Assembly: GCF_001625215.2 (NCBI RefSeq)
Contig: NC_030384.2
Span: forward strand, 42,566,390-42,630,389
DNA: 64,000 bases
Direction: 5' to 3'
From: Daucus carota subsp. sativus
Taxonomy: Eukaryota > Streptophyta > Magnoliopsida > Apiales > Apiaceae
The translations under genes and the position numbers were made by a program. The notes below the pieces were generated by a model. The model worked only from the letters and a program-made list of their open reading frames with translations. It made no database searches and was not told the origin of the DNA. Shown here in pieces: positions 1-64,000 of the stretch (within the stretch, counting starts at the first letter, position 1; every line of letters begins with the position of its first letter).

Positions 1-232
1 GAATTATAGGTCCAAATCTCTAAGAAATCTTAAGCATCTGGCTATAGATAAGTCGTAATATGGTGATACAGTGATACCTATGGCTACTGCTGTCATGCCT
101 GTCATCCAGCACATCAATTCCGTGTGATAATATTTAATTTTACCTCAAATATATCAAGTTTTGTTGTATACAATCAGGTATTAACATATATTTATCATAA
201 TTCTATCTTTTATGTTACTCATTGTATTTTAG

Positions 233-510
233 GAGGGAAATTCAAATCACTATAAAGGACAGATGCTCCTCCTTTGCTATCTGATACTGGCTGCAACTTT
301 CTACGTACATAGAGATCCTCTATCTTCAGGTCAGTTGTCACAGTCTGAATTTTATAGGGAAAATCAGATCATTCTGTGTTTGACAACTTAATCAAAGCTT
401 GGATTTTGAATTAAATGCCAAAGTTACATTCAATGCTAGGGAATAACTATCCTTGTTATAATGTAGTTGTGCCGCCTGTTAACAATGGTGTTGTAGAGGA
501 CAACCCCTAG
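233..510 (+). CDS. CAX-type cation/proton exchanger, C-terminal end (partial gene cut by the window edge)
   Basis: Two terminal exons, 233-329 (97 bp, after TTTTAG, before GTCAGT) and 497-510 (14 bp, ending in TAG), have the same lengths and phase as the last two exons of the complete CAX gene at 16701-22833. The first encodes the last membrane helix region ([21 protein letters not shown]) and the second ends in EDNP; the other copy ends in EDSP. No stop or frameshift is seen, so this may be the tail of a working gene lying mostly left of the window rather than a pseudogene. Similarity to the second copy also covers the intron and 3' flank, from position 1 to about 655. CAX proteins exchange vacuolar Ca2+ or Mn2+ for H+. 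Whether the rest of the gene is intact cannot be seen here. Confidence 0.8.
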
Positions 511-1408
511 AAATATCTATCAGTTAGCTTCAATGCGAGATCATGCTTTGGGCTTTTGATAAGTATAAAGGGCTTCAGGAGTCGAGGTAGTAATTCTGAT
601 GGTGAGTAAGTGACCGATGGTGAAGAGACCGAAAGGTGTCCGGTGTCCTTATGGCTTTGAAGAGGTTGTTTGTTGACAAGTAAATATTCAGTAATTTCAA
701 ATTTTCACAAAGTATGTAAAACAGGGTCAATGCTTTAATTTTAGAATGAATACATATTTTGTTATCTTTAAAAAAATATATATATAAAATTGTTTCATAT
801 TTATTGATTAGTGAAAATAAGCACTTATTTTTATTATAAAAAAGTATGTGTTCCGCATTTGACAAAAACAAAATAAACTAAACAACTTAGCTTGTATGTA
901 CGTCAATATTAATACACCATATGTGTTAATGTTGATATTTGATACAAATAAAGTGATTTAATACTAATTTTTGAATTTATAAATTACAAATATCTTAAAT
1001 AAATAAAATGAATGATTTATCGACAAATATAATATAAAAATGATTAGGAGCATTTAAAAATTAGAAAAGCAAGTGAAGCTCTTATTCGTAAATTTTTAAT
1101 AAGAAGTTCTTTTTAAAAGCAATTTCTTTCTCCCATATTCATTCACAGACCACATCACCACATGACACATGTGACTCAACATGTCACACTTTCCCTGTTT
1201 TTATCTCAAACTTCGAAAACCCCCAAACTACCCTTCACTCACACTAAAACCCCCGTCCATTCCCGTCATTTTCTGTAAATAACGAAACCCCTCAAGGACA
1301 AGAAAGTAATTACATCACATCAAAATTGGTAATGCACAGCGTACATTATTAACACTCAACTCACTCTTTCCTCACTCAGTTGCTCCTCTACTGTGATCAC
1401 AATTCCCA
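511..1408. other. spacer between CAX tail and AGPase gene
   Basis: Positions 511-655 still resemble the 3' flank of the complete CAX copy (about 22834-23010), so they are probably 3' UTR. From about 660 to 1130 the DNA is AT-rich with no gene seen. From about 1130 to 1408 it becomes C-rich and probably holds the promoter and 5' leader of the AGPase gene; no clear TATA box could be fixed. Confidence 0.5.
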
Positions 1409-4400
1409 ATGGCTGCTGCTATCGGAAGCTCACACATCGTTCTACATTCCGGCGCAAACGGCCGGCCGGCGAGTTTGTTCCCGGGACTATCATTCTCGTC
1501 GTCAAACATTTCCGGTGATAAGATCACTTCATCATCACTTAAAACATGTAGAAACGACAGGCGCTCAATGATCTTATCTCCAAAAGCTGTTTCTGATTCT
1601 CAGAATTCTCAGACCTGTCTCGATCCTGAAGCTAGCCGAGTACGCTCACTCGTTCTCTATATATAATTGTTTTCGTTGCTTCATTCATTCAATTTTTATG
1701 CTCTCTTTAAGTAAGCTAAGCATTGATTATTTTACTAGTATAGTAGTACTAAGTAGTACTTAAAGTCGGGTTTTTTTAAGCTAAATTAATGTACTTTTTA
1801 TTCGTTACTTCTACAGTTCTACTTGTTCTTCCTCACCTTGAAATTACCGCATTCACATGAGTTGAACCGGGTTTTTTTTAATTATTATTATAGGAGGGGT
1901 TCGAGTTGCTTGATTATTTATGATGTTACCAAAATTGTGGTTGGTTTATATATTTGTACTTTCTGGCCAAAATGTGGGAGGGGATTGGTAAGAGGATTGA
2001 ACATTTTGCTTAATTGGTAGAAAGATTAGACTTGGATATTTTGATTAAGACTTCCATGATCGTATTCGGATTGATTATGTACTGTTTGGAGGGGTAAGCG
2101 TGTTACTTAGGGGATCTTTTGGAATGTGGACGCAATTTTGGAGCATACCGGGTACTTGTAAACAAGTAGCCAAGATTTTCCTTTTTGATAGCAAGTGGCC
2201 CAGGTTTTGTTTGGATGCTGTTGATTACTTGTGCATAATAACATGTTGCATTTTCATGCTCTGTAATGAGATTTGTAATATAAGTATTGAATTGGGGTTC
2301 ACATATAAGCATTCTTACAACATCTGGCTATATATGAGATTTTCTGCAGAGTGTCTTGGGAATTATTCTTGGAGGTGGAGCTGGTACTCGTCTTTATCCT
2401 CTGACAAAGAAAAGGGCAAAACCTGCGGTTCCTTTAGGAGCAAATTATAGGCTTATCGATATCCCTGTTAGCAATTGCTTGAACAGCAACATATCAAAGA
2501 TTTATGTTCTTACGCAATTCAATTCTGCATCTCTCAATAGCCACCTTTCACGGGCTTATGCAAGTAACATGGGTGGTTACAAGAATGAAGGATTCGTTGA
2601 AGTTCTTGCTGCTCAGCAGAGTCCGGAGAACCCCAACTGGTTCCAGGTATATATATGTCAAACCTGGCATCTCATATATCTGCTTCAGTTATGGTGAAAT
2701 ATTGACGCAGTACAACATTTTAGTTATACCTTAATGATTCCTAATACTGGATTTCATCACTATTGTAAGAATTTAGGTTTAAACTGTTTCCCTAATATCT
2801 GCCACAGATAGCAGATAATAGCTTATATTGAGAGATGATAATTAGAGAACAGTTATATAACTGAAGAAGTTATGATGTTCTATTAGTTTTACCTACTATA
2901 TGGGGCAAATAGAGAAAATTTTGAGTGAGAGCGAAGACCAGGGAAATTTACTGAGCTTCTGTTATATTTTATTACTTGTCGGAGCACTGTGTGTCCAGTT
3001 GCCTAAATCAGATTCAAATGGTACATACACATCCTGCACAGTCCTCCCCTCATGAACTAAAACCCTAAAAAGTCCAGCTTCGGGTCCATCATTTTTTTTA
3101 AAGTTGCAACATTATTACATCTTAAAATTAGTACAACAGAAGTATTTTGCATAGCAAAGACCAGGGAAATTTACTGAGGTTCTGTTATATTTTATTTCTT
3201 GTTCAAGGTTTCAAATTCTTAACCTAGTGTCAAATTGATTATGGAACTGTGGTTCTGAAAACAATGTGCACTTACTAGAGCCAATGTATATGTTTGAGCG
3301 ATAATCTCAAGAACCTCATGTTTTAGGTGCTGTGTTTGTTTACTGATGAAATATTCCTTTCTACCTTTAATGCATTTTGTGACATGCTTTTTATTTATTA
3401 ATTTATACTGGTCCCTTGGTCAGAGCTTGCAAATGTAGAGCAACTTTATTAATGTTTTTAGTAGTGGCCTATGATCCAACTTTCTATCACTTCTTCTGAT
3501 GAAATGCGTTCTACTCTACTAGTTTAATTTATGGAATTTATGAACACTAGTTTGATTTCAGTTTGAATTGGCTCCAGGGTACAGCTGATGCTGTGAGACA
3601 ATATCTGTGGCTTTTTGAGGAGCACAATGTTCTAGAATACCTGATTCTTGCAGGGGACCATTTATACCGAATGGATTATGAAAGATTTATACAAGCACAC
3701 AGGGAAACTGATGCTGATATCACCGTAGCTGCCCTGCCAATGGATGAAAAACGTGCCACTGCCTTTGGTCTGATGAAGATCGATGAAGAAGGACGCATAA
3801 TTGAATTTGCAGAGAAACCAAAAGGCGAGCAATTGAAATCTATGAAGGTAAGACAATGTTGTGAGATGGTGTTTTGAAAGCTTCCTTCCTTGTTTCTATC
3901 TATTAGTCATAATCTTGCTGTCTGGCAAGTGAAATAATACTGTCCTTTGTGTTTGATCTTTGTTCTAGGTAGATACGACTATCTTGGGTCTTGATGACGA
4001 GAAAGCCAAAGAGATGCCCTACATTGCAAGTATGGGTATATATGTTGTCAGTAAAGATGTAATGTTAAATTTGCTTCGAGATAAGTTCCCTGGAGCTAAT
4101 GATTTCGGAAGTGAAGTTATTCCTGGTGCAACTTCTGTTGGATTGAGAGTATGCATATGTTATCTCTCTTCATTTTTATATACCTAGTATATCCAGAATG
4201 TACCTTTAACTAGTAGTGTCTGAGTAAAAGAGGCCATTCTTTATGCATTCTTTTAATTTAATCATGTATATATATCTGTTGATCATTTGGCAAAAAAAAA
4301 AAACACAGAAAGAATATATCGGCTAAATTTGACCTATGCATTGGTGACTTTGTTTTTCTCTTCAACATACATGACGGCAAGATTTGAAGATGATACTTGC

Positions 4401-6994
4401 TTAAAACATCATTTTGAACCTATGTATGATTGGTGAAATTTTATGAACTTTGTTGATCTATATGACTATATTTCCAGGTTTACAATGATGTTATGAATTA
4501 ATTGATTACCAGAAGAATATGAAAAGGAGAATTGGTTATAGTTATGTAATCTGCTTAGACGACCTATCTGGTTGTTCTTTTCCTGGGGCCAAATTTATTA
4601 TTTCATATTTTACAAAATTGCGTAGGTGCAAGCTTACCTGTATGATGGCTACTGGGAAGATATTGGTACAATTGAAGCATTTTACAATGCCAATTTGGGG
4701 ATCACAAAGAAACCAGTGCCAGATTTTAGGTATTGCTCAGATAAGAGTCAATAACATATGTAATGTACCTTTATTGAATGTCTATATGAAAAGCTTCTTT
4801 CTACGAAAGTGATGCACGTCTTAATTTCAGCTTCTACGACCGATCATCACCTATTTATACACAACCTCGATATTTACCCCCTTCTAAGATGCTTGATGCT
4901 GATGTCACGGATAGCGTTATCGGCGAAGGTTGTGTAATCAAGGTGCGTGAATTTTAGATTACAGATGTCCGTTTGAAAAAATATAAGGTGGCTCCGCTCT
5001 TAGTGATCCCACAATTTATTAGTACATTGTGGGAAATTGAGAAATGGGTGGACAAACATGATTCTATACTGCGGTGAGACATGTTTTTGTGTTTGATGTT
5101 GATTCCGAAGGGGTAAAGTAAGGTATAGTTACAAAATGCAGCTCCAAACTTTTATGTTGTGTTATTTGAGTAAGATTGTCATAGATAAAATCTATTGGAA
5201 CAGTAGCAGAATTTGGAGATAGTGATTGATCCTGTCTTTATTCTCAATTAAAATTAAGACATAGAAGTTGTATTTTGCAGTAATCAAGCATTGGCTCATT
5301 TTAGTTACGTTCTTACAAATCCTTTTGCAGAATTGCAAAATTCACCATTCAGTGGTCGGCCTTCGATCTTGCATCTCAGAAGGTGCAATTATTGAAGATA
5401 CTCTGTTGATGGGAGCTGATTATTATGAGGTAATACATCTCTGGGAGCTGAATATACTTCTTTTTAAATTTAATAATTCCTTTTCATATAGAACACAGAT
5501 GTTGTGTTTGGTTAGTCTGAAATTATGAGGAATCAAATCATATTTTTACTATTTTATGAGTAAACATTTATAATTTTCAGTTCCTCTATTTTACTTATCC
5601 GAAACTCAGAATCACCAATTTGAGAAGGAATGCTCCACCCTACTGATTTTTTTCAAAAAGCTCATATAAAAATTTATACTCTCTTATTTTTTAAGTCTTC
5701 TTTCCTGCTTTCATTTTTTTCTCCTTCAATTTTGTTCACAATTTTTCATTCCATTCTCCTGAAGCAAAAAAAGGGAATGGGAGACTGTTAAAGGCTTGTA
5801 GATAACCTTGTCATATCTGGTTATAGTATGCTTGGACATTTAAGCCAAATTTACCTCTAAACAATTGTGGGTAGAATGGAGACTGCCAAGGATTGTAGAA
5901 AACCTCATACTGTGTGGTTATTATTTGCCTTTGGAGTTGAGCTAAAGTTATGTATTGTGGGTGCAATAGATTATCTAATATATATTCTTGCACTTTTTTT
6001 CCTAATTGTAAACCTTTTCTCGTTATATCCGTGACAGACGGATACCGACAGAAAGTCTTTAGCTGCGAAGGGTAGTGTCCCAATCGGTATTGGCAAGAAT
6101 TCTCACATCAGAAGAGCAATTATTGACAAAAATGCTCGCATAGGGGATAATGTGAAGGTATGGATTTCATGTGTTCACTATTAAAAATAAACAGCTCTGC
6201 GCCGTATAATACCAGTATTAAAATTTACTCTTCATCTAACAAAGAGAGCTCTGCTATAAGTTTTGGAAATCGACAACATAATAACTTACAATTACATGAT
6301 TACTGCAATATCAGCAGATAAGAATGCTTTTGCCTATTGTACGCTGTACTATATCTGCACTGTCGTATAAATCACACATATGTTACCTCTAGAGAAAAGA
6401 GTAGTACAATAACAGAATGAGGCTAAACTTACAAGAAACCATAGTTACGGTTTAGAGGTGATCGAAGACATGGTACTCGACTACTTGTGGACCTGAATTT
6501 TTGTATCGTATGTTGGTTGTGAAAGAGCACTAGCCATCTTGCAATACCTGAAACACTATTTTTCTCGTCCATCTTGGATAAGGAAATGTATTCAGCAAAA
6601 CTATAAGTGTTGCACTGGATCACTTGGTAACTGGTAGCCTCCCTATAGTTTCATGAAAAGGTGTATAATGAAATATGTATCTTGGTGCTTGCGAGCTTGA
6701 GGAGCTACCTTTTAAATTGTCTCCCCTACTCTCTTTGTAATTGGAAGGAAAACAATAACTACATTCCGTATGAGTGATGTATTTTGTAGCTGTTTGGTAT
6801 TTGATGTTCTTGTATGTTTTGCATCATTTTTACCTATTTAATATTTGAATATTTTCCCCTGAACTTCGTCATTTCAGATCATAAATAGTGACAATGTCCA
6901 AGAAGCAGCAAGAGAAACCGATGGTTACTTTATAAAGAGTGGAATTGTGACAATAATCAAAGATGCTTTGATCCCCAGTGGCACTGTAATCTAG
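1409..6994 (+). CDS. APS1: ADP-glucose pyrophosphorylase small subunit, plastidial (glucose-1-phosphate adenylyltransferase)
   Basis: Makes ADP-glucose from glucose-1-phosphate and ATP in plastids, the committed step of starch synthesis, as the small subunit of a heterotetramer. Nine exons with GT/AG borders: 1409-1639, 2350-2646, 3578-3847, 3969-4148, 4626-4729, 4831-4942, 5331-5429, 6038-6157, 6878-6994; joined they give about 509 aa, close to the roughly 520 aa usual for the family. Residues 1-60 look like a transit peptide. Cys70 in QTCLDP is the conserved cysteine of the redox-regulated disulfide between small subunits. [10 protein letters not shown] at 85-94 is the nucleotide-binding loop; [29 protein letters not shown] and [11 protein letters not shown] follow, then the left-handed beta-helix domain, ending in GTVI. 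Oddity: residue 141 is Ser (AGC, 2539-2541) where relatives I recall and the broken copy downstream have Arg. Small-subunit identity is clear from the N-terminal and C-terminal motifs. Confidence 0.96.
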
Positions 6995-8024
6995 AGGTCT
7001 TCTTCTTGTTGTATCCGTATTGGACCAAATCCATCTCCAACTTGTTAAACTGAAAAGGGGAGCCTTCCATTTAAAAAGTAAACTCAATGTACGTCTCCCC
7101 CTCACTTTAGCAGGGAAAAATATGACTTAAAAGAGATTTATGATGTAAAATGCAATTTATAAGCCGGTTAATTTATTTCTGCCACTTGGGGTTTATATCG
7201 GATTTTTATTAATATTATATGAATGTTAAATTTTTTCCGAAATAAATTCTTAATTGAGATGAAATAACTTTATCCAAACAAGGACATTGTAGGCTTTGTT
7301 ATGTAGGGGAGGGTTCTGGTACAAACTTACAAACTTTTTTTGTTCAACACATATATAACTTGAGTTCAACATTTTTTTAACATATTTTGTTGAGCATCGA
7401 TTAAAATAGTGGTGGAGAAGTACATAAACCAATTTTTAAATGTAAGAACTAAGGTAAACATGTTATTTAACTAATATTTATGTTTCTAGACCCTACCCAA
7501 ACCCCAGAGGTATAGTTTAAACATCTTTTTAGATATATTCAACACAATGATAATTAGTGTTCAACACCCGATGTTGAACCCCAGTTATAAATGTGTTGAA
7601 AACGCGATTTATTTATGCGTTATTTTTAAAAATTGTGATGTTTTTTGACGAATTTTCAACATGGATACTTTATATAACTAAGGATTAACACGATGGGAGA
7701 ATAAAAAAAAATTTGTAAATTTGTAACTTAAAAAAGTTTTTATTTGATCCTATCCCTTGTTATGTAATGAATATATACGTATCTTTTTGACTTACATTGT
7801 TATTGAAAAATTAATTACCTATTTATATCACACCATTAACTCTACTAATTATCTAATTATATATATTTATCACGCCATTAACCCTACATAATTATCAAAT
7901 AAATCATATTCAATCATGTAAATTTTGTAACAGAAGCGGGAATAATTTTTTTATTTTCACAACATTTTAATATATTTAAATTGGTGAATGACCTCGTGTT
8001 ATGTGATTAAATCGAAAAATGTTA
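6995..8024. other. AT-rich intergenic DNA after the AGPase gene
   Basis: The first ~200 bp is the likely 3' UTR; its similarity to the pseudogene copy ends near 7216. The rest is AT-rich, including a stretch at 7330-7680 rich in short TTCAACA-type words. No gene, RNA gene or clear mobile element was recognised. Confidence 0.5.
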
Positions 8025-8253
8025 CTCCCTCTGTCACATCCAATTCTTTTACGTAGAGAAAAAAAAGGTGGGTGGACTGGCGGGACTTATTGAATTTTAA
8101 TATATATAGAAGAGGGATTGTGGAGTAAAAGTAGTGTGAAAACGACAAAAAACAAATGGGGAAATTGCAAGACCCATTAACTATTTTAAAGTAATTTTGT
8201 AATATAAAAAAATGAATGTGTATAAAAAAAAAATCCGTAAGTAAAACAAGCGA
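8025..8253. mobile_element. degenerate Stowaway-like MITE
   Basis: The left end reads CTCCCTCTGTCACATCC after TA. The right end (AAACAAGCGAG then TA) is a weak inverted match. Size and TA flanks fit Stowaway (non-autonomous Tc1/mariner) elements, but the right terminus is decayed. Confidence 0.45.
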
Positions 8254-8301
8254 GTATAATAAAAGGTATAAATATGATAACCCAATCCAACTGTCCTTGC
8301 A

Positions 8302-8407
8302 GCCCTAGTGCCCTACGAAGCTCCTCCCAATAAAGCAGAAGGTCCGAGGAAAAGGCAGAATTGGATTCATCGTGTCTGTGAAGATTTCATAAACGTCAGC
8401 CTTTAGT
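8302..8407 (+). other. exon-like fragment, unrecognised
   Basis: A GC-richer island follows a splice-acceptor-like TCCTTGCAG. One frame is open from ALVPYEAPPNKAEGPRKRQN to a TAG near 8407 (about 34 codons). No upstream exon, start codon or family match was found. It may be a relic of a lost gene or chance. Confidence 0.25.
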
Positions 8408-9022
8408 CATCAGTTAGCTCGATATTTGTTTTGTACTCATTAATCAACTGCCCAATTTATTTTAGGACTTCCTCAATCATGCATGACTACGTAGGTGAAT
8501 AACTAATTTAGTGGATAAACTTCATAGAAATATATATTAATCTAAAAGCAAGACAAACTACATTATATATTGTTTTAATATTAATTTTTAAATTATCAAA
8601 AAATAGTGTACAACTCATTAAACATTTTCTCCATATATTAAATATTTAAATTACGTTTCGATTAAAAAGTTCATACAGTAGTGATCAAATTCGAATATTT
8701 ATTTTCATCGATATGCATTTCATAATTACAAAAATTATCACCCTTTAGCTTCTCTCATTTCTAATTTAGTTCTGTTCCATTAAAAATTAAAATAAAAAGG
8801 ATAACAATCACAATGTGATATATACGAACCCAATGACGCAAATTAGTTTAGCTAGTGTAGTCAAAGTCAAAGAGTCAAAGAGCAAATCGGAGTTTAGCTA
8901 GAACCATCGCGTCTCGGCCAGAACCAAGTAGCTTTATATCTCTAAACTTAAATGTGCAATACTTCGGCACCAGGAAAAGGACGTGCGTCGAAATGACAAA
9001 GCCGTGTGTGTCCAGAATGCGC

Positions 9023-9107
9023 CACGTGTCCGGAGCTTTGATCATAAAATATTGGCACACAGGGAAGATATTTATCCACAAGAGTAGTCTAGAGAAGGCT
9101 ATATAAC
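9023..9107 (+). promoter_or_regulatory. DREB2 promoter: ABRE/G-box and TATA box
   Basis: CACGTGTC at 9023-9030 is an ABA-responsive element containing the G-box core. CTATATAACC around 9099-9108 is a good TATA box. The transcription start should lie near 9130, about 125 bp before the ATG. ABRE control of DREB2-type genes is known in other plants; here it is inferred from the motif. Confidence 0.6.
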
Positions 9108-9253
9108 CTTGGTTTTACGTCCTGCTGTCGAGCATTTGTTGTTTTCGTTTGGTTCACACACAGTTGAGGGTGAGAAACGCACACAGTTGGAGAGGAGATT
9201 CGGGATTGGGGTGAGGAACCTTAGGGATTGTCGGAGGTGTGGGCGTGAGGATC

Positions 9254-11034
9254 ATGATGGCTGATATTGTGCAGAGGTATGTTTACTGGATTGGTTTTGT
9301 GGTTGATCTGTGTTTTTTTTGTTTTGTTTTGTTTGGGGATTTTTGTGATCTTTTTTGCTAAATGGGATTATTAATTGATTGTTATTTGTGATGGTTTTAT
9401 TGATCTTTTTGCTGTGTGTTTTTACTGATGTATCAGGTTGGGGTGTGTGTGAAAGAGGTCGATTTGGGAGAGAGAGAGAGAGAGAGGGCTAGGGAGGGGG
9501 GAGAGAGGGGGCTGATGGAGGGGAGAGGGAGAGAGAGAGATAGGTAGGGGAGGAAGGGAGATCGTGTGTGGGTGTATGATAGTCTGATTGTGCTGATGAA
9601 ATTACATGCATATAGTTGAATTGTGCATCCAGGCTTGAATATGTGTTGCTTTGTTAGTATAAGTGCTTAGGTTTTTCCAGGGCAAAATCTATGCTTAGAT
9701 TAGATGTACTTTGTAAGCTGAAGTATTTTGTTGAAAGCTTCTTGAATCTTGTATTTTCCGAATTATATAATGTGGTTGTGTAAAATTGACTGTGAGTATT
9801 TTAATTACCTGTATCTGTAATTGAAGGAGTGTGAGTATGGTTATGCAGATTGCTCTCTATGTTGATGTGATCCTTAGTTAAAACCTTGTTACATTGTTTG
9901 TTTTGGGCTGAAGTGTTGTTCACTTTATTTTGCAGAAACTCTATGATGGGTCTAATTAAACAAGATTCTGATACTGGAACCCCGCGCATTGGTGATTCCA
10001 GGAAGAGGAAGTCGCGAAGCACCAAGACCAAAAGTGTTGCTGAGACCCTAGCTATGTGGAGGGATTATAATAAGAAGCTTGATGCGTTGAATGCTAGTGC
10101 TAAACCAATTCGCAATTTTCATGCTAAGGGATCAAAGAAAGGATGTATGAAAGGGAAAGGGGGTCCTGACAATACGCGCTCTAATTTTAGAGGTGTGAGG
10201 CAGAGAACTTGGGGCAAATGGGTTGCTGAAATCCGCGAGCCTGGTGGAGGTAGTAGATTGTGGCTGGGGACATTCCCAAATGCTGTCGAAGCTGCTCTTG
10301 CCTATGATGAAGCTGCAACAGCTATGTATGGAGCTGGTGCTCGACTTAATTTACCAGATTTTAGTTCCTACAAGGAGGAGTCTGGGGGATCTGCTGCCCC
10401 TAGCATGTCATGTGCTGATTCAGTGCTTACTACTACTACTTCCAACCGCACGGGGGCTTGCATTGATACTGATCCGAAGGTGGGGATTGCCGATTTGGAA
10501 ATGAAGTGCAGTGATGTGGAAGGTGAGTCGAAAGCTCCTGCTATGGAAATGAAGTGTAGTGATGTGGAAGGTGAGTCGAAAGCCTCAGAAACTCAAAATT
10601 ACCGAAGTCCTGCAGTGGTGGAAGCTATGACTGAAGTGAAGGATGAACGAGTGGAGATCAAGAAAGAGCAGGAGGATAACAACGACATATTTAACATTGA
10701 CAAGGGTCTTCTGCTAGGTGAAATGTTTGATGTTGATGAGCTCCTACAAAGCTTAAACACCTATACTCTCCCTGATCAGGCCAGCAACACTGAATGGTTC
10801 TACAACAATGATCACGACATTGGGCACTTCTTGCAAGATGACGAGCTTATAGCGAACCCCTCTGATTTAAGTATCCAGCAGCAATATCCTGATATAAAGC
10901 CAGATGATATGTTTAATGAACAAACAGGGTATAATCAGGATCTGGAATTCTTACTTCCTGGCAGGCCTGAAGATTCCAATTTCTCACCGGACGAGCTCAA
11001 GCTACTTGGCATGGATGCAAATTCCGGGTTTTAA
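9254..11034 (+). CDS. DREB2: DREB2-type AP2/ERF transcription factor
   Basis: Binds DRE/CRT (A/GCCGAC) elements in the nucleus and activates drought, salt and heat genes. Two exons: 9254-9276 (MMADIVQ plus two bases) and 9936-11034, giving 373 aa; the ORF seen upstream of 9936 is intron sequence, and splicing TGCAG|AAAC restores frame with the ATG at 9254. Residues 30-36 (RKRKSRS) are a nuclear signal. [14 protein letters not shown] at 72-85 is the subgroup A-2 motif before the AP2 domain (about 91-148, [18 protein letters not shown] with the DREB-type Val and Glu). The C-terminal half is acidic, with [12 protein letters not shown], as in DREB2 activation regions. Just after the AP2 domain a 16-residue unit is duplicated in tandem (about 195-226). 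The subgroup assignment is firm; which DREB2 member it is cannot be fixed. Confidence 0.93.
9470..9545. repeat. GA-rich microsatellite in the DREB2 intron
   Basis: Interrupted GA/GGGA repeats (several runs of GAGAGAGA) lie within the single intron of the DREB2 gene. Likely length-variable. Confidence 0.8.
10496..10591 (+). repeat. 48-bp tandem duplication inside DREB2 coding sequence
   Basis: Two copies of a 48-bp unit starting TGGAAATGAAGTG at 10496 and 10544 encode [14 protein letters not shown] plus linker twice. The copies are nearly identical (GTGCAGT versus GTGTAGT), so the duplication is recent, and it keeps the frame. Confidence 0.9.
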
Positions 11035-11478
11035 AGAGTAGAGCATTATCTGATATAGCAAGCAAAAACTTAGGGTCGTCTCACGGAGTTCACATGGACC
11101 ATGAAATGAGCCAATTTCCCATCTTTCTGGTGATTTAGCACCAAAAACTAATGTCTGTTTCTTTAAACGTTTCTTTCTTTATTTTCCATTTGCCTGTTCT
11201 GGTTGGTTAAACTAGTTTATTAGACTAAGCTGCTTCTTAGGGCAGTATGTTGGTGACATTTTGCTGTGAATGCTTTAATGACTATCCTTGGTGTACATAA
11301 TCAGTGTTTTGCTAGTTTGTTAACTAGTTTGTAGGAGTTAGTTCTATCAGGTTACTATTAAATTTTCTTTGCATGTACTGTGTTATCAGTTAGTGGAAAT
11401 AGCATATCAGTTTTTCCCTCTAGTTTCAAAGCAAACAAGTGTGTGTATATTGTGAATACCAGGTCTGTTAACTTACAT
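11035..11478. other. DREB2 3' flank
   Basis: AT-rich, T-rich sequence after the stop codon, probably 3' UTR. It ends where AGPase-like sequence begins abruptly at 11479. No other feature seen. Confidence 0.5.
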
Positions 11479-14400
11479 GTTCCCGGGACTAACATTCTCG
11501 TCGTCAAACATTTCTGGTGATAAGATCATTTCATCATCACTTAAAAATGTAGATCATCTCTTAAAACATGTAGAAATGACAGGCGTTCAATGATCGTATC
11601 TCCAAAAGCTGTTTCTGATTCTCAGAATTCTCAGACCTGTCTTGATCCTGAAGCTAGCCCAGTACGCTCGCTCTTTCTCTATATCTAATTGTATTCGTTG
11701 CTTCATTCATTCAATTTTTATGCTCTCTTGAAGTAAGCTAAGCATTGATTATTTAATTAGTATAGCAGTACTAAGTAGTACTTCAATTCGGGTTCTTAAA
11801 GCTAAATTAATGTACTTTTTATTTGTTACTTCTACTTCTTGTTCCTCGCCTTGAAATTACCGCATTCACATGAGTTGAATCGTTTTTTTTTTAATTATTA
11901 TTATAGGAGGGGTTTGAGTTGATTGATTATTTATGATGTTACAAAAATTGTGTTTGGTTTATATTTATACTTTCTGGCCAAAATGTGGGAGTGGATTGGT
12001 AAGAGGATTGGACATTGTTGCTTAATTGGTAGAAAAATTGGAGTTAAATATTTTGATAAAGACTTCCATGATCTTAGTTGGATTGATTATGTACTGTTTG
12101 GAGGGTTAAGCATGATACTTGGGGAATTTTTTGGAATGTGGAATTAGGTTAATGGCGCGATTTTGGAGCAGACTGGGTACTTGTAACTAAGTAGCCCAGA
12201 TTTCCGTTTTGATAGTAAGTGCCACTTACTGGTTTTGTTTGGATGAAACGCTGTTGATTACATGTGCATTGTAACATGTTGCATTTTCATGCTCAGTAAT
12301 GAGATTTGCAATATAAGTATTGAATAGGGATTCACATATAAGCATTCTTACAACATCTGGCTATATATGAGATTCTCTGCAGAGTGTCTTGGGAATTATT
12401 CTTGGAGGTGGAGATGGTACTCGTCTTTATCCTCTTTTAAAGAAGAGGGCAAAACCTGCGGTTCCTTTAGGAGCAAATTATAGGCTTATCGATATCCCTG
12501 TTAGCAATTGCTTGAACAGTAACATATCAAAGATTTATGTTCTTACACAATTCAATTCTGCATCTCTCAATCGCCACCTTTCACGGGCTTATGCAAGTAG
12601 CCTGAGTAGTTACAAGAATGAAGGACTTGTTGAAGTTCTTGCTGCTCAGCAGAGTCCGGAGAACCCAAACTGGTTCCAGGTATATATATGTCAAACCTGG
12701 CATCTCATATATCTGCTTCAGTTATGGTGAAATATTGACGCAGTACAACATTTTATTATACCTAAATGATTCCTAATACTGGATTTTGTTACTATTGTAA
12801 GAATTTAGCTTTAAACTGTTTCCCTAATATTTGCCACAGATAGCAGATAATAGCTTATATTGAGAGAAGATAATTAGAAAACCGTTATATAACACACTAT
12901 TAGTTTTACGTACCATATGGGACAAATAGAGAAAATTCCTGACTGAGAGCAAAGACCAGGAAAATTTACAGAGGTTCTGTTATATTTTATTACTTGTCAG
13001 AGCACTGTGTGTCCAGTTGCCTAAATCAGATCCAAATGGTACATACACATCCTGCACAGCCCTTCCCTTCATAAACTAAAACCCTAAAATGTCCAGCTTC
13101 GGGTCCATCATTTTTTCTGAAGTTGCAACACTATTACATCTTAAAATTAGTACAAGAAGTATTTTGCATAGGATATCCAGGGAAATTTACTGAGGTTCTG
13201 TTATATTTTGTGTTTGATGATGATTCCGAATGGGTAAAATAAGGTATATAGTTACAAAATGCAGCTCCAAACTTTTGTGTTGTGTTATTTGAGTAAGATT
13301 GTCATAGATAAAATCTATTGGAACAGTAGCTGAATTTGGAGATATTGGTTGATCCTGTCTTTTATGCTCAATTTATCAAGACATCAAAGTTGTATTTAGC
13401 AGTAATCAACCATTGGCTCATTGTAGTTACGTTCTTACAAATCCTTTTTTTGCAGAATTGCAAAATTCACCATTCAGTGGTCGGCCTTCGATCTTGCATC
13501 TCAGAAGGTGCAATTATTGAAGATACTCTGTTGATGGGAGCTGATTATTATGAGGTAATAGTTACATCTCCAGGAGCTGAATATACTTCTTCTTAAATAT
13601 AATAATTCCTTTTCAAATAGTACACAGATGTTGTGTTTGGTTAGAGAATGAAATTATATGGAATCAAATCATAGTTTTACCATATTATGAGTAAACATTT
13701 ATAATTTTCAGTTCTTCTATTCTATTCCTACAAAATGATCCGAAACTCAGAATTAGCAATTTGAGAAGGAATGCTCCACCCTACTGATTTTTTGCAAGCA
13801 GCTCATCTGAAAATTTTATGCTCCCCTATTTTTTAAGTCTTCTTTCCTACTTTCACTTTCTCCCCTTCAATTTTGTTCACAATTCATTCCATTCTCCTGA
13901 AGCAAAAGAAGGTAATGGGAGACTGTTAAAGGCTTGTAGATAACCTTGTCATATCTGGTTATAGTGTCCTTGGACAGTTAAGCCAAGTTTACCTATAAGC
14001 AATTGTGCGTAGAATGGAGACAGCAAAGGATTGTTGAAAACCTCATATGTGTGGTTATTATTTGCCAAGGGAGTTGAGCTAAAAATACCAACAGAAAGAC
14101 TTTAGCTGCGAAGGGTAGTGTCCCCATCGGTATTGGCAAGAACTCTCACATCAGAAGAGCAATTATTGACAAAAATGCTCGCATAGGGGATAATGTGAAG
14201 GTATGAGTTTCATGTGTTCACTTTTAAAAATAAACAGCTCTGCTCTGTATAATACCCGTATTAAAATTTTCTTTTTATCTAACAAAGAGAGCTCTGCTAT
14301 AAGTTTCGAAAATCAACAACATAATAACTTTCAAATGTGACATGATTACTACAATATTAGGAGAGCCTATCGTACACTGTACTATATCTGCACTGTCGTA

Positions 14401-15310
14401 TAAATCACCCATATGTTACCTCTACAGAAAAGAGTAGTACATTAACAGAATCAGGCTAAACTTACTACAAGAAACCATAGTTACGGTTCAAAGGTGATCG
14501 ATGACATTGTACTCGACTACTTGTGGACCTGAATTTTTGTATTGTATGTTGGTTGTTATAGAGCACTAGCCATCTTGCAATACCTGAACACTATTTTTCT
14601 CGTCCATCTTGGATAAGGAAATGTATTTAAAAAAACTATAAGTGTAGCACTGGATCACTTGGTAACTGGCAGCCTCCCTATAGTTTCACGTAAAGGAAAT
14701 CATTAATAGGATTCACTGCTGATCATTAGTGTAATGAAATATGTATCTTGGTTCTTGCAAGCCTGAGGAGCTACCCTTTAAATTGTCTCCCCTACTCTCT
14801 TTTGTAATTGGAAGATGGAAAACAAAAACTACATTACGTATAAGTGATGTGTTTTGTAATTGTTTGGTGTTTGTGTTTTGTAATTGTTTGGTGTTTGATG
14901 TTCTTGTATGTTCTGCACCATTTTTACGTATTCAAAAATTGAATATTTTCCCCTGAACTTTGTCATTTCAGATCATAAATAGCGACAATGTCCAAGAAGC
15001 AGCAAGAGAAACCGATGGTTACTTTATAAAGAGTTGAATTGTGACAATAATAAAAGATGCTTTGATCCCCTGTGGCACTGTAATCTAAAGGTCTTCTTCT
15101 TGATGTATCCATATTGGACCATATTCATCTCCAACTTGTCAAACTAAGAAGGGGAACCTTCCATTTAAAAAGTGAGCTCAATGTGTATCTCCCCCTCACT
15201 TTAGCAGCGGAAAACATGACTTAGAGAGATTTATGATGTAAAATGCAATTTGTAAGCCGGTTAATTTATTTCTGCTACCTGGGGTTTATATCGGATTTTT
15301 ATTAATATAC
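11479..15310 (+). pseudogene. duplicated, broken AGPase small-subunit gene
   Basis: Colinear with 1476-7216, introns included, so it arose by DNA duplication and not by retrotransposition. It starts inside exon 1 without the ATG and first part of the transit peptide, and exon 1 carries a small internal duplication (11540-11575). Exon 2 (12383-12679) is full length, but the nucleotide loop reads [10 protein letters not shown] (Ala to Asp, 12413-12415) and the following LTKKR reads LLKKR. A deletion of about 1.9 kb joins sequence equivalent to about 3194 with about 5090, removing exons 3-6. Exon 7 (13456-13554) remains; exon 8 (about 14084-14200) has lost its acceptor and first codons; exon 9 (from 14972) has a premature TGA at 15035-15037. 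Loss of the catalytic exons makes enzyme activity impossible; a non-coding role is untested. Confidence 0.93.
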
Positions 15311-16240
15311 TGAAAAGGAGCTTTGCAGGGGTTGTACAGAAGGACAGTAAACAAGACTTGTCTATCCGAAAATATTTCGGAAACATAGCATCTGTGGTTG
15401 TAAGATTCTGCAGGCTTGTAAAAGAAAGTCAAGAAGACCCTTCTATTGTATCTTTGTAAACAGATTCTTGATCTTGTCGGAACAAGTTTTTTTTCACTTT
15501 GTCACCTGTCAAATAAGGCCTGTTTTAACATGGTGATAAGCTTTTGCTTGACCGGAAAATTTTGAATTAAACTATTATTCAACTTTTTATATCAATTATA
15601 AAAAAGATCTTTTTTATTTTTTTGTTATAAATAATTTTTCTAAAATATTTATATCAAATTTTTCGTGTAATATTGATATTTAAAATTATTTTTAGCATAA
15701 ATTTTGGATAACATCATAAATAAACATGTTTATATGTTAATAATAGTATACTACATGCATAGAGAGTGTCATTAAAGTCTAAATATTTTATAATCATGCA
15801 TCTCGATCCGTCTTTAAAAATTAAAAATGGACTAATATTTAAATTTATCAAGATAATTGAAAGAAAAAAATTAAACAATAAATTAAATTCTATATACATC
15901 TTTATTTTATTTTGATTTTACCAAATATCACACTCTTACCTGACAAAAAAAAATCACACTCTTAAAAAATATAGAAAAGTTAAACCAAAAGAAAAATATA
16001 CTCCTAAAACGAAAGAAATCATCATCTCTCTCGATTGGGAAATATATATGAAAAACGTTTTTACTTCATTAAATCCAGTTTTGGATGAAAATCGATTATT
16101 TAATAGTCGGTTACACAAATCTTCCGCCTGCAGAAACAGTTTTATCATCTAGAAGCAACAAAATATTGTTCATGTTCTTGTTTCATTTTTACTCAAAAAA
16201 ACAAACGAGTTTGGTGCAGTAATAACTTGATTTCTTCGCT
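15311..16240. other. AT-rich spacer before the CAX gene
   Basis: Similarity to the AGPase locus stops at about 15310. The remainder is AT-rich without a recognisable gene. Confidence 0.5.
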
Positions 16241-16258
16241 CTTGCTTTTGCAAGTTAA

Positions 16259-16285
16259 ATCTCTCTCCCTCTCTCTCTCTCTCCG
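16259..16285. repeat. CT microsatellite in the probable CAX 5' leader
   Basis: A run of CTCTCTCCCTCTCTCTCTC lies about 430 bp before the first CAX coding exon. Pyrimidine tracts like this are common in plant 5' leaders and core promoters. Confidence 0.7.
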
Positions 16286-16700
16286 AGAGATCGGACAGTA
16301 AAGTAATCGCGTTGCCGCCTCTCCCAAGTAAGATTGATAATTACAAGTTCTAGTTCTGTTTCTGATTTCACTTCAATTAAAAAAAATCCTGATCTTGTTT
16401 TCTGGAGGTTATAAAGTTTGAATCTTTCCCCTTCTTTCTCAGCCATGTTCATGTAATTATGTTCTTTAATTTGTTTTTTTGATATAGTTAAATCATGTTC
16501 TATCCAAATTAAGGGTCTTAATCGTTTTTATTTTATAGAATTGAGCAATTAGTTGAAGCAATTATTGTGAGTTTGTTTGGGATTGTGAGTAATTTTGTTT
16601 CTTGAGCAGAGACTCGTGCACATGTTAGGAAATGTACTTTTGTATGCTTTTTGGAACTGGGCAACAACGTTAGTAGTGCTTTCAAACAATTTATTCAGAC

Positions 16701-19700
16701 ATGCCTGAAACTAACTCCCACATTCAAGTGAGTGCCTACTTTCTTCCCCTTCTTGCATTCTGCAAAACTAAAATTATAGTAAGTACTTGAGTAGTTATTA
16801 TGTAACATGAGTAAGGAAATAAGTCGAAAATTTGTGTTAATATATGTAGGTTATTAAATTGGACTACATTTTAATCATGATGTGCATCGGCAAAGTTATT
16901 TAGTTTAAAACTACTGTTTATCTGGTGATTGAAAGTTACTGACTTTCCACAGATGGGATCACTACAGCCTCGAAATGATAGCCTGATCAGCACTGTGCCA
17001 ACTGATAGAAAGATGCCTGCTTTGGATACAGCTCCCAACAGACCATCTGATTCTTCTATCGTAGAAAATTTCGTTTTGAGAAGTATAATGAATCGTATAT
17101 TCAGAAGTGTAAAAATCGTCTTGTTCTCCGACAAAATTAACTTGCTTATACCTTTTGGGCCTTTAGCGATAGTGGTTCAAAATTCGTCAAACCAACAAGT
17201 GAGTTGCAAAATGCTGTTCAACACTCTAAGATGTTTGTATAGATTATTTCTCTTATAAATACCTTACAATTTGATTTCAGGGTTGGGTCTTCATCCTGAG
17301 TTTATTAGGCATCATACCCTTGGCAGAGCGGCTGGGTTGGGCTACAGAGTAATTCCCTATGCTTGTCCTCTATAGCCACAAATATATAAAGATGGATTCA
17401 TGTAACATACTACAAGTTCTTATCTGTCTAAAACATATAAAATGTGAAGTTAATATTAATAAAAATGTAATCGACTAGTATTCTCAAGTTTTGATCTTAA
17501 AAATAACCATACCATCACTTTATGACTAAAATGTCCTTACGTAATTGAATTAACATATATTTTTTCACGATAAAGGTGATGAAAGCATGTTAGGTTTGAT
17601 GTTAAGTTCCTGATATTCTTTCTTATGTTACTGTATCGTTAAACTTATATATCATTTGCAGATACTTTTCCAATTACGAGCATGCTTGGGTAAACTTAAG
17701 TTTTTAGAATAAGGACTTATTTTCAGAAAAAAGGTACCTATTTACCTACTTTTTTCTAGAAATATGTACTTAATGGTGTTTAACATTACTTATTTCATAA
17801 AAATATTTTCTTATTTACGAAGAAAAGTACATTTTGACTATTTTTTCTAGAAATAAGTACTTATTTCTGAAAGATAAGGTAAACCAAACGGGACTTACAT
17901 ATGCATTCTGAAGAATGCAGAAGGCACTCAGTTTTTTTAAGTTCTGTGATTGGAAAATAAATATGCAAAAAAAAAACAAAAAACTTGCAGGTCTTTTTGG
18001 TGATATTTGGTAATGTAAATAAAGTGCTGATGAACCAGGAAAATACGTTGACTTGCATGTTGAAATTACGTAGCTTAAACATGTTTAGCGGGAGGCTTTT
18101 TCTTTTTGTGGAGTAGACAAGTTTACAACTTAAATTTGCTTCTTTCTAATGCAGGCAACTGGCTTGTTACACAGGAGATACAGGTTTCACATTCTAAATT
18201 ATGTAGTTTTTGAAGGCTTACTCATTGATTTTTTCTAAAAAAATTCAAGAACGTAATGTTTTGTATGTCAAGATATTTGATGCTAGATTTGTGCTTCTTT
18301 GTTCGCATTTATTTGTTTGTTTTGTATAATGGCTTAGTGCAAGTGCGGCTGCCTTCAAATTATAATTATAATTTTATTATCGTCGTCATTATTATTATTA
18401 TTTTTTTTTTTATTACTATTATTACTACTATTATTTTTCTATCCAATTACACCCTCCAGATGTTTTAAATTTGGCACAGAAGGCTTGGCACGCATTTTTA
18501 TGCTCCTACGAAGTATAGTTGCCTAAATTATTTAAATTTTTTTCTTCTGAATAAAAATTTAATGTTTAACATTTTATTCAGAAAATAAAATTTCAAAAAT
18601 AAGTCACGAAACTATAATTTATATACACCTTAAAATTTGTGTCAAGTAGTGAAAGAAACTGTGAAGAAATTAGTGGGACGGAGGGAGTAATACTTATAAT
18701 GACTAGACTGAAACTATTACCTGAATGCGTTGTGCTTCTCAAATTATCTTTTGAAAAGCAAAAATATGTTGATTGGCTGGCTCACTGTTAGTCATGGTTG
18801 ATCTACTTTTAATAATGAAGTGCAGGTGTCTTTACTCTTTGCTTGATTTCAGATCTATAAGGTTACTATACATGCTCTGCGTGTTGTTCCTTAGCTTTTT
18901 GGCACTACAGGGCCTAGGTTCTATTATTATCATTATTATTATTTTGCTAAATTAGGTTCTATTATCTTAGCTTGCTGTGAAATTTCCTGACCCTATTTCA
19001 TTTCAACCTGGAACAAAGCCTCATAATAGTCATGAATTATGTTTCACAGTTTTACTGGTGCAGTTACTTTACAGACAACAATTTATAAGTTATATGAATT
19101 GTTATCATCATAGATGTAATAGATAATGTCTCGAATTATAACTTTTTATGGTGACCCTTTCATCTCATCCGGTTGCGAAATTGCAGTTGGGGGTCTTCTA
19201 AATGCTACTTTCGGGAATGCAACAGAATTGATTATTTCCATGTATGCAATGAAAAATGGCATGCTACGTGTTATTCAGCAGTCATTACTGGGCTCAATTC
19301 TCTCCAACATGTTGCTCGTGCTTGGGTGTGCATTTTTCAGTGGTGGAATTGTTCATCATAATAAGGAACAAGTGTTTAATAAGGTGGGTCAAATATATTC
19401 CCTGGCTTGGTGCCCTTAAATCAAATACCTTTGCACCAATTATATGATAAATAAGATATTGTGTCGACATTATTGTCTGTGCATAACTTGATAGATTTAG
19501 TTCCTGATTTGATGGCAGGGAACTGCTTTGGTGAATTCGGGGTTACTCATGATGGCAGTAATGGGACTTCTGTTCCCAGCAGTTCTCCACTTTACACACA
19601 CAGAGTTGCATGCTGGAAAGTCTGAATTAGCTCTTTCAAGGTTTAGCAGCTGTGTCATGCTGATAGCATATGGCGCTTATCTTTATTTCCAGCTTACCAG

Positions 19701-22700
19701 CCAGAATAATATGTATTCTCCTATCAATGAGGTCAATTACAAATTTTCTGTTTCTCTTTAGAAAGACTTGTTCAACACATCTGTTACTCAACCTATTTTC
19801 TAGACATGTGTTATAACTCAGAGTTTTGTTCTGGTGTCACATCTTAACCCTCTAAGTTCATTTGTCCATTTGGTCATCAAACCTTAAATCATCTCATAAA
19901 TGTAGCACATTGTTCTCATCTTCTATGACGTTTCGGTTGCTTCCCCTCAGATATATGAGATGCTGTCTTGAATTTTACTCGCTGTTGTTTTCTTTTCACA
20001 TAAATTATCCCTTTGCCAAAGCATATAGTTAGATTGTTCATAAATTATTAGTCTCTCAAACACCTTCTTTCAGATTCTTGCTCATAAAACTTAAAATGTG
20101 TATATTTCTTTCTTCTCGTTTCGATCTTGGGTCCAGAGTCCTGAAAACGACGTCTCCTGAATTTCCTGGATATGGATTAAAAATGTGTTATAATTATACA
20201 TGCTAAGAACCTATTTAAATACACACACATACATATTTAAATATGTATCTGTATGTATAGGTGGGAAAAGCATGGCTAAGGTTACAAAACAAATGCTATT
20301 GTTTATTTCCACCCCTGTGTGTTCTCCGTACTATATCTCCTGGCCATTGTGCATTGTTTTTGTTCGACTGACAAATTGTTTAAAACCAGGAAGATGGTAA
20401 CCAAGACGGCAACTTAGTTGACGAAGAAGCTCCTCGGATTTCAAGATGGGAATCAATAGTATGGCTCTTTGTTTTGACTGTTTGGATATCGGCACTCTCA
20501 GAGTACCTAGTTAATGCTATAGAGGTATTTGTCTCTTACTTTCCCAGTCCTTTTTAATTTTAAAATCATACGTTTGTCATGACTATCAGTCTATCACATA
20601 ATGAATTTCTGGAAAGGTTGAAACCAAATTTTTTATGAAAAGTTTAATATATTAAATCAAATCTTGATAAATACTTTCACTCATGATGTACTCCCTCCTT
20701 CCCATTTTAATAGTCTTCTTTGCAAATTTCACACATATTAAGAAATATTAATGTTATGTCTTATTGATTAATATCATTATTAAATTGCATTAATTACACA
20801 TGAATATAACCAAATTTCATAGTTATTTGCTTAACAAAATATGGAAGTTGTGTGAGTTAATGATAGTCAATGTTGAAAATTGTATAAAACTGCATTGAAC
20901 AAATAAGAGGACAAATATTATGGGACATTTTATTTTGACAGACAAGACTATTAAAATGGGAAGGACATCACTTGGCAAACAAAAATACACATCACATTCA
21001 TCTGGTTACAGTTATACAGATATAATTTAAAAATGAAGTATCATAGGAATCTATAACCAAGTTTGGCTATGGTGTACGTGTGTGTGTACATTGTACATAT
21101 GTGCTAATATGCTATATATAATATGGTTATAAGTTTACATTTTTAACGCGCACGCACACAAGTACCTGTGTGTATACAAATAGATAGAGAGTTGTTTCCC
21201 TGTACACTAACCCAGAAGGAGATCTAAGATGGTACAAGTAATTTAATAGCCTTTTATTAATTCGTCTTGTTATAGCATAATTAATTGTATAATTCAATTT
21301 GATTGTTATTGGACCCTAATACTACATGTTGTGTAATACTGTCTCCAGGAAAGTACCTTTTAATGGTTCCTCTTGCATATTTCCAATTCTAATTTCTTTG
21401 TCATGGAATTGTAATTCATGTTGCAGTTATTGTTAGTTAATTCGCTTTTACTTTCAGGGGGCATCTGTTTCTCTAAACATGCCGATTGCATTTATAAGTG
21501 TAATTTTACTTCCAATTGTTGGGAATGCTGCAGAACATGCAGGTGCCATTATGTTTGCCATGAAAGACAAGCTTGTGAGCATTTATCCTTCTTGTTTGTC
21601 ACAAGTTAATTCTGTACACATACCAGTAACATTTAATATATATGTGGTGTCTGTGCAGGATCTATCTCTGGGGGTGGCGATAGGTTCATCAACACAGATT
21701 GCCATGTTTGGGGTAGTTTTAGAGTGTCTTGTTCACAACTATTTTTATGTTTTAAATGCACACGCACATATATTCGGGGTTCAACTCTGTAGTATATATT
21801 ATTATCTTGCATATAAGGTTGCACTACATTTTGTAATGCAGATTCCCTTTTGCGTGGTTGTTGGGTGGATTCTAGGGTACCCGGTGGATCTGAATTTTCA
21901 ACTTTTTGAGACGGCTACTCTTTTCATGTCTGTTATAGTTGTAGCTTTCATGCTGCAGGTTAGTCTATTATCTAAACATGCCGCAAGACATGGAGGGTCC
22001 ATGCCCTGCTTGTCTATTGCACCCCACATTCTGCTATGCAAAATAGTAAACGACAGTTGCTTGAAAAATAATTTAAGAAAAAAAACATTTTCAATATTTA
22101 TTGATAAAGAACAAGGGAAGTCATAGATCGCACTTGTTCAGCTGTCTTTATATATTGAATTCTTTTCAGCATATGATTGTTGAAAAGAGTTGAGTTTGAA
22201 GTTGGCTGTTTGAGAAATATTAAGCTTTTGGTTATAGATGGATTGAAATTTGGCAAGATTTTTTGCTACTACTGCTATTGAACTTTTAACTTGTATAATC
22301 GTTTCACTTTTTCTTCAAATATGACCGAGTATCATTGTATAGTCAGGTTTGTGTGTGTGTGTGTGTGTGTGTATTTATATATTTATATATGATTTTATCT
22401 TTCTTTGAATCTGATAAGAGTATTGATGTGTAGGAGGGAACTTCAAATTACTTGAAAGGACTGATGCTCCTCCTTTGCTATTTGATAGTTGCTGCAAGTT
22501 TCTTTGTACATAAAGATCCTAAATCTGTAGGTGAGTTTTTACAGTGTTCGATTGTTTATAGAGGTCAGATCATGCTGGGTTTGACAAAGTAATTCTAGTA
22601 TTGAGTTGGCGTTGAATTTCAAATCATAACTACCTAATAATATTTAGAAACAAAGTGTGTTGCTCCATTCCAATTCAAAAGCTTGAGACTGAGCTGCAAA

Positions 22701-22833
22701 TATTGTTTAATGATCTTCAAATTTGTTTTTTCATCTGCATTATATGTTTCCAGTTGAATTTTGTCTTTGCAAGCATCCTTATTGTGATGAAATTGTGCCT
22801 ATTAACAATGGTTTTGCAGAGGACAGCCCCTAG
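16701..22833 (+). CDS. CAX: vacuolar cation/proton exchanger (CAX family)
   Basis: Antiporter that loads Ca2+ (or Mn2+) into the vacuole using the proton gradient. Twelve exons with consistent phases: 16701-16727, 16953-17198, 17281-17348, 18155-18183, 19187-19383, 19519-19731, 20390-20524, 21458-21574, 21659-21712, 21842-21958, 22434-22530, 22820-22833; together 437 aa, near the family's usual ~450. The N-terminal ~60 residues are hydrophilic, where CAX proteins carry an autoinhibitory region. [18 protein letters not shown] is the first alpha repeat and [20 protein letters not shown] the second; they line the ion path. An acidic stretch ([13 protein letters not shown]) sits between the two halves, as expected. 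Exon 9/10 gives QIAMFGIPFCVV, Gly where relatives I recall have Val or Ile; a shifted donor could alter this. The 3' part is duplicated at 233-510. Confidence 0.93.
17686..17896. mobile_element. possible fold-back element in a CAX intron
   Basis: GGTAAACTTAAG near 17691 and AAGGTAAACCAAACGGGACTT near 17877 form imperfect inverted ends, with AAATAAGTACTTATTTCT-type words between. This looks like a decayed terminal-inverted-repeat MITE in intron 3; no target duplication was resolved. Confidence 0.35.
18540..18697. mobile_element. truncated Stowaway-like MITE in a CAX intron
   Basis: The right terminus GTGGGACGGAGGGAG followed by TA (about 18680-18697) is intact and the interior resembles the element at 57764-57996. 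The left terminus is missing. Confidence 0.5.
20691..20970. mobile_element. Stowaway-like MITE in a CAX intron
   Basis: Starts CTCCCTCCTTCCCATTTTAA after TA. The inverted partner TTAAAATGGGAAGG is near the right end, and its outermost bases have decayed. Lies in the intron between exons 7 and 8. Confidence 0.7.
22350..22373. repeat. TG microsatellite in a CAX intron
   Basis: About eleven TG units, followed by TATTTATATATTTATATATG, upstream of exon 11. Confidence 0.85.
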
Positions 22834-23700
22834 AAAAGAGCATTCATCGATACGTTACAAAATCATGCCATTGGTTTTTGCTGATCATGATGGGCTCCCA
22901 GTGTGAAGGGTTCCAGGGGAACAATGAACTGTAATTCTGATTGAGGGCATGAAAAAGGTGACTCGGTTAGGAGCTAAAGGTTCATACTATTAAAGCTTCT
23001 GAAGATCCGGTGTCTCATTGTATAGTTTCTTGAAAGTAGCATATCAGTTAAACTTGAATGATAGCAGAGATACTGCAGACTGCCTGTGATGAGCAACCTT
23101 AGAAAGGAGTCTCCTCACAGGTTGTAGTTTTCATTATAGAGAGTGTAAGCATGAAAAGTCAATATAGTGTTATGAAATTCTGCCACTGATTGTCATTTTC
23201 ATGAAGTGATCAATTACTTTATCAAGTGGCTTTACTTGAGCTGGATTGCATAGCGTCTTATGTTTGCCAAAGTTATCTTTTCTATTATCTGGGAATAGTC
23301 AACTAACTTGCAGGTATATAGTGTAGGTTCAGTCTGACATGTTCTTAAAATTTTTGGAATTTATATGATAACTGATCCCCATTTTGTAATTTCATTACAT
23401 TCGTAGATGTTGCGGTAACTTGGTTCAGACTATCATATAGTTAGAATATGTGAGATTATGTACTCTTGGTTACTGCTATTTCTATTCTCATCTTTGTCTT
23501 TTAGTCGTCATGTCAACTTGACATATTTCCTCTGAAGTTTGTATAGGTGGTAACATGGCTATTAGACTTTAGCTTTTAACAAGTTTCTTAAGCTGCTGAG
23601 TTGATGCTTTGTGTGCTTCACTAACGTTGGAATATATATATGCAAGTCTAAAGCGTGTCAGGTTGATAATTTAGTACCTGTAATATCTAACCATTTTTTT
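22834..23700. other. CAX 3' UTR and spacer
   Basis: The first ~180 bp parallels the flank of the left-edge CAX copy and is probably 3' UTR. The rest shows no gene. Confidence 0.5.
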
Positions 23701-23829
23701 TCTTATTTCTCATCTCTACAAGTAATGTTTACTACTATAAGCATACCTGTGGTTACGCCAAGAAACAGGTAAGTTTACATGTTTTACCTGGTGACGCCGA
23801 TGCAGCAATTGGTGCTATGCATGCCCTTA

Positions 23830-24110
23830 AGGGTTGATCATTTCCATGATCATATTTGGTCATGGAGACTCGGGGCTGGTGATAGTCCTTGGCATTGTCG
23901 TCCATATCATCATATTTTGTTATGGAGACTTGGGTTTTTATGTTATCATAGTCCATTTTCATGATCATATTTGGTTGGAGGATCGGGTGTTGGTGGTGAT
24001 TTTTTATCATTATAGTCTATTTTTCATGATCATATTTAGTTGTGGAGACTAACCTTAGTCCATTTTCATAATCATATCTTGTTGCAAAGATGTTGGTGGT
24101 AGTCAATGTG
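23830..24110 (+). pseudogene. decayed, internally repeated relative of the His/Ala-tail membrane protein
   Basis: Positions 23836-23876 encode IISMIIFGHGDSG in one frame, matching IISMIIFGCGDSG of the gene at 24844. The same motif (CATGATCATATTTGGT plus TGGAGACT-type words) then recurs about four more times to about 24090 at irregular spacing of 50-80 bp, with shifted frames. The His/Ala tail is absent. I read it as a duplicated first segment of the downstream gene that later expanded and decayed. The short open frame at 23834-24052 is unlikely to be translated. Confidence 0.45.
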
Positions 24111-24679
24111 ATCATCATAGTTTTCTCATCATCACTAACACCATTATTATGATGGATGAGGTTTGTTGAAGTGTTAGTACATAATACATTGACACGTTTG
24201 TATGTTGATAATGAATTATCGTCGAACTCGTTATTGACTCATCCCCGATTTTTGGGTTATATCGAAAAAAATTCAAAATCACTGAGTTCGGGTATGCAAA
24301 TTTTTTTATTTAATTTTATCATCAATAACAAATTGGATATTTATCGCTTTTCTTAATGAATGATGTGTCAACATATACTCATTGAAGGAATTTGGGTTCC
24401 AACCATTAATAAATGTACTGTTCTAATTAGATTGAAAAAATATCTTTTACATTACGTACGATAATGACAAACCGAGTCTCACTACCTAGCCGACAGGTAT
24501 TAAATGGTCCAATTTCAATCCCAATATCCCATCCAGCGACCCCCGGCTCTCAATAGAACCAATCAATAGCCTCTGAAATCCGCAGAGCTTCATTCAAACA
24601 CGCATTTATGTTATCTACACGTGGTGCATAAGGTTTAAGTCTATGTCAAGACTACCGCGACTTGACGACTTTTTATTAG

Positions 24680-24687
24680 TATAAAAC
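24680..24687 (+). promoter_or_regulatory. possible TATA box of the His/Ala-tail gene
   Basis: TATAAAAC lies about 160 bp before the ATG at 24844, a normal distance for a plant leader of ~130 bp. Supported by motif and position only. Confidence 0.4.
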
Positions 24688-24843
24688 AATTTATCTAGCC
24701 GCGTGCTTTGCTAACCTTGTACATATATACTGTCATCCTCATCTTGTTTCCTTAGCTCTCATATTTGAGGTCTGTGTTTACAGTTTAGTCCCAGTTTCAA
24801 AACTCCACGCAAGTATATAAGAAATTGAATATCTTATCTGGGT

Positions 24844-25131
24844 ATGGCGAGGCTATTAAGTGATCTACACGTTTTGGCTAGCGATGGCACATCAGGGGTG
24901 ATGCTGCTGCTTTGCTTCGTTGTGATGAGCCTGTCGATTATTTCGATGATCATTTTCGGTTGCGGTGACTCGGGTGGGAGTAGTCCTCGTCGGCGTCACC
25001 ACCAACACGCTGCTCATGCCGCAGCCGCTCACCACCACCAACACGCTGCTCATGCCGCAGCCGCTCATCAACACGCTGCTCATGCCGCTCATCATCACCA
25101 TGCTGCTGCTGCTCATCATGCAGGGCATTAA
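24844..25131 (+). CDS. small single-pass membrane protein with His/Ala-repeat tail, function unknown
   Basis: Intronless, 95 aa. Residues 1-17 are polar; 18-39 form one strongly hydrophobic helix (VMLLLCFVVMSLSIISMIIF); then CGDSGGSSPRRR, whose arginines suggest a cytosolic tail by the positive-inside rule. Residues 52-95 are almost only His and Ala (about 19 His) in repeats of the type HHQHAAHAAAA. At DNA level a 33-36 bp unit (CACCACCAACACGCTGCTCA and following) occurs two to three times. Codons for Ala vary little, so the tail grew by recent unit duplication. A histidine cluster could bind Zn, Cu or Ni; that is inference. I do not recognise a named family. Support for a real gene: TATA-like box, upstream relative with the same membrane motif, and an open frame with a sensible protein layout. 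Low complexity makes it less certain. Confidence 0.6.
   Translation: MARLLSDLHVLASDGTSGVMLLLCFVVMSLSIISMIIFGCGDSGGSSPRRRHHQHAAHAAAAHHHQHAAHAAAAHQHAAHAAHHHHAAAAHHAGH
24997..25128 (+). repeat. tandem minisatellite coding for the His/Ala tail
   Basis: Repeated CAC/CAT, CAA, GCT and GCC codons in units of about 33-36 bp. Several other frames on both strands are open across it because of the repeat composition. Confidence 0.85.
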
Positions 25132-25384
25132 TGTTCAAGTGTCGTTGGCATATATTAGTAGCAGATTCGGACAACGATATATCATGTTGCTTTACATTTA
25201 TGTATTGTTAAGTAGCCGATTGTGTTTTAAGTATTTCAAATTATCTTATTCATCCCCAAGAGTTTATATGTGTGTGTTTTTTTTGTCGGGAGTTTATATG
25301 TGTTTTTGATACTGAAAAAAAATAATTCAAAGTGAGAGCAAAAATTTAATAGTTCTGATTTTATGTTCGTTCGGATTTGTTAGA

Positions 25385-25820
25385 GGGGTGTATTAGATTG
25401 GGATTTTAAAGTATTTTTTCATTCATGAAATCTGAGAGTATTCCGCTGAGATGGTTTAAAATCTTGGGGTACTTAGTTAGAATTTTAAATTATACTACAA
25501 AATTTGGTGGTATTTAATTAGGATTTTAAGTTATGCTTTAAAAGTCAATGATATTTAAATGTGATTGTTTAAAATCTAATGGTATTCAAATGCTGATGGA
25601 TTTTTTTGGATTTTATAAAATAGGAATTTGTGAATTCTTCGGTGTATTCTAGATTTTTTGAAATCCCACCAAAATCTATGAGCTTTTAAAGTATTGTGTT
25701 TAAATCCTATTAACTCTGCGACATTTTATCAAAAATCCGCACAAAATCAAAATAATATACAATCAATTAAAATTCACAGACTAAAAATAATCCATTAAAA
25801 TCTAAATCAAAAACACCCCC
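25385..25820. mobile_element. MITE with GGGGTGT inverted ends, internally repetitive
   Basis: The left end GGGGTGTATTAGATTGGG and the right end, read on the other strand GGGGGTGTTTTTGATTTAG, form terminal inverted repeats that continue into GATTTTAA. The interior repeats ATTTTAAATTATGCT-like words. A second, truncated member lies at 45221-45455. Target duplication not resolved, so the superfamily is left open. Confidence 0.65.
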
Positions 25821-26006
25821 ATAAGATCATTAAACTGTTTAGGAAATAACTAGAAATCCTAAAATAAAAGATAGTATTCTCACTTTTTTGTAAGCGCTTA
25901 TAACTTTCTACATAAACATGTTAAGAAAAGAAGAAGCCGATTTTTTATCTGATTTTGTAACTATAATTGGATTTTTTAATATTTAAAGTACATATGACGA
26001 TTACTA

Positions 26007-26233
26007 CTCCCTTTATTTTTTATTATTTGACACTTTGATTTTTCGCACATACTTTTAATTGTTTACCAGGTAGTTAAAATTATTATTTTTGATCAATTTT
26101 TTTTAAATTAAAATTGTGATTATATATTTTTGTTTAGGAAAAAAAATTTAAAATTTATTATTTTTAAGTACATGATCAAAGAATTTAAAAGTGCGTGTCA
26201 AAATCAAAACGCTAAATAATAAAACTGAGGGAG
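26007..26233. mobile_element. Stowaway-like MITE
   Basis: Left CTCCCTTTATTTTTTATTAT and right AATAATAAAACTGAGGGAG are inverted, each bordered by TA (26005-26006 and 26234-26235). About 227 bp. It lies just upstream of the SPEN-type gene's likely promoter. Confidence 0.8.
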
Positions 26234-26555
26234 TAATTGACAATTTTAACACAGATTTTTTTTTTTTATTTACGAAACACAGAAGTTTATTTTGCCAAAA
26301 GAAACGAAAACGTATCTGAAAAAACAGTATATACACGCAGATTGGGTGAATCCGATGACACAACACAAACCCTAATTCAATTCAACCACCCCCTCATATC
26401 TCTAACCCTCCCTTGTCATCGTTCCTTTATAACCCCCTGCTCCCTACCAGTTGCACTATAAATCAATCAAATTATACATACAGCGTGTTTGTATCTATCT
26501 GCTGATTTGATCTCAGCAATTCAACGGCTTTGTCGTGAATTGAAGTCAGATAATT

Positions 26556-29500
26556 ATGGTATGTCCTGAATTTCACACTTCTTATTTGTTTTTTTTTCTT
26601 AATCGATGATTAATCTAGGGCTGTTTCGCTGATTTTGTTTTACTTGCTTGATTAATTGTGATTGTACTCTTTGCTGACCTGTAATTCTTATGTATATCTA
26701 TTGGGCGATTATACATATTGCGACTTAAGTTAATTATAAATTGGCCGTATTTTTATCGATATTGTGCTGGTATGATTAGTTCTGATGTGATTATGGATGG
26801 GCAGTCTGGCAGAGGAGGAAGGGAGAGATCTAGAAGAGACTATCCTTCGAGATCCGAAGAGAGGAGTCATCATGGTCGTAGCAGTGCTCCGCCGTCAAGG
26901 CATCTTTGGGTGGGAAATTTGTCTCATAATCTATCGGAGAGGACTTTGAAGGAACACTTTCTACGGTTTGGTGAGCTCGAGAGTCTTGCTTTTCAACCTG
27001 GTCGTAGCTATGCTTTTGTTAACTATAAGCATGATGAAGAAGCGTTTGCTGCAATTAGAGCACTTCAAGGATTTTTTGTAGCAGGAAATTCGCTTAAGAT
27101 TGAGTTTGCAAAGGGGGTTAGTCCTGCCAACCTTTGGCTTCTTTCTTTACTAGTTTATTTAATGTTTTGTCTACGTGTACTCTCAGATTTTAATTATTTA
27201 TATGAAGGTACTAATAGCTTGTGTTCAACACATGATGCCCATTGCTCAGTGTTAAAAAAGACAGGCACTTAAGAATGTCATAGAAAAACATCTTCCGTTC
27301 GAAAAATGACACGGTTACCAAATTTTGTAGGTAAAAAAGCTTAAAATGGTTCAATCACTCACACCCACCTATGAATGTCAATGAACTCCATTTTTCTGTC
27401 TCTTTGCTTGGAGCTGATATAAAATGGCGAAGGCCGACTATATTACTCATACAACACTTCTAATTTACAAGGTCCTCCATGTTAATCTGAGCTTGGAGCT
27501 CAGTCCATATAGCAAAAACCAGCAGTCCTTCCATATAATATGTTACTTGATCAGGCCACGTATACTATAGTAATGTATTGGTGGAAGTATTATGGACAAG
27601 CCCCTAGTTCATGGTTTTACTATAAAAACTTGAAGATTAATTAATTCTCACTAGAGATTAGCATGTCAAACAGGCATCTTAAGAAAACAATACGAATAGC
27701 TGCAAATTAATCACTTTTGGCAGTCTTGTTGGTGCATTTCACAGTCACAGACGCATATATATGCACTCAAAGTGGGACTTTGGACTGAGGAACACCAGTC
27801 AGCATAGCAAAGATAATTCTCCATGTGAGAGGATTTTACATTAGTTTGGGGACTAGCATATAGTCCGTAACCATAAGTTTCTCTCGTTAGGAAGTGGAAA
27901 AATCATCTTGCTTCCCCTTATAACCTGCTCTATTTGAACGAAGTGGAAAACTCATCTTGCTTCCTCTTATAACCTGCTCTATTTAAACGAACGATCTCGT
28001 GCATAAGAATCTGTATCCCTGGCGTGAATACGTATATGTATTTTCAATGAATACTATGTGCTAATTTACTGGCAATCATTATATATATCGTGTTTAAGAT
28101 GATAAGGGACTGGAGAGAAGTAATATACAAAGAGCACATTATCCAAGTGACATGATTATATATACAATGAAATGTACTGCAGAAATACTGATTGATTTTT
28201 GTCCATAAATGATATTCGTTCTATTACAAGTTTCTGTTATCCTGTAAGAATTCTATTAGACCTACTGTATGGTTGCTGATGTTCTAAATGGGACAGAAGT
28301 TGAGACATTGAAATTTTGATCTCTGTTGCTGCTGATGATTTTAGACGAAAAACCACTAACGTGCCAAAAGTTTCTAGAGTGTTTTGGTAATTAGGCCACA
28401 AGAATAGGTCTCTAGGCCAAGGCTGATTGCTTGAACAAGTCTACACCTGGTAGGGTAACAAGTCCTGTGAAACTCCAAATTGCAGTACCCTATATAATCT
28501 GCACAAATTTGAAGGACTTCCAAAGCATTGTATGGTTATCGTAACAATTACGAACATTGTCTCTGAGAAATGCCATTCCTCACATTACTTGTAACAGCTC
28601 CAAATATCATCACATGAAGTAAACAATAATGTTTATCATAAATATATTAATTAATTAATCAATTAATTTTCAAAATGGGGTTGATTAAAAAAACCTAGTA
28701 TACAATCATATAAACACATGAGAGGACTATTTTAAACCTAGTATACAATCTATATAAGTTTGATTAGACCCTGACAAGTAAGAGCGATATGGCAGCCGAT
28801 GCCAAATCAAGCGTTAAAGTGAACATTCTTTTCATATTTGGTGCGAGGTTTCTTGCAAGGCCCTCAAATTCATCCCACAGAACTTGAACTTGCATTGTCA
28901 CATTGAACCTTTTTTTTTTTGTTGTTGAATTTCTTGATGAAATTGATACCAAATAATGATGCAGAGCATTTGTGTTACATAAACAAAACTCCTTCAAACA
29001 ATTACAGCAAATTCGGAACAGGCTCTCAATTTCTCACAAGGTCCTTTAGTCTAAAACAAATAAAAGCATAGTTGAACATGTTACTCATCTTTACATATTC
29101 TGTTCCCCTCCTTCAAATCTGATGCATTCTGTCTTCGTGCTTAGGGAATAAATAAACAAATTGCAACATGAGCGAACTAATGTGTTGAGCTGCGGGGGGT
29201 CAAATCGTTGAATTATCAGAAATTTTGTCGTAATGGAGTAAGAAAAGTTCATGCTTAAAAGTTTAATCTCATCTTACATTATTCCTGAGACAATAATAAA
29301 TTCCAAAAGCAGTACAGACTGGTCTAATACAATTGAGTGGAAATTTTCCATGTACTAAGAGAGGCTGTTCAGATTGTTATTGATCCCCATTGCAGGCGAC
29401 GTAGATGTTCATCCTCAGACCCGTAAATTAACCAAGTCCCATAACATAATAGAAATCATCAAGGCCAATAAGATTGATAAATCTTGCATTTTGCTATATA

Positions 29501-32500
29501 TCTTGGCCTATTCCTCCAATAAAATTCTGCAACTGAGTTTGCTCTAAAGATATGTTTCCAAGAATCTATTTTTTTTTATTGAAGAAAGAACTCGAGCACC
29601 ACTGTTACAATTGCTAGAGGGCAGTCACTTGCCTGTTGACAGACTGTTTCGCCCTAGTTGCTTAAACCTCCAGCCCTTTTAGAAATTCTGCAATCCCCTG
29701 TAGCATGAAGTTGGTTTTAAAGGAGTGAAGATGATCTACATAGGTTCATTAGCAACTTACTATTATACTTCACTATTACTAGAGTTCAAATTTGTTATAC
29801 TGAACCTTTAAGTTTTCTGCTTATTGGGCTAGGTTTAATAAAATATATAATGTTCATAAAAGTTTTGAATAAATTATAATGTTCAAATTTGAGAATATAT
29901 AAAAGTTCATAAACTATGCAGCGAAAAGTTATGCTGGTATATATAATACTCCCTCCGTCCCTATTTATCTGTCCACTTTGGAAGTAAAAACTTGTCCCTA
30001 TTTATCTGTCCATTTATATAACCAAAGCAAAATTTTTCATTTAATAACCTAAAGAGTCTTTGACTTTGTTCTTTTAACTATAAATATCATGACTATTATT
30101 CATTGATTCATCAAATTTGTATTGGATAATTAAGTAATCCCACTAGTATTTTCCTACAATTAAGGCATTAAATAAGGGTATTGATGGAAGTTTCTTATCA
30201 AACTTAAATTTTCTTAATATGCGTGAAAATGTTAAAAGTGGACAGATAAATAGGGACGGAGGGAGTACATTGTTAAATGCTGTAAGCTTTGAAAGTTCGT
30301 GTGCAAGTATCTGTTCCCTTGACATGAAATTCACTACCCCAGCCAAAACCAAGAATCTTGTATCAAAACATTTGATTAATAAGCACTAGCTTTATACTCA
30401 GACCTCAATACCTGAACAATTTCAGATCTTTGAACCTTATAGCTTCACATCTCAGGACAAAATATGGGGTGCAGTAATATAACACAGCAGGTCCGAAACT
30501 AACTTGAACATTAAGTTAAATAATCGTGTTATATTGGGGAGAAGTGACAACAGATAATTAATCATCCGGAGGAATATGTACTTTGTGCAAGGTTTGATAC
30601 CAAGGATATTGAAGACTGATATGATTTTAGAACCCTGTAAATTTCCACAGAGAGGAGCATAAGAATGAAGTCTGTGAATGTTAAATATGGGGCCTATCTG
30701 TAGTTCTTTTTAGTTCTCAAAAGCATATTGAACTACAAGAAGAAGCAAAAAACTGTCAAAACCCTTGAAACCATAATGCTGTAGAACACATGAAGTTCCC
30801 AAGCATGTGGAGTGAATTACAACAGGGTCAGAGGAAAAAAATGCAGTTGAGATGGAGCAGACAATCTGTTCTGTCGAGAAAAGTTGAAAGAACTTTTTGG
30901 TATTTTAAACATGGAAGCTTGCTTTGGATTTTCAAGTAGGACATGTTCTGAAATTCTTCAGGGTACTTGCAGCTGTTAATACTATCTATTAATTCCCCGA
31001 CTTCACAATCCAAAACTTAGCTATGCGTTTCCTAACCAGAGTTTCGGGATATGATGTTGCAAAGGATTCGTAATTAGAATATATTCTGTAGTTATGCAGG
31101 GTTATTGCAGTGGTTAATACTATGCATGAATTTTCCCCATATAACAATCTGAATCTTAGTTATGTGTAATTTAACCAATATTAGTACTTCATCAAAGCAA
31201 AAAAGCATCACTTATATTATTTGTTGCATGCCTGAGAGTTTCTAGTTATGTATTTGCCGCATAAATATGTTTAAGAACCTATACACTCATTTTTTGATTT
31301 CCAGAACTATGCGTCATACGAACCTGATTTTCTTATAATTTTATTGTAACATAGAGAGTCTACCTGCTATTTGTGGAGACATTATAGAAGGTTTTGCAAC
31401 AAAAACCTAAGTACCTGTTCCCTGAAATTTGCTTTGCTCTGTTCATCCGTTCATGTTCCAAGTTGCTCTTTCTAATAAGGACTGCATTTTATGGTGGCTT
31501 GTCTGTATCAGTTCTTGAAAATGTTGTTGATGGATCTGTTTGCAACTTGTATTTTGAGGGAATAGTTTACAGTTATTGGAGGATGGAGTTGCACTCAGTA
31601 CTTTGAGCTTTTTTGTTATTATCATATCTGTGCTCGCCCTCTGTCTGTATTCTAGTTGCTGCCTTAAGATACTTATTTGCCTGATTAGTTGATAGTGGTT
31701 GAATTTGAAAGGATTTTAACGGCAAAATGGCAGTCACAAATATATGCAGAGCCTATAGTGAAACAACACAACTTTTTGAACCTATCTGATACTGGGAAGT
31801 ACTACTGCTAGAAGCAACAATATATTTGCAGCTCAAACCATTTCTTAGATGTAGAGTTATTTATTTTTGTCATCTTTGTAGTTTGCCTATTGTCGAACAT
31901 ATAATGTGGAGGATGGGATATACTCTCAGCTGAAGACAGGTATCTATCACATAGCTAAGAACTAAGACCAAGACCGCTTCCCAGTTCCCAGTTTATCTTT
32001 GTTTAAAAATAAAAGTAACTCCTCAAGCCGGAGTTCGACTCATCTTTCTTTTTTGTCAGGCAGAGTTCCACTAATCTAAGTTAAAACACACTGAAGAAAG
32101 TGTTGGAGAGAGAGAGTGTTTTTTTTTTTGCGCCCGGGGGTGGGTGGGTGGGGGTGGTGTTTAAAAAAATATCATACCCAAGAAGAATTGTGGACATGTA
32201 ATTGTTCCTAAAGTCTAAAGATTTCAAAAGCACCAAAGAATAGTGAAGCCACCAAATCATCATTTAACCTTTACGTCTCTTATTCCTAAAGCTTTAAAAG
32301 ATTGTGATATGAGCTCTTAGACTGTTAAAGTGAATTTAACATGCTACAAACATCTTGAAGGCCACCGCATCTGAACAATGCTGTGGAGAAACATAACTTT
32401 TACCTCAGGAATAGGGAAAAAACAAAATCTCTCTTAAAACTTAGGGCCAGTTTGGTACTCTTGTGCCCATTGTGCTGGTAACTGCTGGAAAAGTATGTTA

Positions 32501-35500
32501 GGGGGGTGGGGGGAACAAGCTGGAGAGCATTTGGTGAAACTTTGCTGAAGTTTTAATCTTAAGGTCAAATAGTCATATATAAATTATGATTCTATTGAAA
32601 TTAAGTTGAAGGTCAAATTTTTATTTACTTGAATAAATATAAGTAGTTTTTTGTGACAAGTTGTGAAAGTTGCTTTCTGCAAAAGCTGCAGAAAGGATTT
32701 GTGAAAAAGTTCTGGTTTTACCAAACGTTGCTTATGACGGAGAAACCTGGTTTTTGGGTCTAAGGATGTTGCTTTGTAGATACTTGCAAGTACTAGTTTC
32801 CTTTCTGTTTGTTTAAAATTACATCTCTTACGTGTGTGTTGGTGGTATCTAAATATCACTGAGAAACTTTACTTGAGACGTAGGCAAGTAGCCAGAACTT
32901 ATTGCTAGTATGTACTGCAAACTTGTAGCCATGCTATGGTTTGTACTTGAGAAAATCACCACGGTGAAGGTTGCTTCACTGATCACCCTGAACATATTTC
33001 ATGGTAAACAGCTTACCAAGGATATTTTTTTGTTGTGTAGCATTGAATATTATTGGTTCTAATTATTTTCAGGTTCATTATTAATTAAAGGTGTTTTTAT
33101 TGTGTGTTAGAATTTTGATTAAGAACTTTATTGATGACATGTTTGTTCTGAGTATGTATTTATTATATCCTTTTCAAGTTGTTTCACTTTGGTCTGCTAA
33201 AACTAGAGATTAGATGTAGTTTGCATTCTTTGAGATTTTGGTGCCTTTATTTGGCATGTCATCCATTCTCTGGATACATCTATCTTCCTGTCGATTGTGT
33301 TCTCTCCTCTATGGGTTTATCATCATGCTGAAGGTACTTCTACTTGAGTGTATGAGCAATAAGAATTTTCAGAAACAAAATAAGAGAGGGGATGTTTGTA
33401 CACTGCTTTCATTTGATTAAATATTTATAGCTATTTTTTTAGCAATTGCTACTAGATGGGAAGTCTTTAGTAAATAGTGAGTATTATTTGAGACGAGTCA
33501 CTAAACTATGATGCCGTTTTATGCTTTACCTATTTTAAGTGCTTTCACATTTCTCTCTTTGAACATATCTTTGGCTTTGACAAGTGCTTACGAGTGTTCT
33601 CCCAATGAGAAATCTCATACTAAGATGGTGGTGTTTTTCATTCATGCAAAATGGAAGTCACATTTATTTTTCTTAGTGAATTAGCTTTTTTTTTTTTTAC
33701 TGTTATTTAAATATTATATTAGTGTATAATGGACTATGGCCTCTATGGCTCGTAGGGGTTTTGATATCTTGTAATAATACCTTCCCTTATATTGCTTTAT
33801 GTCACAGGAGAAGTCATCATCTTCGTCAGTTGATGAAGAGTACTTGCTTCGGCGAGATGATCAACGGTCCGCTGTTAGAGGATCACCATATCATCACAGG
33901 GAACCTAGAGCACATCGCTCTAGCCCTGATCCGTCTTACCCTAACAAATCCAAGATGGATGATAAAAGTGTAGAACCTAGTGAAGTGTTATGGATTGGAT
34001 TCCCTGCTCTACTGAAGGTGGATGAAATAATTTTAAGAAAAGCATTTTCACCATTTGGTGAGATTGTAAAGATCACAGCATTTCCTGGTCGGAGCTACGC
34101 CTTTGTCCGCTTTAGAAATGTGATGTCAGCCTGCAGGGCTAAAGATGCTCTTCATGGAAAGTTATTTGGCAATCCTCGTGTGCATATTTGTTTCGCAAGG
34201 AATGAATCTAGTGGAAGGAATCCATTGAATGCCCCTTCCTCCCCAAGTGCAAGGTCATATGGACGTATGGAGCCTGAGAACTTCAGACATGATAGAAATT
34301 ATGAGAACATATCTGGGGATCCCAGCATGAGGTCCCCTCGTTTTATATCCGATATGGAATCCAGGGATCCTGATATTTTACCTTTCCAGAGGAAGGGTAA
34401 TATATGGCCAGTTAATAATGGTGCATTTGAACAGGGTTTCCAGGATCTGGGTCCAGAAATGGGACCTCCACGGGGTGTATATGAACATCGAGCTAGTTCT
34501 CCAAGAGATCGAGGTGCCCGCTTTCGTGATTATTCTCCACAAAATTTTCCCCGACAGGGTCAACTATATGATGATGCTTGGGACTTGCCAGAAGATGCAA
34601 TGCTTTTTCATGAATCTAAGAAACTAAAGACCAATCCATTTCCGCATGAACATGAACTTCCGGAGTTTCCTTTCCGTGATCCTGAACAAGTAAAACACGT
34701 GTTACCAAGAATACCCGATTATCACCGCCGTGATGCCTTTGATAAGAGTTTTGATTCTGGTTCCTTTGGGGGTGAACAGATCCCTGATCGAGCGATAAAT
34801 TTAACTCAACCATATAGTGAGAGGAGCGAACACTGGAATACACCATATGAAAGTTTGCAGGTTGGATCTCTGCCACTGCCTCCAAATCAGGTTGATCGGA
34901 AGAGACCAACTCCTGAATTACATCAGCCTTCTTCAAATGAAGTTTGGAAATGGGAAGGAACTATTGCAAAAGGAGGAACTCCAGTTTGTCGTGCTCGCTG
35001 TTTTCCGGTGGGGAAGATGCTTGATATGATACTGTAAGTGTTAAAATTTGCCTGGTAGCTTACTAGTAAATTCATGTAGGGATTTGCCTTATTTTTCCTT
35101 AGTAGATGACATCAGAAATATGAATATGTCTTGTAAATGCTACCTTTTGCCTTTTTAAATTCGTCTTCACTGCATTTCTGTCCCATTGCTCATGAATCGT
35201 GATATGATCAAATAATTTGCCGTTCTTATTTTTTTTAAGATGTAGTAAAAGCACAATGCTATCAAGTCATGGAAAATAAGAGCAATTAAAACAGGCCTTT
35301 TGGACAAAGCTCCAAGTCCAACCATATATCTAGGCAAACCACTTCAACTGAGTTCAACTTAAATTATTTTAAATTTTCTACTGACAGAAGTGGAGGGTTG
35401 TGTGAAAGATTTCTTTTCCTGCATTTGTGCTCCTGTTTCTGTACTCTTCTTTATTTGGACAAACATAACCTGTTTAAAATTGCTGGAGGACATTTTTTTT

Positions 35501-36793
35501 AATCTGTGGCAGTGATTATTGGTACACTGTTAATCTGTATATTGCATTAAGATTGACTCTTGCTGCAGGCCTGATTTTCTCGATTGCACAGCAAGGACTG
35601 GTCTAGACATGCTAGCAAAGCATTACTATCAATCTACCAGTGCCTGGGTAGTATTTTTTGTTCCTGAAACTGATGTCGATATTTCATTTTACAATGAATT
35701 CATGAATTATTTGGGGGAAAAGCAGAGAGCTGCAGTTGCTAAAATTGACGACAACACCACTTTATTTCTTGTTCCTCCTTCAGATTTCTCCGAGAAAGTA
35801 CTTAAAGTTCCGGGGAAACTTAGTATTTCTGGTGTTATTTTGAGATTAGAAACTCCTGGTCCCAGTATTGACTCTCATAATATGCATGAGAGGAAAGACA
35901 CAAATTTTGGGTCTTTTCAGGGGGATACATCTTACCCAAGGCAAATATCACCTTCAGAGTCATATGCCTCAACGGCCCCTTATCCAAATCATGTGAACCC
36001 TGGAGTAAATAATCTACCTTTTCATGGAAAATTGCCCGCCCCGCCCCCATCTTATGCAGGCCTCATTCATACAGATAGAACTCTTCCAGACACCATGAAT
36101 GATGACAGGCATATCAATAAGCAAAACCCGCCGCTGGGGCAGAACTGGCCTGTTCACAATCCACAGAATCCTAATGCTGGTGCTAGAAATATAACACAAC
36201 CATCCAGTAGTGCTTTTGATTCTGTCAATCAAGGATACAACCCTGCCACACCAAGGGCCGCACCTCAGACAAATTTTGCGAACTACACTACCGGGTTTTC
36301 TGGTACCCCTTACCCTGGAAGCAGTAATCCCTCTCATGATACAAATCCACCATCTTCTTCGTCTCTGCTTGCTGCGGCACTTCAACCAGAAAAACTTGCA
36401 CAGTTGGCATCATCACTTCTTGGGCAGCAAAGGCAAACTGGGGTTGTGTCAGCAGGCCAAGATTTCAGGCAGTCAAGCAGCACAAGTCAATCAGAGCACA
36501 TGTATAGGCCACAGCAGAATATTTCTGTGTCAAGCAATCAGGTAGCTTCTGATTATCCACCATCTCAGTTCAGTCAGCAACAACAGGTTCAACAATATCA
36601 GCAGCATCAGACATCAAATGTCCCTGCAGCTGCCCCTCCGAGAGAGCTTTCAAATGTCACACCTGGGAATCAACAGAATCAAAATGCTGGTACGCAAGAG
36701 GATGGAGATGCTGACCCTCAGAAACGTCTACAAGCTACATTACAGTTGGCAGCAGCTCTTCTTCAGCAAATTCAGCAAGGGAAACAAAACTAA
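26556..36793 (+). CDS. SPEN-family RNA-binding protein (two RRMs plus SPOC domain), FPA-related
   Basis: Nuclear RNA-binding protein of the group that includes Arabidopsis FPA; the layout best matches the less-studied paralogue At4g12640 (from memory). Proposed exons: 26556-26558 (ATG only, before GTATGTCC), 26805-27116, 33808-35033, 35569-36793, giving 921 aa starting MSGRGGRERSRRDYPSR. An alternative without the first intron starts at 26793 (MDGQSGRGG). RRM1 is about residues 29-103 (HLWVGNL, RSYAFVNY), RRM2 about 165-235 (VLWIGF, RSYAFVRF). The SPOC domain is about 485-640 (WKWEGTIAKGGTPVCRARC, then ARTGLDMLAKHYY, VVFFVPE, TTLFLVPPSDF) and spans the intron at 35034. The C-terminus is Gln/Pro/Ser-rich and ends in LQLAAALLQQIQQGKQN, a tail shared with FPA. 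SPOC proteins bind phosphorylated partners such as the RNA polymerase II tail. Intron 27117-33807 is 6.7 kb and may hold unrecognised small exons. Confidence 0.9.
29949..30265. mobile_element. Stowaway-like MITE, well preserved, in the SPEN-gene intron
   Basis: Inverted ends CTCCCTCCGTCCCTATTTAT and ATAAATAGGGACGGAGGGAG extend over about 28 bp. TA target duplications at 29947-29948 and 30266-30267. About 317 bp, no coding capacity. Confidence 0.9.
32444..32731. mobile_element. Tourist-like (PIF/Harbinger) MITE in the SPEN-gene intron
   Basis: Left end GGGCCAGTTTGGTA, right end TTTTACCAAACGTTGC, imperfect inverted repeats flanked by TTA on both sides (32441-32443 and 32732-32734), the target duplication of PIF/Harbinger elements. 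Confidence 0.6.
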
Positions 36794-38152
36794 TGAACAG
36801 GGATGCATGCTTGTTGGATTTATTCCAGTTACAATCTTCTTTAATTAGTGATAATCTGATGCTGCTCTGATACTTTACTTTAAGACAAGTCATATTCATT
36901 TATTTGCTGTTAGTAGATTGTAGATATGATATTTCCTGTTAAACTTTTGTTTCTGCAAGACCTTACTGGATTTCAGAGGTTCGGACTAGTTGAAGTTCTG
37001 AGCACAGGGTCAATTCTCTGCGTAAAAGCTGTGTTACCGACTAGGCAATGTCTGTCTGGGTGTAGCATCGGGTAGTTGTGTTCTTTTCTAAGAAAAAACA
37101 AGTGTAACACTGCCCATTTACATCACTCCGTGGTTTCAAACTTTCAGTTAATACGCATTCTGTTCAACTGATGTATATCAGGCGAATTACCAGTTACTCA
37201 TATATGGTTTTACAGTTGCAAAACGCTGCCATTTTATTTCAAATTTATTAATAAATTAAATATTTATTGTTAAGAATTTATATATCTTTTTGGATGATCT
37301 AACATCTGTCTAAGATTCTAAATTAGCTTTATAGCCCGTATGTGGCACATGCAAATTTCAACTTAAAATTTTTCATATATTTGTATACTGGGTGGAAAAA
37401 TGTTATTATATGTTATATTCTGAGCGTAAAACTTTTCACTAGGATATTCCTAACAGAGACGTGAGTTATGTTGTAGAGATGTATTGGAAATGTTGGAAAG
37501 CTTGTAATTATCTCAGAATTTACATTCACAATGTATGTGATTTGATTTTACAGAGAATTCTTCAATCCTCGATAATTGTGGTTTTAAAAAGAGAAGAAAA
37601 CCTCCCATTTTGAGTTGCTACATAAAATGGCACCGTACAAGTCAAGACTTCATATGTTAGGCTACAACAGCTACAGGGAGAAAAAAGGTCTATATCAGCT
37701 GGTGTGGTCAACATTCTAGTTGACAAAATCTGAACCAGCAGTTGCTGATGGAAAAATAGCCAGAGGCCGATTTTAGCCAGCAATATTATTTTCACTAAAT
37801 TCTGTTCAACCAGCATCTAGTCAGACCAAAGGAAGCAAACAATAAATAATCTACGAGTTCTATAACGATATACACTGACATATTAGCAAAACTGTGAAAA
37901 AGGCAAATGATTTGTATTGTATTTCTGAAAACCAACGAGGATAACTAGATTACAGTTCCTTGAACAAGTCTAATAAATCCCAAGATTAACACTATCATCA
38001 GCCAGGTCTGTTTTGACATGGTACAACATGATGTCATGATCTTAAAAGATATATTTCGCAAAAAGATATTGTTCAGAGTAGGAGATTCTCTAATCTGTGC
38101 ACCAAGACGTTTTATTGTCCCGATGATCATTGAGCACTGCTGAGGAAACTTC
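36794..38152. other. convergent 3' flanks of the SPEN-type and TM9SF genes
   Basis: Contains the two 3' UTRs facing each other. From about 37720 the sequence has a counterpart at about 51385 downstream of the second TM9SF copy; this is the left limit of the segmental duplication. No further gene seen. Confidence 0.55.
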
Positions 38153-40126
38153 CTAGTCAATTTTCACCGATGAGAAAAGGTAATGAACAAAGTAAAAGGA
38201 TGTGAGGAAGCCGATCGTGCCGGTAGATAACATAATCGCAATTGCAATGAGCAGTGAGTAGCCAAGATATAAAATCGCTGAGACCGGCCCGCTCAAACTT
38301 TGGAGGTCAAAAACCAAGTAATTAATAGAGTAAAGGAATACATACAGGGCAACAGAACCTGATGCGTAAAATGATTTCCACCACCATTGCCAGTCCTCGA
38401 TGCAGAGATGCATGTAAGTGAGGACCACGGAAACTTCAGCGCACACAGTAACCAACAGCAAGAGAACAACAAGAAGGAATCCAAACACATAATAAAACCT
38501 CCCAAGCCATATGCTAGAAAGAATGAAAAAAAGCTCTATGAAGAGGGTTCCAAATGGGAGGGTTCCAGCACCAAGAACAAGAAGCCATGATGGATACTTG
38601 CTAGCAGGAATCTCTCTTGGAATCTGGTTTGTTCTTACAGGGTACTTGATAGGCTCAGCTCGTGTCCCCAAGTATCCACCCAGCAGGGTAAGAGGAACTG
38701 AAATGCAGAACCACAGAGACAATAGTATAAAATACAGGTATATGGGAATGGCACCGGTACTCTTGCTGCCCCATAGAATGAAGTTTAATGCAGTAAGGAT
38801 GACGAAGGCAATGCCTGGGAAGAAGCAGGCAACTGACCAAGAGACAGACCTCCACCCTTCGGAAGTCCCCTTAATAGTACACCACAAACGTACACCAGCA
38901 TAACCAGCCCCTGTTCCCAAGAAAAGGTAAAGAATAATCATTCCGGTCAACAGCATACCTCGTGAAGCCGGTGACATGAAACCAAATGCAGCAAATACAA
39001 TGGTCACAACAGCCATTCCTGTAATCTGAACTCCATCTCCAATCATCACACATAACAGCTTTGAAAAATTTGGCTCTCTAAACACGTCACCAACAACAAG
39101 CTTCCACCCTGAGAGCTCTTCATTCATTTGTGCCTGAGCTTCTTTGTCCAAGTCCTCATATTTCGTCAGATCTCTCCTGACTGTTCTTAGGAATATAACA
39201 AAAACTATACCAGCTAAGAAGAATATTACCATCAGCGAGTTGAGGATTGAAAACCAGTGGACTCGAGCACCTTCCATTTTGAGATAAGCATCCCACCGGG
39301 ACGGCCACTTGATATCGCTTTTCACAAATTCAACCTCATAAGTAAATGACACTCTTTCTTGCTCCCTTATTATTTGAGACTTTTCTAATTCAAGTGGGCA
39401 GTTTACAGATGTAACATTGTCATATATATGAAGCTTGGTCATCCTTTCAGGATCATACTTCACACTACAAGGCAAAACCTCGAAACCAACAATCTCATAT
39501 CCAGATGCTTTCTTCTTATCAGCTTCAGAGATTACACCCATACCCTCTTCCCCTGTCCCGATTATCTCTACACCAGTCCCTTCATACTCATGAACAAAAA
39601 CTTTGAACTTGAGGTGGTTGATAATGTAATCATCTTGTGAGCTTTGTGGTGTATATCCAACTGGAAAACCAGTCCACTGAATTTTGATCCCATTTTGAGT
39701 GGCAAACCTCATGGCAGGTAAGTTGTCCAGAATCATATTCACTTGATAGAGATCACGTGTTCTCTGTTTTAGGAGCTTCACCTCATTCTCGCTTAATGGC
39801 TTTGTCGTGCAAAGATAAACTGACTCATTAATATTCATACGAAAACGATAAGGAGAATTGTCAATCTGGTCTCCCATGAGTAACTCTCCAAGATTCTCTG
39901 CACTTTTCTTTACCCCACCATGTGGCTGGCAATATGGCAGACTGTAGTAGCTGAAGGGAAGCTCAGTTTCTATAGATGTCAGTGAATTGACTTTAGCAAA
40001 TATTTCCTGACCCGTTGAATATGTGTGCATGTAGCTTCCCGGCAGATAAAATCCATTACAAGAATGTGAGATCAGAAGAACATAGATGAATGCAGCCCAG
40101 TATGTTCTTCCCAATATCAAAGACAT
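38153..40126 (-). CDS. transmembrane 9 superfamily protein (nonaspanin/TMN), copy A
   Basis: Endomembrane (Golgi/endosome) nine-helix protein involved in protein sorting, cell adhesion and metal homeostasis in the families studied. Single exon, 657 aa, the usual length. Residues 1-25 are a signal peptide (cut before FYLPGSY). A lumenal domain of about 250 residues follows with LTSIETELPFSYYSLPYC and ENLGELLMGD, typical of plant TMN11/12-type members. The first helix of the bundle begins at VHWFSILNSLMVIFFLAG, and eight more follow. The C-terminus SSVKID carries the KXD/E signal for Golgi retention and COPI binding. Its neighbour, the SPEN-type gene, converges on it; the Arabidopsis relatives At4g12640 and At4g12650 are, from memory, also adjacent. 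Differs from copy B at about 15 residues by eye. Confidence 0.95.
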   Translation of the reverse strand: MSLILGRTYWAAFIYVLLISHSCNGFYLPGSYMHTYSTGQEIFAKVNSLTSIETELPFSYYSLPYCQPHGGVKKSAENLGELLMGDQIDNSPYRFRMNINESVYLCTTKPLSENEVKLLKQRTRDLYQVNMILDNLPAMRFATQNGIKIQWTGFPVGYTPQSSQDDYIINHLKFKVFVHEYEGTGVEIIGTGEEGMGVISEADKKKASGYEIVGFEVLPCSVKYDPERMTKLHIYDNVTSVNCPLELEKSQIIREQERVSFTYEVEFVKSDIKWPSRWDAYLKMEGARVHWFSILNSLMVIFFLAGIVFVIFLRTVRRDLTKYEDLDKEAQAQMNEELSGWKLVVGDVFREPNFSKLLCVMIGDGVQITGMAVVTIVFAAFGFMSPASRGMLLTGMIILYLFLGTGAGYAGVRLWCTIKGTSEGWRSVSWSVACFFPGIAFVILTALNFILWGSKSTGAIPIYLYFILLSLWFCISVPLTLLGGYLGTRAEPIKYPVRTNQIPREIPASKYPSWLLVLGAGTLPFGTLFIELFFILSSIWLGRFYYVFGFLLVVLLLLVTVCAEVSVVLTYMHLCIEDWQWWWKSFYASGSVALYVFLYSINYLVFDLQSLSGPVSAILYLGYSLLIAIAIMLSTGTIGFLTSFYFVHYLFSSVKID

Positions 40127-41075
40127 CTTCCTTGGTTCTAAATCCTCTATATACTTGACACCTCTAAGCCAATATTGCCAGCTTAAGCAAAAAACTGCAT
40201 ATAGAATAAGTAACAGTTAGCGGTGCATGTACTGATATCTAGCTCCCCAAAAATGCTCTGACTATGGGGTGTATAAACAGCGGATGGTTTAGGTTTGATT
40301 TAACCGCTAAAATGTCAGCCGTTGGGTATCTGGAAATGATTTCAAGTAATAAAAGTTTAATCTGAATTACAAACCCTTGTAAATTTAAAAAAATTTATAT
40401 AACTAAAACCTAGATCTCTGATTCCATTTCTTTCTCACAAGCCTAATTTTATTTTTCTCCCATCCTGCTGTTTGTCTCAACTCTCATAGTGCTTTGTCTC
40501 TGTCTCTCTAACACGTCATGTCAAGCTTAAACTTTAAAATCTATCTTGCAGATCATCCGCTAGCACCTTATATAAGTTATCCTAATGACTAAACATCTGT
40601 ATCTTGGTATATCTTTAAAAAGTAATCCCTTGCAACAACTAGCTTTAGGCATCATGAGATTTAATGGATATTTGACTATCTGGATTTGATTCGTTGTATA
40701 CGCTATTGGGCGCTACACATTTAGTATCACCTGTAAGTTGTAACAGGGATCTACTTTTGCAAGTCATTCAGTGAGTGAGATTTAATTTGTGCATAACTTG
40801 TGTTTCAATTTAATTAAAATTATCTCACATAAATTATCTTTAAGTCTTTATTTCCCTGAATTTGGCCCTTTTGGATCCAAGTAGTTTTCTAAACTTTTGT
40901 TTTAATGTGCATTTCATTTCATAGTAAATTACCCCTAATAAAATCAAAATCATGTACTGAATAAACTTGCAATTGAAGGTCTTTTGAAAAATTTATAATC
41001 ACATGAACAAAATAAGGTATTTTTTCCCATTAACAAAAGGTATTCTTTAATTTAACTAGATAGTAATATCTGAAG
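40127..41075. other. upstream flank of TM9SF copy A
   Basis: Colinear with 53848-55135 of the second unit apart from small gaps; the other copy has about 190 bp extra after about 54385 and about 160 bp extra after about 54812. No gene seen. The promoter, or a 5' leader intron, may lie here. Confidence 0.5.
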
Positions 41076-41195
41076 GGGTGATGGGTAGCCTAGTAATAGA
41101 GTCTTTTTTCATGTCTTAGGTTCAATTCTCCCTCACTCGACAATTATCTCAGCATGTATACTACTCTATGAGCTTATAAGCACAAAAAAAAAAAT
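41076..41195 (+). mobile_element. tRNA-derived SINE-like element, copy A
   Basis: TAGCCTAGTAATAGAG resembles a polymerase III A box, GGTTCAATTC at 41119-41128 a B box, and the unit ends in CACAAAAAAAAAAA. The same unit is at 55136-55257, so insertion came before the segmental duplication. It does not fold as a full tRNA. Target duplication not resolved. Confidence 0.6.
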
Positions 41196-41597
41196 GATGA
41201 TTTAAGATACCACAACAGTGGCACATCCCATATAACTCAATAAGCTAGCAATTGGAAGATGTGCAATTTGAACAAATATATAGTCGTAACAGGTTGCAGA
41301 TCACACAGATACTAGCGATGTTTGTAAAAATGAGGCTGTTGTGCTTTTTTAGCTGCATGACTTACTAAAACAAGAAACAGATCTCCGAAATGCATGAAGA
41401 TCGTGGTATAGAGTGCATCCCGTGCTAAATTGTCGTTTTCTCTAGTATTTTGTTTTGGCCATCACCTAGGTGAAAGATAAATACCATGTTTTAATAACAA
41501 CTATCTAAATAAACACACATTATTACGATTTAAACAGTCAGATTCCCCTATGAAGTTAGTTTTAAATTGTGTCCGACTGGTTAAACGCATTAATAAG

Positions 41598-41784
41598 CGG
41601 GGCGGATCTAGAAAGAGGCATGGGGGGGCAGGTTCCTACCCTAAAATTGTTTTTTTTTTACATTTTTTCACCATTCTAAATTTTGCAAAATTATATATGT
41701 GCCCCCACAAAATTTAAAAATATATAGGTGTTTCCCGATAATTTGCTTGGTGCCCCCAAAGTTTGAATCCTAGATCCGCCCCTG
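41598..41784. mobile_element. hAT-like MITE with 8-bp target duplication
   Basis: 187 bp with inverted ends CGGGGCGGATCTAG and CTAGATCCGCCCCTG. It is flanked on both sides by TTAATAAG (41590-41597 and 41785-41792), the 8-bp duplication typical of hAT elements. The second unit (near 55650) has the uninterrupted site GCATTAAGAAGGAGTC, so this is an insertion after the duplication. No coding capacity. Confidence 0.93.
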
Positions 41785-42317
41785 TTAATAAGGAGTCAAA
41801 ATTTCATTAAACATAGGCCAACGCCTAATAGGCTGTGTAATAGGCACATGACTTATCATAACCTAGTTCACCACGAAATCAGAGAGAAAAATATGGTTAA
41901 CCAATTAAATCTACCGCTTAAAGCCACCTAATTAGATTCCTAACCCCTAAACCTAGCCTAGAGCAAAACTCCGAAAGACGGCCAAAATATACAACTATTG
42001 GATATTTAGGGAAGCAAAAGAGCCAAAGAGGTATACGGCCATGAAGACAGTATTGTATCTAACAATCTGCAAAAAACAATTCAACTAAACAAAGTATGCT
42101 TGAATAACCCCCAACAAGAGATGCATAGTGTAGAGCAGATCACAAAACAGTAATAACACACAAACAAGCAAATAATTTAGAAAATCAAATACACAAAACA
42201 AAGCAATTAATATTATCCAGTAAATGAAAAGGTGAAATGAATACACGATGCGAAGTGATGCAACGACTGTGTATAGTTTAAGTTAGCAAGTTCTGTACAG
42301 ATCCATATTACTAAGTA

Positions 42318-42358
42318 GTTACAGAGAGAGAGAGAGAGTACCAGAGAGAGAGAGAGAT
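42318..42358. repeat. GA/CT tract upstream of TM9SF copy A
   Basis: Two GA runs separated by TACC, preserved at the same relative place in copy B (about 56203-56236). Lies 2.2 kb upstream of the ATG; it may mark a distal promoter or a 5' leader exon on the minus strand. Confidence 0.7.
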
Positions 42359-42609
42359 GGATGTTGTAGATAGCAGGCAAGAAGAGACTTTTTGCTGATA
42401 AAACACGGAGAAATAGTATTGCTACCACTCTCTGCACATATTTGTTGATGAAATTACACGAAAAGTAATAACGGATCTTTTAGATCTGGAATATAATATT
42501 TTTCCCCTTCTTTTAATAAATATAAACTATTTGAGTCGATAAGATTTCCCGGTGATAAGCCGGATGACATTCATTCGTTAAAAAAAATACTCTTTAATTC
42601 TGTTTTAAT

Positions 42610-43254
42610 TAATTTTTAACTTTTTACAAAAATATCTAAATCATCAAAAAAAATATTATATAAATCTCGATTAAGTATCACAAAATCTTAAAAATAATTT
42701 AAGTTATTCATTAATGGTTTTTTTTACATAAATATCCAAGCCTAGAAATTTTCTAAGCTTAAAATATTTTAAAATTCTAAGTTATCATTATCTATGATGT
42801 GGACTATCAAAACTTTTTAATGAATAATCCTTTTTTGAAGTATTTTGATGAATATTCTTAAATCTCAGATGGACAATCCAATTCATCGAATCACCCCAGT
42901 GTAGATATCACCGACTTTAAAAATATTTAACTTTTTAAATTCTAATGTCATTAAAACAAGTTTCTAATCTATTGATTTTAATTTAAGTTGAATTTTTTTA
43001 ATTTTGTGAATTATCATTTTTGTTGAGAAGGAGCTGAATACACAGCCAAAAAACATAAATATGCGTTTCCTTCGACCGGATCCATTGTCAGACAACACAA
43101 AGTATGTAAATAATATAATTAACATGTGAAATAACAAAACTCGACTGCCCTGATCATCTGAATATAAAAATGCAACTCTGACTGGTGCAAAAACTTTTGG
43201 AGCAACTCAGACCGCCAAGAGGTGAGTTAGTATTTTAAAAAGAGGAAATATAAA
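42610..43254. other. AT-rich DNA beyond the end of close similarity between the two units
   Basis: Similarity to unit B fades near 42610 (equivalent to about 56450). No gene recognised. Confidence 0.4.
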
Positions 43255-44329
43255 GAGCTATTAACCAAAAAACCCAATAAATTTGTCATTTTTTTGCCAA
43301 AAAATCTTTAAACTTTTCTCTTCACTAACAACTCCAACAAACTTTATTAAAATCATATAAAAAAATACAAAACAAACCATGGTTAAATATTTTATAATCT
43401 GGGTTGTCAAGTATCTCTCCATGATTTGTATCTTTTTATACACGTGTGTGCCACATAACGCCTATTCATTACACGTGTCTACCACATCATGTCTATTCAG
43501 TAATAATTTATCTTTTAATCATTTATAATATTTTAATTAATTTTATAAACTCAAAGAAGATCCGAGGGTTTTTTATCTCTGTCCTAGTATGTGGGTTTCT
43601 TGTCATCTGAATCAGGAGTTGTCTTTGCTGGGATTAGGGCTGTATAAAAATCTTCCGCAGACAAGAAATTGACCTTCTTCTTCTCTTCCCTATCAACCAA
43701 GATTCTTAATCATTGTTAGGCTTCAAAATTACAGTCCACACTGGATTAATTTGTCAGACTAATTTGTCAGACGACACAGATGGTGGGAACTTAACATGAT
43801 GCTCAACAAACTCTTCGGTCTTGGGGTTTTTACGCTTCAAAACGAAATGGCCCTTGTTTGTAACTCGATGTTTATGAGGGCCAAACGTAATAGAGTAAGG
43901 AGATTCATTGTCAAATCCTTTGGCTACCCAAACAGCCTCCTGAGGTCCTGACCAGATAAAAATCAGTTGTATCTGAAGCTTTACTACACAGAGAACAAGA
44001 GGTCGTGGTGCAAATATAATATCTGGACACCAAAATGCTACCTAGGTGATGTTTTGGCGGTCCTCTAGTCTTATGAGGCTTGAGTAAAAAATTTATTTAT
44101 TTTTTTTATGTTTTGATTAATTGTAATCATATTGCCACGTAAGATTTGTGATGATCATGGTTGGTCCACGTCAGCTATAATTAACTCTAGTTAAATTTTT
44201 TTCAAAAATTGAGTAAAGTTTAATGAGGTTGTTAAGGAAAAAAAAAGTTTAAAGGTTTATTGGCAAAAAAGTTTAAAGGTTTATTGGCAAAAAAATGACA
44301 TGTTAGTTGGATTTTTTGGTTAATATCTC
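43255..44329. mobile_element. Mutator-like (MULE) non-autonomous element with captured sequence
   Basis: Long imperfect inverted ends: left GAGCTATTAACCAAAAAACC, and right (read inward on the other strand) GAGATATTAACCAAAAAATC; both continue for about 60 bp into TTTGCCAA and CTTTAAACTTTT. The flanks are the identical 9-mer AAATATAAA (43246-43254 and 44330-44338), the 9-bp duplication expected of Mutator elements. The right arm has a 25-bp tandem duplication (about 44247-44296). No transposase is seen; the interior holds a protein-like open frame on the minus strand. Confidence 0.9.
43754..44041 (-). pseudogene. protein-like open frame captured inside the MULE, unidentified
   Basis: After an acceptor-like CCTAG, the minus strand stays open for about 95 codons to TGA at 43754-43756, without an ATG near its start. 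It encodes a hydrophobic opening (PLVLCVVKLQIQLIFIW), then a folded-looking stretch with WVAKGFDNESPYSITFGPHK and NKGHFVLKRKNPKTEEFVEH. Base composition is clearly richer in GC than the AT-rich surroundings, as expected for captured exon sequence. I do not recognise the parent gene. It may be a transduplicated exon (Pack-MULE); whether it is expressed is unknown. Confidence 0.5.
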
Positions 44330-44759
44330 AAATATAAATAATTCATTGAAAAATCATATTCCAATCATGTTCTCGCTTTATATATAAGTCGAACTTTTAC
44401 GGATTATTATATTTAGTGAACCTAAACACAAACATGTAGTAAAATTAGACATCATATATTACCGAGACATTATATTTGCAAAAATCTAAATTATTGATAA
44501 CATATTATATTTAAATTATAAGTAACTAAAACAGTCAATATAATTACAACGTGATGTCTTATCACACAAAAAACGAAAACTTGATGTGTTCAACAAATTT
44601 TATATACTGAGTAGAGTTCTAATTTAATTCATCATTATAACTAACTCTGTTAGAGATGCTTGTATATTTTTTTCTCGATTTTTTTTAAAAAAAAGAAGGT
44701 AAAGCTCAAGGCGGCCAACAAAAGCTTGAACAATAAAATTTCAAGTTTTAACTGTTTTT

Positions 44760-44945
44760 CTATAAAATACAGTAATACACTTTTAAAATTAGAAAAATAA
44801 CTTCTTTTTTTGAAACGAGAAAAATAATTTCTTTCAAAAAAATCATATGCAAACAGTGTTTCTCAAAACGACAAATACTTTTCTACACAAGTTCATTAAA
44901 AATAAAAAATCAAGTGTCAACTTATAAAACTACACACTCATGAAT
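44760..44945. other. segment shared with 62840-62995 (left shoulder of Lhca3 flank)
   Basis: AATCATATGCAAACAGTGTT and CAAAACGACAAATAC-type words match the stretch lying directly before Lhca3 copy B. In unit A this segment is separated from Lhca3 by about 4.4 kb of extra DNA. Confidence 0.7.
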
Positions 44946-44950
44946 ATAGC

Positions 44951-45181
44951 GGGTGTTTGGGGCGCTTATAAGTCTGGCTTCTGAAATTATAAGTTAGAAT
45001 CATTTATTTGTATCGTTTGTGTAAAAAGTTGAGAAGCATTTATAAGAAGTTAAGATTTTTAGTTTTTGTTACATGACTTCTATTTTTTTCCAAACACTTT
45101 AATCACTTATAAGTTTTAACTAAATTTCTACTTCATTTTTTTTATTTTAAACAAGAAACACTTAGCTCACCCAAAAGGCCC
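44951..45181. mobile_element. Tourist/hAT-type MITE
   Basis: Left GGGTGTTTGGGGCGCTTATAAG-type end and right CTTAGCTCACCCAAAAGGCC are imperfect inverted repeats, with ATA next to both ends. Class uncertain. It marks the left border of the extra block in unit A. Confidence 0.5.
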
Positions 45182-45220
45182 ATAATATTTGTATCAAATT
45201 ACATATTTACGAAAGATAAT

Positions 45221-45455
45221 GCGGGTGTATTGGATTGGGATTTTAAAGCATTTTTTTGTATTCATGAAATCCGAGGGTATTCGATTGGGATTGTTTGAAA
45301 TCCATTAAAATTTTAAGGTATTCAATTGAGATTTTAAATTATGCTACAAAATCTGATGATATTCAATTGAGATTTTAAATTATGCTTTAAAATCCGATGA
45401 TATTCAATTGAGATTGTTTAAAATCCATTAAAATCTGATAGTACACGCGTTATAT
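45221..45455. mobile_element. truncated relative of the 25385-25820 MITE
   Basis: Begins GCGGGTGTATTGGATTGGGA and contains three to four repeats of a unit of about 45 bp around ATTCAATTGAGATTTTAAAT. The right inverted end is missing. Confidence 0.6.
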
Positions 45456-48400
45456 GCTTTTCTGATAGTACACGTGTTCTTCTTTCCCACAGGCTGTCCC
45501 CCGTTTTTCCCAAACTAAAAAAACTGGTTTCATTCAAAAAAGATTTTTGTCGACTCTCCAATGGTACATCATCTTCTCGCATTTTTTTTATTATTTCAAA
45601 ATCTGAATTTCAACTTTTTTCGCTCTAATTCACCTTTTTATTTTCGGTTTACGGCACCTTCTTGGCATATCTAATTTTTGCTATATTGCTTAAATAACAT
45701 CCTTTTAAAATATTTATTCTGATTTTGTTTGTAAAGGTGTTTATATTAGTTCACAATGCTGTTGAAGTTGAATATAATCAGTGCACTGAGTTTTGTAACT
45801 CAGATGAAAGGGTGTGGCATGTTCTTATTTTTTCCCTTGTTTTGTTGGTTAATTATCTTGCAACGGTCTAATTTCAACACATTTACATATTTATTGTATA
45901 TGATTTTTGTAACCAAATATTTATTGCACTGCACGTGTTTGATAAAAGATCTAAAAGGATATATGTGTTTAAACATCGTAAATGATGCTCATTGATTTTG
46001 ATTATGCTCTTGTTGCTGTTCTTGATAGTTATTCTTCTTCTTGCATACAATGATAATTCATATTCATTTTTTTATATATTGTACATAATCTGCTAGAGTA
46101 CAACTTACAAGTATATAAGTTAACCATTTTTATGATTTTTAATTCTTAAATTTTCTGCTTAGGTTGCAAGAGTGTGCGTAGCACAAGGTATGATGTCTAA
46201 TATGTAAATCATTGTATAGGTTGCAATTTACGAAGCAATGGAACAACAGAGAATAACCATAACAAAAGCAAGCAACCTTCAAGACACGAACTTCCACTTG
46301 AGCTGCAGCCAATCCCACTGGAGGCCGCTATGACAAGTCAAAACCCCTGAAGGTTCAAATTAACTATCATAATATAGATAATTAGGCTATCATATTTAAA
46401 TATATTTGAAATATATTTGAGCACCCCAGACTTATAAAATATTAAAAACTATATATGTTTCTGGATGTTGTGTGTTGTTTCCACTCGCAGGGCCGATGTG
46501 CTTCCTCTTGTTATCCTGTCAAGGTTTGATCTTGTATGTCATGATCAATGACCCTGATGATCAAACAGATTACCACATTGCTATAGTTTATCAAAAGCGT
46601 GAAACAACAATTTCTCCAACGTTCTCTACTGCCCAATTGAAGTGTTTTTATTTATAGATGTGTAAACTGAGTTTTATTTGGTATAACCAACAATTTTAAT
46701 TACAGCTTAGTGCAGAAGCTGGACAATTGTTGGTGGCATCATATGTTACTTTACACAGAGGTGATACAGCTCCTGGGAGTAGAATTGCATATTGCATGAG
46801 TGTTTGATGCTATACATCTGATTTTACCAGGACAAAATCTATATGGTCACTCTTTCCCGTGACCAGACCAAATCAAGCCCATTGCATTAAAAATATTACA
46901 TATATCAAATTTAGCCACTTCTCCTTATATCTTGGATGTTGGGTTGCATGTCTTTTAGTTGCAATTATTTATGTTAGTTTATGTGGGAAGTGGGACTTTG
47001 GGTTGCTTATGCGTATTATTAATGGGATTTGAATTGGGATGATGCATTGTACATGCTCTTTGATGTTTTTTGGTCAATTTGTTGAGCACTATATCTGCAA
47101 ACTATTGAGTTTAGATCAAATTGATTGTTCCAGTGATTTTACATTGATGCATATAAATAACTCCTTAAGCTACCCCCAAGCAATTCCATTATTGCAAGCA
47201 ATGTTTATAAAGTGCATACAGCTATTGTTGCGTCTTGATTTGGTATGTATGTTCGGGTATATGAAAAGAGATTGGACACATATTCTCCTCCGTAAATACT
47301 CTATCTATCTACCTTCAGCACGTGTTAGGTTGATGTAGTTTATGTGCCCTGTCATTTTATATTATGAGCTTCAACTTGCTCAATTAAATTGCACTTTCTT
47401 TCCATAGCAAGTCAGGGCTCAAAATTGTGCTTAATAACCTGTGATTTACTATGTCAACAGACTAAGTTGATTGTTTGTATGTTTTATCGGATTGGCTGTG
47501 AAGAAGCAAAAGACGGTTAAGTAGCGGTCTTTTTTACTTTTATTAACAATGTATCTAATTGACTGTAACTCTTATATAGGTAAGAATTCAGTATTAGTTA
47601 TTTCAGAACCATCGATTTATCATTTATGTACTTATGTCTCTACGGATGCTTGAAATCAACTAAGAGACGATGGTTGGCTAATTCAAGGGATTCTAAAAAA
47701 ACAAAACTTTAGCATGTTACACATGGCTACTCTTATGGTTCATTAACTGACTCATTGCTTTTGTTTTTCTTTTTGTAGTCTTTCTATCAGAGGTTTTCTT
47801 GCAGTTTCTTAAAATTGCCAGATGGGATCACACAGGTAAGTCTTTCATAAAAATACCAAAGAGTAGATTTAGTTCTAACTGATCAACTTAGTTGTAATCA
47901 ACTATGCAAGCCTAATTGAAAAGAAAAAGGGTCAGAGATTAGCTGAAGAGGCTGTCTGAGGAGTGTGATAAAGTTACATCAGAAAATAATACAATAAAGG
48001 TATTCCAGTGTCCTTTTCTATTTCCAAGTAAAATACATTTGTAATAAATTATCTTTTTTGTCACACAACTGCCCTTCAACTTGATCCATAATTAATCAAC
48101 CAAGAAAAACAATCAACCAAGAAAAACAAAGCTTGATCCATAGAGTAAATACATTTATAAAATACTTTTGATGCTGACCTGACTTTGGCATGTATACTTT
48201 TCGCAGATTGAAGTTTAAGAGACACATTGTCATCTTCTTCATCTCGAATTACTCAACTTCATTCTAGCATAATGGAGTCCTGTGATTCAGCCAAGTATAA
48301 TGCAGTTCAAAACAATGCAAGTGTACCAGTGCCTCCTCGTAAATTGCTATAACCTTTTTTGATAGATTACTTATTCTGAAATTTATTAGTATAAATTCAC

Positions 48401-48821
48401 TGATCTTTTATATTGCTCAACAACGTACATTGTAAATTGCTTTGTAGACAGTTCAGGTCATGTTTCAAAAATTAGAAATTTTACATTCTACCATTTTGCA
48501 TACTGTTGACAGCTTCAAGATATGCAGCAAACTTTCCAGTCTCAGTTACATTTTCTTTATTATTAACTTTCCCTAAGATTTGTCTAAATTCAGCAAACTT
48601 CCAAGTCTGTTTCTGGAACATCATATATCCAAATCTTGAAAGTTTGGCGTTGTCAGGACACATGTATATTCTCTTCTCTTTGCTTCTCTAATCTAATCAG
48701 CTACTCTCCATCTATTATTAAATCACACAATCCCACAAATTTTATCCTATTCCTCAAATGTTACAGGAGATATATACTCTTACGTGTTTGGTTTCTGAAT
48801 AAATATACATCTTTATTGCAG
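45456..48821. other. AT-rich block with scattered exon-like pieces
   Basis: Several short stretches have coding-like character between splice-like borders: about 46705-46800 ([20 protein letters not shown]), 47779-47836 (FLSEVFLQFLKIARWDH) and 47943-47999 (LKRLSEECDKVTSENNTIK, coiled-coil-like). They are not in a continuous gene model and I cannot name their parents. The block is absent from the equivalent place in unit B. Confidence 0.4.
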
Positions 48822-49033
48822 GGATCAGCCAAGAACTTGCCTTCATCCTGCACTTCACGACTTAAACTGGGTTTGGTAAGAATTGTCAATATTGTATGTT
48901 TGTCCTCTGTTGCCTATTAAAATTTCTAAGAAATGTTATCAAATTAAAATTGCAGTGTTTTCCCCCCCAAAATATGGTGCAGCAAATCCAAACACCAATC
49001 TTTCTGCTAAATGCGGCCTATGATTCATGGCAG
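48822..49033 (+). pseudogene. pectin acetylesterase fragment (two internal exons)
   Basis: Exons 48822-48875 (18 codons, [18 protein letters not shown]) and 48956-49033 (26 codons, [20 protein letters not shown] then AYDSWQ) have intact acceptor and donor sites and compatible phase. These are the conserved consecutive segments of plant pectin acetylesterases (carbohydrate esterase family 13), which remove acetyl groups from pectin in the cell wall. The start, the catalytic Ser region (GCSAGG) and the C-terminal half are not seen within the window, so only a fragment is present. It lies in the extra block of unit A, 420 bp from Lhca3 copy A and on the opposite strand. Confidence 0.8.
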
Positions 49034-49455
49034 GTTAGACACCTTATGATTATGATCTAGATATACTCACTACTGTTTAATATTATTTATAGACACTATC
49101 ATTGAAGGAGATATGTGATATGCAAGTATAATATCAAGTCTGTCATTTGAATGTGATACAGGGAGTTTCCTATATACGTTTTTGAAGTTGCTGCTATAAT
49201 TATATTAGGTGTTGTGAAAATGCAGTTGATGTTTGGTTGCATTATAAACAACTCCTTTTCCCTTACATGGCTAGTTTGTGATGACGAAAACCCTATCTTA
49301 AGACATAACTTACTGACATAGATTATTTAAATATTCTCAAATTCAAACTAAATAGACTTGTGGAAAATATGCCCGCGGTAGTTGGGCACACTTCCTAGTA
49401 TGAGATAAAATTGACAAGGTGGTAAATTCACAATGTGGGTTTAAGTTCCAGAGTT

Positions 49456-50556
49456 CTAGTGGAACTTAAGGCTAGTCAAGACATTGTTGTTAACAGGATC
49501 AGCCAAATGGTCCAGAAGGTTTTGAAGTGGTCCAACTCCTGTGACCAAAGCTTGGATGAAGTAACCCAATATTGCCAACATAGCAAGTCTCCCATTCTTA
49601 ACCTCCTTTAACTTGAGCTCTTTCATGGATTTCTCGTCTTTTCCGAATCCAAGAGGATTAAAAAATGGGCCTCCAGGGTATGCTGGGTCTCCGGATCCAG
49701 CTAGGCCTTTCTCTAAGCCCAAGAAATATTGTTTTCCCATTGATCCTGGATTGTACCAGTCTTGTAATCTCCTGTGCTCTGCAAATCCCATGAGAGCCAT
49801 TTCTAGGACAAAGAGTGTGTAGCCATCAGCCCAGTAGTTGTAAGTTCCTGCTGGAGGAATGACTCCTGTTTGGAACCATGGCAAGGCTGTTTCAGCTGGA
49901 ATGAGCCCAAGTTTTCCCAAAATCTCAGGGGCTATAGCTCCTGCTGCACCCAACATGGCAAAACGACCATTGATGATCTCTCCATAGGCTAGCCATTTGG
50001 GCTCGATGAATCCTCCGGTTCCTTCAGGGTCGGAAAGTCCCAAGGGGTCAAAACCAAAGTCGCCTGGAAGGCTGTGTAAGCATTGTCATGATCAGCAATC
50101 AGTAAAACATGTTCTTTGCATGCATGCGTAGCTCCCAAAATAACAAGAAAAAAAAGACTAGTTGTAGACTGCCCAGTAGTAGTTAGTTACCTGCCATCCA
50201 AGTAAGAAAGGCTCTGTTTAGAAGCAAACCACAATTGTCTGTCTCCTTGCTGAAAAGCATGTAACAATATGTTGTTAATTTAACTAGGAATATGAGAAAT
50301 TTAAGTTGATATCTTCTTGTAAGGTGAAAATTTGTATAAAGTTTGTTCGGATTATTAATTCAACATGCACATTTAATTCATATAGAGATATGTGACATGT
50401 GAGTGAAGTTACCTTAACAGGTGGAGTGGAAGCAGCCTTGACAACGAAGGAAACTTTCTGGGATGAAGATTGTGCTGGTCTTGCAGCAAAGATCTGCCTT
50501 GCAGCTTCCGCAGAAGAGGTGATCGATGAAGATGACAGCACTGGTACTGTAGCCAT
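49456..50556 (-). CDS. LHCA3: photosystem I chlorophyll a/b-binding protein Lhca3, copy A
   Basis: Thylakoid antenna protein that binds chlorophyll a/b and carotenoids and passes energy to photosystem I. Three exons on the minus strand: 50556-50413, 50249-50191, 50071-49456, joined to 272 aa (Arabidopsis Lhca3 is 273). Residues 1 to about 45 are the chloroplast transit peptide (Ser/Ala-rich, ending near VSFVVKAAS). Helix 1 contains EIINGRFAM, with Asn102 where most Lhc proteins have His; this Asn ligand gives the far-red-absorbing chlorophylls of Lhca3/Lhca4. Helix 2 is around [17 protein letters not shown]; helix 3 has EVKNGRLAM (224-232). The C-terminus ends [10 protein letters not shown]. 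The part of the protein visible from Leu78 on is identical to copy B. An ORF extending upstream to 50685 is leader sequence, not part of the protein. Confidence 0.97.
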
Positions 50557-51384
50557 CTCACTTGTGTACCGTATCGAGATGAGCAGTTGGGTGCTCAAAA
50601 AATTGGGTTTGGAGGAATAGAGAAACAAGCTAGTGCTGGAAACAAATGAAATCAAGTGCTGCAAATAAGGGGAATGGCCAGCCACATATTTGCGCGTGGG
50701 CCTGATGGATAGTTTGTGGAGGAGATGAGGGAGGTATATTTTGGATCAGGTTATATTCCAATCATATTTGCACAACTGGCATTTATTTATCAGATATCTA
50801 GCCTCTATATCCTATTTCCTATTTCAGTGACTTGGATTTGCCATCTTACTGGACTCTGAGATTCTTTGTGAATGAAGTCAAATACTCAAATTTATATGTT
50901 TTAGATCTAATATCAGATCACCCAACTACCAGCATAATTCAGATTAGCTTCTTGACATGAACAGTTTATACATTTCCAATATGAGGTCCATTAAGGCAGC
51001 AACATATCTAAACTAAACCACTAGAAACACACACTCATTGTTGTAATGTATCGATTATAAGTACATTCTGTGTAAGTTCTTGGATCTGCTGTTTTTTTTG
51101 GTTATCATGCAATAATTCGTTCAGCCTGACTGATGTATTATCTATACAACCTCAAAAAAAAATATAATCCAAGGTCGCAAATCAATTGCAAATTTATATC
51201 TACAAGTCCTAGACATGGATATTGGAATATATAGATAATCATCTAAAAAGTTGGTACTAATCAACATGCGCTACGATCAGCGCCGACCCTGAAGTTTACA
51301 GTTTGAAACATTAAAACATTAAGAATGTCTTAATTTAATCAAGAATGTCTTAATGTTTCAAACTGTAAAGGAATGTCTTCTGTT
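50557..51384. other. Lhca3 copy A promoter region and spacer
   Basis: Leader and promoter of the light-harvesting gene on the minus strand should lie in the first few hundred bases; no single TATA or I-box was fixed with confidence. A short inverted repeat around AATGTCTTAATTTAATCAAG and TTAAAACATTAAG lies at 51300-51370. The next duplication unit begins near 51385. Confidence 0.45.
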
Positions 51385-51873
51385 CACCAAACCTGAACCA
51401 GCGGTTGCTGATGGAAAATAGCGGTGACAGAATATTAGCCAGCAATATTATTTTTACTAAATTCTGTGTAACCAGCATTTAGCCAGACTTGAGGAATATA
51501 GCAAATAACATATAATCTATGAGTTGTATGATGATATATATTGACATATTAGCAATACTGTGAAAAGGCAAATAATTTGTATTGTATTTCTGAAAACCAA
51601 CAACGAGGATAACTAGATTACAGTTGTTTGAACAAGTCTAATAAATCCCAAGATCAACTCTATCACAGTATATATTCTTTAAGAGGCAAGAAAATTAAAG
51701 GAGATTTTTGCACCACTCATCAGCCAAGTCTCTTTTGACATGGTACAACATGATGTCATGATCTTAAAAGATATATTTAGCTAAAAATATTGTTCAGAGT
51801 AGGAGATTCTCTAATCTGTGCACCAAGACGTTTTATTGTCCCGATGATCATTGAGCACTGCTGAGGGAACTTC

Positions 51874-53847
51874 CTAGTCAATTTTCACCGATGAGAAAAG
51901 GTAATGAACAAAGTAAAAGGATGTGAGGAAGCCGATCGTGCCGGTAGATAACATAATCGCAATTGCAATGAGCAGTGAGTAGCCAAGATATAAAATCGCT
52001 GAGACCGGCCCGCTCAAACTTTGGAGGTCAAACACCAAGTAATTAATAGAGTAAAGGAATACATACAGGGCAACAGAACCTGATGCGTAAAATGATTTCC
52101 ACCACCATTGCCAGTCCTCAATGCAGAGATGCATGTAAGTGAGGACCACAGAAACTTCAGCGCACACCGTAACCAACAGCAAGAGAACAACAAAAAGGAA
52201 TCCAAACACATAATAAAACCTTCCAAGCCATATGCTAGAAAGAATGAAAAAAAGCTCTATGAAAAGGGTTCCAAATGGGAGCGTTCCAGCACCAAGAACA
52301 AGGAGCCATGATGGATACTTGCGAGCAGGAATCTCTCTTGGAATCTGGTTTGTTCTTACAGGATACTTGATATGCTCAGCTCGTGTCCCCAAGTATCCAC
52401 CCAGCAGGGTGAGAGGAACTGAAATGCAGAACCACAGAGACAATAGTATAAAATACAAGTATATGGGAATGGCACCGGTACTCTTGCTGCCCCATAGAAT
52501 GAAGTTTAATGCAGTAAGGATGACGAAGGCAATGCCTGGGAAGAAGCAAGCAACTGACCAAGAGACAGACCTCCACCCTTCTGAAGTCCCCTTAATAGTA
52601 CACCACAAACGTACACCAGCATAACCAGCCCCTGTTCCCAAGAAAAGGTAAAGAATAATCATTCCGGTCAACAGCATACCTCGGGAAGCCGGTGACATGA
52701 AACCCAATGCAGCAAATACAATGGTCACAACAGCCATTCCTGTAATCTGAACTCCATCTCCAATCATCACACATAATAGCTTTGAAAAGTTTGGCTCTCT
52801 AAACACATCACCAACAACAAGCTTCCACCCAGAGAGCTCTTCATTCATTTGTGCCTGAGCTTCTTTGTCCAAGTCCTCATATTTCGTCAGATCTCTCCTG
52901 ACTGTTCTTAGGAATATAACAAAAACTATACCAGCTAAGAAGGATATTACCATCAGCGAGTTGAGGATTGAAAACCAGTGGACTCGAGCACCTTCCATTT
53001 TGAGATAAGCATCCCACCGGGACGGCCACTTAATATCGCTCTTCACAAATTCAACCTCATAAGTAAATGACACTCTTTCTTGCTCGCTTATTATTTGAGA
53101 CTTCTCTAATTCAAGTGGGCAGTTTACAGATGTAACATTGTCATATATATGAAGCTTAGTCATCCTTTCAGGATCATACTTCACACTACAAGGAAAAACC
53201 TCGAAACCAACAATCTCATATCCAGATGCTTTCTTCTTATCAGCTTCAGAGATTACACCCATACCCTCTTCCCCTGTCCCGATTATCTCTACACCAGTCC
53301 CTTCATACTCATGAACAAAAACTTTGAACTTGAGGTGGTTGATGATGTAATCATCTTGTGATCTTGGTGGTGTATATCCAACTGGAAAACCAGTCCACTG
53401 AACATTGATCCCATTTTGAGCGGCAAACCTCATGGCAGGTAAATTGTCCAGAATCATATTCACTTGATAGAGATCACGTGTTCTCTGTTTTAGGAGCTTC
53501 ACCTCATTCTCGCTTAATGGCTTTGTCGTGCAAAGATAAACTGACTCATTAATATTCATACGAAAACGATAAGGAGAATTGTCAATCTGGTCGCCCATGA
53601 GTAACTCTCCAAGATTCTCTGCACTTTTTTTTACCCCACCTTGAGGCTTGCAATATGGTAGACTGTAGTAGCTGAAGGGAAGCTCAGTTTCTATAGATGT
53701 CAGTGAATTGACTTTAGCAAATATTTCCTGACCTGTTGAATATGTGTGCATGTAGCTTCCCGGCAGGTAAAATCCATTACAAGAATGTGAGATCAGAAGA
53801 ACATAGATGAATGCAGCCCAGTATGTTCTTCCCAATAATAACGACAT
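51874..53847 (-). CDS. transmembrane 9 superfamily protein (nonaspanin/TMN), copy B
   Basis: Second copy of the single-exon 657-aa TM9SF gene, on the same strand as copy A. Signal peptide (1-25), lumenal domain, nine-helix bundle and C-terminal KID are all intact and no frame break is seen. By eye about 15 substitutions separate the two proteins, among them I4L, L-to-F in VGFEVLPCS, R-to-S in IIREQE, F-to-S in the first bundle helix and S-to-R in IPASKYPSW. The open, full-length frame and scattered, mostly conservative changes suggest both copies have been kept under selection. DNA similarity extends beyond the gene on both sides (about 51385 to 56450). Confidence 0.95.
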   Translation of the reverse strand: MSLLLGRTYWAAFIYVLLISHSCNGFYLPGSYMHTYSTGQEIFAKVNSLTSIETELPFSYYSLPYCKPQGGVKKSAENLGELLMGDQIDNSPYRFRMNINESVYLCTTKPLSENEVKLLKQRTRDLYQVNMILDNLPAMRFAAQNGINVQWTGFPVGYTPPRSQDDYIINHLKFKVFVHEYEGTGVEIIGTGEEGMGVISEADKKKASGYEIVGFEVFPCSVKYDPERMTKLHIYDNVTSVNCPLELEKSQIISEQERVSFTYEVEFVKSDIKWPSRWDAYLKMEGARVHWFSILNSLMVISFLAGIVFVIFLRTVRRDLTKYEDLDKEAQAQMNEELSGWKLVVGDVFREPNFSKLLCVMIGDGVQITGMAVVTIVFAALGFMSPASRGMLLTGMIILYLFLGTGAGYAGVRLWCTIKGTSEGWRSVSWSVACFFPGIAFVILTALNFILWGSKSTGAIPIYLYFILLSLWFCISVPLTLLGGYLGTRAEHIKYPVRTNQIPREIPARKYPSWLLVLGAGTLPFGTLFIELFFILSSIWLGRFYYVFGFLFVVLLLLVTVCAEVSVVLTYMHLCIEDWQWWWKSFYASGSVALYVFLYSINYLVFDLQSLSGPVSAILYLGYSLLIAIAIMLSTGTIGFLTSFYFVHYLFSSVKID

Positions 53848-55135
53848 CGTCCTTCGTTCTAAATCCTCTATATAATTGACACCTCTAAGCCAATATTGCC
53901 AGCTTAAGCAAAAACTGCATATAGAATAAGTAACAGTTAGCGGTGCATGTACTGATATCTAACTCCCCAAAATGCTCTGACTTTTGGGTATATAAACACC
54001 GGATGGCCTTGGTTTGATTAAACTGGTAAAATGTTAGGTATCTGGAAATAATTTTAAGCAATAAAAGTTTAATCTGAATTACAAACCCTTATAAGATTAA
54101 AAACTAAATTTGTATAACTTCAACTTAGATCTCTGATTCCATTTCTTTCTCACACGCCTAATTCTAAATTTCTCCCATCCTTCTGTTCATCTTAAATCTC
54201 ATAGTGCTTTGTGTGTCTCTCCAATACGGCTTGTCAAGCTAAACTTTAAAGTCTGTGTTGCAGATCATCCTCTATCAGACTATCACCTTATATAAGAACT
54301 CTTATCCTGATCTAACATCTGTATCCTGGTATATCTTTAAAAAGTAATACCTTGCAACAACTAGCTTTGGGCATCATGAGATTTCAGAATATTTACACAT
54401 AATTTAGCCTTTAGTGGCTGAAAAACAATCTTTAAGAAAACCTTTGTTCGTCTTAACTCTCATAGTGCTTTGTCTCTGTCAGTGAATATTTACACATGGT
54501 TTAGTTTCTTGAGTCTACCCTATCAGACTGCGGTGCAATTTTACTGTTATTCCCACTATTTAATGGATATTTGACTATCTGAATTTGAGTCGTATACTCT
54601 ATTGGGCGCTGCACATTTAGTATCACTTTTAACAGGGATCTACTATTGTAATGTCATTCAGTGAGTGAGATTTAAATTGTGCATAATTTATGTTTCAATT
54701 TTATTAATATTATCTGACACAAATTATTTTTCAGTCGTTATTTCCCTAAATTTGGCCCTTTTGGATACAATTGGTTTTCCAAACTTTTGTTTTAATGTTC
54801 ATTTCATGTTATTTATATGATCTAATCAAGCAGAAAATTAAGGACTTCCAATTTTTCAGCAGCCAAAAAGAATTTCAAGTGCAGTATGTGTAAAGTACAA
54901 TTTCTTTATGTGAACAAACAAAAGAAAAATATTTCAAAAATGACGATGAAAATAAGCATGAATCTGAAATAATATAAATTCAAAGTAAATTACCCGTAAT
55001 AAAATCAAAAGCCTATACTGAATAAACTTGCAATTGAAGGTCTTCTAAAAAAATTTATAATCACATAAACAAAATAAGGTATTTTTCCCATTAACAAAAG
55101 GAATTCTTTTATATAACTGAAAAATTATATGCGAA
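53848..55135. other. upstream flank of TM9SF copy B
   Basis: Matches the flank of copy A except for two stretches present only here, about 54385-54560 and 54812-54975. The first includes a partial repeat of nearby words (CTCATAGTGCTTTGT occurs twice), so it looks like a local duplication. No gene seen. Confidence 0.5.
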
Positions 55136-55257
55136 GGGGGTGATGGGATATCCTAGTAGTAGAGTCTCTTTCCATGTCTTAGGTTCAATTCTCCCTCGCT
55201 CGACAATTATCTCAGCATGGATACTACTCTATGAGCTTATAAGCACAAACAAAAAAG
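55136..55257 (+). mobile_element. tRNA-derived SINE-like element, copy B
   Basis: Counterpart of 41076-41195, with B-box-like GGTTCAATTC at 55182-55191 and the tail CACAAACAAAAAAG. Confidence 0.6.
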
Positions 55258-56202
55258 ATGATTTAAGATACCACAACAGTGGCACATCCCATATAACTCA
55301 ATAAGCTAGCAATTGGAAGATGTGCATTTTGAACAAATATATAGTCATAACAGGTTGCAGATCACGCAGATACTAGCGATGTTGGTAAAACTGAGGCTGT
55401 TGTGCTTTTTTAGCTGCATGACTTGCTAAAACAAGAAACAGATCTCCCAAATGCATGAAGATCGTGGCATAAAGTGCATCCCGTGCTAAATTGTCGTTTC
55501 TTCTAGTATTTTGTTTTGGGATCACCTAGGTGAAAGATAAATACCATGTTTTAAAAATAACTATCTAAATAAACACACATTTACTACGATTTAAACAGCC
55601 AGATTCCCCTATGAAGTTAGTTTTAAATTGTGTCCGACTGGCTAAACGCATTAAGAAGGAGTCACAATTTCATTAAACATACGCCAACGCCTGGTAGGCT
55701 GTGTAATAGGCGCATGACTTATGTTAACCTAGTTCACCACGAAACCAGAGAGACAAATATGGTGAACTAATTAAATCTACCGCTTAAAGCCGCCTGATTA
55801 GATTCCGAGTCTCTAAACCTAGCCTAGAACAAAACTCCAAAGACAAAAAAGAAAAAAAAACTATTGGATACTTAGGAAAGCAGAAGAGGTGTACGGTCAT
55901 GAAGACAATATTGTATATAACCTGCGGAAAACAATTCCACTAAACAAAATACGCTTGAATAGCCACAACAAGAGATGCATAGTGTAGAGAAGATCACAAA
56001 ACAGCAAAAACACACAAACAATCAAACAATTTACAAAATCAAATACATAAAACAAAACAATTAATATTATCAGTAAATGAAAAGGTGAGATCAAGACACG
56101 ATGCAAAGGGTTGCAACGACTGTGTATTGTTTAAGTTACAAAGTTCTGTACAAATCCATGTGTGGCAGTGAACATATATTGCTAAGTATCCACACACACA
56201 CG

Positions 56203-56236
56203 CGGAGAGAGAGAGAGAGAGAGTACCAGAGAGAGA
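56203..56236. repeat. CA/GA tract upstream of TM9SF copy B
   Basis: CACACACACACG followed by GAGAGA runs and TACCAGAGAGAGATGG, at the place matching 42318-42358. Confidence 0.7.
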
Positions 56237-56449
56237 TGGATGTTGTAGATCTGAGGCACGAAGAGAATTTTTGCTGATAGGATACGGAGTACCAGCATTA
56301 ATACCGGTCTCAAGTCTCAACACATTTGTTGATGAAATTACACGAAAAGTAACGATGGATCTTTCAGATCTGGAATATGAGCCCCAGTGCTAAGCCGGAT
56401 GACATTCATTCATTCGATAATGAATACTCTCTTTTTCTGTTTTCTGGTT

Positions 56450-57763
56450 TTTAATATTCTGACATGTATATTAAATTAAAATATAAAGTATAATAATCGC
56501 TGTCAATAACAAAATTCAATTTTTTTATAAAATAAAATTTAGATCTAGATTTTTATGCAATATGATTATATATATAATTTTAATAAATATCTTAAATTAT
56601 GTAACAAAATCAACTATATCTAAATATAACACATTATATACTGTCTCTTCAGAGTCAAAAAATATTATCTCAATATTAAATTAATTCTTATCGATATTCT
56701 GTACAATTGAGGATTATTTTCATTTTGGTCTGAATGGAGAACTATGATCTCTTAATTTTTTTATTTTTTTCGGTCAGAATATACATTAAATAAATTTTTT
56801 ATTACAAGATAATATTAGCAAATATTTTAAGACAACAATAAAGTTCAGTATCAAGTTAAGAACATTCTTTTCAAAAACATTCTGAGTTGCACAAATTTTT
56901 TTTTTTTTTTAAATATCGATTTCCAAAAAAATAATCAAAAATATGATTTGCAATTGTTAAAACTTTATCTGTAACTCATCAACCAAAATCAATTTCAAAA
57001 ATAAGAACATTTATTTGCATTTTTTTTTTTTGACAAAATGCAAATTCATTCCATTAAATTAAAACAAGTCTAATCGGGACAAATCCCCAACTGACAATGC
57101 AATCAGGTGGATAAACAATAAAACGAGCTAAACAAATAGCTGCATTGTTTCCAGACTGCTTAACACATTGAATCCAAGGATTCTTGAAATTGAAAATGAA
57201 TACAAAGGCTTCTCGAGTAATCCAGCCTACATCAATTCCGAAAATGGTAGCTTCACAATTGACCTTCACAATAGTTCCATGGCTGTTGCGGTGTTCAGAC
57301 CATTCAGTTGTAAAAACTAAGCATCGAAGAACAAGAGTCCTCGAGTGCATTCTCATCTCTTCCTTCTCCCGAGAGATACTCTTTACATAGAGTTACATAA
57401 TACACCACTATATATCATCAATTTTATTATAAATTCTATTATAGAATACATATAAATGTGATTCTAATATATAATACTATAACATATATATTTTTTAAGT
57501 AATCTAATACTTAAAATTTGATGAAAAAATATATTTTCGAAACTGATTCTACAACAGAATAATTCTGGATGATTTTATTCTATTACAGAATCATGTCGAG
57601 ATATTGCATAAATTTAGATGATTTTTGGAAGAAAAAGATTGTATTACTTCGTTTCGGTTTAATAATCAAAATTTATAATTATATTTCATAAAAAATATAA
57701 TAGATAATATATTATGTGCATATTTATAATGGTGTGCTACGTAACTCCATATAAGAGGGTATA
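56450..57763. other. AT-rich DNA between the units' shared part and the ankyrin gene
   Basis: Mostly AT-rich. A GC-richer patch at about 57055-57380 has a minus-strand open frame (57054-57356, about 100 aa) with CVKQSGNNAAICLARFIVYP, which resembles the RNase H-like domain found at the end of plant LINE-type retroelements (weak, by eye). Nothing else was recognised. Confidence 0.35.
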
Positions 57764-57996
57764 TTCCCTCCGTCCCGTCAGGAAGTTTACTTACGCTGTT
57801 TGCACGTATTTTGAGACTCTTGTAAAGTATAATTCTATAACGTATTTTTTATTTTTACTTTTTTGAATAAAAGTTTAAACTTCAAACTTTTTTTCAAGAA
57901 TTAAAAAAAAATATATATATAATGTAGGTATATTTTATAAAAGTCTTAAAATACGTGTCAAAAAGTAACGTAAAAAATCTAGTGGGACGGAGGGAG
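57764..57996. mobile_element. Stowaway-like MITE
   Basis: Left TTCCCTCCGTCCCGTC and right CTAGTGGGACGGAGGGAG are inverted; TA precedes the left end and the right flank is TC, so one side of the duplication has changed. About 233 bp. Confidence 0.8.
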
Positions 57997-58385
57997 TCCA
58001 ATAGATTGTTACCCCCTCTCTCTCTATATATAATATCATTAGTTCTTAGCTAATTTTTCTCGGGAGCCATCATCAACTGGTTTGTGGTGATTTTGTTGAT
58101 CCACTTTAATAGATCATAGTATTTGACTATTTTAACATTACATTTCTAAATTATTTAAAAAAATCCGAAACAACGGAAAGATGGATATATTTAGAGTATG
58201 CCGGCATCAAACACGGATTACAAAGCTAGTTCAAAAATTATTGTACATCAAACATGGACAGTAGAAATATAAAACACAACATTAAATTTTTAAATAAAGA
58301 TAGTAACAACTTTCAGTACACATAAAGCAAGGTAAACTGAAGAACTGCAGATAGAGTTTGAAACTTAATTAATTATCTGATATTA

Positions 58386-59874
58386 TTATTTCGGTTCGTG
58401 TTGAGGCTGGGTTTGGGACAATGGAGGCATCTTTTTCTTGTTGCTAGCCCTCGTTGTTTTAAATCTCCTCACCGTGAAGCGGCAAAGACGAAAAAGAACA
58501 ACCAATACGGCAATGACCATCAAGAACAACCATGAATACAGTCCAATTCTAACTGTTTTAAGTGTTCGGTTATTCTGATTATATTTTGGGGTGGTGGCTC
58601 TAACTGCAGCCTCGTAGGCGAAAATCATGGCTGACAGAGTTATCCACATTGAACCGCGAATAGACCAGATGAAAAGCTTCTGCTTCAGACTTGCACCGCT
58701 CACATACAAAAAGATTACACTCAGAGCAGCTATAAAGGAGATGGTGTTGAATACCCAAAATGCATTACTCACTGATGCGGAGAAGTAGGCGAGAAGGGAG
58801 CTTCCAGGTGCAAGAAAATAACTAAAATACCAAGGGTCACTGACTGAATAACTTGCGGCATCCATTGAAGCAACACCACCGGGAGGGCTAATAGCTGATG
58901 TGTAAGCCATTGCGGCTATGACAGATGCTGCTACCAGTAATGTCTCATCTTTTGTTTCCATTCTGTCCTGAGATAAGGTCATTTTTTTTACCTTCTTGGC
59001 GATGTTTAACAGCTTATTATAGGTCCCAGTGCCTACTACTTCTTCTTGGGTGTTTTTAGTACCAGCTGAGACAAGAAGCTCCTTAATTTCCATGCTTTTT
59101 ACATCTTTAAGCATCTCCTCTATTGTGCCCAAAGCCGTGAGACCTTTTTTATTTTTTACATTTATCTCGGCTTCACTTCTATTTGCTATCAGGTACTTTA
59201 CTATCTGCTTTAGACGAATACAATTATAAGTAAATTTAGTTTAACTTATAATTATTACATCAAAAAATTCTCAGCTAAACACAGTAACACAGAAATTGTA
59301 CCTGCATACGTCGTAAACCTGCAGCATAATGCAGAATAGTGTTACCATCCTCATCTTTAACGTCCGACAAATCCATGGGGTTCTTGTCTAAAACAAGAAT
59401 CAGAACATCCAAACGATTATACATAACACACATGTGCAATACTGTATCAAGTCCTTGATCATTAGACTCCGAAAGGGCTTTCATCAATTCGTCAACACAA
59501 TCATATTGGCCATTCATCACAGCCAAATTGAGAGGGGTCCTTTCGTCCTCATCAGGAACACTGCACATTTTCTCATTGTGCAGCAGCAACAGTTTAACGA
59601 TGTTCGCATATCCGTTTGCAGATGCCAAATGAAGAGCAGAACAACCTTGTGAATCTAATCTGTTTGCAAAATCAGGCTTGTGAGAGAGAAGGGATTTAGC
59701 AAACTCAAAGTGACCTAACATAGAAGCAAGATGCAAGGGTGTTTGGTTAAAGCAAGAAGATATCGAAACTCGAGCAAGAGTGAGTTCATCTTCTCGCATC
59801 AGTGCCTCCAATGTCTCTGCGTCTCCTTTCACGCATGCACCATAAAGCTTCTTGTCCATTGCCTCACTATTCAT
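58386..59874 (-). CDS. ankyrin-repeat membrane protein with PGG domain (ACD6/ITN1-like)
   Basis: Plant-specific membrane protein class linked to salicylic-acid defence and salt/ABA responses. Two exons: 59874-59302 (191 codons) and 59204-58386 (272 codons plus stop), 463 aa. The start MNSEAMDKKLYGACVKGD fits the family's N-terminus. About five ankyrin repeats follow (QTPLHLASMLGHFEFAKSLL, SALHLASANGYANIVKLLL, RTPLNLAVMNGQYDCVDELM, TVLHMCVMYNRLDVLILVL, NTILHYAAGLRRMQ) and the last runs across the intron into IVKYLIANRS. The PGG domain begins with KDETLLVAASVIAAMAYTSA and PPGG at 298-301; four membrane helices lie in 265-450 and the tail is Lys/Gln-rich. It is shorter than ACD6 (about 670 aa). 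It is present only in unit B of the segmental duplication. Its physiological role is not shown by the sequence. Confidence 0.9.
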
Positions 59875-60462
59875 ACCTCGTATTTCTCTGCATATAGTAT
59901 TTATTCAAGATGTTACAATTGATTTTAAGCAACTAAAAGTTAATATATGAACGCACAAACGAAAATAAGTAACTTAATTAGTCTAGAATGTTAGATGGGA
60001 TTTTACCTGTGAAGTATAACTACTAACTAGAATTGAGTGCACTGAAATCGGAGGGTACGTAAAGGGTAAAGTTGTGATGCCTTCAGAACGTCCTCTTGGC
60101 AGGACATTTATAGGGTTCTATTTTTATTTTTATTTTCTTTCCGAAGATGTATACGGGATACGGACAAGGATGCGTTAGGTAGGAATATTTTATATATTTA
60201 TTATTTTAACAACTAAAGTGCATAAAACATACATTTGACATTTAAATTAGAATTTTATTTTGTGATAAATTTTTACGTTTGTTGCTCAGTAATTTAAAAA
60301 TATTTAAAATAATATCTGTGATAATATCTTGCCAAACTAATATAAGGAATATTATGCATCTTATATTTTGATAGAATTTATGTACTCTGTTGTAACTGTA
60401 GATTTTTGCCTTGTATATTTTGTTAGTGAAAGAATTTTACAGAATGATTTGCTTAATTAGTA
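59875..60462. other. promoter side of the ankyrin gene
   Basis: Likely promoter and leader of the minus-strand ankyrin gene in the first 250 bp, then AT-rich DNA. No clear motif fixed. Confidence 0.4.
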
Positions 60463-60770
60463 CTCCCTCTGTACCTCTCATTTCTTTACAGTTACTATTT
60501 TGGGATGTCCCTCTCATTTCTTTACGTTACTATAAATAGTAAGTTTTTCTCATCATTACACCCACTATCTTCCTCCACTATCTCATATTTAACAATAAAA
60601 ACTACTATTACACCCACTACTTTTCTCCACTATCTCAAATCTACTATTAAATATTGGTAGGCCGGTCCCACCATTTTACCCACTTTTCATCTAACTTTAC
60701 TTATTTTTCATACATTGTCTTGGTCTCCGTGTCCCCCTCCAATGTAAACAAATGAGGGGGACGGAGGGAG
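60463..60770 (-). mobile_element. Stowaway-like MITE, first of an inverted pair
   Basis: 308 bp, starts CTCCCTCTGTACCTCTC and ends GAGGGGGACGGAGGGAG, with TA at 60461-60462 and 60771-60772. The interior contains TGGTCTCCGTGTCC, the reverse complement of the same motif in the next element. Confidence 0.88.
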
Positions 60771-60932
60771 TACTATTTTAAAGGGTTTTTACAGCATGAT
60801 TTGCTTAGTATTATTTGTATATTTTCAAATTTCAACTCGGAGAAGAGATAGATATAAGGGCACGATAATGTTAGGTACGAACCATGAATTTCTCATTTAA
60901 TGCGTGAAATACAGACAAGGTCATGTTAGGTA

Positions 60933-61244
60933 CTCCCTCCGTCCCAATAGGTAGTATACATTTGGTGTGGACACGGAGACCAAGAAAAAGTGTAAAAAAT
61001 GAGTAAAGTTAGATGAAAAGTGAGTAAAGTGGCGGGACCCATTTATATTTAATTATAGATGTGTGATAGTGGGGGAAAGTAGTGGGTGTAATAGTGTTTA
61101 TATTATTATAAAATGAAGATAGTGGAAGAAAGTAGTTAGTGTAATAGTGTTTTACATTATTAAAAGTTGCTATTTTAGGAATGTATAGAAATGATGGGAC
61201 GTCCCAAAGAGGAAATCGTATAGAAATGACCGGGACGGAGGGAG
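60933..61244 (+). mobile_element. Stowaway-like MITE, second of an inverted pair
   Basis: 312 bp, starts CTCCCTCCGTCCCAATAGG and ends GACCGGGACGGAGGGAG, with TA at 60931-60932 and 61245-61246. Same family as 60463-60770 but in opposite orientation, 160 bp away. Confidence 0.9.
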
Positions 61245-61777
61245 TATACCACATCCACAAGTGGTAAGCAGATGTAACAGTACAAATTGGGTGGTAACCC
61301 TAAAATATTTATTGCTTCACGGTTAATAACCAAAAAAATTACTATGATCAATTGGTAGTTGGATCATCCAACAAAAAAACTTATAAACAGAACTAGATTT
61401 AACTTGTAATCAATTAACAGAATTAATAAAAATTTACATTTAGGTAAATGTCGTTAGCGCACAGCCGTTAAATATCAGTTGACTTTAACAAAATCTAATA
61501 AAAATTTGAAAAACATATAATAAAAAAATATAAATTTGAATTTTTTATAAAAAAATTTAAAAAATCTGAACACTTCAAAAATCTGAAAATTTTTAAAAAA
61601 ACTTTATAAATTAAGGATTTTTTGAAAAATAAGAAAAATGTAAAGACTTTGAAAAAGCTAAAAATTCTGGGGGAGAAAAATTAAAACTTCGAAAAAATCG
61701 TGAAAATTTGAGTGGAAAAGATTAAAACTTAAAAAATCTGATTATTTTTTTAAGTGAATAAACGGTAATTTTCAAAT
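61245..61777. other. A-rich spacer
   Basis: Very A-rich with many AAAATTTGAAAAA words. No gene seen. Confidence 0.4.
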
Positions 61778-62027
61778 AGATTGATTCTTCGGAATAATGA
61801 GTCGCCGTTGATATCGACACACCTGAGATTGCCAAATGTTCGGGAGTTCCTCTATTCAATCCTTTTCCTTCTTCTTGTTGCTGGATATCTCGTTCGTACA
61901 CGTCTTATCTTTGTTTCCCGGACCTCTAGTGAGTTACAGATAGAATTTGAAAAGGTCAAATCTTTGATGATTTCATCATATATGATTGAGTTGCGAAAAC
62001 TTCTGGATAGGTATCCTACATCTGAAC
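61778..62027 (+). pseudogene. ycf2: nuclear plastid DNA insertion: fragment of ycf2
   Basis: About 250 bp open in one frame, encoding [40 protein letters not shown] and then [20 protein letters not shown]; these match the plastid Ycf2 protein as I know it. The frame leaves the ycf2 match after TSEP. The flanks are A-rich nuclear DNA and the neighbours are nuclear genes, so this is a nuclear plastid insertion (NUPT) and not a gene. A few substitutions against typical ycf2 (for example Ser for Trp after PLI) show that it is no longer maintained. Ycf2 is a plastid-encoded part of an import motor complex; this fragment is far too short to act. Confidence 0.9.
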
Positions 62028-62353
62028 CGAAAGAACAACCAAAAATGTCATAACACATAAGGACGGGCAACTTCAACCCCTGTTAGAATTATTCTAATCA
62101 TCGAAAATAATTAAAGATGCAACTGTAAACCCCTTTAGAAAATCATGATATAACTAGTGCAAAAATTTCTTCTTTTTTTACCTCTAATTTTTTAAAGTGA
62201 GGAAGTCTTAAGCTGGAGCTGGCAGCTGGCACATGCTTGAACTTATCTTCTTTAATTTTCATGAAATTTCAAGTTTTACGAGGAAAACAAGTAAAAGTGG
62301 AAGTAAAATTATGCAACTTTAATGCACTCTTATTTGTAGTATCGAGTTTTTTA

Positions 62354-62694
62354 GAGGCCGTTTGGCTGAGTTTTTGACTTATAACTTTACGTGACTTATT
62401 TGATAAGCTGGGAACTTAAAATGTTTGTTTGGGTAATTTTGATTTATTAATGACTTATGGGTTATTAAAAATTTAAAAATAAAAATAAAACTGATTTATG
62501 GGTAAATTAAGACTTATGGTTAATTTTTATCAGAAAAAGTTCAAAAAAATTTAAGTCACTAAAAAAATACCTCAAACTAACTTCTGGCTTTAAGTCAGTT
62601 TCTGGCTTATTCCTGATTTTAAGCCGGCTTCTAACTTATTACACAAACAGACATTTTCCAGTTTAAAGTCAGAAACAGCTACACAAACAGGCTC
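62354..62694. mobile_element. Tourist-like (PIF/Harbinger) MITE
   Basis: Left GAGGCCGTTTGGCTGAG, right CTACACAAACAGGCTC, imperfect inverted repeats flanked by TTA at 62351-62353 and 62695-62697. The interior has TTCTGGCTTTAAGTCAG-type repeats. About 341 bp. Confidence 0.7.
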
Positions 62695-62839
62695 TTAAAT
62701 CGACGAATGTAACTCAAAGCAGCTGAACTTTTGTTTTCATACCACTGTTAGAATGAAAGTATGTTATAATTGGATCCACTTGCTTCACCTTCTTTCTATC
62801 ATAAAAGAACTCGAAAGCACGGTCTTAACATTTTCTGAA

Positions 62840-62995
62840 CAAAATACAATTTTAAAATTACAAAAATAAAAGATTTTCAGAAAATCATATGCGAACAATA
62901 ATGTTTGTCAAAACGACGAATACCGATTCTATACAAGTTCATACAAAAATAACAACTCAAGTGTCAATTCACACAAACTATACGCTCATAAACAT
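62840..62995. other. segment shared with 44760-44945
   Basis: Here it directly precedes the Lhca3 3' flank, which is the arrangement without the 4.4-kb block of unit A. Confidence 0.7.
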
Positions 62996-63081
62996 AAAGT
63001 CTGCACAAGATGCAAAAATCAGATAAATCTGAAAAGGTGGTAAATTCACAATGTGCGTTTAGGACTTTAGGTTCCAGAGTT

Positions 63082-64000
63082 CTAGTGGAACTTGAGGCTA
63101 GTCAAGACATTATTGTTAACTGGATCAGCCAAATGGTCCAGAAGGTTTTGAAGTGGTCCAACGCCTGTGACCAAAGCTTGGATGAAGTAACCCAATATTG
63201 CCAACATAGCAAGTCTCCCATTCTTAACCTCCTTTAACTTGAGCTCTTTCATGGATTTCTCATCTTTTCCGAATCCAAGAGGATTGAAAAATGGGCCTCC
63301 AGGGTATGCTGGGTCTCCGGATCCAGCCAGGCCTTTCTCTAAGCCCAAGAAGTATTGTTTTCCCATTGATCCTGGATTGTACCAGTCTTGTAATCTCCTG
63401 TGCTCTGCAAATCCCATGAGAGCCATTTCTAGGACAAAGAGTGTGTAGCCATCAGCCCAGTAGTTGTAAGTTCCTGCTGGAGGAATGACTCCTGTTTGGA
63501 ACCATGGCAAGGCTGTTTCAGCTGGAATGAGCCCAAGTTTTCCCAAAATCTCAGGGGCTATAGCTCCTGCTGCACCCAACATGGCAAAACGACCATTGAT
63601 TATCTCTCCGTAGGCTAGCCATTTGGGCTCGATGAATCCTCCGGTTCCTTCAGGGTCGGAAAGTCCCAAGGGGTCGAATCCAAAGTCACCTGGAAGGCTG
63701 TGTAAGCATTGTCATGATCAGCAATCAGTAAATAAACATGTTCTTCGCATGCATGCCTAGTAGTGTAATTAGTTAATAGTTACCTGCCATCTAAGTAAGA
63801 AAGGCTCTGTTTAGAAGCAAACCACAATTGTCTGTCTCCTTGCTGAAAACCATATAACAATAAGTTGTTAATTTAACCAGTAATATGAGAAATTTAACTT
63901 AATATTAATGCACATTTATTGATATAGAGATGTGTGAGTGAAGTTACCTTAACAGGTGGAGTGGAAGCTGCCTTGACAGCGAAGGAAACTTTCCGGGATG
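63082..64000 (-). CDS. LHCA3: photosystem I chlorophyll a/b-binding protein Lhca3, copy B (5' end beyond the window)
   Basis: Exons 63697-63082 and 63842-63784 are complete, and exon 1 is seen from 63948 to the window edge (last ~18 codons of the transit-peptide exon). Lengths and phases equal those of copy A. From Leu78 to the C-terminus the protein is identical to copy A although silent base changes are present. In the visible transit-peptide part, [12 protein letters not shown] replaces [12 protein letters not shown]. The Asn ligand in EIINGRFAM and the helix 3 motif EVKNGRLAM are kept. Two active Lhca3 copies in tandem would raise gene dosage; expression cannot be judged here. Confidence 0.96.

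Follow-up and report, generated by a model that had tools for sequence, protein, structure and literature searches.

A probable Pack-MULE carrying a decayed calnexin fragment in the carrot genome

Pack-MULEs described from rice, Arabidopsis and tomato are alike in combining the ends of a Mutator-like element (MULE) and a 9-bp duplication with a host gene fragment in the interior and no detected transposase. MULE target site duplications (TSDs) are about 9 bp long, whereas CACTA elements are characterized by CACTA ends and a 3-bp target duplication. According to the portion of a 2026 review consulted here (PMC13317346), parts of more than 1,000 genes are found in over 3,000 Pack-MULEs of rice, and gene fragments that have been captured are as a rule pseudogenes without function, although numerous ones are expressed. 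In excerpts of PMC3310237, the most abundant size of tomato Pack-MULEs is given as 1,000-1,200 bp, and MULEs with tandem terminal inverted repeats (TIRs) are described. Host coding DNA between inverted ends is also found in Pack-TYPE elements outside the MULE superfamily, among them the Pack-CACTA elements treated in the part of PMC8903248 that we consulted.

The element analyzed here occupies positions 43255-44329 of a 64-kb window of carrot DNA (the whole stretch of 64,000 nucleotides under analysis) and, at 1,075 bp, lies within the tomato size range. It differs from Pack-CACTA in having a 9-bp duplication and ends that start with GAG, which fit a MULE, and in the absence of CACTA ends and of a 3-bp duplication; compared with known Pack-MULEs, its captured gene is a calnexin. 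Because inverted ends and an exact 9-bp duplication enclose an interior with similarity to a host gene family, and none of its open pieces of at least 25 amino acids gives a Pfam transposase match, we consider it highly probable that this is a non-autonomous MULE of the Pack-MULE type carrying a decayed calnexin piece from a host gene. Within this reading, it is solely the ends and the target duplication that point to MULEs.

Boundaries and composition of the element

The inverted ends are 63 bp long and align without gaps at 55 of 63 positions (87%); they also pair with one another when the element is compared with the window by blastn (Table 1). Ends of this length are short relative to the classical long TIRs of MULEs. 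An exact 9-bp duplication, AAATATAAA, abuts both of them. As a test against chance, pairs of identical 9-mers with a spacing of 400-4,000 bp were collected from the window and the 63 bp inside each pair were scored as inverted repeats, giving a sample of 2,588 pairs in which overlapping 9-mers are counted apart. The AAATATAAA pair ranks first, and the runner-up reaches 32 of 63 positions. The initial annotation had proposed a complete element with imperfect inverted ends of about 60 bp and an exact 9-bp target duplication, and both parts of that proposal are borne out by these comparisons.

Two further repeats lie toward the ends of the element. The right end contains a short tandem repeat (24 bp, 2.2 copies) of its own inner part, in which it resembles the tandem-TIR MULEs of the PMC3310237 excerpts but differs from them in that the repetition is confined to a short inner portion at one end and does not comprise a whole TIR. 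The adjoining subterminal 31-bp stretches near the left end are not clearly beyond chance, as 25 of 31 identities between adjacent 31-mers are reached at four start positions in the window.

With 36-43% G+C, the interior segments of 43550-44090 exceed both the ends and subterminal regions (24-26%) and the 1-kb flanks (26-29%), as would be expected of captured exon DNA. There are 23 open pieces of at least 25 amino acids in the element, two of which are calnexin. The other 21 were scanned with Pfam at E values up to 1, and none reached the Pfam cutoff, so that neither a transposase nor a second captured gene was detected among them. For 19 of the 21 no family was returned even at this threshold. 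The remaining two gave matches far below the cutoff to families other than transposases, COQ9_N (E 0.064) and LRR_12 (E 0.22), which we take to be chance and reject as signs of a second captured gene. The earlier statement that no transposase lies inside the element therefore agrees with the Pfam results for open pieces of this length.

Table 1. Features of the element and its borders (window positions).
Feature	Positions	Strand	Evidence
Left TSD copy, AAATATAAA	43246-43254		Sequence
Left terminal inverted repeat, start GAGCTATTAACCAAAAAA	43255-43317	+	55/63 identical to right end; blastn E 7e-14
Two adjoining 31-bp subterminal stretches, start CACGTG, 25/31 identical	43441-43502	+	Sequence comparison
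Calnexin part 2 (LRILVDREEKKK...DDKKP), other frame	43593-43709	-	PF00262 profile 177-213, E 0.0047, 16.3 bits
13-bp perfect tandem duplication at end of part 1, frame-breaking	43747-43772	-	TRF
Calnexin part 1 (GPQEAVWVAKGFDNESPYSITFGP...SSDKL)	43760-43948	-	PF00262 profile 108-162 over ~43760-43924; PDB calnexins
Stretch upstream of calnexin part 1, with ...TTTTTATCTGGTCAG last; possibly the end of a captured intron, acceptor included	43949-44041	-	Sequence; intron reading by inference
24-bp tandem repeat, 2.2 copies, 100% matches; duplicates inner part of right inverted end	44241-44294	-	TRF
Right terminal inverted repeat, inward reading GAGATATTAACCAAAAAA	44267-44329	-	blastn and ungapped comparison
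Right TSD copy, AAATATAAA	44330-44338		Sequence

A calnexin fragment in the interior

The minus strand of the interior holds an open frame of 95 codons at 43757-44041 (43754-44041 in the initial annotation, which counts the stop codon too). That annotation had described these codons as looking like a real protein segment and suggested a protein search; the frame is real, and the search in Pfam and the PDB leads to the calnexin family, although only the later part of the frame is protein-like in this sense, the upstream portion, to 44041, having no match to any Pfam family. Within an 89-amino acid piece, residues 34-88 match the Calreticulin family PF00262 with an E value of 4e-10 and a score of 39.6 bits (cutoff 25). 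A 63-amino acid piece matches the same family with an E value of 2.3e-10. Among PDB entries, two distinct sequences are found at E values up to 0.001, and both are calnexins (E 4.4e-06 and 6.9e-06). By these matches the captured protein is a fragment of calnexin, an endoplasmic-reticulum chaperone, which contradicts the earlier suggestion that it could be undescribed.

The PDB is the sole protein collection with named relatives behind this identification. When the 63-amino acid piece is compared with it at E values up to 10, three sequences are returned: the two calnexins and a ribosomal protein (0.67). Because these are the only matches and no calreticulin is among them, calnexin is the likely source and calreticulin is not favored.

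The similarity to calnexin runs beyond the 95-codon frame, to about 43590, where it is weaker and lies in a different frame. This second part, LRILVDREEKKKVNFLSAEDFYTALIPAKTTPDSDDKKP, falls under the 25-bit cutoff for PF00262 when taken alone, and it also gives a weaker, chance-level match to DUF2783 (E 0.27). We accept it as calnexin despite its score because its strand and the order of the profile positions agree with those of part 1. The first 8 residues of part 1 were assigned from what we take to be the plant calnexin sequence, from which we also presume that homology extends upstream to GPQEA and downstream past KKP.

As the piece stands, the calnexin domain cannot be encoded, because part 1 ends in a 13-bp tandem duplication that breaks the frame, part 2 continues in a frame other than that of part 1, and the piece is interrupted by stop codons. 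Most likely, then, the calnexin piece makes no protein, and we infer that it lacks function. The same lesions contradict the idea of a host exon preserved as an intact coding segment.

On the minus strand just ahead of part 1 stands TTTTTATCTGGTCAG, followed by GACCTCAGGAGGCT, an arrangement that resembles the end of an intron. If TTTTTATCTGGTCAG does mark an intron end, the captured template was genomic DNA rather than cDNA, and a genomic origin is what this stretch suggests as probable.

Copies and surroundings in the window

We found no other copy of both element ends within the 64-kb window. Partial, AT-rich matches are present in the blastn comparison, for example at 26066-26159 (69%, E 2e-4) and 42585-42688 (65%, E 0.001). 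There is likewise no second calnexin-like place in the window, where the best remaining tblastn match has an E value of 0.21, and no empty site, the joined flanks matching only their own place. The end pattern has no matches in viral and prokaryotic contig collections, and the calnexin piece has three pattern matches in the viral contigs with no confirmed relatives among them; as these are collections of other organisms, the negatives carry almost no weight.

The element lies near a long direct duplication, 37714-42660 and 51378-56495, whose copies are 13.7-14.1 kb apart and carry two EMP70-family genes (assigned by Pfam for the first copy) at 38.2-40.2 and 51.9-54.0 kb. Both EMP70 frames are open, with 687 and 694 amino acids from stop to stop, and the longest aligned stretch of the duplication is 2.7 kb at 95% identity. 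Two copies of a chlorophyll a/b-binding protein gene (again by Pfam of the first copy), at 49400-50465 and 63018-64000, are separated by a similar ∼13.6 kb and have aligned pieces that are 88-96% identical. Apparently they form part of that duplicated block as well, and the inserts in between differ. Adjoining frames with a PGG domain and ankyrin repeats are found at 58386-59904, within the stretch in which the second duplicated copy departs from the first. Collinear alignment between the two copies of the block tails off near 42660/56495 and picks up again at 44774/62843. The insertion point is left uncovered, so that the block speaks neither for nor against a recent insertion.

Elsewhere in the window, a nucleotidyl transferase gene, which we take to be that of the ADP-glucose pyrophosphorylase small subunit, is duplicated at 1531-7215 and 11553-15308, with aligned pieces 88-91% identical; the copies flank an AP2-domain gene at 9871-11034, and the second is without a counterpart of about 3193-5085 of the first. 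An element of about 790 bp at 60461-61246 has long imperfect inverted arms, ends in TACTCCCTCTGTACC and TACTCCCTCCGTCCC, and in our estimation resembles a Stowaway-type MITE. Two pairs of dispersed repeats, 221-386/22422-22587 and 25386-25576/45223-45425, are ∼79-80% identical.

Origin of the captured piece and its significance

The main features of the interior could be read in other ways. One is that the open frame belongs to the element's own coding sequence, with no host capture, and the frame does sit between the ends and runs for 95 open codons. However, it is protein-like in part only, the similarity crosses into another frame, and what it matches above the Pfam cutoff is calnexin, a host chaperone family; because of that match we regard an element-own origin as very unlikely, with hardly any weight left to it. 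It might instead be supposed that a calnexin pseudogene was in place first and was later bracketed by MULE ends, the piece never having been mobilized as one unit. That the window gave neither an empty site nor a second copy would suit such a history, but a single pair of inverted ends encloses the piece and a single target duplication matches on both sides, which is the trace that one insertion of the whole unit would leave, and we judge this order of events highly improbable.

A different kind of alternative accepts the capture and assigns it a role, with the parent calnexin gene dampened by small RNAs or antisense RNA from the calnexin piece, as in a regulatory Pack-MULE. The piece is indeed calnexin-like by its PF00262 match, and TIR promoters are said, in the excerpts of PMC3310237, to drive expression of Pack-MULE interiors. 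The piece is nonetheless decayed and the element shows nothing specific to regulation, and we therefore view such a role as unlikely. It is also very unlikely that transcription of the element turns the calnexin piece into small RNAs, or into a spliced chimeric exon, with an effect on the expression of calnexin or of a neighboring gene.

The best interpretation remains a Pack-MULE, as first proposed together with transduplication of a host exon; the PF00262 match inside inverted ends and a 9-bp duplication, with no transposase match, supports that proposal. Before its insertion here, the element would have acquired a segment of a host calnexin gene in the form of genomic DNA, probably the end of an intron together with exon sequence that encodes part of the calnexin/calreticulin domain. 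It would then have been moved in trans by a MULE transposase encoded elsewhere, its insertion generating the 9-bp duplication, and the calnexin piece would have decayed afterwards through tandem duplication, frame changes and stops.

Our literature search returned no paper combining Pack-MULE and calnexin or transduplication and calnexin, and none combining calnexin and Mutator-like among the matches listed. One paper, on a lectin superfamily (PMC2846932), contains both Pack-MULE and calreticulin. The capture of calnexin by a Pack-MULE may thus be unreported in the literature searched, whereas the capture of gene fragments by Pack-MULEs is already well known, and the element fits the picture of such captures given in the consulted portion of PMC13317346. 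What it adds is one well-bounded case of gene-fragment capture by a MULE-like element in a genome marked as a plant's by the chlorophyll a/b-binding and AP2-domain genes of the window, with a donor family, calnexin, that can be identified. Its value is that of a catalogue entry, which would become a datable case if the parent gene were retrieved, and it leaves ideas about the capture process unchanged.
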